Origin: Theodoxus fluviatilis | Taxonomy: Eukaryota; Mollusca; Gastropoda; Cycloneritida; Neritidae | DNA length: 64,000 nt | Direction: 5' to 3' | Assembly (NCBI GenBank): GCA_034096865.1 | Contig: JAWQFJ010000606.1 | Location: 1 to 64,000, forward strand | In this document: piece by piece, positions 1 through 64,000 of the stretch | How the letters are laid out: every line of letters starts with the position of its first letter | Numbering within the stretch: the stretch's first letter is position 1 | Translations under genes and position numbers: made by a program | Notes under the pieces: generated by a model | Told to the model about the DNA's origin: nothing | What the model saw: the letters and a program-made list of their open reading frames with translations, nothing else | Database searches by the model: none

Positions 1-1377
1 GGTCAGTCTCATTTATCATGGTATATGTTGTGAGATGGCAGCCCCAATCTTGTTTTCAAAAGTTGGGTTTGTAGGCATTATATACTGAAACTAGGTCTCC
101 TAAGAAATACTTAAACACAAAAATCTGGATAAAAATAACATTACCAGTGGCTGTACCGCCTCCCGAAGATGTCACTCAGTGAACGTAACAGTTGAGTCTG
201 AGTAACCAAATTTATACTGCTAGAGAAGAAAGTAATAATAAAAACATGTGCAAAATGTGTTTTCTTTTAAGCTTTGAGCTAATTATTAACTTCTGAAAGC
301 AAAAAGAAATAATTTTTTTGGTCAGAAAGCCATAATCTGATAAGACAAAGAGACGCTGCAACAGACACTGAAAAAGCATTTTCGCAGTTTTTTTTAGAAA
401 AGCCCAAGATTCTAAAAAATTCCAGTCTGTTGGTATTAATGACCTATTAACATGTACTTTCAATGGTTAATAAATTAAATCCACAATCTAAAATGTATCT
501 TAAAGATATTTGGCGAATAAATAACAACGTAACAGTTGAGGCCGAGTAACCAAATCAAGAAAGAGAAGTGAAGTGCATGCCTGCAAACATATAGAGTGTA
601 AAATTAATGTGCAACTAATAGTTTGAGGATACATTTATGCAGTGTAATATAAATTTTGTAATTATTTTGTAAATATAATAATATTAATGCAATAAATTGA
701 TGTTTTGTTTTGTTGTATGTGCAGTAAGGAGAAAGCGCACAGATGCAAGGCTAAAATTGGCATTTAGTTACAGGTCATTCACATTTTTTACACAGGTTAA
801 ACAAAAGATTTTAAGAAGCCCATATTATTTATTAAAAAACCATGTTATCAAAGAAATACAAAGCCACACGCATGTACCAGCCATGAAAACAAACTTCCTT
901 ATTCAAGCCTAAAATAATAACAAATGACAATTTGTAAAGAGCAGAAAAACATCCACGCACAAAGCATGTTCGCAGCGCTGTCCAAAAAATTAAAGAACAA
1001 ACAAAATAAAAACAGTTTCACACCGACAAAACATTGGTAAACTTAACTGTACAACAGAAACATAATTTTGAAAAGAGCATAGCATGAAATAAACAGTAAA
1101 GTTTATGCACACCAGACACCAGGCGGCTACCCCTGACACTGATATCCCCCACTTTCTTTCCCTCCCCCTCTCTCCACCCCTTCCCCTCTTTCCACCCCAC
1201 CCCCTCTCACTCCATCTTCCCCTCTCTCTCCCCTTCTCTCTGTCACAGCGGATGTGTTCAGTTTGAAAACAAATAAAACACAAGTAGAACTTTCCAAATT
1301 TTTAATTTAGTCACAAGCACACACACACAGATTTACTTTGTTCACACAAAAAAAAGAACATAGAAACTGGAAAGAAA
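1..1377. other. Transposon-flank non-coding sequence
   Basis: AT-rich sequence 3' of the minus-strand gene at 1,378-5,110. No convincing coding region is visible. It holds two copies of a motif of the form cGTAACAGTTGAG..GAGTAACC at 184-207 and 528-551; related motifs recur at 5.6-6.73 kb on the other side of the gene, which suggests these are the two flanks of one large element. A C/T-rich tract lies at about 1,145-1,245. Confidence 0.5.
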
Positions 1378-1615
1378 TCAATTAAAGATGTGGTGACCAC
1401 GCCTGTCGATGCAGGGGGCCCCTAAAACAGCCACTCTTGACAGCTCCACCCATGAACTGTCTTCCACATCTGGGAAAACAAAAAAGTCCCCTTTGTTTCG
1501 CAGAAATTTCACATGCGCCTCCCCGGGACGAGTGTTCACAACCACTCCTCTGTAGAATTCCTCGTTCCCACGAACTGTGGTGAACTGCACATTCACCCAG
1601 CTTCCATGCTGAATC
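1378..1615 (-). CDS. Exon 6: Tudor/chromo-like C-terminal segment
   Basis: Acceptor ACACAG before 1615; the first base completes an Arg codon begun in exon 5. It encodes about 78 residues starting IQHGSWVNVQF and containing FYRGVV, VKFLRN, FFVFPDVEDSSWV and a TGA stop at 1378. Alternating hydrophobic strands and the W/F/Y positions resemble Tudor or chromo barrel folds. This is a fold-level inference. Confidence 0.55.
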
Positions 1616-4600
1616 CTGTGTTAACAAAGAAGAAGAAAAAATATTATAAAAGCTGTTTGTCAGACTTGTTCTGCCAAGCATGTATCAACATTTATGCACA
1701 AAAGCATCACGTTTTGTGTAGGGCGATGTGGGAGAGGTTGGAAGGAGGGGGAAAGAAGAAAATGCACATACCTGGACTCGGTCCCGGTCATGTCTGCAAC
1801 CGCCTCGGTCCCGGTCATGTCTGCAACTGTCTCGGTCCCGGTCATGTCTGCAACCGCCTCGGTCCCGGTCACGTCTGCAACCGCCTCGGTCTCGGTCATG
1901 TCATCTTCCACATGGTTGGGGCTGCCCAACAGCAGTCTCCTGGACAGCTGAGGAAACTGAAGAAGTAGAAAAACTAATTATGTACAAGTCAATTGTGTAC
2001 TTAACTGGAGATTTTTTTTAATATCATGTTCAACCATCATTATTAAAAATTAGCTCACTTACCAGTGAACCTTCAGGTGTTGGCTCAGCTGACGATGAAG
2101 GCACATAGTCTGAAGCTGGCCTGGACAGGGGCGTTCTGAAGCAGGGAGGCGCTTCATGCTGAAAAATGATGCAAACTAATCAATAAAAATGATCAAGTGA
2201 AAATGTCCTTGCATACTGACAAAAATATAAATGAAAGTATATATTAATTCAAATCCTATAACAATTAAATACATTCCAAAATACTATTTAATATATTAAA
2301 AAAATGACATGACTGTACCTGCAATTGTACCTCGTCTTCTCGATGCCGTTTTCTGCCTCCCACAGCTTGTGTTCTCTTGCGCTTCTGGTTCTGTCGTCCT
2401 CTTCCAGAAATAAAATGGACTGCCCAGTCACTGACAATTTCAGAGAACTGACAACGACCGACTCCACTCTGGCATGAGTCACAAAAACAGCTGAGGTGTC
2501 TCGTCAGGATTTGACCCCGCTCGGCACACCGCACCGAGTGGAATGTTCTGGTGCCAGGCACAGTGACCAGGTTGTTGTTGACTCTGGTGGCTTCCACGCT
2601 CTGCTCAGACACGAAGTAGAAACTTCGCAGAAAGTGCTGGCACTTATCTCCACTGGGTTGCTTGTTGAGGCTGGTGGCTGTGCAATACTCCATCAGGTCC
2701 TCAGGTGTGGCAATTACTGCACTGCCGGCCTTTACGGCAGTAGCCGCATGATGCTTCACAACAGCAGATTCACCATCCGATGGACCTTTGCCATGACGAG
2801 AGCCAAAATAGTTTCTTTCTAGAGTCGCGTTCAGGTCTTCGATTGATGCTGCAATACTGCTGAAGGGCCCTCTACTCTTGTATTGGCTTGAGCAGCCGTC
2901 CGACCACTCCACCACATGCTCAATGTTGAGACCCCGAACTGATCGCAAGTGCTGCAATGTTGTTTGCTCGAAACACCGAACTGCGTAGTGGTCATGTTTC
3001 AAATCGTCACTCAGCAGAACTACCGACTCCATCATGGTGTCTGAGCAGTCTGGTTGTGGACAGGGATAGTAGGTCACAATGGGGTGCAGGGTCACTTGCT
3101 GGTGATTCCAGTGGGCAGCTTGCACTTCATTTTGAAATGTGCAGGTATAGTTCTCGGCAAAGTCTAATACCATGCACACTGTGCCAGGCTTGAGCTTTTC
3201 CTTGGAGGCCTTGAACTGACGGTGCTGCCAATCAGCTCTGAAGAGGTGTTGTGCCAGGAAGAGGACTTCCACCACCAGCTCTTCAATCAAGTCAGCAACA
3301 CTGCCGGTCTTCGTAGGAAGTGCTTTGCGTTTCACCTTAAAAAGAAAAACAAAAAAAAATAAAGAAAAATTGCAAAATCAGGAGAAACAAATAAGTTGTG
3401 ATAGATAATTAAACACATACATACAAAAGAAGGTTGGGCGGGAGCTAGGGGGGGGGGGGGGGTGGGGCTAGGAGGAAAATGTCTTGTCTGCATACCTGTT
3501 TCCCTTTGATAGTGGAGGTCTTGTACTCCCACCGGTACCATTTCAACTGTGCGTCGGATTGAAGCAGAGGCTGCAGATGTTCACGCAGGGCTTGCTCACC
3601 ACATTCTCCACACTCCCTGTAGCAACATGTCTTGTTGCTGCTGCTGCATGTCACCAGCTCAACAGCATGTCTCTCACTGCGTATTCTACAACTGAAAAAA
3701 AAAGCCAGTTATGTACAAGTCTTTCTCATAAAAAATATTGTTACTTATATTGAAAGTAAAAAATACTGTTAAGATAAGATGTAATACTGAAGTAATACAT
3801 AATTATTGTTAATTACATTAAAATGTAATAAATAAAATGCAGCATGCTCACCTGTTGTCCACAACTGAGGCCAGCACATTCAAGGTGGAAAGCTTCAACT
3901 GGACATTGGCGCAGTATTCGCACAGGCATTGGTTTAGTCTTTGCTGCGCCATCTTCCGGACATGGGGGGGCCGACACTTGGCGAAAGTGGAGAAGGGGAT
4001 GGTCTGGCCAGTGGTGTCCTGAAAGCTTTGGTGCAGCTCCTTAAGGCTCTTAGTCAGAACCGCAGCTCCCTGTCCAGTTCTTTTGCTTACAAGTTTCTTG
4101 TCAGGGAGAGTTGTAGCCTCTTCTTCAAAAAACTTCCCCAGCAATCTCTGCCTTTCTTCTTTCTTCTTTTGCGCTTTCTTCTTTTTGGACTTCTCCATCA
4201 AGAGGATAGTTTTTTTGTTGACACCGAGCAGAGTACTCTTATAACTGGCACTGCCAATACTTTTGCACATGCTCAGGAGGCAATGCCTGATTTGCCTATC
4301 TTCTTTCCTTGATTTCCCCTTGAGTGCAGTAAGGGTGTTGATGATAGCTTTTCCAATCTTCTGTTCCTCAGCTGCGTCTTGACTCACTCCCTCTGCATCG
4401 GCAAACAGTTTCTTCTGGTTCTTGGAGGCTCTGGACTTGAGCTGTAGCACAGTGTTGACAAAGGCGGCATCATTGGCTGGAAGAGCTTTCCTTGCACGTC
4501 GAAGGGCTTGCCGCTGTGCATCAGGTGTTCGGTTATCTGTGGTTCCCACCTCTTCCTCGTGTTGCACACCAACACTTTGGAGCTCCACTTCCTTCATTTT

Positions 4601-5110
4601 CTCGGCTGTTTTCTTGGCGGCGTACTTCTCCCTCCTCTTTTTATTCAAGGCTAACCGCGTGTTGTGATGCATTTTTTGTTTTCTTTCCTGATATTTCTGC
4701 CTCCAGATAGCTTTCTGGTCCTCATGAGCAGCTGTATATTTCCTAGTCTTAACCTTCTTTTCTTCAGACATGGCCTCCTTCTTCTTTTGCTTTGATTTTC
4801 TTGATCTCTCTGTGGCAGCCTTTGAGAATTGTTTGCGTTGGTCTTGGCTAAGATTGTCTCTGTATTGCTTGCATTTTGCTTTATTCTCTGCAAGATACTG
4901 GGCATATCGTTCTAGATCTTGTTTTCTCCTCTCTCTATACAGCTTCATCCGTTCAGCATTGCTCATGGGGTTTTTTTTAGGGGGTGGGGGTGGAAGAGGA
5001 GGAGGAGGTGAAGGGGGGCGACTTGCTTTCTCCACAAACCGCAGGCATCGCTTCGGAGGCACAGAAAATGGGCTTGAGTCAGGCGGCTTTTTTACTGGCG
5101 AGAATCCCAT
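1378..5110 (-). CDS. Intact six-exon transposon-type gene (~996 codons)
   Basis: Six exons join with GT-AG junctions and consistent phase: 5110-3852, 3691-3496, 3335-2319, 2158-2063, 1956-1772, 1615-1378 (stop). No stop or frameshift interrupts about 996 codons. In order the product has a proline run, a long Lys/Arg-rich region with repeated K..YR motifs, a Cys-containing segment ending QCLCEYC, a second Cys cluster (exon 2), a central domain with LDFAENY, WSDGCSSQYK and FGSRHGKGPSDG motifs (exon 3), a 9-residue tandem repeat (exon 5), and a C-terminal Tudor/chromo-like beta segment (exon 6). I recognise the layout as that of a repeated, uncharacterised family in invertebrate genomes. The spaced Asp residues suggest an RNase-H-like DDE transposase, which is inference. 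Repeated flanking motifs support a transposon; a domesticated host gene is the alternative. Confidence 0.7.
1772..1898 (-). repeat. 27-bp coding minisatellite in exon 5
   Basis: About five tandem 27-bp units encode AVADMTGTE-type 9-residue repeats in the minus-strand gene, directly before the exon 5 donor at 1772. The period keeps the frame. Confidence 0.8.
2319..3335 (-). CDS. Exon 3: probable RNase-H-like catalytic domain
   Basis: 339 codons, phase 0 at both ends, between a TTTTTAAG acceptor and a GTACAG donor. Possible acidic catalytic residues lie in LDFAENY (about residue 58), DDLKHD, EWSDGCSSQYK (about residue 144) and RHGKGPSDGES. A His/Cys-rich tail (CFCDSCQSGVGRC) follows, then a basic stretch. 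The D...DG..QYK...D order is suggestive of a DDE nuclease, but I cannot assign a superfamily from sequence alone. Confidence 0.55.
3852..5110 (-). CDS. Exon 1 of the minus-strand transposon-type gene
   Basis: Starts at ATG 5110 and ends at a GTGAGC donor after 3852 (419 codons plus 2 bases). Residues about 34-47 are proline-rich. From about residue 49 (S.AERMKLYRERRK) the chain is strongly basic with spaced K..YR blocks, probably a DNA-binding or coiled region. The last 80 residues have lower charge and end with a QCLCEYCANV cysteine pair. An internal poly-Lys stretch near residue 315 could act as a nuclear localisation signal. Confidence 0.7.
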
Positions 5111-6880
5111 CTGTTCAAAAATAAAATAATCAGGCTAATATACTGCGACATCATAATACTACTCAACCCTATGCTTAAAAAAAAAATCACACTTGCATTG
5201 AAATATGACTGGGAAAAAAACTCAGTTTAACCTTATACCTCACATTGTAACTTTTTATCTAAAGCAGAACTGCTGTTTCGATTTCTACAGTCACCACTTC
5301 AACCATTTCTTAACGTATTCCTCGACAGCCCCAACACTGGGGGTTGGGGGTGGGACAGTTTACAATCCCTAGACAAAGGAAGCTTAGTAGAAAAACAACC
5401 AATCAGAACGCCGATCACATAATAGTAGGCCTAAGACAGCTGTCGAGCAAGATTCTCCATGAAGATGCATGAACTCCCATTAATTTTAGCAGTTTAGAGT
5501 GTAGAAGGTGTCAAGATACAAAAAAATTGACACAGCGATGTACCTACGCTTTACAATTTTGAATTTCTGATGATGCAAACCACACACAACGGTACTCGAA
5601 CGTCGGCCGAGCAACAGTCGATTTGAGAAACCAAACACACGCCTACTACACGCGACTGTTACGGCGAAGACCTAGATTAATGCCAAAGAATATTACACAC
5701 ACTGATTCTTACTAGGTTTTATAGCTTGCTTGTCTGCTTTTCAAAATCTATCAAATCTTACTCGATTGTTTTTTCAGAAAATACAGTTTAATACCTCACT
5801 AATTGTGACAAGCCTAAACACCGCGTAACTGTTGCGGCGTAGTAACCAAACTACTTGTTATTCTTCCGCGACTGTTCACGCTTGCTAGACGTTAAATTGC
5901 ATTAACACTTGAAAAGAACCCCCTAAGTCTTCGATACCTAACCAAGACACAAATATAAATTACGTGGAAGAGAAACACCGTTATACATCGACATACCTTA
6001 AATGGAAATAAAAATTTTTTTAAAAAATGACCATGAAACCGTTCAGTTGTGCCCAAGAAACGAACTCGCATCGATTCTCGACACGACTGATCACAGATAA
6101 AACATTTTGTGGGTTGACTTTGAAGTTGCAAGTAAAACAATGATGGTATCGTTGCTTTTCATGATTACATTATGGTGTATTTGAACAAAAAACAACAGCG
6201 TAGCGAGTACACAACAAAGAACACAAACATTTGACGCAATACACGAGAGTGCCGCAACAGTCGTGGCGAAGTGACAATGGTTTATGGCTACCCCGCCGCG
6301 ACTGTGCCGACCGATCGATTTTGTAACTCTCGCAGGCAACAGCCAAAGTAAACAGACAATAAAAAGCAGCCCTACCGCATCAATACAAATTTATAAAACT
6401 TGTACTGTTGTTTGCCGACTTCTATTTACACGCGTTAAGAAGAATCGTTTAAAAATAACATGGATTGTTAACAGTCGCGTTACCGCAACCACGACACGCC
6501 ATTTCTCGTCCACGACTGAAACGTCCACCGCATTTTGTCTGTTTGATCATAACTGTATTGAAAATTTCGGAAATTACTTCCATTCTTACACAATATAGGA
6601 CACAGTGCAGAGAATCGTTTACAAAAGAAGTGACACAGCACAGCTATTTCACACCTTACTGCAGAAAAGAGGAGCAAGAGTGTAACCGTCGCGGGAAAGT
6701 AACCACTTCGTTTCAACACAGACGCGACGGTGACAATGAATCAAGAAAAAGCGGAATTATCAAAATCTACCACCACATTGGTAGATCAACAAATTAAAAA
6801 CGTGGAGAACATTATCATTTTTCCCCTTAAAAAAACCTACAAGAGAGAAAAGCGGGATTTGTAATGATCAATTGAAAACA
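5111..6880. other. 5' flank with dispersed subterminal motifs
   Basis: Upstream of the minus-strand gene. It contains at least ten variants in both orientations of a core GYAACAGTCG / CGACTGTTRC, at about 5611, 5651, 5822, 5866, 6251, 6294, 6467, 6508, 6682 and 6723. Several are followed by GGCG.AGTAACC. Such clustering is typical of transposon subterminal repeats bound by the transposase. No coding region is convincing here. Confidence 0.55.
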
Positions 6881-6950
6881 AGAAGGGCAAAGCCCATACG
6901 ACTCACATGCTTGACCTTGACCTTTACATGACATTGACCTTCAGGTGACC
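6881..6950 (-). mobile_element. Truncated copy of TGACTCACATGC element
   Basis: The sequence GAAGGGCAAAGCCCATAC..ACTCACATGC followed by TGACCTT repeats is the reverse complement of the 3' end of the full elements at 30,727 and 50,691. It is cut off after about 70 bp, next to the only ambiguous base in the window (n at 6,951), so the truncation may be an assembly artefact. Confidence 0.75.
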
Positions 6951-6951
6951 N

Positions 6952-8091
6952 CAGTTTCATGTACAGTTCAGAAATTTTCACCATCTACTGAACAATGTGT
7001 GCTGATTACAAGTAGAGATTTTCAAGGAGCAGTGTTGACCAGATGTGCTTTACTTTGATGATTATATTGACAGAAACCAGGTCAAAAATCGACACGGAAG
7101 TTTCCAACTTCAACACTTTTATTTCACTGAGCTTTCCTGCAATACAGGTATTTACTTAAGTTAATTAAGATTATAGTAACATGCTAACTCTAAGTTTTTG
7201 TCTTTTTGTGCACTTTAAGTGCTGTAACCATTTTGATCAATTGTGTCACCGTCAGTGAAAATAAACATCTTCAAAATACAAAATGTATGGCAGTTAGCTT
7301 GATCAGATTTGGTGTGAAGTATAGTATTATGATGCTGAACACCTGTGCAAAATTTCATAAAGATACCATTAGTAGAACCTATTGAAATGAAATACCAGTT
7401 TTCTCGAGTAGCGGCTACCCTTAACAGTCCTCCCATTTTTTATATTAACCTGCAATAACACATAAACTGCTATTTTTAAAAAGTAAACTTAGTTGTTAGT
7501 AAGTTAAAACAGAAAGATTTGGCTGTTGGTGGATTGTATAGTCATTAGAGAGTCCCAAAGTGGTGACAAAACAGCAATTTACACGTCACAAACCAGCACG
7601 ATAGAGCAAGTTTAGAGCCCCACAGTTTCAAAACCAGGTGACAAATGATATATGAAATACTGTAAAACTGGTGTAAGTATAAGGTACACTACATCTAATT
7701 TTTTTCAGACATCATAATGAAATACTTTGTGAGTACCAGAGCCTTAAAAATGACAAAAACCTCAATTTGTCAAGCGGAAAAATCTTAAATATATTGGGTT
7801 TCGCACTTGAAAGTCCATTATTTCAGAAACTATAAAAGATTTAGCCAAGATATTTGGTGTGGACATAGATTACAGTGTTATCTTTCTAAAAATTGAGCAA
7901 ATGTGTGTAATCGTTTAAAATAATCACTAAAAAGTGGCGAAATTATCCAGTTTTTCCAGCAAAAAGGAGGTAAATTTAGAGGGTAGCCAATTTCCAAATG
8001 AAATATTTTTAAAACTATTGAAGACAAAGTTATGATTTTTGGTCTGTAGAATGATTATAATAAAATCTAAACAAAAATCCAAATAAAAATG
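6952..8091. other. AT-rich intergenic sequence, nothing recognised
   Basis: No coding potential or recognisable repeat termini seen. Short open frames here are random. Confidence 0.5.
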
Positions 8092-8302
8092 AGAGAGAGA
8101 GAGAGAGAGAGAGAACAATCTGGACACTGGACGCTGAGAGAGCTCGGGCTCCGAGAACTCGGGCTAGAACATTTTTTGGGATGAGGTTGGTGGAGAGAGA
8201 GAGAGAGACAGAGAGAAAGAGATAGAGAGAAAGAGATAGAGAGAAATAGAGAGAGGGTGATGGATATATATATAGAGAGAGAGAATGGAGAGAGAGAGAG
8301 GA
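8092..8302. repeat. (GA)n microsatellite cluster
   Basis: Runs of GAGAGA at 8,092-8,115 and 8,192-8,302, with GATAGAGAGAAA variants, separated by about 75 bp of unique sequence. Confidence 0.9.
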
Positions 8303-8851
8303 GGAGTAGAGCTCTGGAGTGCCTACGTCATGTCTTTCTAAAGTTTTTTTACGTCACGTGTTGCATCATTTATGTTTTTCGCCATCGTTCACTGAAGGGC
8401 GTGTGCCCGAAAGCCTTTGAGTTTGGTGTTTGTCGTGTGTTTTTTTCTTATTAAAAAAAATAAAGGAAGGAAAATCGGGATGGTGTTGACTTGAGTAGAA
8501 GTTGTTGCTACGCTAAGCCGTAGGCCTATTCTTGCACTTCTGGTTTCAAATAAGCAAGTTATTAAAGAAATACTAACTTAATTCTTTGAATAAAAAAAAA
8601 GTTGACAAAACGAACAAACAGAGTAATCATGTAAGTTTATTTTGATACAAACAGATCACAAGTAATGCGAAAGGAAAAAATTAACTTTGATCGATGAACA
8701 AGCTGTCCCAATGCAACATGTACCACAAAATTTTCAGCACAAACAACGATCGTCGAAACAAAAACTACACACTTAATACGCTAAATCGAGCCTAATTACT
8801 CTACAAATCGACTTCTATAATATCAATAGTCAGATAAACATATTAACTTAC

Positions 8852-9069
8852 CAAACATGGGTTTGATTTCTTTCACAAAATGTCTCCAAATATGCATCGC
8901 CATTTCTTCGTTTGAACACTTCGCCGTCAACTCTCGGTACAAAGACTTAATGCGGATATGGGGGTACTCGCTTTCTATTAGCTGGTGCGCCGCACACATG
9001 AATATGAGTGAGAAGTGTCTGTATCCGGCGGATTCATAAAGATTAATTCTTTCTAGCACATCTTTTATG
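8852..9069 (-). CDS. Orphan internal exon, unknown protein
   Basis: The minus-strand frame encodes about 72 residues (motifs YESAGYRHFS, CAAHQLIE, YPHIRIKSLYREL, MHIWRHF) and ends at a consensus donor, G|GTAAGTT, after 8852. A possible acceptor ATCATAG precedes 9069, and an in-frame stop lies just upstream, so it is unlikely to be a first exon. Composition is protein-like and unlike the surrounding AT-rich DNA. I do not recognise the family. It could be part of a host gene or of a transposon. Confidence 0.45.
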
Positions 9070-9472
9070 GCTATGATCGGATGAATAGATTAGAAGTTAT
9101 AAAAGGTTAAAGTTGACCAATTTTTTGTCGTCCATATCTCAAAATTGGCATCGATTTAAAATGAAAAATAGCACTTCAAGAGAATAAAGGGACTCTTTCT
9201 TTAGCAGACGAAAGTATTCCCAAGTCCTCAATGAATCTATTTATACCGAAATACTACGATTGAACAGACTTGCTGTAAGGACTGCGTGTAAACTGAGTAA
9301 TGCTGCCGTGTTCAGCGGGCCGAAACTCGGAAGAGTGAATGCATTTGAAACAGGCATACGCATTCACTCCAAACATTTATTGCAAACAAATGGCACAGTC
9401 TTAAACACAAAGAATTCATCTTTACTTTGAAATGTTTGGTTTTGTATGTTTTGCAAAAATGGGGAAAATATT

Positions 9473-10355
9473 GGCAATGAGCGACTTTTTTTGAAATTAT
9501 CTCCCTTGCCGCCGCTTGGCGGCGCGTCGGCTCCAAGGGGCTTGGTTGGTACACAGGACAAGTTCTTTCGCTTAGATTAGACCTGAGTGTTCGAGGTTTT
9601 TTAATTGTTTTCTTGCTGTCGCTTTCAAATCTGTTCACAGTACTAGGCTGGCTGGTTTACTTAGATGTGATTTTTTTTAATGCGTGCTAGCTGATATTAG
9701 GTTTAGAGCTTGAATTTTCAATGATATTACGCTTACAACTCCAGTGTTTGAACCAATGAAAACCACGGAAAGAGATGGCCGTTTCGTTCCTAGCATCTCA
9801 TTGGCCAGCTTGTCATGAGGTCAGCCCGTGATCACGCGCTGACCTCATGACAGTTGTAAGCGCAAAAGCGAGTTGTAAGCGTAGATGTGATTTTTTTAAT
9901 GCGTGCTAACTGATATTAGGTTTAGAGCTTGAATTTTCAATGATATTACGCTTACAACTCGCTTTTGCACTTACAACTGTCATGAGGTCAGCGCGTGATC
10001 AGGCTGACCTCATGACAAGCTGGCCAATGAGATGCAAGGAACGAAACGGCCATCTCTTTCCGTGGTTTTCATTGGTTCGAACACTGGAGTTGTAAGCGTA
10101 ATATCATTGAAAATTCAAGCTCTAAACCTAATATCAGCTAGCACGCATTAAAAAAATCACATCTAAGTAAACCAGCCAGCCTAGTACTGTGAACAGATTT
10201 GAAAGCGACAGCAAGAAAACAATTAAAAAACCTCGAACACTCAGGTCTAATCTAAGCGAAAGAACTTGTCCTGTGTACCAACCAAGCCCCTTGGAGCCGA
10301 CGCGCCGCCAAGCGGCGGCAAGGGAGATAATTTCCAAAAAAGTCGCTCATTGCAA
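9473..10355. mobile_element. Foldback element with ~430-bp inverted arms
   Basis: The sequence from 9,473 is repeated as its reverse complement down to 10,355; the arms meet near 9,900-9,990. Both outer arms encode the same short frame in opposite directions (minus 9,638 inward, plus 10,189 outward). Inner parts carry repeated CTTACAACTC modules and palindromic CTGACCTCATGAC motifs, with an extra direct copy of the GATGTGATTTTTTTAATGCG block near 9,885. This fits a foldback/MITE element. The short frames are probably not genes. Confidence 0.75.
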
Positions 10356-10922
10356 ACGTGAGATTTTCAGCTGAGATCTGGCATTCCCGCATGACAATAG
10401 CGTGTCTGCCGCTACCTACTTTAACACATACCCCCCCAAAAAAGAAGAAAAAACAGGCCGACTTACCAAAGTTCTTCTGTTGTTGCCGTGTTACTTTAAC
10501 CACTATTATTTTGTTTGTTTGGCCTCGTACCTTGACTGCTAAGATCAAACACGGTTCGTACAGGTCATGGAAAACCTGGAAAGTCATGGAATTTGATTTT
10601 TCATTTTCCAGGCCTGGAAAGTCATGGAATTTCAACTTAGGTCATGGAAAGTCATGGAATTTAAGAAAGAAAAAAAGACGTTTTCTAGGCTGTGCTTCGC
10701 GCAATACTCTCAATCTAATTTTAAACGCTGAGCACGTCAGGAAAACGTGCCCTTGCATCCCATTGGTTAATTCTGAAGGCTCGTGTGCCTTCTGCTTCCT
10801 GATTGGTTCTTTGGCTAGGTGACCTTGTTTCATTTCCACGCCAGTCCGGTCAGTTGGTTCAAACGAGGACAGAGTGAAAAGAGATTGTTTTGTTTGTAGT
10901 GCAGTGTTTCTTTGAGAATCAG

Positions 10923-11156
10923 GGCCCGTATTCACAACGGCGATTTATCGGCGATTTATTTTATCTCCGATTTATCTCTAAACTCAGACGATTCCAACTG
11001 CCTGTTCCGCTCTCCCTTGGCTGGATACCAGTATATATAGCAAAGCGCAACCTAGGATCCTCTGACGTGCGTACCTTATCTAACCGATCAAGATAACGCG
11101 GGGCTAGGGGATAAATCGAGTGTTAAAAAGATAAATCGCCGTTGTGAATACGGGCC
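10923..11156. mobile_element. Nested MITE with 26-bp inverted ends
   Basis: GGCCCGTATTCACAACGGCG begins at 10,923 and its reverse complement ends at 11,156, continuing as CGATTTAT inside both ends. It is about 234 bp and non-coding. It sits inside the hAT-like element just upstream of its first coding frame. No clear target duplication seen. Confidence 0.75.
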
Positions 11157-11168
11157 AAGATTATCATC

Positions 11169-11917
11169 ATGCCTGGAAAGTGTCGCTTTCAAGACTCTTG
11201 GACAGGAGTCCCTGAATACCGTGAGTGGGTCATGCGAGCGAGAGTGGATGGGATGGCAAAGTGCCGATTTTGTGAAAAAGACTTTGATGTATTCAACATG
11301 AGAGCGGCAGCGTTGAAAAGCCACATGAAAGGTGTCGCGCACCAGGCGCGTGCTAAAAAACACCAAGAAGAAAAGAGCAAACGTCAAACACGAATATCAG
11401 ATTTTGTTCAAACTGCAAAAAATGCTGAGACAGTGCTTCAAAGGTGGTGGTTCCAGCTGGCGCTGCTACGCCGGTCGAAACTAGGCCTGCACCCACTGGC
11501 AGTGGCAGTAGATCTACTGGGATTGACACTTTCTTGACAACAGAGGACACACTGAAAGCAGAAATTTTGTGTACTTTGAAAATGGTCATCTCCCACTTCT
11601 CATTCTCCAGTACCAAAGGAATGAACGAGCTGTTCCGTCGCATGTTTCCCGACAGTGTCATCGCCTCCAAGTTTGCCTTGAGTGAAAGCAAAGCCCGGTA
11701 CTTGACAACTTTTGGTCTGGGGCCACATTTCTTAGACATGCTCAAGGCAACGGCCCGGTTTTCTGATTCTCTGGTGCTGCTCTTTGATGAGTCCCTGAAT
11801 GCTGAACTTCAGAAAAAACAGCTGGATATCCATGTCCGATTTTGCTATTTACCATTTGGCGCTGGATCGAAATGGCGACCGCATGTTTGTTTCAAAATGG
11901 TGCTGTTTCTAACGTAA
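11169..11917 (+). pseudogene. Decayed hAT-type zinc-finger transposase
   Basis: The first frame (11,169-11,537) has a C-x2-C...H-x4-H finger (CRFCEKDF..LKSHMKGVAH) near residue 33, followed by a basic region. Homology-like text continues in a second overlapping frame (to 11,917) with LTTEDTLKAEI, MNELFRRMFPDS and LLFDESLN, so a frameshift separates the two near 11,420-11,440. The frame then loses family likeness after QLDIHVRF and stops. The finger plus this linker pattern is typical of KZF/BED-type hAT-related proteins in animals. Not functional as it stands. Confidence 0.65.
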
Positions 11918-13430
11918 TTTGGTCAAATATAGTTCTGGTTTAATTAGAATAGCTTAAATATATCATATTCAAGAAGGGGATAACGATATATATGCTCATT
12001 TCGAAACCATTTCGAAGACATTAGCGCCATTTTGGCATTTCGGTAAATAGCATGACCGTCAAAATCACACAAGTGACAATGGCGAGTAAGAGCGTGACGG
12101 CGCAGATGCGATTTTGACGGACAAATCAGCTTAAATAGGTTAGTTTATTGGGGTTTTTGTTTCAGTTTATGCTAGAACAATCATTTAGGTAGATATTTAT
12201 TGCAATATTTTGCACATATTGGAAAAAGTATTGTAGAACTCGGGACCTTCAGCGAGTGCTAAATAGACGCCGCACGCGATGTTCGAAGAAATTTCATCAG
12301 ACCGGAAGTGGCCGTCGGTTCGATAGAATCCACTTTTTCTAGGATTCGCACATATCAATAACACAAAATACCAATGTAACATGAAAGATGAAAGTCTTTC
12401 TGAGTTGTCTAATTTTTTTAAACTAGTGGTAGGATTCCGTGGTAATTTGTATCAAATCTTTGCGCTACTACAGTACTAGCCAAAATGCACTCGGCAATAC
12501 CACTTTACTTTCATGGCTAATTGTGGACAATCCACAAAATATTGTGAATAAAAACAAGAATGAAAGTTGTTTATGAAGCAGAAGGTTTCAAGAACATGTG
12601 TCGTGTAGTTTTGTGTTATCCGTCTTATTTCCGCTGAGAACATACAAGCCGATTACGTAAAAAAACCACCCTCCGCCACTACCGACTCGCGGTGGCTCAA
12701 TGGAGTTTGCATTTCGCGACTTGGGTTGGCCTCTTCTAAACACTCGTCCGTCGAAGTTTCTCATTTGATCAAGTTGAAACTTTACTACTCATTAGAAGAA
12801 AGATTGCTCTTTCGTTCGGTTTATGTTTGAACTTCCGGTGAAAATCGAAAGACGAGTTATGGATGAAAGTTCGAACGTCATCGGACATTTTGTTAAAATT
12901 TGCTCACTTCCGCTTTTCCGATCAATTTCGTAGTCACCCTCGGATTCTACAAGATTTCCCCCTTCCAACGCTATATTCGATGTTAATGTACGACGAATCT
13001 ACTTTTTGTCTAGCGCCCGGATTGTGCGCTTGAAAGGAGAAAACAGGCGGAAATTTTCCACCTGTTTGTGTGTACATCGAACCGCAATGGCGTTGTGTAG
13101 ACGCTTGCTCGATTACCACATTCAGCGTGCGTTAATCGTTGAAGCACCAGACAATTTGGGACAAAAGTATCATCATTTTAAGGAGTACGTGTTTGAAAAT
13201 TTTCTGCATTTGTCATTTTTTGCATCAATCTGCTGTAAAAATAATAAAAAGAATTAGATTTTTTTTTACAATGGGTGTATTGTGCGTGAGTTTGGTCGTG
13301 CGCCATACACTTTTCTCTTTAAAATTGTCATGTAACACAGTACGCTAGGTCATGGAAAATGTTGTTGAAGGTCATGGAAAGTCATGGAAAAGTCATGGAA
13401 TTTTATATCTAAAAACCTGTACGAACCCTG

Positions 13431-13687
13431 GATCAAAACAGAGGATCTGAGGAGGAAATCAGGAGGGAAGCAGCTTAGGGTTGTCTGTCAGCTAGGTTGC
13501 CATGGCAGTGACAACATGGGTGAAGAGAGATGTGTAGGACACTGTTGTCATGGATGATCTTGAATTGATGTCTTTGATGGATGTAGTGCTACATGTTGTA
13601 AAACTGGACGTCTGATTGTTATGATGAAGGGGAAGCTGTGGAATGACAGCATGTACAATGTGTGATGTGCCCAACACTTTTGTGCAG
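13431..13687. other. TTI1 intron sequence before first visible exon
   Basis: No exon recognised. The N-terminal exons of TTI1 must lie upstream, beyond the hAT-like insertion or outside the window. Confidence 0.5.
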
Positions 13688-13800
13688 ACTGCAAGAAGGT
13701 ACGGAGTCAGCTGGGAAACACCTTGTCCTACTGTCTGCCCGGCATCCTTCAGTGTCTCACCCGCATCCTCTCCTCCAACACCAAGCAACCCGTCCTCCGC
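13688..13800 (+). CDS. TTI1: TTI1 exon a
   Basis: Acceptor TTTTGTGCAG and donor GTAGGT. Two leading bases, then 37 codons including [16 protein letters not shown], matching the LPGI helix of TTI1 (human about residue 230). The donor is followed at once by a (TG)n tract. Confidence 0.85.
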
Positions 13801-14035
13801 GTAGGTGTCGGTGTGTGCGTGTCTCTGTAAGTGTGTGTGTGTACATGTGCGTGTGCAAGTGGACATATGTTGTGTGTGTGTGTGTGTGTGCATGTGTGTG
13901 TGTGTGTGTATGTGCATGTGTGAGTGTGAGTGTGTATGTTGGTGTGGGTGGGTGGGCATGTGTAGTGTATGTACATTGTGTGCCTGTGTGTGTGTGCATA
14001 AGGGTATGTGCAGTGTGTATTCAAGTGTGTGTCTT

Positions 14036-14072
<37 letters not shown>

Positions 14073-17000
14073 GTGTATATGTGTGTGGGTGTGTGCATAA
14101 GGGCATGTGCAGTGTGTATGTAAATATGTGTCTTTGTGTGCGTGTGTGTGTGTGTGTGTGAATGTAATTGTATGAATGTGTGTTTGTGTGCATCCTCGAT
14201 ATGTAATGTGTGTTAGATGTTATTTGCAAATGCATGTGGAGAATGTTTTGTACCAAACACTTATTTTCATTATATGGTGAATGCTAAAGGTCAGAGTATC
14301 ACACCAAGACTTCACTTGCGACAAGTGCAACAGAGCATGCGACTCAAGGATCGGGCTCTACAGCCACAGAGTACGCTGCCGCTCAACCCCGGACTGATCA
14401 AACCTGGCGCACACTCCATGGTCTCACGAGACTGACGGATGCCAACAGAGAACAGAGAGAGAGGGTATCACAACTTAGTTTTGACAATTCATGGCTTTGC
14501 ATATGCCTTTGCAGAAAACCCTGGAAGTGTATTCCAAGACAGTAACCTTCACCTTAGCAGATGACGTGCTGGAATTCTCCCACAAAGAAAGCCGGAAAAA
14601 AGCAAGTGAGTTTTTTTTTCCTTTTCTTGCAACATTGGAGTACTAGGACAGTGAGGTTGATGAAAATGTGCAACTTGTCTCAGCTAAATCTTGACATTTT
14701 AAACCAGAAATTCTTCCATACCTAAGGAGGCAGCCCAGAAGCCTGAAGGTACGGAACTGGGGTCTGACGATAACCAGCTGTAATGAATTATTTCTTTCCC
14801 CTACTCCTTTGAGCTTTTGCTCAACATACAGGGCCCCACACTGCTTCTTACTGACCCTTGCCGAGTGCAACACGGCTCTCATCTTACCCTGGGCCACTCC
14901 CTCTCAGATTGTTCTTTTCTGATGGGTAGCTTTGACTTTATCTCAGTGGTGAAGATTTGTTTTCATCTTGACAGTGATTGTTCATCCTGTCTTGATGGCA
15001 AGCATATTTTTTTCATTGACTGAGTGAAATTTTGTAAGGAAGTGAAACACTCATCACCCCGGACTCATCAGAGTTCAGGTCATGGCGCACTGCAGGTGAA
15101 CAGCTCTTGTCTCACATGGGGCCCACATGGGGATCTCTGTTGCCCTGGACGTCTAGGGATGTGAATTCTCAACTCCCCTTTTCAGTTCAAGATTAGAAAA
15201 CAAATACTTGCCTTCAAGACAGAATGAACAATTGCTGTCAAGACGAAAATGAATGCTTGTTGTCAAGACAAAGCAAAAGCTTACCATCAAAACAGCCAAT
15301 GTTCAGACCATTGAAATGGCCCCTCTCAGGGCCACATGTTCTAGCGAAAGCACACCTGCGGTGGGACCTGCTGTCACCCTGTGTCCCTCCATGTGCGACC
15401 TTGAGCAGTCTGCCTGCAGTATGGGATTGGCAGCAACGGTGATGTGTAGTGTTGCAACATGTTTAAAAACAATCAGAGGTTAAAAGTTATTTTTCAAACT
15501 CTCCAACTCTTCTTGTCACGCAAGGCTGGTCAGACACCAGGCAGGCAGGAAATAGGAACAGGGGATTCAAGATTCCCTCACTTAAAACAAAATTCTATCG
15601 CACCATTTTCCTTGCCACTTTGTATCATTGAACTTTCAAAATGGAGTCCCTGAAAACTCAATATATCTTTCTGCATTCCAGGCAAAGCTGGCAATACACA
15701 CAACAAGCCAGAGGCGGGAACGGGAGACGCAAGGTTCCCAGACCTGTCGTCCTTCCGCAGCAAGGAGTGGGTGTCCCAGACTGCTGCCAAAATGGCAGTG
15801 CTCTTTGACCAGCTGTTGGCGCTGGGCGGCCACAGTCAGTGGAAAGTCAGACTGGCGCTGGTGTCCTTGGCACATACCCTTCTCCAGCAGTGTGCAGGGT
15901 GAGTGGAAGGAAGAAAAGAGGAAAGGAAGAGTGGAGGGAAAGTAATGAAGATGAGTTGGAAAAGGTAAGAGAAGGAAGGGAAGATGGCAATGACCTTTGC
16001 AGACCTGCCTACTCTCCCAAAAAAATCGGGAGTCTCCCGATTTAGGCCTGTTTCTTCCGACCTCCCGATTAGGCTTTGAATTCTCCCGATTTCGATCAAT
16101 GAAACCTACGAAAAAATAAAATTTGTGAAAGTTATTCTGTGTTATACATGTTTCGGGCTTTAAGACACGTAGGCTGAGTACGCCTTCCGGTGCCGCCAAA
16201 CGTCTTTGCTTCGGCTGTTGTAATTGGTTTACTCGGATAGTGTCCAATCGCTAACCTTGAAAGACTGCGTGCTCGACTCGGCTGTGGTCGCGACACTCTG
16301 TTCATCGCATTTGCAATGGCGGGTAAAAAGGAAGGGACACGTTTGCATGAAACGGACGAGGATGAAATTGAATCGACATATACAGCACCAAAGAAGACTC
16401 AGAAGAAAGTGATATACTCACAGAAATGGAAAGCTGAGTACCATACAATGTTCGAGAACTTGGAGAAGTCAGCGAAGGGCGCCTATTTCGCTCACTGTGG
16501 GATTTGCCACCGCGATTTCTCAATCTCTCACGGTAGAAAACACGCAGACCTGCCTATTCTACCGACCGCTTTAGGCCTGTTTCTTCCCACCAGGGCGTTG
16601 TTCCCCCTCATCCCTTCCCCCCCATCCCCCCCCCCCCCCCCCGACCCAGGCCTGTTTTTCAAAATCTCCCAAATTGGCCTTGGGGGGGGGGGGGGGGGGG
16701 GGGTAGGGAGGTCTGCCTTTGATATGGAGTGGACTTGTAAATGTCCGAGGAGCTGTCGTGTCTTGGAAGGTGACCTGCTGAGATAGGAGGAAGGTGACCT
16801 GCTGAGATAGGAGGAAGGTGACCTGCTGAGATAGGAGGAAGGTGACCTGCTGAGGTAGGAGGAAGGTGACCTGCTGAGATAGGAGGAAGGTGACCTGCTG
16901 AGATAGGAGGAAGGTGACCTGCTGAGATAGGAGAAAGGTGACCTGCTGAGATAGGAGGAAGGTGACCTGCTGAGGTAGGAGGAAGGTGATCTGCTGAGAT

Positions 17001-20000
17001 AGGAGGAAGGTGACCTGCTGAGGTAGGAGGAAGGTGACCTGCTGAGATAGGAGGAAGGTGACCTGCTGAGGTAGGAGGAAGGTGACCTGCTGAGATAGGA
17101 GGAAGGTGACCTGCTGAGATAGGAGGAAGGTGACCTGCTGAGGTAGGAGGAAGGTGACCTGCTGAGATAGAAGGAAGGTGACCTGCTGAGGTAGAAGAAA
17201 GGTGACCTGCTGAGATAGGAGAAAGGTGACCTGCTGAGGTAGGAGGAAGGTGACCTGCTGAGGTAGGAGGAAGGTGAGCTGCTGAGATAGGAGGAAGGTG
17301 ACCTGCTGAGATAGGAGGAAGGTGACCTGGAAGGTGACCTGCTGAGATAGGAGGAAGGTGACCTGCTGAGATAGGAGGAAGGTGACCTGCTGAGGTAGGA
17401 GGAAGGTGACCTGCTGAGGTAGGAGGAAGGTGACCTGCTGAGATAGGAGAAAGGTGACCTGCTTAGATAGGAGGAAGGTGACCTGCTGCGATAGGAGAAA
17501 GGTGACCTGCTGAGGTAGGAGGAAGGTGACCTGCTGAGGTAGGAGGAAGGTGACCTGCTGAGATAGGAGGAAGGTGACCTGCTGAGATAGGAGAAAGGTG
17601 ACCTGCTGAGGTAGGAGGAAGGTGACCTGCTGAGGTAGGAGGAAGGTGACCTGCTGAGGTAGGAGGAAGGTGACCTGCTGAGGTAGGAGGAAGGTGACCT
17701 GCTGAGGTAGGAGAAAGGTGACCTGCTTAGATAGGAGGAAGGTGACCTGCTGAGATAGGAGAAAGGTGACCTGCTGAGGTAGGAGGAAGGTGACCTGCTG
17801 AGGTAGGAGGAAGGTGACCTGCTGAGGTAGGAGGAAGGTGACCTGCTGAGGTAGGAGGAAGGTGACCTGCTGAGGTAGGAGGAAGGTGACCTGCTGAGGT
17901 AGGAGGAAGGTGACCTGCTGAGGTAGGAGGAAGGTGACCTGCTGAGGTAGGAGGAAGGTGACCTGCTGAGATAGGAGGAAGGTGACCTGCTGAGATAGGA
18001 GGAAGGTGACCTGCTGAGGTAGGAGGAAGGTGACCTGCTGAGATAGGAGGAAGGTGACCTGCTGAGGTAGGAGGAAGGTGACCTGCTGAGATAGGAGGAA
18101 GGTGACCTGCTGAGGTAGGAGAAAGGTGACCTGCTGAGATAGGAGAAAGGTGACCTGCTGAGGTAGGAGGAAGGTGACCTGCTGAGGTAGGAGGAAGGTG
18201 AGCTGCTGAGATAGGAGGAAGGTGACCTGCTGAGATAGGAGGAAGGTGACCTGGAAGGTGACCTGCTGAGATAGGAGGAAGGTGACCTGCTGAGATAGGA
18301 GGAAGGTGACCTGCTGAGGTAGGAGGAAGGTGACCTGCTGAGGTAGGAGAAAGGTGACCTGCTAAGATAGGAGAAAGGTGACCTGCTTAGATAGGAGGAA
18401 GGTGACCTGCTGAGATAGGAGAAAGGTGACCTGCTGAGGTAGGAGGAAGGTGACCTGCTGAGGTAGGAGGAAGGTGACCTGCTTAGATAGGAGGAAGGTG
18501 ACCTGCTGAGATAGGAGAAAGGTGACCTGCTGAGGTAGGAGGAAGGTGACCTGCTGAGGTAGGAGGAAGGTGACCTGCTGAGGTAGGAGGAAGGTGACCT
18601 GCTGAGGTAGGAGAAAGGTGACCTGCTTAGATAGGAGGAAGGTGACCTGCTGAGATAGGAGAAAGGTGACCTGCTGAGGTAGGAGGAAGGTGACCTGCTG
18701 AGGTAGGAGGAAGGTGACCTGCTGAGGTAGGAGGAAGGTGACCTGCTGAGGTAGGAGGAAGGTGACCTGCTGAGGTAGGAGGAAGGTGACCTGCTGAGAT
18801 AGGAGGAAGGTGACCTGCTGAGATAGGAGGAAGGTGACCTGGAAGGTGACCTGCTGAGATAGGAGGAAGGTGACCTGCTGAGATAGGAGGAAGGTGACCT
18901 GCTGAGGTAGGAGGAAGGTGACCTGCTGAGGTAGGAGGAAGGTGACCTGCTGAGATAGGAGGAAGGTGACCTGCTGAGATAGGAGGAAGGTGAGCTGCTG
19001 AGATAGGAGGAAGGTGACCTGCTGAGATAGGAGGAAGGTGACCTGCTGAGATAGGAGGAAGGTGACCTGCTGAGATAGGAGGAAGGTGACCTGCTGAGAT
19101 AGGAGGAAGGTGACCTGCTGAGGTAGGAGGAAGGTGACCTGCTGAGGTAGGAGGAAGGTGACCTGCTGAGATAGGAGAAGGTGACCTGCTGAGATAGGAG
19201 GAAGGTGACCTGCTGAGATAGGAGGAAGGTGACCTGCTGAGATAGGAGGAAGGTGACCTGCTGAGATAGGAGGAAGGTGACCTGCTGAGATAGGAGAAAG
19301 GTGACCTGCTGAGGTAGGAGGAAGGTGACCTGCTGAGGTAGGAGGAAGGTGACCTGCTGAGGTAGGAGGAAGGTGACCTGCTGAGGTAGGAGGAAGGTGA
19401 CCTGCTGAGGTAGGAGGAAGGTGACCTGCTGAGATAGGAGGAAGGTGACCTGCTGAGATAGGAGGAAGGTGACCTGGAAGGTGACCTGCTGAGATAGGAG
19501 GAAGGTGACCTGCTGAGATAGGAGGAAGGTGACCTGCTGAGGTAGGAGGAAGGTGACCTGCTGAGGTAGGAGGAAGGTGACCTGCTGAGATAGGAGGAAG
19601 GTGAGCTGCTGAGATAGGAGGAAGGTGACCTGCTGAGGTAGGAGGAAGGTGACCTGCTGAGATAGGAGGAAGGTGACCTGCTGAGATAGGAGGAAGGTGA
19701 CCTGCTGAGATAGGAGGAAGGTGACCTGCTGAGATAGGAGGAAGGTGACCTGCTGAGGTAGGAGGAAGGTGACCTGCTGAGGTAGGAGGAAGGTGACCTG
19801 CTGAGATAGGAGAAAGGTGACCTGCTGAGATAGGAGGAAGGTGACCTGCTGAGATAGGAGGAAGGTGACCTGCTGAGATAGGAGGAAGGTGACCTGCTGA
19901 GATAGGAGGAAGGTGAGCTGCTGAGATAGGAGGAAGGTGACCTGCTGAGATAGGAGGAAGGTGACCTGCTGAGATAGGAGGAAGGTGACCTGCTGAGGTA

Positions 20001-23000
20001 GGAGAAAGGTGACCTGGAAGGTGACCTGCTGAGGTGGGTGTGAATTTTATGGGAATGACTACAGTGTGAATTTGCTGTTGTATGATCCCAGATGTACATT
20101 GCTCATGTTTGCTGTATTGGTGATTTTTTTGGGGTTGCAGTATAGATATTTTTATCAGGCAAGGCTAATTAAAAGAATAGAGGAAAGTTTCTCGTATTCC
20201 ATCATCCATCAAAGAACATTCCCATACTTTTGGACTTTGAAGTAAGAGCCACATGGACCTATTAACTTTAATTAAACTGCTGCCTTTCTCTTGCCAGGTC
20301 GCTGAAGAGCTGCACACCAAAACTGCTGCAGATGCTGGTGTCTTTGATTGCCGATGACTACCAGCAGGTGCGAGTGCATGCGCACGAGGCACTGCAGTGG
20401 TACCGATGCAGTCTGCAGGACCCGCAGCACCAGGGCTGGCTCAGGCAGGTGCTGGAAGACAGTCTGATGACCCAGGTGTCCGCACTGCCTCGTCTCCTTG
20501 CATTCTCTGGTATGTGTGTATGAGGCATTCTCTGTGCTGTGTATATCTTGTCTGGTATGTCTGAGTGAGGCAGTCTCTGTGCTGTGTATATCTTGTCTCG
20601 TATGTCTGAATAAGGCAGTCTCTGTGCTGTGTATATCTTGTCTGATATGTCTGTATGAGGCAGTCTCTGTGTCTGTATTAGGCATTCTGTTTTCTAGTCT
20701 GTATGTGTCTGTATGAGGCATTCTGTTTTCTAGTCTGTATGTGTCTGTATGAGGCATTCTGTTTTCTAGTCTGTATGTGTCTGTATGAGGCATTCTGTTT
20801 TCTAGTCTGTATGTGTCTGTATGAGGCATTCTGTTTTCTATTCTGTATGTGTCTGTATGAGGCATTCTGTTTTCTAGTTTGTATGTGTCTGTATGAGGCA
20901 TTCTGTTTTCTAGTCTGTATGTGTCTGTATGAGGCATTCTGTTTTCTAGTCTGTATGTGTCTGTATGAGGCATTCTGTTTTCTAGTCTGTATGTGTCTGT
21001 ATGAAGCATTCTGTTTTCTAGTCTGTATGTGTCTGTATTAGGCATTCTGTTTTCTAGTCTGTATGTGTCTGTATGAGGCATTCTGTTTTCTAGTCTGTAT
21101 GTGTCTGTATGAAGCATTCTGTTTTCTAGTCCTTATGTGTCTGTATAAGGCATTCTGTTTTCTAGTCAGTATGTGTCTGTATTAGGCATTCTGTTTTCTA
21201 GTCTGTATGTGTCTGTATGAGGCATTCTGTTTTCTAGTCTGTATGTGTCTGTATTAGGCATTCTGTTTTCTAGTCCTTATGTGTCTGTATAAGGCATTCT
21301 GTTTTCTAGTCTGTATGTGTCTGTATGAGGCATTCTGTTTTCTAGTCTGTATGTGTCTGTATGAGGCATTCTGTTTTCTAGTCTGTATGTGTCTGTATGA
21401 GGCATTCTGTTTTCTAGTCTGTATGTGTCTGTATTAGGCATTCTGTTTTCTAGTCTGTATGTGTCTGTATGAGGCATTCTGTTTTCTAGTCTGTATGTGT
21501 CTGTATGAGGCATTCTGTTTTCTAGTCTGTATGTGTCTGTATGAGGCATTCTGTTTTCTAGTCTGTATGTGTCTGTATGAGGCATTCTGTTTTCTAGTCT
21601 GTATGTGTCTGTATGAGGCATTCTGTTTTCTAGTCTGTATGTGTCTGTATGAGGCATTCTGTTTTCTAGTCTGTATGTGTCTGTATGAGGCATTCTGTTT
21701 TCTAGTCTGTATGTGTCTGTATGAGGCATTCTGTGTGCTCTTTGTCCCTTGTCCGGACATCTCAGTGGTGAGCTGTCTGTGTCCTGCTGTCTTGCTGAGG
21801 TGAAGCTGTGAGATCTGCTGTGGTATCTCTTGCTTTACAAAGTGTGGCCATGTGACTTCTGCTCTTGTCTGACTTAGTCTAGAATGGGTATGTTCTTTCT
21901 TCATTTCTGCAGGTTCATTCATTCATTCACTCATTCATTCATTCATTCATTCATTCATTCATTCATTCATTCATTCATTCACTTATTCACTCATTCATTC
22001 AATCATTTGAGAGGAGTGGGGTTGGGTGGATGTATATATTTTCTAGTTTTCTTGGGTTCATTGTGATGGCTGCTCTGTGCTATGTCATTTGTTGTTGGCT
22101 GACAAGTAACAGTGAAGTCCAGGGGTCAGTGTAGAGAAGTCACTGTATATGATCATGCAGTTTGAGGTAGTTGTCTCCAGCCTACTTGAAGCATGTCAAC
22201 CAGTGCCAGTGGAAACTGTTCAGTTTCTGTTTTGTGAGGAAAATACATTTCTGATGGACAGAGTGTTGTGACAGCTTGCCATTATAAAGGATAGTTCACG
22301 AATGTGATGCATATTTGCAATATAGAAGTCTTTGCAAGTTGTAGAACTTGCATCCAAGCCAAAGGTGGTTGTCATGGAAACCATTTTGTTGATACAGATG
22401 ATGCCACTGCTGTGAGAGTAGCCAACACCATAGCTGGATACCTGACTATTATGGGTAAGTGTTTGGTTGCCTTTTGAAGTTGTACAGTTATGATGGCTGT
22501 CATCTTGGTCATGACAATTTGCATAAGCTATAATTGACATCGGCGTGCGTGCCACATGATGAAGACTGCAACATCACTGCTGATGATTGGAGGGCAGCTT
22601 TGCACGATTAAAGGCTGCCAATTTTGTTGGTAAAAGCTTTGTGTTATGGCTGCACTCTTCCTGTCAGTTCATAGGTATATTTCAAGTTATTTCTAAATTT
22701 CAAGTACACACTCTTTATAGTTTTTTCCACATAGACAATTTTTGCACAAGCTCATGTTGATTTGAAACGAAGACGAGTCATTGGTCAGCATCTGTTTTTA
22801 GGCCCCCAGGTGAACGCTGTGCTGAGGTCCGAGACTCACCTGAAGCGGCTGGCGCTGGCCTTGCTTCAGGCACTGGAAGTGGACAGCTCCAACCTGCACA
22901 TCATGGAAACTCCTCGTCTGCTGCCTGGCCTGGGTGAGTGGACACATGTGATATGGCTCTCCACTGCCTTTATGCTCGCCTGCTTGTTGCACTATTTCCT

Positions 23001-26000
23001 TCATCATTATACAGCTGTTGGTTTCCCTCAAATGCCATATTGCAATATTTGACCTGCAGTCGCTTGCAGTCAATAGAAGCAGTGTTCGAAGCTGCACCGA
23101 TCCTAGAGTTGCATCCTTGGGCAAGGTGCTTTATCCACAATGCTTCTCCCATCAAGGAGTGACAGGGGATGAAATTCCCCCAAGATAATTTCCTCAAGAA
23201 GGACAAAAATAAAGATCATCATCTTTGATCATCATTAATCATTATGCCTAAACTTGTGCAACTGTCAAATGGCCACAATAGCATTGTACTAGATAAGCAC
23301 CAGTGCAACTGTCAGCTTCATTTTGGATGTGCTCATGGGAAGAAAGGAAGGACCTGTTTCTTTTTGACTTCAGTGACATCCACTTGATATGCAGTAGCTT
23401 GAAGCTGAATAAGTGAAGATGATGCCTCTGTGTCTCTGTGTGATAGAGGGCTCCAAACACAGCACTTTGCCATGAATATGCTGTAAATAATCCATTTGGT
23501 GGATTGCAGTGACTTTGGGGGAAAAGCATGTTTTGTGTTTGTCTCCACATTTGTATTCAGGAGGCTGGCAAAGAGGAACAATCATTGTAGAGGAAAAAAT
23601 GGGAAATGGATATTTGGGAAGCAGACAATGTGAAGAACAAATAAGTTTTTTTACATAGTGGGAAGTTTCTTGCTTAGGACTTCACATGCAATTATACAGA
23701 AAGGATGTCTGTGAGTGTCTATTCCTTGGCAGCACTCTACGTAGTAAGTAAGACGTATGTGTGACATTCTTTCTCAGAAAAAAATATGTGTATTAATTCC
23801 ATGACTCCTTTCTACCAAGCAAAAAAAATTAGCATTTGCTATTCTTTCTCAGAAAATAATATATATGTGTGTATTTATTCCATTGCTACTATCTACCTGT
23901 AGATAAAATGAGTGTGATATTTTTTATCAGAAAAGATTTCTCTGTGTATCTATTCTATGGCTTTATTCTGCCTCACAAAGTGTGTGTGCGATGTTCCTTC
24001 CCCTGCATAACGAAGTGTATGTGTGATGTACCTTCCGCAGAGAAGGGAGAGGTGGACCTGACACAGCAAGTCCACGTCAACAGACCAAGGCGGACTTTCC
24101 GCTACTTCACCGACCAGAAAGTCCTGGACGCTCTTGTCAAGGTCCTCCACCTCCTTGGCTTCTACGGTGAGCTGCTCATGGACTCGTGTAGCGGGGGTGA
24201 TCTACAGTAGTGTAGCGGAGGTGATCTTCAGTAGTGTAACGAAGGTGATCTACAGTAGTGTAGCGGAGATGCTCTACAGTAGTGTAGCGGAGGTGATCTA
24301 CAGTAGTGTAGCGGAGATGATCTACAGTAGTGTAGCGGAGATTCTCTACAGTAGTGTAGCAGAGATGCTCTACAGTAGTGTAGCGGAGATGCTCTACAGT
24401 AGTGTAGCGGAGATGCTCTACAGTAGTGTAGCAGAGATGCTCTACAGTAGTGTAGCGGAGATGCTCTACAGTAGTGTAGCGGAGATTCTCTACAGTAGTG
24501 TAGCGGAGATGCTCTACAGTAGTGTAGCGGAGATGCTCTACAGTAGTGTAGCGGAGATGATCTACAGTAGTGTAGCGGAGATTCTCTACAGTAGTGTAGC
24601 GGAGATGCTCTACAGTAGTGTAGCGGAGATGCTCTACAGTAGTGTAACGGAGATGCTCTACAGTAGTGTAGCAGAGATGCCCTACAGTAGTGTAGCGGAG
24701 ATGCTCTACAGTAGTGTAGCGGAGATTCTCTACAGTAGTGTAGCGGAGATGCTCTACAGTAGTGTAGCGGAGATGCTCTACAGTAGTGTAGCGGAGATGA
24801 TCTACAGTAGTGTAGCGGAGATTCTCTACAGTAGTGTAGCGGAGATGCTCTACAGTAGTGTAGCGGAGATGCTCTACAGTAGTGTAACGGAGATGCTCTA
24901 CAGTAGTGTAGCGGAGATGCTCTACAGTAGTGTAGCAGAGATGCTCTACAGTAGTGTAGCGGAGATGCTCTACAGTAGTGTAACAGAGATGCTCTACAGT
25001 AGTGTAGCGGAGATGCTCTACAGTAGTGTAGCGGAGATGCTCTACAGTAGTGTAGCGGAGATGCTCTACAGTAGTGTAGCGGAGATGCTCTACAGTAGTG
25101 TAGCGGAGATGCTCTACAGTAGTGTAGCAGAGATGCTCTACAGTAGTGTAGCGGAGATGCTCTACAGTAGTGTAGCGGAGATGCTCTACAGTAGTGTAGC
25201 AGAGATGCTCTACAGTAGTGTAGCGGAGATGCTCTACAGTAGTGTAGCGGAGATTCTCTACAGTAGTGTAGCGGAGATGCTCTACAGTAGTGTAGCGGAG
25301 ATGCTCTACAGTAGTGTAGCGGAGATGATCTACAGTAGTGTAGCGGAGATTCTCTACAGTAGTGTAGCGGAGATGCTCTACAGTAGTGTAGCGGAGATGC
25401 TCTACAGTAGTGTAGCGGAGATGCTCTACAGTAGTGTAGCGGAGATGCTCTACAGTAGTGTAGCGGAGATGCTCTACAGTAGTGTAACAGAGATGCTCTA
25501 CAGTAGTGTAGCGGAGATGCTCTACAGTAGTGTAGTGGAGATACTCTAAAATAGTGTAACGGAGATGCTCTACAGTAGTGTAACGGAGATGCTCTACAGT
25601 AGTGTAGCGGAGATGCTCTACAGTAGTGTAACGGAAATGATCTTCAGTAGTGTAGCGGAGTTGCTCTACAGTAGTGTAGCGGAGATGATCTACAGTAGTG
25701 TAACGGATATGCTCTACAGTAGTGTAGCGGAGATGCTCTACAGTAGTGTAGCGGAGATGCTCTACAGTAGTGTAACGGAGATGCTCTACAGTAGTGTAGC
25801 GGAGATGCTCTACAGTAGTGTAGCGGAGATGCTCTACAGTAGTGTAACGGAGATGCTCTACAGTAGTGTAGCGGAGATGCTCTACAATAGTGTAACGGAG
25901 ATGCTCTACAGTAGTGTAGCGGAGATGCTCTACAGTAGTGTAGCGGAGATGCTCTACAGTAGTGTAACGGAAATGCTCTACAGTAGTGTAACGGAAATGA

Positions 26001-29000
26001 TCTTCAGTAGAAAAACAAAGTTTAGAAAAATAGGTGATTAATATCAATGAATGAATGAAGTTTTACAACCTATCAGAAATTTTAGGCTGTGCAAGGCCTG
26101 TTTAGACTCTAAGAGCAAGTCAAAATGTTGATTTCCTTAGTCTTGTGCTTTTTAGGGAGATGGGTGGATCTGTTCTTTCCTCCACTGTCAAGGGTATGAA
26201 CATCAAAGAATGTATTGTCAGGGATGAAAATTTTCCGCGGATCCGAGGATTTCCTCGGATTTGATGACCAATTTGGTCACTCTCGAGATTCGTGTAAATC
26301 CGTTGAGAATTTTTTTTTTTTTTTTGGGGGGTGGGGTTAGGTTGAACCGCACCGGCTGATGGGTAGCCATTTTGCTGCCTCGGCCAATCGTGCAAATCTG
26401 CTTAAAAGCACACGAAGAAGAAATCGGAAACTAGTCTGAACCAATGAAACGCTTCAAAAGAGAAGCCTCTGTCTATCCTTTGCTCTGATTGGTCGCTTAA
26501 CCCGTGCGCATCGCGTGATCATGGCCGAATTGATGAACGGAAACAGCCGAAGCTAGCTTCGGCTCTTTTCGACATAAGGAACGCACGGCGTCTTTAGTAT
26601 CAATCAACCAAGTGCAAGAATGCCGAGGAGGGATGCAAAGAAGTTTGCTACGCTGCATAAATTTGGGGAAAACCCGAAGAAAAAAAGGAAGACAACGGTA
26701 GACTTGTCAACAGCCTCCGGAGCGGAGAATTCGACAGTGATCGCTTCTGTTTCGATCGACACCGCACCACGTGCGAGCGGCGATTCAGCAGCTACCACTC
26801 TTGAGTCGATCGAAACTACGCTTGCTTCTAGTTCTACTTCGACCGAAGATGCACCTCTCGCTAGTAGTGATTCGGCAACCTCCGCACTCACGTTTATCGA
26901 ATCTGCTTCTGGCGCAGCTGATGTTGCGAAAGCAATCGCCTCCTCATCGTCAGAATCTGTCCCTACCAGGGCCAAGAAACTTCGTTTCGAGAGCGAGACA
27001 AGAGAGCCAGTAGGTGATGACGAGAACGTGATTGTCAGCATGAGCATAATGAACAAGCTCGTCTCCGTGTTCCGCTGCCGAGATTGTGACCAGCCGTTAA
27101 CAGTGACCAAAAATCAGTCGGCGATGTTTGGATCAGCGAGCAAGCTGAAAGTGTTCTGCTCAGCATGTGGGAACACCATTACGGCGGTCAGGACCTCACC
27201 AAAGACAGGTACTCTGCACAATGGCTATGACATCAACCGTCATCTCGTCGTTGCTGCCACCTATATTGGGATTGGGTTCACTCAACTGAGACGATTTTTC
27301 GCTCTCATGAACATGCCCCCACCCCATGCATCTGAAGACATGGCAGCTCTACCAGAAGACGCTGCATTGGAGTTCATCGGGCTGCTGATAGGCACCTTCA
27401 GGAGGCAGCTGAACAGGTTCGACTGATGTACTTGCAGTTGAAAATTAGTCAGCCAACTCCAGAAGGACGTCTAGATATTGCAGTTTCGTTCGATGGGAGC
27501 TGGCACAAGCGTGGGCGAACATCTCACAGTGGCATTGCTGCTGTCATTGAGATCTACAGTGGACTTGTTGTAGACTTTGTGAGATGTCAAGTTTCAGGAG
27601 TGATATGAATAAATGATGCGGAGGTAACACAACTTCACATTTTTGGCATGATGTTGACAAGTGTTTGTACTGTACTAGTTGTTGAAAAAACTTCCTGGTG
27701 CACTTTTCACAAGAGAATTTTTTTGTAACCAATATTCAGACAGCTAATTTTGTCATGTAGGAAGTAATGTCTGAAAGTTTAGAATATAAATTATAGCTTT
27801 CAGCACCTTTCTGCTTTCATAAGCAGATTTTGACATTTGCTCTTGTTGTCTGAATTTGTACTTGAATTGCTAGGAAATGCCTTCTCAGCACTTATAAATA
27901 GCATTTAAAAATTTCGGCGGGGGGCGTTGCCCCACTGGACCCCCCAGCGGGGCGTTGCCCCTGCACCCCACCGGGGCCTAGGCGGCCCCTGGACCCCGGC
28001 CAAGTTTCCTCTTTTTTTTCCATTCCCTGTTTTCATCCCTGATTGTGTACCAGGTTCAGAAAAGAAAAAGAAACAAAAAGAATGAATGATTAAAACAGTG
28101 AATCAGAAGATGCTGAATTACCAAAGTTTTAATGACCCTAATATTGAATTCATAGGTGAAGGAAAGTGTACATTCATGTAGTTCCAAGTAGTCCTGCAGT
28201 CACAGATCCTCTGATTCGGATGTGGACCTTGTACATTGTGTGACTGCTGTGGAACTGAGACTTTGGTCAGCGAGAGTGGACAAATCCTACTGCCATCTTG
28301 CAGGAGATCTTGTAGTACATTGTGTGACTGCTGTGGAACTGAGACTTCGGTCAGTGAGAGTGGACAAATCCTACTGCCATCTTGCAGGAGATCTTGTAGT
28401 ACATTGTGTGACTGCTGTGGAACTGAGACTTTGGTCAGTGAGAGTGGACAAATCCTACTGCCATCTTGCAGGAGATCTTGTAGTACATTGTGTGACTGCT
28501 GTGGAACTGAGACTTCGGTCAGTGAGAGTTGACAAATCCTACCGCCATCTTGCAGGTGACCTTGAGCTGCTGGTGGAGCACTTCTTGGACCTGTTCCGAG
28601 TGTCCGCGTTCCGCCACAGTTCTGCCATCCTGGTGGTCAACCACCTGGTGCAGGGCGCCTCTGTCTACACGCCTCCAGGTGAGTAGCACAGCCTGTAGTC
28701 TCTGACCTGGCTGTTTGTCAGTGTTGCCTGCAACCGCGCATGCCTGTAATTTATGGCCACCACATGTTCAATATCCATTCACACTTGATTGCTGCTGGAT
28801 TTGTTTTTCAAGCGGGAAAAATAAGTTCACAATATGTGCTGCTGTGAAATTACGTGGAATTAGTTTAGAGGCTGATTTGTTAAAATAATTGTTTTTGAAT
28901 ACAAAGAAATAATTGAATGATTGGATTTAATTTTTAATGCTAAGAGTGCGTGAAACCAAGTTTCATACTTTTTTGTGTTTTGTTTTTAGAGACTGCGAAG

Positions 29001-32000
29001 GAGGGGGGATTTGGCCATACAGACTGTTGCAACAGTTCTGAAACAGTTTTGAGTGTTATCAGGTAAAGTGTGTGTTACATGTGGCTGTATCCAGTGTTAC
29101 GTTGTTTGTGGAAGATGTTGAATTGATTTAAGGCTGAGGCCATGCTATCTATTCAGCTGTACCACATCTTGTGATTTGGACTCAGGCTTGTTGAGTAGAA
29201 GCTCCAGATGGCTATAGTGGTTACCATATTGCATAATCTGACTTGTCAGCAAATGTTGATTGTTAAAAAACAATCTCATGTCGTGACTCTCGAATTCATC
29301 AGCCAGTGTACAGATATCTGTGATAGAAAACAAAATCATGTCATGTTCTAGACTCTAGAATTCAGCAGCCGGTGCACAGATATCTGTGATACTCATAGAA
29401 ACCCTTCAAGAGATTACATTCCAACACAGCTGTTCACAGAATACAACCTGCAGAAGTTAGAAAAGTGCAAGAACCAAAGGTGGGAACTGAACCTGTGCCC
29501 TTCCAGTGCACATTCCAATGCTCTGACATAGCTGTGTGCTGGAGTTGTAAGTGTCAATAGCTGTGTGCTGGAGTTGTGTCAATAGCTGTTTGCTGGAGTT
29601 GTAAGTGTCAATAGCTGTTTGCTGGAGTTGTAAGTGTCTATAGCTGTGTGCTGGAGTTTTAAGTGTCAATAGCTGTTTGCTGGAGTTGTAAGTGTCAATA
29701 GCTGTTTGCTGGAGTTGTAAGTGTCTATAGCTGTGTGCTGGAGTTGTAAGTGTCTATAGCTGTTTGCTGGAGTTGTAAGTGTCTATAGCTGTGTGCTGGA
29801 GTTGTAAGTGTCTATAGCTGTTTGCTGGAGTTGTAAGTGTCTATAGCTGTGTGCTGGAGTTGTAAGTGTCTATAGCTGTTTGCTGGAGTTGTAAGTGTCT
29901 ATAGCTGTGTGCTGGAGTTGTAAGTGTCTATAGCTGTTTGCTGGAGTTGTAAGTGTCTATAGCTGTGTGCTGGAGTTGTAAGTGTCTATAGCTGTTTGCT
30001 GGAGTTGTAAGTGTCTATAGCTGTGTGCTGGAGTTGTAAGTGTCTATAGCTGTTTGCTGGAGTTGTAAGTGTCTATAGCTGTGTGCTGGAGTTGTAAGTG
30101 TCTATAGCTGTTTGCTGGAGTTGTAAGTGTCTGATGACGTGGAGCCTGCAGGGCATGGGAGAAATGAAGTGGCCTTGACCCCTGATGTGTATGTCACGCA
30201 GCAGTGCACATTCCAATGCTCTGACATAGCTGTGTGCTGGAGTTGTAAGTGTCTGATGACCTGGAACCCGGCATGTGAGAAATGAAGTGGCCTTGACCCC
30301 TGCTGTCTGTGCCGTGCAGCATGCTGGTGGAGACGTACGTGGGATGGCTGGAGACAGATCCCATCCAGCAGGCTGCAGTCCAGGAGTCCTGGCATGACAC
30401 TGCAGGCACAGGGCTGACAAACGGCTCTGTCCACTCGGATCCTGATGAGAGGTGGCGCGTGGTGCCAATGTCCCAGTCCCTTGTCCCAGCGTCCCTGTCC
30501 CGTCCCAGTCTCGCTGTGTCCCACTCCAGTCTGTCCCTGCAGACTCTGCTCATGGAAGGCCTTGGAAACTTTGCCACAGTAAGTATTTATTTATTTATCT
30601 ATTTATTAATTTATTTATTTATCTATCTATCCATCCATCCATCCATCCATTATTGATTGATTTCAAGAATAATTAATTATATGCATACATTTTCATTATA
30701 AGACTGCTCTTGTTTTACTTTCTTTTTGACTCACATGCAAAGCAAAAGTGAGTCTATGTACTCACCCGTGTCGTCCGTCCGGGCGTCCGAAAACTTAAAC
30801 GTTGGATTTTTCTCAGAGACTATTAAGTCTATCAATACCAAATGTGGCATAATGGTGTATGATGACAAGGCCTCAAAAAACATACATAGTGACTTGACAT
30901 TGCTTCAAGGTCAAGGTCGCAGGGGCCATAAATGTTGTCTAAAAAACAGCCATTTTTCACATTTTCTCAATTTTCTCTGAAGTTTTTGAGATTGGATACC
31001 TGACCTATATATGGTATATAGGGCAAAGTAATCCCTATCTTTTGATACCAGTTTGGGTGACCTTGCTTCAAGGTCAAGGTCACAGGAGCTCTTCAAAGTT
31101 GGATTGTATACATATTTTGAAGCGATCTTGTCCCTGAACTATGGAAGATAACTGTTCCAAACTTCATAACATTGTAGTACACATGTTATACTTTCATCAT
31201 GAGACACATTTGGCCACATATCATCAAGGTCAAGGTCACTTTGACCCTTATGAAATGTGACCCAAATGGGGTAGTGAACCACTAAAAGTGACTATATCAT
31301 GATAGAAAGTGCCAATAAGCACCATTTAGCTTCCTATGTCTTGAATTAACAGCTTTGTGTTGCATGATCTTGGATGACCTTGACCTTGGGTCAAGGTCAC
31401 ATGTATTTTGGTAGGAAAAATGTGTAAAGCATTTCTTAGTTTAGTGTATGATGTCATGCTAGGTGTAGTTAATTGGCCTTGACCTTGAAGGTCACCTGAA
31501 GGTCAAGGTCATGTAAAGGTCAAGGTCAAGCATGTGAGTTGTATGGGCTTTGCCCTTCTTTTTTCTTCTTGAAATCAATGCTGCATTATGCAAATTTAAA
31601 TTTTGTTGCCTTGGAGTAAAAGACTACTAGAAAACAGCTAACAAAATGTATTTTATGAAGAAATTGTGTCAGAGATGTCATTACCACAAATAGTCAATGT
31701 TAGGTGCTATGTGCTTAAAATTGACATGGTTGTGAAAAAGAAAAAGACTCGACTAAGAAGAGGAAATGGGCAGGACTGACTCAGTGAGGGGAGGGAAGAA
31801 CAGAACTGTCTCCAACTGCAGACAAGAAGCGCAGTTTGAATTGGGTTCTGTGCAGTGTGCTTGGTGCATGTAGGAAGTGTGCTGGGATGTTTATGTGCTG
31901 TACAAATAATTATGCATTAATCCCCAAAATGTTTTCTTTAGTATTGGGTGGAAAGAAATGTCACATACATTTTTGTCATGACAAGGAATTAATGCTGGAT

Positions 32001-35000
32001 TTTGTCGGGGACAAGAATATTAACTTCCTGAATCACAAACTTTTTTCAGTCGAATGGGAACATGTCAAAGCCCTAATATTTTTAAAAGAGGCAATTCACT
32101 GTGATCGTATATTCCTTGGTGCACAATCATCTCTATAGTACATATCACTCTTTTAGGTCCAAAAGATGAGATTTTGAGGTTTGGGCTAGAGGCATGAGAA
32201 TAACCTTGAAAGAGATTTCAGGAAGGGGATGTGCATGCATCCCAATACCACCTTTGGTCAGCCTGCGGAGAGACATAACACTTAACCTTTAGAGCGCCAC
32301 TAATTTTCGTCATAGGTTTACCCCAGAACCACAAGTTTTTATGTGTGGTCAAATTCGACACCATATTTTCTTAAAAAATCATCATTTATTACCTATTCAA
32401 GCTTTGAAGTAGATTTTTGAAGGGTGAGTAGAAAAATGGATGGCCTACATGGCGCAATTAATGAAAATACCATAGAATGTTTTTTTCAGCTGCTAAAAAA
32501 TATTGGAACACAGACAACAACAAAAAACAAACAAATACACTGTGTTTTCCTACACTGCTCTATGTATTCAAGAATGCAACAGCTTTTGATGAAAATGCAA
32601 AAGTGCATACATAGAGTCTCCAAGTAATGGAGATACATCTGAAAATGTTTTAGGGTAAAACTAAAACAAAACAAAAAATCCTACAATTACTTCCAGTAGA
32701 GAAGTCAACCGAGTCATTTTCATCTGAATCAAGCTTCCGCTCCTCTCAGTCTCGATCTACAGACCACAACTGACATCGGTTGAAGCACTGTTTTCCTACA
32801 CTGCTCTATTTATTCAAGAATACAACAGCTTTTGATTACTTGGAAATACATCTGAGAATGTTTTAGGGTAAAGCAAAACCAAAAATCCTACAATTACTTA
32901 CGCTAGGGAAGTCAGCCGAGTCATTTTCATCTGAATCAAGCTTTCGCTTGTCTCGATCTACAGACCACCACACATCGTCGAAGTACATGCTTGCCTCTCT
33001 ATCCCTCCATCTCCCATCACATCAATGTCAGTAAAGCCTTCGGATTCATATTCTGAGAGTCAGAATCGAAAAATAACTCCACAAGCGCTTCAACTTCTTC
33101 GTCAGTCGCCATACTGGCAAAGAAAAAAGTCCTGTTCACAAACGACAAAGACGCAACTTCGTGAAAAAATTAGCAGAAAATTCGCCCACGCTATCTCAAT
33201 CGCCAAAATGGCGGATCTCGTTGCCACGTGATCCCTGCATGTGACTATGATATTTTTAGAACAGCATGACTCGATGGCAGCGTTAGGCAAGTAAACAAAG
33301 CACGTCACTATTGCTTGTCGCACTGATACGCCGGCGGACGTCTGGGGAATGTACGCTGTGGCGCGTCAAGGCGCTGGCGGCGCTCTAAAGGTTAATATTG
33401 ATGGTTTTATTCGTAGGTAAAAGATAGACTGCCGAATTCGAGAAGACAAAACAAATAATGATCATAAAGATAGCTGGGAGGTGTTTTTATTATAGAAACA
33501 AACGTTTTGGTCGTAGCCCTTCATCAGTTTGGCAAACAGCAAGTTTGAAGATGATGGTTTCTTGTTTCCCCCAGGTGGCAGGGCCGATGTTTGAGAGTCA
33601 CCTGATGGCGGTGCTGTACCCGGTGCTGGTGAGACTGGGGGAGGAGGCCCAGCTCCTGTCACACACGGCGTACCTGGCCCTGCATGACATGGCACACGCC
33701 TGCTTCAAGCCGTGAGTAGGCTGCCAGTGGGACTGGCCACACGGGCGGACCAACTTGTTTCTCTCTGTTCCTCAGACTGAGGCCAAGGCTTACATAGAGA
33801 TTGCTGACATGGATTTAATTGCTTGTTGGAGTGATTATCTCTCTGACCCTGTTGTAGTTTGAGGCAAAAGACATACACAGAGATTTTTGCATGGGTTTGG
33901 TTGCATGTAGGAATAATCTTCTGTATGTTGCTGAGATGTTTTCTCTTGCACATGAAATGTGAAACACTCTCATGAGACACCTCAGAAACGACACATCGTG
34001 GGAGTTAGTCAGCCAAGTTTGTGTCCTGCAGAGTTCCCCACTGTGGAAAGCCCCTGGGGTGAGCATGACAGTTTGGAGTGAAAGTGATCTTTTCCTCCCA
34101 GTGAAAGTGGTTCAGTGTTTTGAGTTATTTCACCATGACACTTGCAACCTACCATGCCAGTCGCATGCATCAAGTCTTTAGTAGTAAGGAATGTCTGACT
34201 CGGTGGCGGATGCTATCTCTCTTTTTCTTTCTGTTGTTCTCTTTGCTTTGTTTTTCTTCTTTCTTTTTTAACTTCTTTCTTTCTTTCTTTTTCTTTCTGT
34301 CTGTATTTCTTTCTCACTTTCTTTCCTTCTTTCTTTTTGTCTTTCCCACTTTCATTCTTTCTTTTTTCCTATTTTCCTTTCTTTGTGTCTTGCTGACTGA
34401 TGTTTTATCTGCTTGTCTTCCTTCTTTCCTTCCTTCCTTTCTTATTTCCCTCCCTCCTTTGTCCAGTCACTAGACCCAGTCATGCAGTCTGTGTGCAGGT
34501 CAGTGGGAGTGCTGCTGAAGGACAATGTGGACTTCCTGGTGGACGCGGTCAGTGCCCGCCTGCGCCACCTGTCGTCCCACCTGGAGGCCCCTGCTGTCCT
34601 CCATCTTGCCCTGGCCTACTGCGGGCAGAGTGCTCTCCCCTGTCTGCAGCCCCTGCTTCTGGAGGTGGGTGTCCTGTCCTCTACCCAGAGCTGGAATGGA
34701 GCTAGAAGTGCATGGGGCATCTGTCAGGGCCCACATGAAAAGCTGTAGTAAGGGATGAGCTTAGAGTATTTTTGTGTGATTCCACATGACTGTAGCCCCT
34801 GTACATCTTATGTCTCCTTAGGGTTTCTGCGCATCTCGTAGCAACAGAAGTGGTTATTGGAATGTGTATTTGAAGGTGAAGACAAAGTTGACCATGGCGC
34901 CTTCATCCTCTTACAGGTGTTCAATCAGTTGACAGCGAGCTGAGATTGCCTTTTGACTGTTCATTGCTGCAGCCTTGCATACCATGTGTGGCCAAAAATT

Positions 35001-35716
35001 ATGGAAAGATGATGTTTTACATCTGCTCTCCTGGTTACTTTGCCATTGTTTGAATATTGATAAAGGAATGAATGTATTTAAAAATAACTTTGTGTCCTAT
35101 ATACTGAATTCATCCATTTGTGCAGCATTTTTCTTTGTTGCATACCTTGAGTCATCACTCATTTATCATGACTAATGTGACAACTACGGTGGATGCTTGT
35201 TTCAGGTGCTGGACTGCTTTGAAAACTACCACGCCCAGTATCCACTGATGTTTGCCAAAGTTCTGCGTCGCATCCTGCAAACCTTCTCTAGTTGGACTTC
35301 GCAATCTGAGTGCTCCGTGAGTCTCTGTTTTGGTGCAGGGAATGGATGTGTGTGTGAGCACAGAGGGGGTGTTTTCACCTCCTTAATTTGTGTATGTGTG
35401 TGTGTTTGTGTGTGTTTGTGTGTGTGTGCGTGTTTGTGTGTGTGTGTGTGTGTTTGTGTGTGTGAGTTTGTGTGCATGTTTGTGTGTGTGTGTGTGTTTG
35501 TGGGTGTGTGCGTGTTTGTGTGTTGTGTGTGCGTGTGTTTTTGGGTGTGTGTGTGTGTGTGTTTGTGTATGTGTGTGCGTGCGTGTGTATATGTGTGTGT
35601 TTCTTGTGTGTATGTTCTTGTGTGTGTGTGTGTACATGTGTGTGTGTGTTGTGTGTGTGTGTGTTCTTGTGTGTGTTTGTATTTGTGTGTGTGTGTTCTT
35701 GTGTGTGTGTGTGTTC

Positions 35717-35750
<34 letters not shown>

Positions 35751-36809
35751 ATGCATGTTTGCATGCTTATGTACATGCATGAAGGGTAACATGAAAGTTG
35801 GATAGTGATACACACTTCCTTCATAAACACTGCTTTTTCTGACTCTGCTACATTTTTTTTGCTGATTTTTTTCTTCCTTTCCTTTTGCTGCCTGTCATTT
35901 TCCTTGCTTGTTCCACTTTCTTCCAAGTATCTTTCCATTCTACCCCTGCTGCCATTCCTTCATGCTTGCTTGGTTTCACAGGCACCAGCAGAGGAGCAGC
36001 CCAAGGCTGAGACAGATGCCAAGATGGATGCCAAGATGGATGCCAAGACTGATACCAAGACTGATAATGTGGTGGATGCCAAGACTGATGCCAAGATGGA
36101 TGCCAAGACTGATGCCAAGATGGATGCCAAGACTGATACCAAGATGGATGCCAAGACTGATGCCAAGATGGATGCCAAGACTGATGCCAAGATGGATGCC
36201 AAGATGGATGCCAAGATGGATGCCAAGACTGATACCAAGACTGATAATGTGGTGGAATATCTAAGAGACCTGCAGAAGACCATGAAGATCTCAGACAGTC
36301 TGGGAGAGGATCTGGAGCTGTCTGACAGTGACGATGACAAAGGAAATGAAAGTGGAGATGAAAGTAAGAGCAAAGAGGAACAGAGTGAGACTGAAAAGTT
36401 TTTCAACAAGTATGACAAGGTGCTGTCGGAGGCACAGAAGGAGGCAGAGCAGGCAGGTGTGGAAGAGGAGGAAGGACAGAAGAAAGAAGCGACAGATGAC
36501 CCCTACAGGACCATTGTACTGGAACAGACCAAGGAGGTGAGTGACATTCCCATTGTGAGTGTAAAATGAAATCTTTTGTTTGTATGGAATCTTTTATCTG
36601 AATAGAAGGCATAACCTGGTAGCATCCTGTATCTTGTACCCCCTGTGGGTTGGGGGTCAGAATAGACCCACCGTGTCTCTCTACGTGATTGGTAAGAAGC
36701 AAATAATTAGGGACATAATGACTTGATTTGTGCTTTCTCTAAACTATTCTTGTGATTTTAATGTTTAATGACCCTACATAGCCTACAAAGGCTGATAGGC
36801 CATAAAACT

Positions 36810-36851
<42 letters not shown>

Positions 36852-39800
36852 TGTGTCTAGTTTTTGCACCTCTCCTCCTTATTTGTGGCAGACACCTTTT
36901 TACTCCTGTCCACTGTGTCATGCAGTCACCTTTACATTGCTGTGTGCGTTGCCTTCACAGACACCTTTTTACTCCTGTCCACTGTGTCATGCAGTCACCT
37001 TTACATTGCTGTGTGCGTTGCCTTCACAGACACCTTTTTACTCCTGTCCACTGTGTCATGCAATCACCTTTACATTGCTGTGTGCGTTGCCTTCACAGAC
37101 ACCTTTTTACTCCTGTCCACTGTGTCATGCAGTCACCTTTACATTGCTGTGTGCGTTGCCTTCACAAACACCTTTTTACTCCTGTCCACTGTGTCATGCA
37201 ATCACCTTTACATTGCTGTGTGCGTTGCCTTCACAGACACCTTTTTACTCCTGTCCACTGTGTCATGCAATCACCTTTACATTGCTGTGTGCGTTGCCTT
37301 CACAGACACCTTTTTACTCCTGTCCACTGTGTCATGCAGTCACCTTTACATTGCTGTGTGCGTTGCCTTCACAGACACCTTTTTACTCCTGTCCACTGTG
37401 TCATGCAGTCACCTTTACATTGCTGTGTGCGTTGCCTTCACAGACACCTTTTTACTCCTGTCCACTGTGTCATGCAGTCACCTTTACATTGCTGTGTGCG
37501 TTGCCTTCACAGACACCTTTTTACTCCTGTCCACTGTGTCATGCAATCACCTTTACATTGCTGTGTGCGTTGCCTTCACAGACACCTTTTTACTCCTGTC
37601 CACTGTGTCATGCAATCACCTTTACATTGCTGTGTGCGTTGCCTTCACAGACACCTTTTTACTCCTGTCCACTGTGTCATGCAATCACCTTTACATTGCT
37701 GTGTGCGTTGCCTTCACAAACACCTTTTTACTCCTGTCCACTGTGTCATGCAGTCACCTTTACATTGCTGTGTGCGTTGCCTTCACAAACACCTTTTTAC
37801 TCCTGTCCACTGTGTCATGCAATCACCTTTACATTGCTGTGTGCGTTGCCTTCACAGACACCTTTTTACTCCTGTCCACTGTGTCATGCAATCACCTTTA
37901 CATTGCTGTGTGCGTTGCCTTCACAGACACCTTTTTACTCCTGTCCACTGTGTCATGCAATCACCTTTACATTGCTGTGTGCGTTGCCTTCACAGACACC
38001 TTTTTACTCCTGTCCACTGTGTCATGCAGTCACCTTTACATTGCTGTGTGCGTTGCCTTCACAGACACCTTTTTACTCCTGTCCACTGTGTCATGCAGTC
38101 ACCTTTACATTGCTGTGTGCGTTGCCTTCACAGACACCTTTTTACTCCTGTCCACTGTGTCATGCAGTCACCTTTACATTGCTGTGTGCGTTGCCTTCAC
38201 AAACACCTTTTTACTCCTGTCCACTGTGTCATGCAGTCACCTTTACATTGCTGTGTGCGTTGCCTTCACAGACACCTTTTTACTCCTGTCCACTGTGTCA
38301 TGCAGTCACCTTTACATTGCTGTGTGCGTTGCCTTCACAAACACCTTTTTACTCCTGTCCACTGTGTCATGCAATCACCTTTACATTGCTGTGTGCGTTG
38401 CCTTCACAAACACCTTTTTACTCCTGTCCACTGTGTCATGCAGTCACCTTTACATTGCTGTGTGCGTTGCCTTCACAGACACCTTTTTACTCCTGTCCAC
38501 TGTGTCATGCAGTCACCTTTACATTGCTGTGTGCGTTGCCTTCACAAACACCTTTTTACTCCTGTCCACTGTGTCATGCAATCACCTTTACATTGCTGTG
38601 TGCGTTGCCTTCACAAACACCTTTTTACTCCTGTCCACTGTGTCATGCAATCACCTTTACATTGCTGTGTGCGTTGCCTTCACAAACACCTTTTTACTCC
38701 TGTCCACTGTGTCATGCAGTCACCTTTACATTGCTGTGTGCGTTGCCTTCACAGACACCTTTTTACTCCTGTCCACTGTGTCATGCAGTCACCTTTACAT
38801 TGCTGTGTGCGTTGCCTTCACAGACACCTTTTTACTCCTGTCCACTGTGTCATGCAGTCACCTTTACATTGCTGTGTGCGTTGCCTTCACAGACACCTTT
38901 TTACTCCTGTCCACTGTGTCATGCAGTCACCTTTACATTGCTGTGTGCGTTGCCTTCACAGACACCTTTTTACTCCTGTCCACTGTGTCATGCAGTCACC
39001 TTTACATTGCTGTGTGCGTTGCCTTCACAGACACCTTTTTACTCCTGTCCACTGTGTCATGCAATCACCTTTACATTGCTGTGTGCGTTGCCTTCACAGA
39101 CACCTTTTTACTCCTGTCCACTGTGTCATGCAATCACCTTTACATTGCTGTGTGCGTTTCCTTCACAGACACCTTTTTACTCCTGTCCACTGTGTCATGC
39201 AGTCACCTTTACATTGCTGTGTGCGTTGCCTTCACAAACACCTTTTTACTCCTGTCCACTGTGTCATGCAGTCACCTTTACATTGCTGTGTGCGTTGCCT
39301 TCACAGACACCTTTTTACTCCTGTCCACTGTGTCATGCAGTCACCTTTACATTGCTGTGTGCGTTGCCTTCACAAACACCTTTTTACTCCTGTCCACTGT
39401 GTCATGCAATCACCTTTACATTGCTGTGTGCGTTGCCTTCACAGACACCTTTTTACTCCTGTCCACTGTGTCATGCAGTCACCTTTACATTGCTGTGTGC
39501 GTTGCCTTCACAAACACCTTTTTACTCCTGTCCACTGTGTCATGCAGTCACCTTTACATTGCTGTGTGCGTTGCCTTCACAGACACCTTTTTACTCCTGT
39601 CCACTGTGTCATGCAGTCACCTTTACATTGCTGTGTGCGTTGCCTTCACAGACACCTTTTTACTCCTGTCCACTGTGTCATGCAGTCACCTTTACATTGC
39701 TGTGTGCGTTGCCTTCACAGACACCTTTTTACTCCTGTCCACTGTGTCATGCAATCACCTTTACATTGCTGTGTGCGTTGCCTTCACAAACACCTTTTTA

Positions 39801-42257
39801 CTCCTGTCCACTGTGTCATGCAATCACCTTTACATTGCTGTGTGCGTTGCCTTCACAAACACCTTTTTACTCCTGTCCACTGTGTCATGCAGTCACCTTT
39901 ACATTGCTGTGTGCGTTGCCTTCACAGACACCTTTTTACTCCTGTCCACTGTGTCATGCAATCACCTTTACATTGCTGTGTGCGTTGCCTTCACAAACAC
40001 CTTTTTACTCCTGTCCACTGTGTCATGCAATCACCTTTACATTGCTGTGTGCGTTGCCTTCACAAACACCTTTTTACTCCTGTCCACTGTGTCATGCAGT
40101 CACCTTTACATTGCTGTGTGCGTTGCCTTCACAAACACCTTTTTACTCCTGTCCACTGTGTCATGCAGTCACCTTTACATTGCTGTGTGCGTTGCCTTCA
40201 CAGACACCTTTTTACTCCTGTCCACTGTGTCATGCAGTCACCTTTACATTGCTGTGTGCGTTGCCTTCACAGACACCTTTTTACTCCTGTCCACTGTGTC
40301 ATGCAGTCACCTTTACATTGCTGTGTGCGTTGCCTTCACAGACACCTTTTTACTCCTGTCCACTGTGTCATGCAGTCACCTTTACATTGCTGTGTGCGTT
40401 GCCTTCACAGACACCTTTTTACTCCTGTCCACTGTGTCATGCAATCACCTTTACATTGCTGTGTGCTTTGCCTTCACAGATCCTGTTGAGATGCAAACAC
40501 CTGCTGCTGACTAAGAGTCGAGAACTGACACTGGCGGTGCTGACCATCGTCCAAGATGGCTGTCTGCTGCTCCATGGCACGGAGGGTATGTTGTTTCTGC
40601 CTGTTATAATAATGTTAAGTAATCTTGTCACAGAATGATGCATTACAGATGTGAGAGCAGATATAGTAAAAATGTGTTTTATAATTCAGGAGAGTTGACT
40701 GCAGGATAATGACTGATGCCCTAGCAGACCACGAAGGATCAATCAGCATCTGTGGCAGAAAGATCACCAACTTACGTTTTGCTGATGACATTGATGGATT
40801 TGCAGGAAGTGAAGAGGAGCTGACTAGTCTTGTTGAGCACCTGGACAAGACCTCACAGGCATATGGCATGGAGATCAGCGCCGAGAAGACCAAGGTGATG
40901 ACGAACAATCCTCGGGGCTTCAAAATGGAAATCAAAGTGAAGGGCCAAAAACTGGAAGCTGTGAACTTCAAATACCTGGGATCTATTGTGACTGATGAAG
41001 GGTCCAAACCAGAGATACTGTCCAGGATAGCACAAACAACAGCAGCATTGGCAAAGTTGAAGCCAATATGGTGTGACAGAAATATCACTCTCGCGTCGAA
41101 AACCCTGTAAAAACTGATGGTCGTGTATTGTTTCTCAATACAGGCATGATATGGCAAAACTGTCCTTGAAAACCCTGTACAAACTGATGGTGGTGTATTG
41201 TTTCTCAATACAGGGATGATGTAGCAAAATTGTCCTTGAAAACCCTGTACAAACTGATGGTGGTGTGTTGTTTCTCAATACAGGGACAGTGTGGCAGACG
41301 TGTCACCAGCTGTGGCAGCCCATCGTAGCTCTCTTCAAACGTGATGTCCCCATCGTCCAACATCAGGTAGGCAGGGCTGAGATGTAAAGATGAATTATTT
41401 CTGACAGGCCTACGGCTCTAGCACTGTATTGAGTTGGTTCTTTTTAACCCTTAGCGTGCGGCCGGCGGGAATTCCCGCCGAGCTTGGTTTCACCGCTGTG
41501 TGCGGACGGCGGGAGATCCCGCCCGCACTCGATCGCTGAGGGTGGGTTAGTTTGAACGCGGTTATCTCCCTTGCAAATGACATCAACTATCTATAAATAC
41601 CACAGCAGGAAAGCGGACATCCCGAGCTTTCTGCGCATGTGCAGTTTGTATGGGCGATCTCTACAAAGTTTTCGAGTAAATTCGCTCCGAAGTTTGATGT
41701 TTTTTTTGCGTCAAGTTTTGTCAGAAGACATCGATGAGCGTGTAATAGAGCTTTTGTTTGGCGAGGATTCAGACGAAGAGTTCGAGCCTTTCAATCTAGA
41801 TGATGTTGCCGAGGCAGAAGCAGAATTGCAGCGATTCCGATCGCGGGAAGATGTCGAAGTTCGAACCGTTACCGTGCATCGGAGCGAGCATCGTCAAGTA
41901 GATCAACTTCAAGACGTGCATCAGGAAGCGCATCACGCTCTTTCCGACAGCAGGCTTCCGAAGATGCTTAGCTTCCTCCCTTCTGTCAGACGTCTGGCCT
42001 ACTTGTTCACACTGAGAGCGACGATGCCAACAAGATTTTCGCTTACTTCTTCGATGACGATGTATTTGGACTAATGTAATGACCGAACAAACAATCAGGT
42101 ATGCGTCGCAATATTTCGCAGCCCATCCAGTCGACCAACTCGCGCCTCACTCACGGTTTCGAGATTGGAGATTTTAAACCTGCTGTAGAGATTTTTGCTT
42201 GATTTCCTAGATAGTTTTCAACCTGCTATGGACACTGCATGTTGCCTTGGGTAGAAG

Positions 42258-42295
<38 letters not shown>

Positions 42296-45200
42296 GTGTG
42301 TGTGATTTTCCAGTTTCAGCCATTTTTATTAGTATGTCATTGTACCTGTAGTAACATGTAGATATTCCATTGGTGTCATTTTGTGGATGAGTAAATAGTT
42401 ATGCTTATAATTCCTCATGAGAATCGTTTGCTTTCAACAAGGTTAGAGTGATTGTTTTTAGGCACTGTGATCAGCGTCTTCCCCACTCCCAACCACACCC
42501 CTACTCCATGATCACAGCAAGTACGTGGTGACTTTTGAGGTGCATGTAAGGATTTGAGGCCTTTTTTGTCCTTCTTTTTACTAGGTAACCTATCAGAAAT
42601 CAAGCCTGATAATTGCTGGAGGTTATGATTAGATAATAAAGTTAGTGTAAAGGCATTTTATTGGTCTGTTTTGTTGTTGTTGTTGTTTTATTTTATTTTG
42701 AGAATAAAACGCAGGTATTATGATAAATTTCATTCAAGTGCTGCATACCACTGTGTACAGAATTCTCTCAGCTACAACTTTTATTCTTTGCACTTTTTGA
42801 TCAGAGGGGAAGAAGAATATGAAAATGGGCTTCAAAGACGGTGACCGTTTTTGGAGTAAATTTAGGGAAAATAGGTCAGCAAGCAGCAATGACGATATGC
42901 AAAGAAACCTCAGCAGCGTAAGGGTTAAGGGGGTGGAGGGATGGCATATTATTTGCTGTGACAGATGGTGGCATCAGTTCAGCCCATAGTCCTTCTGGAA
43001 TGATGGCATGTCCATTGATATCGTGACACAAAGCTGTGAGCTCAGCAGAGGTTTTCAGGGAAGCCTGGAGGATTGCAGTCCATGGGAAGCCCTGTGATTT
43101 GCATTAAGGGGGGACACGGCGTACAAAAACGGATTAATAGAAAATAAATCATAACTCAGCAAATATGAAAGCTATACTAATGAAATTTTATACAGAATAC
43201 AAACACACTGGAAGGTATATTTAAACAAAATTTTATTGCTGAAGACTTAGTTGTTCTTGTGTTATAGCAAAATAACTGAAAAATAAACATACCAATTTTC
43301 TCCCCTCCGTGAAATTTTAATTAATAACCTTTTTATGATCAACAATGATTGTAAACAAAGAAGAAGGTCTATATTATTCAATAAGATATAATAAGTGGAT
43401 TACTAACACTTCTAAATAATTTTAGTGAAATTTAGAACAAGTAACCAAAAAATGTGCTCCGGGCATAACATAATTAAATTTTTACAAAAATTAAGCAAAT
43501 TCAGCTACACCTTTCTGATTGGTCTTATTGAATGCAATATTTATTCATAAATATACACACACAATTTCAGAAAGCTATCTCAATCCTAAGTGACTTTATT
43601 TTTGGGGAGAAAATCACTACCGTAGAAATAAAAACCACATTATGAGAAAATTGACTTTAAAGTTTGAGAAAGATTAAACGTTAACTACAACTGAACCATA
43701 ACAGATACAATTTAATAACATAACTCATTGAATGTGTCGTTTATTTGTTATCATTGTAGCAAACTTTCAACTTATTATCTTAATTCAAAATATCAGGATA
43801 ATTAGGTGAAAAGCATCACCTGTAGCAAAACATTCCCGTTTTCTGTAAGAATCGCGTAATCACGGCAACTTCCGCCGTGATAACAGCTTCGTTCAGTGCC
43901 GTGTCTGTAGATGAGAACGCGATCGCTGTTGTATCACAACCTCCAGAGGCTGTTGACACGACTTAATTTCTTTTCTGGGCTTGCTTTTTCCGTCCATTTC
44001 TGCATCTTCCGTGGAATTGTCTCGATCGAGATAGCGCGAACTTTCGCGCGCTGTAAGCGCACTTCGGAAAGAACCGATGTTTGCTTCGGCGGCCGACGTT
44101 CAGGCCGGAAACAGCCGAAGTACGGTTCGGCCGTTTCCGCCTACCACTTCCGCCAGTCGAAGTAAGGTTCGGCCGTTTCCGCCAGCCACTTCCGCCTGAT
44201 CACGCTGTGATCACGCACACAAGCGGCCAATCAGAGCCTAGCTGAGAGACAGGCCGTTATTTCGAAGCTTTCCATTGGTTTGCACTGGCATCCGATTTGT
44301 ACTTCGTGTGCCTTCGGTAATTATTCTTCGGTACCGGAAACAGTTGCAACGTAAAGCCGGGAAATGAAGCTTCGATGCGATACCAAACATGTGGCGTTCT
44401 TTGGAAGGAAGATGCTGAAACTAAGCTTTCAAATCTGTGCATTTTGGCTTCCTGGTTAGTACTTTTTTTTAATCTAGCGGTGGGTACCTTACAAAACAAA
44501 TTGGTTTAAAATACTTTGAAACCTAAGCCAGCAAAATCGATCGCACACACGTGTAGCGGAGATGTTGTAGATTCCAAATCCGCGCTTAACACGAAACTCA
44601 ATTTCTGAAAATTTTTCATGAAATTCTGCAGGCCGTGTCCCCCCTTAAGCATTTATAGAGGCATTGTGTCATAACTATGAAGAGAGAACACTGTTCAGTG
44701 GCAGATGAAGTGCTGGGGGGGGGGCTTGGAATCCCTGGAACAACCCCACCTCACCCCTGATCTGTCCCTGGAGTTTATAATTATCCAGCTTTAATCAGTT
44801 TTTGTAATTACCTGCTCCATGAACAGTTTTTTGTCAGTGTTTAAAAACATACTCATTGCATCAAAATTAATGGCGGGTTACCTACCACTTGGATACTGCC
44901 TCAGACACCGGAGAGAAGATAAATTGACACCTTTATTAGATTATTGAAATGTTTCCTCTGTAAAATGGGTTGTTACTGTCTTTCAGGTGTTCCAGGTGAT
45001 CAAAGTGATGTCAGAGTCATGTGGGGACTTCCTCAGAAGTCGAATTGTGGAGGAAATTCTCCCCTCCCTCCTGCAGACTCTGAACAGAGCAGCTGCAAAC
45101 AAGTAAGTATGCTGGCAGCAAGTTGTTTTGTAGTAAGTACTCTCGCAGTAAGTAGGCTGGCAGCAAGTATATTTGTAGTAAGTACTCTCACAGTACGTAC

Positions 45201-48200
45201 GCTGGCAGTGAGTGGTTTTGTAGTAAGTACTCTCGCAGTAAGTATGCTGGCAGTGAGTGGTTTTGTAGTAAGTACTCTCGCAGTAAGTATGCTGGCAGTG
45301 AGTGGTTTTGTAGTAAGTACTCTCGCAGTAAGTATGCTGGCAGTGAGTGGTTTTGTAGTAAGTACTCTTGCAGTAAGTATGCAGGCAGTGAGTGGTTTTG
45401 TAGTAAGTACTCTTGCAGTAAGTATGCTGGCAGTGAGTGGTTTTGTAGTAAGGACTCTTGCAGTAAGTTTGCAGATAGTAAGTGGTTTTGTAGTAAGTAC
45501 TCTTGCAGTAAGTACGCAGGCAGTGAGTGGTTTTGTAGTAAGCACTCTTGCAGTAAGTACGCTGGTAGTAAGTGGTTTTGTAGTAAGTACTCTTGCAGTA
45601 AGTACGCAGGCAGTGAGTGGTTTTGTAGTAAGGACTCTTGCAGTAAGTTTGCAGGTAGTAAGTAGTTTTGTAGTAAGTACTCTTGCAGTAAGTACGCTGG
45701 CAGTGAGTGGTTTTGTAGTAAAAACTCTTGCAGTAAGTACACTGGCAGTAAGTGTAGTAAGCACTCTTGCAGTGAGTATGCTGACAGTGAGCCAGTGGCT
45801 TGCTGCTTTTTACTGAGGAAGGCCTGTGCCTTAAAAGTTGTGTCCTTCATTAAACTTTCCTAAGCCTCCAAGTCCAAGCAATCCTTGCAGTCATTTTTGT
45901 TCTGTCACGCTGCTTTTTAACTACTTGAACATATACCACATGGAGTACTCATTTGGGTTTGGTTCCCTTAAAAGATTACAGAGCCTTATTGAATCATGCC
46001 AATTAGGATCAAGTTTAAAAAACAAAGCAGAACATTCTGCAGGGAAACTTAGGAAGAGTTTTTTTGAAACTGCCATTATAGATTGAACTCACGATCTCCC
46101 TGTGAATGTCTAAGCTTTCTAACCACTGACTGAGCTACTAAAGTTTGGGAGAAATTCTCTCAAAATTGCAAATCACTTTTGACATTGTTGTGTGAAAAAT
46201 CGTTTGCAAGTCTCTCCTAGCACCCATGCTGGGTGTTCTGCTCTCTATAGGGATCTTGCAATCCTTGGTTGCTACCTGAGGAAATGGTGAGTAGTGATGA
46301 TAGGTGTTGGTTTTCTCTATGAGGGTTAGATATGTGCAGTTATGTTCTTCGTAGTGGCAACCAGGTTGATGTTGCAAATGGGATGGGTTTGATCTTCGAG
46401 GACGGTGAGAACACATGGTTGGATCTGAGTGATCTGACCCTGTCCTGATGCCCCTCATAGCCGCTTGGGGCTGTTCCTGGCTGAACTACTGGAGCAGGCC
46501 CGAAAAGCCTGCAGCTGGGGGCTCCAGCTATGATGGGGGTGGGTTTTGTGCACATCGAAAGACTCCAGTTCAATGTTACTCTTGGTTCCTGTAAGATTTG
46601 ATGACCTTTTTAGCCTTGGAAGTTGGGCAAATTAAATTTCAGTGCATCTGTTATGTGATTTAGAACTTTGACAGCTAGAGAAGTCACATGATCATGAAGA
46701 GCTATAAACTGATCTGCACTCTAGGGACTGTCTCGCTGCAAGAGGGATGTTCCATCTGTGTCTGCACTCTAGGGACTGTCTCACTGCAAGAGGGATGTTC
46801 CATCTGTGTCTGCACTCTAGGGACTGTCTCACTGCAAGAGGGATGTTCCATCTGTGTCTGCACTCTAGGGACTGTCTCACTGCAAGAGGGATGTTCCATC
46901 TGTGTCTGCACTCTAGGGACTGTCTCACTGCAAGAGGGATGTTGCCCATCTGTGTCTGCACTCTAGGGACTGTCTCACTGCAAGAGGGATGTTCCATCTG
47001 TGTCTGCACTCTAGGGACTGTCTCACTGCAAGAGGGATGTTCCATCTGTGTCTGCACTCTAGGGACTGTCTCACTGCAAGAGGGGTGTTCCATCTGTGTC
47101 TGCACTCTAGGGACTGTCTCACTGCAAGAGGGGTGTTCCATCTGTGTCTGCACTCTAGGGACTGTCTCACTGCAAGAGGGATGTTCCATCTGTGTCTGCA
47201 CTCTAGGGACTGTCTCGCTGCAAGAATGATGTTCCATCTGTGTCACACTCTATTATGTGTGCTGTCCATTGCAGCATCTGTGTCACACTCCATTAGGCGT
47301 GCTGTCCATTGCAGCATCTGTGTCACACTCCATTAGGCGCGCTTTTTTCCATTGCAGCATCTGTGTCACACTCCATTAGACATGCTGTCCATTGCAACAT
47401 TGTGTCAAACTCTATGGAGCATGCTGTCCATTGCAGCATTGGTGTCACACTCTATGGAGCATGCTGCCCATTGCAGCATGGTGTCACACTCTATGGAGCA
47501 TGCTGCCCATTGCAGCATGGTGTCACACTCTATGGAGCATGCTGCCCATTGCAGCATGGTGTCACACTCTATGGAGCATGCTGCCCATTGCAGCATAGTG
47601 TCATACTCTATGGAGCATGCTGTCCATTGCAGCATTTGTGTCACGCTCCATTAGGCATGCTGTCCATTGCAGCATAGTGTCAAACTCTATGGAGCATGCT
47701 GTCCATTGCAGCATTAGTGTCACACTCTATGGAGCATGCTGTCCATTGCAGCATCTGTGTCACACTCCATTAGGCGCGCTTTTTTCCATTGCAGCATCTG
47801 TGTCACACTCCATTAGACATGCTGTCCATTGCAACATTGTGTCAAACTCTATGGAGCATGCTGTCCATTGCAGCATTGGTGTCACACTCTATGGAGCATG
47901 CTGCCCATTGCAGCATGGTGTCACACTCTATGGAGCATGCTGCCCATTGCAGCATGGTGTCACACTCTATGGAGCATGCTGCCCATTGCAGCATGGTGTC
48001 ACACTCTATGGAGCATGCTGCCCATTGCAGCATGGTGTCACACTCTATGGAGCATGCTGCCCATTGCAGCATGGTGTCACACTCTATGGAGCATGCTGTC
48101 CTTTGCAGTTGGGCCAAGGCGTCTCCCAGCTCCCTCAGCTTCCTGCAGCTGCTGCTGTCCAGTCTGGGATCCCTGTCTGCCACGGTCAGTGTGGAGTCTT

Positions 48201-49382
48201 GGAGGGCAAGAGTGGACCAATTGCCTTGGATGGATGGATGGATGGATGGATGGTGGAGAGGGAGGGATGGATGGTGGAGAGGGAGGGAGGGAGGGATGGA
48301 TGGTGGAGAGGGAGGGATGGTGGAGAGGGAGGGAGGGATGGATGGTGGAGAGAGAGGGAGGGATGGATGGTGGAGAGGGAGGGATGGATGGTGGAGAGGG
48401 AGGGAGGGATGGATGGATGGTGGAGAGGGAGGGATGGATGGTGGAGAGGGAGGGAGGGAGGGATGGATGGTGGAGAGGGAGGGAGGGAGGGAGGGATGGT
48501 AGAGAGGGAGGGATGGTGGAGAGGGAGGGAGGGATGGATGGTGGAGAGGGAGGGAGGGATGGATGGGTGGAGAGGGAGGGAGGGATGGATGGGTGGAGAG
48601 GGAGGGAGGGATGGATGGGTGGAGAGGGAGGGAGGGATGGATGGTGGAGAGGGAGGGGGATGGATGGTGGAGAGGGAGGGAGGGATGGATGGATGGTGGA
48701 GAGAGAGGGAGGGATGGATGGTGGAGAGGGATGGATGGTGCATAGCTGCCAACTGTTACGGAAAAACCGTAAAAAATCGTTTTTTTAATATCTGTCGTCG
48801 TTTTCGTTGTTTTCTAAAAAAAATACGGTTTCCGATTTCACAAAAAAAAAAACGAAATTTTAAACGAAGCAACTTTGGCTTTCAACATGTTGCGCTAGTC
48901 TATCGAGTGAAGTTTTTGTGCTCTCGTTTTCCGCGCCTAGCTGACCACCTTTGAACGCACTAGGCCTAGCCTACTGGCTGGAATCGGGAAGGGAGCTCTT
49001 CTGCGAATTTCGCGCATGCGCATAGCGGCTGCAGTCAACATGGCGTCGAGTTCGACTAGCGCAGAGAAAAATAATGCGAAGCCGAAACGATTACAACGAT
49101 ACATTGCGGCTTACAAGGAAAAGTTTCCATGGGCCGCTCCGTGTCCATCAAGAGGTGAAAAGTTTGCTTTCTGTACTGCATGCAGATGTGCGGTGAATAT
49201 TTCTCACGGAGGAAGAAACGATCTAGCCGACCATGAAAAGACCACCAAACACAAAAAAAATTGCGAAGCTGAACAATCAAAAGCTATATAAAATAATTAA
49301 TGCTTTGTAATATAATGGGCTTTCTTCTTTTTCTTCTTGTTCTTCTTCTTCGTCTTCTTCTTCTTTTTCTTCTTGTTATTAA

Positions 49383-49431
<49 letters not shown>

Positions 49432-52230
49432 AGTTTTCCTTTCAGGAGATGAGAAATGTGCCTTTCAGATTGCAAAAAAGGCTTCAGCTTCAGCCCCCTG
49501 ACCCCCGCTATTCGGGAGGGAGGCGTACCCCCCTCCCGGACCCACCCCCCACATGTTACGGTTTTTAACTTTGGAAGGTTGGCAGCTATGGATGGTGGAG
49601 AGGGAGGGAGGGAGGGATGGTGAGAGGGAGGGAGGGATGGTGGAGAGGGAGGGAGGGATAGATGGTGGAGAGGGAGGGAGGGAGGGATGGTGGAGAGGGA
49701 GGGATGGATGGTGGAGAGAGAGGGAGGGATGGATGGTGGAGAGGGAGGGATGGTGGAGAGGGAGGGATGGATGGTGGAGAGGGAGGGAGGGAGGGATGGT
49801 GGAGAGGGAGGGAGGGAGGGATGGTGGAGAGGGAGGGAGGGATGGTGGAGAGGGAGGGATGGTGGAGAGGGAGGGAGGGATGGATGGTAGAGCGGGAGGG
49901 AGGGAGGGATGGTGGAGAGGGAGGGATGGTAGGGAGGGAGGGATGGATGGTGGAGAGGGCGGGAGGGAGGGAGGGATGGTGGAGAGGGAGGGATGGATGG
50001 ATGGTAGAGGGAGTGGTGGATAGGATGGAATGGAGGGATGGTAGAGCGGGAGGGAGGGAGGGATGGTGGAGAGGGAGGGATGGTGGAGAGGGAGGGAGGG
50101 ATAGATGGTGGAGAGGGAGGGAGGGAGGGATGGTAGAGAGGGAGGGATGGTAGAGAGGGAGGGATGGATGGTAGAGGGAGTGGTGGATAGGGTAGAATGG
50201 AGGGATGGTTGGGCAGTAGAGTGGTGGATAGGATGGAATGGAGGGATGGTTGGGCAGTAGAGTGGTGGATAGGATGGAATGGAGGGATGGTTGGGCAGTA
50301 GAGTGGTGGATAGGATGGAATGGAGGGATGGTTGGGCAGTAGAGTGGTGGATAGGATGGAATGGAGGGATGGTTGGGCAGTAGAGTGGTGGAGGGACTGA
50401 GCTGTGGAGACATTACTACAGAGAGAGAGGCAGTATGTAGCAGAGAGGGAGGTACAACTGTAGTGGCACTGGATTTATGTAGTGACTTATCGCCCAAATC
50501 AGGGTCTCAAATCACCTTGCTATAAAACGTATCTGCCGAATTCCTTAATAAAAAACCTTCTGAAAATCCATGTGCTCAGTGGGTATTCTGACTTGGTTAC
50601 AGGGGTAGTTGGGTTGGCATATTTGACAGCAAAGATGCTGTAAATAATGGATCTCTGGTACTCAAGTTTGAAACGAGGCATTTCTATTTTTGACTCACAT
50701 GCGAAGCAAAAGTGAGTCTATGTACTCACCCGTGTCGTCCGTCTGGGCGTCTATAAAAAACATTAAAGTTGGATTTTTCTCAGAGACTATTAAGTCTATC
50801 AACACCCAATTTGGCATGATGGTGTATGATGACAAGGTGTACAAAAACATACATAGTGACTTGACCTTGCTTCAAAAGGTCAAGGTCACAGGGGCCGTAA
50901 ATGTTATCTAAAAAAACAGCAATTTTTCACATTTTCCCAATTTTCTCTGAAGTTTTTGAGATTGGATACCTGACCTATATATGGTGTATAGGGCAAAGTA
51001 ATCCCTATCTTTTGATACCAGTTTGATTGGCCGTGCTTCAAGGTCAAGGTCACAGGAGCTCTTTAAAGTTGGATTGTATACATATTTTGAAGTGACCTTG
51101 ACCCTGAACTATGGAAGATAACTGTTTCAAACTTAACAATTATGTGGGGCACATGTTATACTTTCATCATGAGACACATTTGGTCACATATCATCAAGGT
51201 CAAGGTCACTTTGACCCTTATGAAATGTGACCAAAATGGGGTATGAACCACTAAAAGTGACCATATCTCATGGTAGAAAGTGCCAATAAGCACCATTGTG
51301 CTTCCTATGTCTTGAATTAACAGCTTGTGTTGCATGACCTTGGATGACCTTGACCTTGGGTCAAGGTCACATGTATTTTGGTAGGAAAAAAGTAAAGCAT
51401 TTCTTAGTGTATGATGTCATTGGTAGGTTTAGTTGTTTGACCTTGACCTTGAAGGTCACCTGAAGGTCAATGTCATGTAAAGGTCAAGGTCAAGCATGTG
51501 AGTTGTATGGGCTTTGCCCTTCTTGTTTCGTTCTTAAATTTAGGTGATCTAGATGTATTTCAATATGTTGTGTGAAGTTGTCATACCACAGGGAATGGCA
51601 AACTTTGTTTTTAATGCATATTTTAGAAACATAATTTCTTTTGTGAATTTAAAGTTACTGTGCACTCCAGGGCCATGAATCCATAACTCCTTGTGAAAAG
51701 CCCATCACAGTTTGATCAACAATAACATTGACAGTTTTGTTTCATGTGAAACTGAAAGGGCATGATTTCCCTATAAACCTAATGATCTTTCCATTTTGTT
51801 TGTGTCATGATGTCAAAAACTCTGAGAAAAATCATCTGGTCTGACATTACTAGAGTGATATGCAGTCTGCCAGCAATGCTTGAAGGGAGGTAACTGTGAT
51901 CCCCTTCCTCTGCAGGCGTGCCAGGAAGCCTTGAAGCAGCTCGCAGCGCTGGACAGCGACCTACTGTGGTACCTGGAGCTGGCGGCGGATGCCTCCCGAG
52001 GGGGGGAGTCGGGAGTCTTCCCTGGTCCCCCCTTCCATCAGCACTTCCTGTCCAAGTGCAGCTGTCCTCAGCACAGAGCCAGGAAGCCCAGTGCGCACGG
52101 TGGCGGAGGAGCTGGGACAGGGACGTCGAGTCAGATACTGATCCCTTGCGTGCCCAAGAGCGAGGGACAGAGGGACAAGCGTGTGGCAAGGAGGATGCAG
52201 CCCTGTGGTCAGAATTTTTTCCTTGCATAG
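13688..52230 (+). CDS. TTI1: TTI1, TELO2-interacting protein 1 (5' incomplete)
   Basis: Eighteen exons encode about 1,000 residues matching animal TTI1 from about human residue 220 to near the C-terminus. TTI1 is an alpha-solenoid scaffold of the TTT complex (TELO2-TTI1-TTI2), which acts with HSP90 and R2TP to stabilise PIKKs such as mTOR, ATM, ATR and DNA-PKcs. Landmarks are a HWKVRL-like [20 protein letters not shown], an ALYPVL-like VLYPVL, an acidic disordered segment in exon 13, and [11 protein letters not shown] near the end. All introns are GT-AG and phases agree at every junction. Exons: 13688-13800, 14515-14605, 15682-15898, 20298-20509, 22802-22933, 24041-24166, 28556-28678, 28990-29062, 30320-30578, 33575-33711, 34499-34664, 35206-35316, 35982-36536, 40480-40585, 41284-41366, 44987-45102, 48109-48184, 51916-52230. 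Odd points: missing N-terminal exons, a missing ~30-residue segment between the last two exons, and an unconserved C-terminus. Confidence 0.9.
13801..14165. repeat. (TG)n microsatellite starting at the exon a donor
   Basis: Imperfect TG/TGTA/CGTG repeats begin immediately after the 5' splice site and contain further GTAAGT-like strings (e.g. CTGTAAGTG near 13,825). HTHT/VCVC frames read through it are not genes. Confidence 0.9.
14515..14605 (+). CDS. TTI1: TTI1 exon b
   Basis: Acceptor CCTTTGCAG, donor GTGAGT. Encodes [17 protein letters not shown].., matching the TTI1 helix containing ADD/ADE. Ends in phase 1. Confidence 0.85.
15682..15898 (+). CDS. TTI1: TTI1 exon c
   Basis: Acceptor CTGCATTCCAG, donor GTGAGT. 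Contains [12 protein letters not shown] and [17 protein letters not shown], equivalent to the DWVKKT and HWKVRLELVEL region of human TTI1. Ends in phase 2. Confidence 0.9.
16000..16715 (+). mobile_element. Zinc-finger DNA element with nested second copy
   Basis: CAGACCTGCCTACTCTCCC at 16,000 is matched by the complement of GGGTAGGGAGGTCTG at the right end (16,715). CCTTTG flanks both sides (15,994-15,999 and 16,716-16,721). A second CAGACCTGCCTA..TTTAGGCCTGTTTCTTCC head at about 16,548 interrupts the coding frame, so a smaller relative seems inserted in the first. Poly-C (about 16,618) and poly-G (about 16,682) runs lie near the end. Confidence 0.7.
16316..16555 (+). pseudogene. Truncated zinc-finger protein of the element
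   Basis: Begins at ATG 16,316 with an acidic/basic N-terminus and reaches a C-x2-C finger ([19 protein letters not shown]) before being cut by the second element copy. The CxxC..ISHG signature resembles the finger in the 48,741-49,590 element and is seen in hAT-related proteins. No transposase domain remains. Confidence 0.55.
16765..20035. repeat. 24-bp minisatellite, ~136 units
   Basis: Unit GGTGACCTGCTGAGATAGGA + GGAA, with A/G variation in GATAG/GGTAG. Truncated units reading GACCTGGAAGGTGACC recur near 17,330, 18,252, 18,840, 19,475 and 20,015 together with GTGAGCTGCTG variants, showing block (higher-order) duplication. One single-base deletion near 19,170 shifts the long minus-strand Ser/Pro frame. 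Lies in the intron between TTI1 exons c and d. Confidence 0.95.
20298..20509 (+). CDS. TTI1: TTI1 exon d
   Basis: Acceptor CTCTTGCCAG, donor GTATGT. Encodes [30 protein letters not shown], a HEAT-type helix pair. The last bases, GCATTCTCTG, recur in the downstream array. Confidence 0.9.
20500..21735. repeat. 36-bp array derived from exon d donor
   Basis: The first, divergent units (20,500-20,690) and then about 29 regular 36-bp units repeat GCATTCT plus GTATGTGTCTGTATGAG. Each regular unit has a GTATGT donor-like string and a TTCTGTTTTCTAG acceptor-like string, separated by TCT. The repeat includes the last exon bases, so it arose by duplication across the exon-intron boundary. Confidence 0.9.
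21913..22000. repeat. (ATTC)n microsatellite
   Basis: CATTCATTCATTC repeats with CACTCATT variants, directly after a TTCTGCAGG. Confidence 0.9.
22802..22933 (+). CDS. TTI1: TTI1 exon e
   Basis: Acceptor CTGTTTTTAG, donor GTGAGT. Encodes [20 protein letters not shown].., matching the LGPKINFVLNS..HLQRL region of human TTI1. Phase 2 in, phase 1 out. Confidence 0.9.
22934..24040. other. TTI1 intron, little structure
   Basis: No exon or clear transposon ends. A CCTTGGGCAAGGTGCTTTATC string near 23,115 resembles a conserved part of invertebrate SINE-like repeats; support is weak. Confidence 0.4.
24041..24166 (+). CDS. TTI1: TTI1 exon f
   Basis: Acceptor CCTTCCGCAG, donor GTGAGC. Encodes ..[16 protein letters not shown].. 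and ends LLGFYG, equivalent to FRFFTDERI and LLGYYG in human TTI1. Confidence 0.92.
24195..26010. repeat. 24-bp minisatellite, ~75 units
   Basis: Unit GATGCTCTACAGTAGTGTAG + CGGA, starting about 30 bp after the exon f donor. Early units read GAGGTGATC, later ones GAGATGCTC. Units contain TCTCTACAG acceptor-like strings. Open in frames on both strands because the period is a multiple of three; the long LYSSVAEM and RYTTVEHL frames are not genes. Confidence 0.95.
26219..28041 (+). mobile_element. Mutator-like element with CAGGGATGAAAA ends
   Basis: CAGGGATGAAAA begins at 26,219 and its complement ends at 28,041. ATTGT flanks both ends (26,214-26,218 and 28,042-28,046), shorter than usual for Mutator elements. 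It carries a decayed transposase at 26,620-27,608. Two CCAAT/ATTGG motifs (about 26,442 and 26,488) precede the ATG and may be promoter parts. A G/C-rich tract lies at 27,915-28,005. Confidence 0.75.
26620..27608 (+). pseudogene. Mutator-like transposase, N-terminal part, frameshifted
   Basis: The first frame (ATG 26,620 to 27,426) has a basic start, a Ser/Ala/Thr-rich linker, a C-x2-C...C-x2-C zinc ribbon ([16 protein letters not shown]) and [19 protein letters not shown], the hallmark of animal Mutator-like transposase domains. A one-base shift around 27,395-27,405 moves the match to the next frame (to 27,608), which has [20 protein letters not shown], where the first catalytic Asp lies. 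The rest of the catalytic domain is missing, so it is inactive. Confidence 0.8.
28222..28555. repeat. 84-bp x4 array ending at TTI1 exon g acceptor
   Basis: Four copies of an 84-bp unit with CTGCCATCTTGCAGGAGATC; the last copy is the real acceptor (CCATCTTGCAG at 28,545-28,555) followed by exon g. The copied part runs past the splice site into exon bases (GAGATCTTGTA against GTGACCTTGAG). The array is open in the exon g reading frame. Confidence 0.92.
28556..28678 (+). CDS. TTI1: TTI1 exon g
   Basis: Acceptor ATCTTGCAG, donor GTGAGT. Encodes [20 protein letters not shown].., matching LYLLVDHFMELYHQS in human TTI1, and NHLVQGA. Confidence 0.92.
28990..29062 (+). CDS. TTI1: TTI1 exon h (small)
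   Basis: Acceptor GTTTTTAG, donor GTAAAG. 23 codons plus partial codons at both ends ([18 protein letters not shown]..). It is required because exons g and i are in incompatible phase; this exon repairs the phase exactly. The sequence is poorly conserved. Confidence 0.75.
29466..29535 (-). mobile_element. tRNA-derived SINE head
   Basis: The reverse complement reads ..GTCAGAGCATTGGAATGTG..GGGCACAGGTTCAGTTCCC, with an A-box-like and a B-box-like (GGTTCAGTTCC) segment. Part of it recurs at about 30,201-30,240 as a product of local duplication. Confidence 0.5.
29525..30133. repeat. 29-bp minisatellite with 58-bp dimer order
   Basis: Unit GCTGGAGTTGTAAGTGTCTA + TAGCTGTTT, about 21 copies. From about 29,690 on the units strictly alternate TTTGCTGG and TGTGCTGG, giving a 58-bp higher-order unit. 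Each unit carries a GTAAGTG donor-like string. Confidence 0.93.
30134..30319. repeat. Duplicated acceptor region of exon i
   Basis: GAAATGAAGTGGCCTTGACC followed by a ..GCAG acceptor occurs twice: once ending CACGCAG at about 30,201, and once ending at the true acceptor GCCGTGCAG (30,319). Confidence 0.85.
30320..30578 (+). CDS. TTI1: TTI1 exon i
   Basis: Acceptor GCCGTGCAG, donor GTAAGT. Encodes [14 protein letters not shown].. and ends [11 protein letters not shown], equivalent to the LEGIGQFA motif of human TTI1. The middle is a Ser-rich low-complexity linker. Confidence 0.9.
30727..31560 (+). mobile_element. TGACTCACATGC element, full copy 1
   Basis: Starts TGACTCACATGCAAAGCAAA and ends CATGTGAGTTGTATGGGCTT followed by TGCCCTTCTT; ACTCACATGC and GCATGTGAGT form short inverted ends. 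About 834 bp, non-coding, AT-rich, with many TCAAGGTCA / TGACCTTGA repeats. Near-identical in layout to the copy at 50,691. Confidence 0.85.
31561..32281. other. TTI1 intron, nothing recognised
   Basis: No exon or repeat boundary seen; the single ~100-residue open frame here has no recognisable motif. Confidence 0.45.
32286..33391. mobile_element. TTAA-flanked piggyBac-like element 1
   Basis: TTAA at 32,282-32,285 and 33,392-33,395; inverted ends CCTTTAGAGCGCC (13 bp). 1,106 bp with no transposase. The interior holds two diverged copies of a segment with ACACTGTGTTTTCCTACACT / CACTGTTTTCCTACACTGC and GAAGTCA.CCGAGTCATTTT. Confidence 0.85.
33575..33711 (+). CDS. TTI1: TTI1 exon j
   Basis: Acceptor TTTCCCCCAG, donor [26 protein letters not shown].. 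matches the LLMSALYPVLEKAG block of human TTI1. Confidence 0.93.
33712..34498. other. TTI1 intron with long pyrimidine tract
   Basis: CTTT/CCTT-rich tract at about 34,215-34,465 precedes the exon k acceptor. No other feature seen. Confidence 0.7.
34499..34664 (+). CDS. TTI1: TTI1 exon k
   Basis: The acceptor chosen is GTGTGCAG at 34,498, because it alone restores phase and aligns without gaps to the human ACGYDSLQHLI..DYLVN block (here [17 protein letters not shown]). AG sites at 34,466, 34,473, 34,479 and 34,487 give the wrong phase. Donor GTGGGT. Confidence 0.88.
35206..35316 (+). CDS. TTI1: TTI1 exon l
   Basis: Acceptor GTTTCAG, donor [26 protein letters not shown].. matches [23 protein letters not shown] in human TTI1. 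Confidence 0.92.
35376..35760. repeat. (TG)n / TGTGTTTG microsatellite
   Basis: Begins about 60 bp after the exon l donor. The long HTHT and CVCV frames on both strands are artefacts of the repeat. Confidence 0.92.
35982..36536 (+). CDS. TTI1: TTI1 exon m, acidic disordered segment
   Basis: 185 codons, phase 0 both sides; acceptor GGTTTCACAG, donor GTGAGT. About 75 residues are DAK(M/T) tandem repeats. Then [12 protein letters not shown], an Asp/Glu/Ser-rich stretch (a candidate casein kinase 2 target region, by composition only) and [12 protein letters not shown] leading to the next helix. It corresponds to the IEQFLLNYLKEK plus acidic loop in human TTI1. Confidence 0.9.
36012..36246 (+). 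repeat. 12-bp coding repeat (Asp-Ala-Lys-Met/Thr)
   Basis: GATGCCAAGATG / GATGCCAAGACT tandem units inside TTI1 exon m; the flanking TDNVV block is itself duplicated, marking the ends of the expansion. Confidence 0.92.
36808..36852. repeat. (CCAG)n microsatellite
   Basis: Ten or so AGCC units in the intron, 40 bp before the 69-bp array. Confidence 0.95.
36892..40479. repeat. 69-bp x52 array of 3' splice sites
   Basis: Exactly 52 units of 69 bp run from 36,892 to 40,479, and the last base is the G of the real exon n acceptor. Each unit has a pyrimidine-rich GTTGCCTTCACAG plus a second GTCATGCAG. Variation is almost limited to two sites (CACAGAC/CACAAAC and GCAGTC/GCAATC). All three forward frames are open, including the TTI1 frame continuing into exon n. 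It reads as intron; no evidence for a 1,200-residue protein. Confidence 0.97.
40480..40585 (+). CDS. TTI1: TTI1 exon n
   Basis: Acceptor GCTTTGCCTTCACAG, donor [26 protein letters not shown].. matches [24 protein letters not shown] in human TTI1. Confidence 0.93.
40690..41101 (+). mobile_element. LINE reverse transcriptase fragment
   Basis: Encodes [21 protein letters not shown], then [19 protein letters not shown] and [23 protein letters not shown] is the RT active-site box. Truncated on both sides; its 3' edge abuts the 70-bp array. Same family as 53,610-54,490. Confidence 0.85.
41102..41283. repeat. 70-bp x3 array ending at exon o acceptor
   Basis: Three copies of a 70-bp unit with TTGTTTCTCAATACAGG; the last is the true acceptor at 41,283. 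Copies include about 20 bp homologous to the exon o start (GGATGATGTAGCAAAA against GGACAGTGTGGCAGAC). The period is not a multiple of three, so use of an upstream copy would shift the frame. Confidence 0.9.
41284..41366 (+). CDS. TTI1: TTI1 exon o
   Basis: Acceptor CTCAATACAG, donor [27 protein letters not shown].. matches LAHQAWPSFVHRL in human TTI1. Confidence 0.9.
41448..42924 (+). mobile_element. TTAA-flanked piggyBac-like element 2
   Basis: TTAA at 41,444-41,447 and 42,925-42,928; ends start CCCTTA and are imperfect inverted copies. Just inside the left end are palindromes GGCGGGAATTCCCGCC and GGCGGGAGATCCCGCC. A coding remnant at about 41,720-41,870 has the acidic [24 protein letters not shown] N-terminus of piggyBac transposases; the rest is lost. 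(TG)n at 42,262-42,303. Confidence 0.8.
43108..44644. mobile_element. TTAA-flanked element 3 with GGGGGGACACGGC ends
   Basis: TTAA at 43,104-43,107 and 44,645-44,648; perfect 13-bp inverted ends. 1,537 bp, AT-rich left half, GC-rich right part (43,900-44,250) with repeated GCCGAAGTACGGTTCGGCC palindromic units and CCAAT/ATTGG motifs. No transposase seen; a piggyBac-type MITE by its termini. Confidence 0.85.
44987..45102 (+). CDS. TTI1: TTI1 exon p
   Basis: Acceptor CTGTCTTTCAG, donor [25 protein letters not shown].. is the best conserved block, matching [14 protein letters not shown] in human TTI1. Confidence 0.95.
45103..45795. repeat. 45-bp array of 5' splice sites
   Basis: Begins at the exon p donor itself. 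Each 45-bp unit (about 15) has three U1-type donor strings: GTAAGTAC, GTAAGTAT or GTAAGTACG, and GTGAGTGG. Open frames on both strands ([19 protein letters not shown] types) are repeat artefacts. Confidence 0.93.
46080..46142 (-). mobile_element. tRNA-derived SINE head
   Basis: The reverse complement reads AGTAGCTCAGTCAGTGGTTAG ..GATCGTGAGTTCAATC: a canonical A box (TAGCTCAGTNNGTGG) and B box (GTTCAATC). Too diverged in the anticodon arm for a real tRNA; followed on the minus strand by unrelated AT-rich body. Confidence 0.65.
46720..47228. repeat. 48-bp minisatellite, ~11 units
   Basis: Unit TGCACTCTAGGGACTGTCTC + ACTGCAAGAGGGATGTTCCA + TCTGTGTC. Lies in the intron before exon q; its TCTGTGTC end leads into the next array. 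Confidence 0.93.
47236..48108. repeat. 39-bp array of 3' splice sites before exon q
   Basis: About 22 units of GTGTCACACTCTATGGAGCA + TGCTGCCCATTGCAGCATG; the last, CTGTCCTTTGCAG, is the real acceptor at 48,108. Some units are 40-42 bp. A block at 47,331 is duplicated at 47,768 (437-bp offset). The array is open in the TTI1 frame directly into exon q. Confidence 0.93.
48109..48184 (+). CDS. TTI1: TTI1 exon q
   Basis: Acceptor TCCTTTGCAG, donor [26 protein letters not shown].. matches SHTLAFKLQLAVLQGLG in human TTI1. Phase 2 in, phase 0 out. Confidence 0.88.
48741..49590 (+). mobile_element. Zinc-finger element with CATAGCTGCCAAC ends
   Basis: CATAGCTGCCAAC at 48,741 and its complement ending at 49,590; GATGGTG follows both sides (48,734-48,740 and 49,591-49,597), although the repetitive target makes the duplication ambiguous. 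Both ends also contain GTTACGG..TTTTT. About 850 bp with one zinc-finger frame and an (ATT)n tract (about 49,378-49,431). Lacks a transposase. Confidence 0.8.
49040..49291 (+). CDS. BED-like zinc-finger protein of the element
   Basis: ATG at 49,040. About 83 residues: a Ser/Lys-rich start, [15 protein letters not shown], then [31 protein letters not shown], a C-x2-C-x(n)-H-x5-H finger of the BED/hAT type. It ends by stop after EQSKAI, without a transposase domain, so it is either the N-terminal relic of a hAT-like protein or a stand-alone DNA-binding product. Confidence 0.55.
   Translation: MASSSTSAEKNNAKPKRLQRYIAAYKEKFPWAAPCPSRGEKFAFCTACRCAVNISHGGRNDLADHEKTTKHKKNCEAEQSKAI
50691..51524 (+). 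mobile_element. TGACTCACATGC element, full copy 2
   Basis: Same start, end and internal order as 30,727-31,560, same orientation, with scattered substitutions and small indels. Many TCAAGGTCA / TGACCTTGA strings. Non-coding. Confidence 0.85.
51916..52230 (+). CDS. TTI1: TTI1 terminal exon r
   Basis: Acceptor CCTCTGCAG, phase 0; [22 protein letters not shown] matches [25 protein letters not shown] in human TTI1. After this the frame to the TAG at 52,228 is not like TTI1. A G7 run near 52,001-52,007 precedes the divergence, and the +2 frame there reads [12 protein letters not shown], which resembles HPSLHPVQL of TTI1, so a one-base error or frameshift is possible. In that frame the stop would be at about 52,313. 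Confidence 0.75.
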   Translation, partial: ACQEALKQLAALDSDLLWYLELAADASRGGESGVFPGPPFHQHFLSKCSCPQHRARKPSAHGGGGAGTGTSSQILIPCVPKSEGQRDKRVARRMQPCGQNFFLA

Positions 52231-53609
52231 TTTCATGGGTAAAAGGAGAACACAGCGTTTATGAAATAAATCCTATACTGGTCTATGGATCCTATTCAAA
52301 CGGTAATGACTGAAATGTTGGAGTTGTCTTCTCCTAAGGAACGTCCACATAATCAGTCCAGGTTTTTTACTTCCAAATCCTTTTGCTCTCCTCCGATTGA
52401 TTCCACATTGCCAAGGTCACTGGATCCACTGCCCGCCATCCTGTAGGTGGCTGTCTCATGACATGCTGTCCGTCACTCTGATTCCATGTCCCAGTTCAAA
52501 ACCTCCCTCAAGACACACCTGTTCTGGTCAGTCTTTCCTGACGAGCAGTGAAGTGCTTCACAAGGCGCCTCTTTTATGTTTCGTGTTTTGTTTATTGCCT
52601 GCTATTTAATTAATTGTATTGTATTTAATTTTTCTTTTATTTCAACTGTACAGTGTGCGAGTGTTGGAATGCTTTGTATGAGTGTGGACTTTTTCATTGC
52701 CTATTAGGAAAGGTATGTGTGTACAAATAGTCTGTATTATTATTATTATTATTACGTGCTCACCGAAGACTGCGGTAGCAGCTCCTTGCATTTTCCACCT
52801 GGAGTGGTGTTGTTTACTCCCCAGTAGGGCTTTAGCTCCACTGTGGGAGCCATCACCACTGTAGTCAAGTCAGGTCTTGGAGACAAGCCGCTGCCATTAC
52901 CTGCATGATGCCAGGACAACTGGCAGCAGCATCGTCAACAGCAACTCCTGCAGTGGACTTGACTTGCCTGACTTGCAAGGGAAGATTGACATGGTAGGTT
53001 TGCATGGCCACATTGGAACCCTCACTATGAAATCAGGCATAGTAGCAGTAGTAGTAGTAGTGAAAGTAGTGGTAGTATGAGTAGTAGTAGCAGTAGTTTT
53101 GTTAGTTGTAGTGAGTCCCATTAACCCACATCGCTATGTGACCAACTGCTCCAACTATTGTGATCTGACATCCAGTTGTGACAGTACAGACTGGACATAT
53201 GTTGCTTGCCTTATGTATGGCTCTGTACTGCAAAATCAGTTGTTGTATTATCCTTCTGTGATTTGGAGTTATGCATGATATATTAAAACTGATTGAATTA
53301 GCGTACCGGTGATGCAAAAGTTTTGAACCTGATAGCCAACAGAAAGAAAACCAACGAAACTCATGCGAGGCTATTTGCCACAGTAATGCATATATAAAAT
53401 GGCTTTTTTAAATATAACATTTCAGTTTGTGTGCTCGTGGATACCAGCCAGTCAATGACATTCTCTGGTTTTGGAAGCAAGGAGGATCTCATTTTCCTTC
53501 CGTGAATACACCAGACCAGACTTATTATTTTGAGGATATTAGATGTATTAATGTTATCTTCTCTGGCTTTTTTTCCCCAATTAGTCACCCATCATATATT
53601 TAAGTTGGT
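52231..53609. other. Region 3' of TTI1, mainly non-coding
   Basis: Contains a LINE tail (52,486-52,550), (ATT)n at about 52,736-52,754 and a GTAGTAGTA-type tract at about 53,038-53,100. AATAAA-like strings are present, but no polyadenylation site can be fixed. Confidence 0.5.
52486..52550 (+). mobile_element. LINE ORF2 C-terminal scrap
   Basis: One frame reads SQFKTSLKTHLFWSVFPDEQ and stop. The FK..LKTHLF ending is typical of the C-terminus of many LINE reverse transcriptase proteins. Confidence 0.5.
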
Positions 53610-54490
53610 TCACTTCACTTGTCCTGTAGTCTGGATGACCGTTGGGGCAACACAGATGATCTGGCAACCAGCTCTCTCCATTCCTCTCGCCTCTTGGACT
53701 GTCTCAAGGCTTCGCTGAGCCTCATCCCTGTCCACTCTGAGACGTTGTCCTCCCATCTTTTCCTTTGTCTGACTCTCCTCCTCCCTCCTTTTACTGTGCC
53801 TTGTAGCACAGTCTTGGCAAGCCCTGACGATCGTGAGACGTGCCCATACCACTTTAGTTTGCGTCTTTTCACAGTGGTCAGTAGTTCTTCATGGGGCCCG
53901 ATGGCTTGCCTGATTCTGTTTCGGACTTCCTCGTTTATGATGCGGTCTTTGTAGGAGATGCTGTGGAGTCGTCGAAAGCATCTCATTTCCATGGCCTGCA
54001 TCCTTCTCTCCAAGTCAGCTGTTAGTGTCCATGACTCACAGGCATACAAAAATATGGACATGACCAGGGCGCACATCAGTCTGATCTTTGAGCTGAGGAC
54101 TATGTTCCTGTCCTTCCAAATGGTCTTGAGTTTTGTGAGTGCCGCTGTGGTCTGAGCAATTCTGGCAAGTATTTCAGGTTTGAATCCTGCATCTGTGACA
54201 ATTGCTCCCAGGTATTTGAATGTTGATGATTTCCAGTTTCTCGCCACATACCTTGATGTCAGTGCTGATGCCGTTGGTGTTGTTGGTCATCAGTTTGGTC
54301 CTCTTTGCACTGAGCTGCATGCCAAAATTTGTGGAGGTTGTGTCTAAGCGCTCCACTAAGTTCTCCAGCTCCTTTTCACTTCCGGCCAGACCATCTATGT
54401 CGTCAGCAAAACGAAAGTTTGTGATTGTTCTGCCGCCAATGCTGACTGTCCCCTTGTGGTCTCTTAGGGCGTCATTCTTTATTCTTGATC
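53610..54490 (-). mobile_element. LINE fragment, RT 3' half and C-terminal region
   Basis: Minus strand: DALRDHKGT, FADDIDGLAGSEKEL, LSAKRTKLMTNN, then (after a frame change near 54,200) STFKYLGAIVTDAG, FLYACESWTLTADLERR, RKLKWYGHVSRSSGLAKTVL and RKRWEDNVSEWTG, stop at 53,615. Matches the 40,690-41,101 copy and extends further 3'. 5'-truncated at nearly the same codon as that copy; at least one frameshift. Confidence 0.88.
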
Positions 54491-57400
54491 AGCTTTGCTC
54501 ATCCGCCTGCATAGCTGTGTTCAGTGAAAACGGAGGGTGATGTGGACTCGAATAGACACGCCCCCTCAGCAAATATTTACGCGCCCGGCGTGACTATTGA
54601 AAAATATACAGTATACACACACACATGTATATAGTATGCGTGTCTGTCACCTCAAGGCTCCAGAAAGGGAAAAGCTACACAAAATCAGAGCACTTATTTG
54701 GAATCCGTGCATCTCAGATATTGTATTAGTTTAATTTTTTAAATAAGAAATATAATGATTGTGGAGCATTTTGCTCTTTGCAGACCACACATGCAGAATG
54801 TTGCTGTTTGTGGTGCAATCAGAGTGATCACAGCTATGTCCCTTTGACCAGGACTCCCAGGCATGCTGGGCAAAGAATGGGGTTTACCTGGATGTCCTCA
54901 AAGGCTGAGTGATCCATATTTTGTTCCATGTTGACGTACAAATTTATTTTGTGAATAACACGCTGTATTCAAGTAACAAACTGTAATAGCATTACGGAAC
55001 CATATGACACCTGGGTCAACATTGGGCACCTTGGGTTGTACAGAATAAATGTTGTATGGTCCTAATGCTTGCAAAACTTTCCTTGAAGCTTTTTCCTGGA
55101 GTCTTCAAGCGTCTCTTGTGTGTATTTTCCATGAGATGAAGTGAGTGAATGGAGTACTGCCACTGTGTCGTGGAAAGTTATCTAATAGCTATAATGCAGT
55201 TTTGCGATGCTGCACCTTCACCTCTCAGGGACGATGTAATCGCCCTGAGGGTGAAAGCTACTTGACACTTTTGAGTTTACAACTAAACTCAACTGCCACA
55301 CCTTGGGGGACACCAGAGATAAACAACAATGTCAACAACAAGTGAGAAAATAAACCACTGAATCTGGTACAAAAATAACAGTTTAATCAAGCACAAACTT
55401 CCCCCTCCTGCTCAGGGCAGTAAAGAGGGAACGCAAACAGCGCTCAAACAAAATGAAGACCAAGATCAACAACACAGTCTCGGCCCAGCAGAAACAAGAT
55501 GGCGCCGCTTCTGCTGTAAACAGAAAAAAGTAAACAACAATCCCAACAACCTCCCAGCAAAAGGTTCACCAATCTCAACTTCCAAGAAAAAGTCACAAGC
55601 AACAAAACACAACAACGTTACCGGCAACGTGTTTAAAGTTGACACTGTGATACAAGAAAACCACAACCTCCAACCAAACTCCTGTTTCACAAAACAGGGA
55701 AAAAGTTCCTTAAACTCCTCCAAAAACCCTCTCTTCCACCATTCGTTAAGAACGTCCCGGCCTGAACAACAATAATCCCTTAATAATAAAATTTCCCACA
55801 ACACTTCCAATCCCAGAGAGTACAAGCACACCACCTCTTCTCTTTTGCACTCTAAGTCCGCCAAATGGACTTAAATGAGAATAAAATATCCACAAAGGAA
55901 ACTCCTCCTTTAATTTCCCCACAATCCTAAATTGGAAGAAACATCAAAGTTCATTCCCGAACCCCACTTGAAATGTCCGCTCCCCTCTCCGAGGAAGTAA
56001 ACACAATCCCGAGCCCTGAGCAAAGCACGCTCAGCTATCAACAAACCCATAGGCCACACCCCCTTCACTCCCGCTCCACTCCAAGCAAGAGTAAACAATG
56101 GCCTGGCCTGACCCCAAGCCCAAAGGTCACACGCTAATAATAACACACTGTCTCTCCCTCCCCGCTCCAACCAATCAGAAACGTCCCCCACGCCAAGCCA
56201 CAGCACCGGCGACCGACTAGCACAGGTGAATGGGAAAGGGCAAAACGCTTGCAGGTTCTTGGCTCCTCCCACGGATCCAAGAGTAACACACACCCATTCA
56301 ACATAAAACTCCAAACACAGTAAGGTTATCCACGGCCGAGTCCAATCTGTCCCAGTGTGAAACACTTCATCCAACCTAGTGAACTAACCCTAGTGAATCA
56401 AATTATATCTCACACCGTTCCGTCGCAATGTCCCCCGTCGCGACACACTATAGCACTTTCTACACCTGCAGGCAAGAAAGCACGTAAGTTCGACCACCTT
56501 ACCCCCCCTCGGCTTTCTGTCCGAGTTCGAAATCCTCCCCCTGGGAATTCCACAGTCTGCTCCCGGAGCTAGACTAGGCTCACTACACGAGAAATACTTG
56601 CAACTCTGGACGCCCACGTTGAGGAACCAGTACCACCCAGTGCACTTGAAGAAACAGTACGTCGACCCGCGCCAGCGTTCCACCCGGCGTTGGAAAGTAG
56701 AGCTCTCGGAAACTCAGTGTAGACCGGTAGAGTCCCAGTCCACCATCCGTCACCATCCAAGTCAAAACGTCCGTCATCCGTAAGACTCAGCTACCCTAAA
56801 AAGCCTGTAACACAACGACCTGGACTAATAAGCTACTATTTTCATTTCCCCATAGACTCTTTCATAAAATTACTGGAAGTAGGGCGACCGCCCTCGACCC
56901 ACGTGTTCAGAGAAACCCTCTTACTTCCCTTCCCTTCCCCCGAGAACGCCTCGTTTAAACATCCCATCGTTAAAACGAGATTTCACAAATTTACAACCCA
57001 ATATAAAAGGAGTTTGTCCACTTCTATCAAAGAAAACGAGTCCCTTATTTTAGCTTACTCATTACTGTCCTGATAATCGAATTCTTTCCCGCCGTCACCC
57101 CAACGGTCATTTCCACATGGCGAATGAAAGAAACAAGAATTCGGCCTTACCCCAACAAGGCTGTGAAAACACGTCGACCAAATCCTCACACGTCCAGTTC
57201 AAGACTAATTCTTGGAATCTTCTTGGCTGGCTGTCCTAGCCCCCAAGACAAGACTTGCGAAGTCCAACACTCGCAACCAAACCACCCAGTGGTTTCCGAC
57301 TCGCAGAGCACCCAGCTCGCACGTCCTTCTCTTCATCCAACCTGATGAATAATAAATCTCGTTTCGCTTCTCCCAGGTCAAGAAACCTCCCTCGCGCGGT

Positions 57401-58050
57401 AGTGCGCATCCAATCAGGGAGCTTAATTCTCATTGACCCTCAGCCCGTGCTGGGTCAATCGGTAATCCCCTAGCAAAACACTCACTCCCCAGCCCGCACT
57501 CTCGCTGAGAAATTCCCGCCCAAGCTATAATGAACCCTGACCCTAACCGTCATTTGAGCGGAACGCGGTGTCACCTTAATTAATCACCCCCCTCATTATT
57601 CCCTCTAATCACAACCCGTGTCGCGTCACGCGACACACTGAAAGCTTTGGCAGAAGAATGGTACACAAGCTTAGACAGTTGTTGTTGCTGGTTCAGGATG
57701 CCTCTGGGGGGCACGTTGTCAGCCAGCTTGCAGAAAATGTTGCGTGTACGAAACATGTGGCAGTCTCTTTATTCTTTGGGCATCCGAATAACTGTTGCAG
57801 AAAGGTGGTCGCTTTCTTTCAGGGGCCCTCCCCCCAAAAAGAGTTTTCCTCTAACTGTCGCACATCGCTATCTCTGCTTGTGACGTCATCATATTGCGTA
57901 GTTCGACCTCATACACTCAAAGGGGGAACTCCAGAACCTCCTCAAACCTAAACGACCTCATCTGTCTTCTTACTTAAACCCAAAACAAATCCTGTATACA
58001 GAACAACGATAAACAGTGCAATGGGAACAAGTATCATTAATAAAGTGATG
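54491..58050. other. Anonymous repeat-rich region
   Basis: No coding region could be supported. Many short frames on both strands lack motifs. The base composition shifts to C-rich at 55,380-57,600. I looked for paired LTRs around the gypsy fragments and did not find any by eye. Confidence 0.4.
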
Positions 58051-58129
58051 TCATGCTTTCCTTTGGGTAACCTCTGCCCGGGTCACGAGGTCAGAGTCTG
58101 CCAAACCACTGTACATATCACTTAGATCC

Positions 58130-58885
58130 TTACAGGAAGCGTGATGGTGGCACCACACGCCGATCTCGTTGAGTGGATGTTTGCTCATCCTCTTGGGTCT
58201 CTCCATCGTAGCTCTCACCTTCCGAGGATGACCCAAGGCTCTCGTCTCTCTCCCGTTGTTCCTCACCGGTGTCAAGGGAGGCAGGCTGTCGGCAGGGTGA
58301 CTGCCTCCAGGCAGTTGGAAGTTCCCCCAGATATTCGGGCGATTCTGTGAGACGCTGCTTCAGTGCCTGGAAGGCGTCTTCACACTCTGTGCTCCATCGG
58401 AAAGGGGCAGCGATATCTGAGAAGCCCCGCACAAATCGGAGGTAGTAGTTGCAGAAGCCCAGAAAGCTGTTGACTTCTGTTATGCTCCTTGGTCTAGGCC
58501 AGTATTGCACGGTGTGAACTTTAGCAGGGTCAGTGTGGATGCCATTGGCTCCTACAATGTGGCCTAGAAAGACGACCTCTTTTTGAAATAGCTGACACTT
58601 CTGGGGATGGAGCTTGAGACCGGCCTCTTTCAGCCGTTGAAACACTGCCTCCTGGTCAAGTGTCGGTGCGTATACGATGACGTCATCCAGGTAGACGAGG
58701 ACGCCCTTCTGTAAAAGGTCTTGGAGCACTGTCTCCATGAGACGCTCGAAGGTGGCCGGCACATTGCACAGTCCGAAAGGCATCGCCGAGAACTGCTAAA
58801 ACCCTCTGTCCATACAGAAGGCTGTCTTCTCTTGATCCCCTGGTTCAACTTATACCTGTCTGTGACGTACCTACCCTCCACTTTA
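58130..58885 (-). mobile_element. Ty3/gypsy pol fragment (RT) joined to pol C-terminus
   Basis: Minus strand. RT motifs include MPFGLCNVPATFERLM, the YLDD active site, FLGHIV and FLGFCNYYLRFV. Similarity extends upstream to about 58,885 through at least two in-frame stop codons. After ALKQRLTESP the frame jumps to an acidic tail ending VVPPSRFL, so the RNase H and integrase parts are deleted. Dead copy. Confidence 0.88.
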
Positions 58886-60504
58886 ATTTACTCGATTTGT
58901 AAATTCTTCTTTCTTCTCTTGGTCTAGGGGTATGCGTGAAGGGGGGTCACACTATATAATTCATTCTCTCCCTCTCTCTCACTGTTCACATAACATGACA
59001 CAGTGTACGTTAATGATTTTCTTTAATAAAGTTAAATCATGAAACAAGATGAATTTTATAATCCAAAGAATAGAGTCAATCACTCAAATTAGTCAGTCTA
59101 CCTTCAGACTGAACGTGTAGAGTTACTCTCTCTACACCAACCCAAAGAATACAATTTCAAGGCAACTGTATACGATCAGTCATTGAACCAAAGTCAATCT
59201 ACTTCTCAGAATACTTAGAGGTGTGTTTCCTCTAAACGACAATGAACTTGACTTCAGCAGGTTAATCAAAAGTCTCTTACGTAGACACGATGGGCGACGC
59301 TATTTCAGGGTTCAAAAGTCATTTGAAGTGTACTTACAAGAGAGTCTTGCCACGTTGCCGTGTGACGCTAATTCAGAAGCGCGTCACAGATGAAGTTTGT
59401 CCAAGAATACTGGTCTTTCAGACCCAACACATACACTCTCGCTCTCCAGGCTACTCCTGGGAAGAAGCGAGCTCAAAAGGCCATAGACATTGGTGTGTAT
59501 CTACACACAGTGACACACCACTTGACACTCACTCAGCCAGAATTTCCTCTTTGACTGAGGGAAAACGTCTTGCGACGAAAATAGCGGCAGGATTCTGTGA
59601 GGATCGATCGCTCCTCCTGAAGTAGGGACTCTGTTCTTCAATCGGCACTCAGATGATTGATGGGGAATCGGTCCTTAAAGGATTTCTTCTACTTGTTCCA
59701 GCTGCAACACGTAGCTGCGTCTATTCGATCTGGACTTGTACAGTTATAGTCCAACTGGATGTGCGCACACATAGAATTTCTGCTCTTAGTATAACAGTCA
59801 GATGATCGACGAATTCGGACTTTGCGGGAGTTCATTCACGTGTCTCTTTTCAACACGGAGTTTTTCACAATTAGACAGACCACGTCTGTTCAGCTCGCAA
59901 GCTTAACCGCCCACTCAATGGGTTACTATCCTTGTGATACAGGATTCTTGAGAGATTCTTTTACATGTTGTCCCTGCACACGGAGTGGCAATTCTTCTTC
60001 TTAGACAATCACGTCTTTCCCGGCTCTCAGCCTAAGTGCACACTGAATCTCACTCGCTCCTGCCTCGTCTAAAGAATCATAACAAAGCATACTCTTGACC
60101 AGCCTCAACCAATCAGATTGTCAGGAATAGCGTCAGTATCCTAGTTTACTCTGAGCTGGTCGTTGCAGCATTGCGCCAAACGTTGGATTTTAAAATCTAG
60201 ACATAACCCAGACAAAAGTTCACAGGTCAGACTGCTACGTCCAGCCAGTCTTGCATAGTTTGAAACAAGGCAGAAAATGAGGACAACGGTTTGGCATTCC
60301 CAGACAACAGAGCAGGGGGAAAAAGCTTCCAGTCCACCTGACCTAGCGCTGCACTCAGCCCAAAAATAGGACGCCGTCACGTAGGCGTTCTCCCCAGCTC
60401 TGTTAACGGCTTCAGCAGCTAACAGCCAACTCGATCGCTTTTTCAAAAACGCATTGGGAATAAAATACAAGATAGACATGTTACAAAACTACACAAAAAA
60501 TAAA
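58886..60504. other. Insertion body between gypsy fragments
   Basis: About 1.6 kb with no convincing coding region, lying between the 3' RT part and the 5' RT part of the broken gypsy copy. Begins (minus strand) with the SINE-like head at 60,505-60,585. Confidence 0.45.
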
Positions 60505-60585
60505 AACAGGGGGCTTGAACCGCCACACTGTCAGTACTCACTCTTCAAGTCCAGGGTGCTAAACCACTTAGCTCCCGGCTTGCGA
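60505..60585 (-). mobile_element. tRNA-derived SINE head
   Basis: The reverse complement reads GCCGGGAGCTAAGTGGTTTA GCACCCTGGACTTGAAG ..GCGGTTCAAGCCCCC: an A box and a B box in tRNA spacing with a long-variable-arm (Ser/Leu-like) look. Not a canonical tRNA. It cuts the gypsy RT frame. Confidence 0.6.
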
Positions 60586-61030
60586 GGGGAATAGGCCCTG
60601 GGGCCTGCTTGATAGGATTCGCTGTTCCTACGTCAATGGTGTGACGTACAAGGCCTGTCCGACCATCGTCGTGCTCTGTCAATGAGAAGACTCCCCGGTG
60701 GGCACGTAGCATGACACCAAGTCGGGTCCGGTCCGTGGCGTCCAGTACCTGGCTCCCCTCCTCCATGACAGTCTGTAGGGCTTCCGGGAGGGTCACGGTC
60801 AGGTCACCTTCCGTCTGTCCCATCTGCTTCCGTACCTCTGAAAGGTGCGTTGAGTTTGCTCTCGCACCTCCAACACTCTCAAACTGTATTGAGTGTCCGT
60901 CAAGAGTCAGGAGAGCACGTCCCCAGTCCATCACTCCTGAATGTTCATGAAGGAAATCTACTCCCAGGATGGCGTCTTTTACGCCGTCTGCAATCTGGGT
61001 GACATTTTCTATGTGGATTCTTTGAACATG
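60576..61030 (-). mobile_element. Ty3/gypsy protease-RT junction fragment
   Basis: Minus strand: ILGVDFLHEH (end of the aspartic protease), LTLDG, then MLRAHRGVFSLTEHDDGRTG and IDVGTANPIKQAP, the N-terminus of RT. The frame ends in the SINE head. Protease active site and gag are not present. Confidence 0.82.
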
Positions 61031-63718
61031 TGTACAGCTCTTTCTGCGAGGCCAATTAAAGCTAGACAACAGGGCGAAACCAGCACATGGGATAATTATT
61101 CCTTCCCTCTCCCAAAGAGGTTCTGCAGATGTGCCAACACCCAAGTAGCATTTTCACCCCTCTCCCTGAGTAGCACGTTCACCCCTTCTCGTATTGGGAA
61201 CTACAGTATTCCAGAGCCTTCTCGTTCACTACCTCTCTAGTTGCCTTATCAGTGTTCTTGTAGATAGTGTTGCATGACAAGGGTCAAGTTGTCTGACTTG
61301 AGAGGGTGTCTAAGGGTTACTCATCACCGTCCTGCAACATTCAGTCACCTTGCGTGCTAACAAAGGTGAAGAGGACAACGCAGATAAGTGGGGAGGTTTG
61401 ATTACAAGAAAGACTTTAATAATAATTAATAATGGGTCATTATTCTAACTCTGATTAACCAAATAAAAGTACAACACATTAATATCACGGTTTAGCCAGC
61501 CAGCCTTTCACCCTATTTTCACTTATCTGAGGGTAGAAATCATTTTAGAGTCAGAAGTGAGAAAATGCCATGGAATTGTTGACCTTGGCCGTTTTCAGTG
61601 GAGGGTGACTCTTTGACGTTAAAGGGTGACAACTGATGAGCAGGATGGCCCTCGCCCCCTCCCCCCCCACCACAACCACCACCACGCCCCCCATGTCCTT
61701 GTGATGGAATATTAGTGGCATCCTGGGGGTCTACAGTGTTAGGAGCTATAGGAATTTCTCCTTTTGCTGACTTGAACACAGTCTGAGCACATGAACATGG
61801 GAGATATTGATTGATTGATATATGCTTTATTTATCAAGGATGAAATCTGTCTAATTGTCCTTGCTCATAAAGACATGAAAATCATGAACAGATAAGAAAA
61901 AATTCGCAGTAGCTCATCTGTGTACAAAAGTTGGTAAGGTTATTTACAATATATCAGCAGGGACAATAATTCGAAAAAACGGCAAGTGCCGTAAGGAGAT
62001 TTGTACTTCCCTACAGCCAGCCGCAACTGTTGACAGCAAATCCTTCAGAAAGTCCGCACACAGTGAAGACTGAGGAGAGCACCAGAGTCGTACATCCAAA
62101 CGCTCCAGCGAACAGTCGAAAAGTGGTGGCACGTGGCCAGTTCATGGAGTCTATGCGCAGGTGCAGGAAACGTGGAGAGTTGCCTCCCTTTCACTGGCCA
62201 TGACGTTATAGATGGAGCCATTTCATTGGCTTGGTCTGATGGCCATGTGTGGTGGGATGATTTTGCAAATCTTTTTTCGGGGTGAAAAGGTCATATACCT
62301 AAGTGTTGTCTACTGGTAAGTATGTCAGGAAAACATAGAAATTATTTGAAATTTCTTTTTAAAATGTTTTGAAAATAGTCTCTTTTTTCTCTCTCTCTCT
62401 CTGCGCCTCCGCGCCTCCCTCAGCCCTGTCACACTTCAAGACACAAGCCCCACAGCCAGCAGGGGCTGACAAACCCAGGCACTGCATCTCCCTTGGCTTG
62501 TCCTCTCTCTCCACTTTCACTTGCACTTTGACTCTCACTCTGTCTCTGACTCTGTCTCTGACTCTGTGAAGATCAAACACGAGGTTGACCGTTTGCCAGT
62601 ATGTTTTATTCCTGAGTGACGTCACATGTCTTTTTCCCGCAAGAGTGCTCATTGCACCAAGGGACATAATCCAACACTCTCCCTTCTAAGTTTTAACATG
62701 GTTAACATAAAACAACACTTTCACATGTCAAAAACAAGGGACTGCCACGGCACTAAAATAAAAGTCTAAAACACGGTGAGGTTTTGATGGCCGCGTATAA
62801 TGCAAAGCAAATACAAAACATTAGAAGGTAAAATAACGCAAATTTTCGGCTAAATAGCCTTCATCAGGCGCACAAATAAAACTTACTGGAGGGCGGACAA
62901 AAGTAGAATCTTTTTTTTTTCTTTTTTCTAATTGTGTCAGGACAGGCACAGCCTTCACAAGCACCCTTGCAGTCAATGCATTATGGTGCATTAACTGGGC
63001 ATTGATGTACAACACCACCCCAGGATTACCTTTGCAGCCTTCTGCAAGTCACCTTGGATTCAAAGTGACTCTCAACGCCCATTAAACTTCCTTCTTTAGT
63101 GGTGAAGAGAGTCACAAAAAATCAAAGATACACTTACAACTTTGATATGCATACCAGTATATACTTAAAACAAAAGAACATGGGGGGGAAATCAACACAA
63201 GAGATTCCATGCCTCATGTACAGACCACAGACTCCCATGAAGCAAAGTTTATCGACCTACAAAGCAACCAGACTTCAATTGTGAACAAGGAAAGGAAGGC
63301 CAGCAGTTATTGCAGGTTCACAGACCAAGTTATGCTCACTTACATCTATTGTGTTATCTGAAGTAGAAAAAACCTCCACCTTCAGGGATGAGTGCAAGCA
63401 AGAGACTTAGAATTCATCTCTGTCGATTAGAACTGTACAGTTTAGAAAAAGGCAAAGTAGGATGATGCTAGATCACCCATCACCACTACCATCACCATCG
63501 TTATCTTGAAGATGCATGACGAAAAGTAAATGGTTGGAAGCTTAAAAAACTTCCAGGAAATAATTAAAAGCATTGTCAACAACAGTTCTACACTCAAAAG
63601 GTGACAATGCTATGTTGCAGACCACAGAACATCCTGATTCATATGTCTATTCCCTTTATTCACAGCTTTGGTAGGTAAAGGGGGAGTGGCTGGCTTGTGC
63701 ACATTGCTTCACGAAGAC
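61031..63718. other. Repeat-rich intergenic region
   Basis: No gene supported. Poly-C/CCACCACC tract near 61,660-61,690, CTCT tract near 62,385-62,402. A segment at 62,570-62,690 ending ATCCAACACTCTCCCTTC looks like an LTR end, but its partner was not found. Confidence 0.4.
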
Positions 63719-63722
63719 TTAA

Positions 63723-64000
63723 CTCATTCGCGGCGCGTAGGCTCAATAGAGCCTACCACATTAGCATATTTTTGCCCCCTTACAACAAAGAAAATATGGT
63801 TTAGGGAACTAGTCTAGTCTTGAATTCGTCTCTATACTATAGTTTGCCAGCTTTAGATCAACACACAGATCTTTCCCAGCCAGACCATAGCCTTTATCAG
63901 CAATGCACTACGAGGCGCGAAGTAAACAGTAATAATGGCGGCGTAGTGTCGATCGCAGCGCGAGGATGGGGGAGCGAGTGGAAATTGCTATAGAGGAGGG
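63723..64000 (+). mobile_element. Possible piggyBac-like element 4, left end
   Basis: TTAA at 63,719-63,722 followed by CTCATTCGCGGCGCG and a hairpin GTAGGCTCAATAGAGCCTAC, a layout like TTAA element 2. An ATG at 63,966 opens an acidic frame (MGERVEIAIEE) running off the window, as expected for a transposase start. The right end is outside the window. Confidence 0.45.

Follow-up and report, generated by a model that had tools for sequence, protein, structure and literature searches.

Tandem copies of a 3' splice site in TTI1 intron 10 and the clustering of minisatellites at splice junctions of the same gene

The human IFI6 (6-16) gene reportedly holds a minisatellite with multiple splice donors, as the title of a 1995 paper by Turri et al. 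has it. Two downstream repeat units of IFI6 are used as donors (PMC4526556), and variable tandem repeats at exon-intron boundaries can alter the splicing of human segmental-duplication genes (PMC2812944). In amphioxus, the genes Adh3, BflGb6, BflGb9, PGBD5 and troponin C carry so-called mirages, in which sequence across an exon-intron boundary is repeated in tandem in the manner of a minisatellite. Mirages are found at 5' as well as 3' boundaries, the AG/GT signals are present in many of their units though not in every one, and their length is unstable (PMC3087553, PMC3902484). Adh3 data and RT-PCR of the globins suggest that regular splicing is undisturbed by them (PMC3087553). A 24-base intronic minisatellite of C. 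elegans, CeRep25B, lies near alternative splicing regions and has been linked to splicing decisions (PMC4039745), and intron gain has been attributed to tandem duplication that yields splice signals (PMC4974935). Among the literature matches listed, we recognised no boundary minisatellite of the same kind outside amphioxus and human.

Here, we analysed a window of 64,000 nucleotides (i.e. the whole stretch of DNA under study) holding a TTI1 gene. The main interest of this locus is a tie between minisatellites and splice junctions that extends over the gene, and the array of 69-bp units at the end of intron 10 is one of seven examples. The joined exon translation matched the structure of human TTI1 (PDB 7ole, E=2.6e-71) and contained four Pfam TTI1 domains (PF24173, PF24176, PF21547 and PF24181), so that the exon downstream of the array does belong to TTI1, as the first-pass annotation had proposed. 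The likeness to human TTI1, together with the kind of LINE present, suggests that the DNA comes from an animal.

Exons were placed, and their boundaries set, using reading frame, phase, splice consensus and homology. Exon E10 (35,982-36,536, + strand, as are the arrays and sites described below) encodes an acidic linker, includes an in-frame 12-bp coding repeat (36,010-36,240) and is followed by the donor GTGAGT at 36,537. Exon E11 (40,480-40,585; translation ILLRCKHLL...) starts in phase 0 and has the donor GTATGT. A short exon, E2b (22,398-22,454), was placed in a gap shown by the human alignment, where it restores both frame and resemblance. Two putative exons, Em1 (13,688-13,800) and E0 (14,515-14,605), were located with the human N-terminus as query. 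E5 and E6 cannot be joined in frame, and an exon is probably missing between them; to judge by the human protein, another may be missing between E14 and E15. The junctions A6 and A14 (the latter with weak resemblance) are less certain than the rest.

The array was delimited with TRF (36,889-40,480; period 69 bp, 52.1 copies, 98% matches, 0% indels) and then cut in register. Following a CAGA, positions 36,893-40,480 divide into 52 units of exactly 69 bp each, in agreement with the earlier count of 52 copies of one length. A 28-base pattern taken from the unit (with one R) was matched 50 times in the window against 0 expected from 100 shuffles. Each unit contains two branch-point-like TTTAC motifs, pyrimidine-rich stretches and two AG sites; a third match to YTNAY, TTCAC, is located at the AG itself. 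As had been claimed, the array repeats a 3' splice site in tandem and ends at the TTI1 acceptor. The exact end point had to be shifted: the AG occupies 40,478-40,479, and the last base of the array (40,480) is not the last base of the acceptor, it is the first base of E11. The exon side of the unit is therefore a single base.

Variation among the units is concentrated on the AG sites. One shared sequence accounts for 23 of the 52 units, and the only common variable positions are 33 and 68; two units additionally carry a single private change each. The consensus unit has no more than two AGs, whose Gs are positions 33 and 68: position 68 is G in 35/52 units (TTCACAG, the last unit among them) and A in 17/52 (TTCACAA), and position 33 is G in 32/52 and A in 20/52. 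By position count, both common variable positions would fall on AG Gs once in 2,346 (once in 66 if only Gs change), a calculation made post hoc. We do not claim that selection silenced the AGs: units lacking the terminal AG show no significant grouping along the array (runs test P=0.22), the two sites vary independently (Fisher P=0.54), and the four units directly before the last all keep their terminal AG, as well as the internal one. The last unit (40,412-40,480), which provides the real E11 acceptor, has lost its internal AG (CAA) and bears a private G-to-T within the pyrimidine tract. The two halves of the unit align better than shuffled sequences (P=0.018, all rotations allowed), which is suggestive only; the 69-mer may be an old dimer of an acceptor module of ~35 bp. 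No higher-order structure was seen in the array, as strings of unit types recur over at most 5 units, against a shuffle mean of 5.1. Folding of the last two units together with part of the exon revealed no RNA hairpin (z=0.66). The window gave no tRNA and, at gathering scores, no Rfam match, and a protein search with one query found no relative.

Acceptor strength in intron 10 was scored with a matrix built from 13 array-free acceptors of TTI1 (10 to 13 acceptors of the gene for the splice scores overall). The real E11 acceptor scored 11.1, the highest value among the 91 AGs scanned. Upstream, 33 units scored 9.1 and one scored 9.8; 32 further sites scored 6.1 and are, from their number, the internal AGs of the units. 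In the remainder of the gene region, 1.05% of 2,857 other AGs reach 9.1 (a set that includes real acceptors, exons and other arrays), and intact units are, by score, strong acceptor-like sites. The last unit owes its higher score to two things, the private G-to-T in its pyrimidine tract and the adjoining exon bases. The copies cannot then be called identical competing acceptors, as they had been at first: 17/52 have no terminal AG, and the last one differs from the others in both sequence and score. At the left edge of the array lies another acceptor-like site (CTCCTCCTTATTTGTGGCAG, 36,872-36,891, score 9.7), which may be left over from the intron as it was prior to duplication.

As noted previously, none of the three forward frames is interrupted within the array. 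The ORF 36,799-40,635 is the only one that continues through E11, and the other two stop at 40,486 and 40,511. As one unit corresponds to 23 residues in the TTI1 frame, the use of an upstream acceptor would indeed add n x 23 residues in frame. This raises the possibility that the array is a length-variable splice module, with many upstream acceptors in use and TTI1 isoforms in which n x 23 residues are inserted after the acidic linker and before the C-terminal helical domain. A unit length divisible by 3, a TTI1 frame open across all 52 units, 34 upstream units at acceptor scores rarely reached by background AGs and the AGs kept in the nearest four upstream units all agree with such a module. 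Against it, the far upstream sites would produce kilobase-long exons, the strongest acceptor in the intron is the real site, and amphioxus mirages appear to splice normally (PMC3087553). Additionally, going by stop-codon frequency, about 4% of 69-mers would be open in three frames, too weak a basis for an argument from selection. We consider this module unlikely.

The open frame also bears on a reading in which the entire array is coding, the left-edge acceptor (36,892) opening an exon of about 52 repeats at 36,892-40,585. Although the frame and the score of 9.7 at that AG would permit it, no comparable repeat separates the segments of human TTI1 aligned to E10 and E11, the unit is pyrimidine-rich with branch-point-like motifs, and the donor arrays of the same gene meet a stop within the first unit when extended. 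Such a giant exon is extremely improbable. A gain of intron 10 by tandem duplication, with both of its ends derived from one unit, was likewise rejected: by eye, the donor at 36,537 lies outside the array, 352 bp before it.

Tandem arrays were also found at six other TTI1 junctions. Two of them begin at donors. At E2 (last exon base 20,509), 45-bp and then 36-bp units extend over 20,506-21,734, with GTATGT exact in 3/5 aligned 45-bp units and 27/30 aligned 36-bp units. At E13 (last base 45,102), 45-bp units (15 aligned, 15.5 by TRF) occupy 45,102-45,791, and GTAAGT is exact in the junction register in 13 of the 15. By sequence, reading on past either donor hits a stop codon within the first unit.

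The other arrays lie at acceptors. An array of 84 bp x 4 (28,231-28,564) covers the E5 acceptor (first base 28,556) and keeps the AG in 4/4 aligned units; 29-bp x 21 and 118-bp x 1.8 arrays (29,528-30,321) end at the less certain E6 acceptor (30,320); and an array of 70 bp x 2.7 (41,098-41,286) covers the E12 acceptor (41,284), with the AG in all three copies. Finally, 48-bp and 39-bp arrays (46,713-48,108) end at the acceptor (48,109) of an exon that we take to be E14 from its phase and a weak resemblance; here, the AG is kept in 7/8 aligned 39-bp units nearest the exon (8 units aligned, 21.9 copies by TRF). A LINE origin of the E12 unit was ruled out, since the LINE match ends at 41,085 and the array begins at 41,098.

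Exonic sequence within the units was compared with other exon starts at E12 and E5. At E12, the first 21 bases of the exon agree with the two upstream copies at 13 and 14 positions, whereas the starts of 12 other exons, set against the second upstream unit, agree at 2-7, and the E5 array matches 7/12 bases, against 1-6 for 12 other exon starts. Exon-like sequence in the upstream E12 units is expected if duplication ran across the boundary, and duplication probably crossed it at least at E12 and E5.

The real copy holds the top score in the A11, A5 and A14 arrays. At A12, both other copies score at least as high as the real acceptor; at A6, 40 AGs are at or above its score, and 4 GTs at D2 and 26 at D13 are at or above that of the real donor (the real site being counted at A6, D2 and D13). 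Strength alone does not therefore pick the real copy at these four junctions, and position relative to the exon must matter too. The pyrimidine count of the real copy equals or exceeds that of the compared copies in 5/5 acceptor arrays, with 2/7 comparison points at E14 out of register or without an AG.

In order to assess this distribution, 13 minisatellite clusters were compared with 34 mapped TTI1 junctions under a null model of random placement within introns. Seven of the 13 end within 10 bp of a junction (expected 0.37, P=1.3e-8), i.e. five acceptors (E5, E6, E11, E12 and E14) and two donors (E2 and E13). The test was devised post hoc, once the pattern had been noticed, and covers one gene. 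The 13 clusters exclude microsatellites, the exon 10 coding repeat, everything beyond the mapped gene, one row that lies in an exon (30,470-30,508) and four rows that are short or made up of a pyrimidine tract (15,214; 16,601; 31,488; 34,216-34,460). Adding these four rows gave 7/17 (P=9.8e-8), and six microsatellite rows on top of them 8/23 (P=3.7e-8). Variants with 12 clusters gave 7/12, with P=4.0e-9 for 28 junctions and P=4.8e-9 for 30, and removal of A6 and A14 gave 5/13 (P=1.2e-5). Clustering of minisatellites at splice junctions thus spans the TTI1 gene.

The figures above also weigh on the view that the 69-bp array is an ordinary intronic minisatellite abutting an exon by chance, or an assembly expansion, with no role for splice sites in its origin. 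Tandem repeats are abundant across the window (65 TRF rows), and 6/13 clusters lie more than 10 bp from any junction, three of them by at least 282 bp; arrays far from mapped junctions are found at 16,765-20,016, 44,112-44,196 and 49,588-50,392. Clustering nevertheless persists when the 69-bp array and the two uncertain junctions are all removed (4/11, P=5e-5; 4/16, P=3e-4 with the four short arrays added), and the scatter of variants among units would argue against simple copying errors. A chance origin or an assembly expansion is, in our opinion, very unlikely.

We regard as quite probable that the array is a minisatellite of the mirage type, in which the end of intron 10 was duplicated and expanded, the exon-proximal copy is spliced and those further upstream persist as decoys that the gene tolerates. 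The last ~69 bp of the intron (branch-point-like TTTAC, pyrimidine tract and AG) would have been tandemly duplicated and expanded to 52 copies through unequal exchange or slippage. Splicing at the exon-proximal copy would give the normal mRNA, and the other copies would stay within the intron, mostly silent. Exon definition is an established principle, and the exon-proximal copy is most likely the one used, since under this principle it is paired with the donor a short way downstream, and since no other copy is as strong. Acceptor choice has been described as a scan that runs from the branch point until the first AG is reached (PMC1431707). This fits the last unit, where the internal AG is CAA, but the four neighbouring units keep both AGs. 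Occasional use of the nearest upstream copies may produce exons of 175, 244 or 313 nt, making in-frame extensions of 23 residues possible at E11. We infer all three elements, i.e. birth by duplication, use of the last copy and rare upstream use.

With tandem copies at seven junctions, TTI1 offers a natural experiment on spliceosomal choice between numerous sites that are almost the same, and the birth of minisatellites appears tied to exon edges in this gene. A more tentative proposal, to which we lean less than to its contrary, is that splice junctions are minisatellite birthplaces in this lineage: arrays would arise at both kinds of splice site all along genes, with the quality of the exon-proximal site maintained by purifying selection, and the remaining copies would decay by drift into silent decoys or, in rare cases, give in-frame length variants. 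If the excess is genome-wide, the origin of boundary minisatellites and their role in intron sliding, exon extension and differently spliced alleles become testable. If the host is not a lancelet, the mirage process is wider than cephalochordates.

Several known systems share single traits with this locus. Minisatellite units carry splice sites in human IFI6 (6-16) as they do here, whereas those of IFI6 are donors instead of acceptors and alternative units are used. Repeats in human segmental-duplication genes average 30-bp units x 4 and are linked to novel introns (PMC2812944), unlike the TTI1 array, and CeRep25B is a dispersed palindromic repeat, not a set of splice-site copies (PMC4039745). 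Intron gain by tandem duplication differs in that the intron 10 donor is not part of the TTI1 unit. The arrangement had been thought unusual in the first-pass annotation; it is not unique, as seven TTI1 junctions carry arrays and amphioxus mirages have been published (PMC3087553, PMC3902484), and what we judge unusual is the length of this array and the richness of its gene in such arrays. Compared with the mirages, TTI1 differs by its 52 units (6 and 3 in BflGb6), by seven affected junctions in one gene and by the few exon bases per unit at most of them. It resembles them in a unit that contains the exon-intron boundary of a real gene, in an AG signal present in many but not all units (35/52), and in the involvement of both boundary types, with two donors and five acceptors. 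The amphioxus mirage is the closest described phenomenon, and its anatomy fits that of TTI1 as read here from DNA sequence.

Tandem arrays lie on the 5' splice sites of two TTI1 exons, E2 and E13. At the donor of E2, the array (20506-21734) consists of 45-bp and then 36-bp units, and the motif GTATGT was found exactly in 27 of the 30 aligned 36-bp units; at the donor of E13 (45102-45791), GTAAGT occupies the junction register in 13 of the 15 aligned 45-bp units. When the reading frame is continued past the real donor, a stop codon is encountered inside the first unit of both arrays. Two further arrays, 24186-26010 and 48227-48738, start 20 bp 3' of the E4 donor and 43 bp 3' of the E14 donor, respectively, and neither includes the donor itself.

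Many of the unit lengths reported by Tandem Repeats Finder for the window were multiples of three (24, 36, 45, 24, 84, 69, 48, 39 and 45), which occur deep in introns too; others were not divisible by three (29, 118, 70, 25 and 41). Within the coding sequence, a 12-bp repeat of the DAKM/DAKT type (36010-36240) is located in TTI1 exon 10, where the protein has an acidic linker, and begins 28 bp past the acceptor of that exon.

Two related LINE reverse-transcriptase fragments were identified on the minus strand (40685-41107 and 53618-54488), sharing 72% DNA identity over their aligned part. The LINE match in 40685-41107 stops a little short of the array covering the E12 acceptor. An open frame at 58133-58795 (minus strand), carrying a YLDDVIVYA motif, is presumably retrotransposon reverse transcriptase-like.
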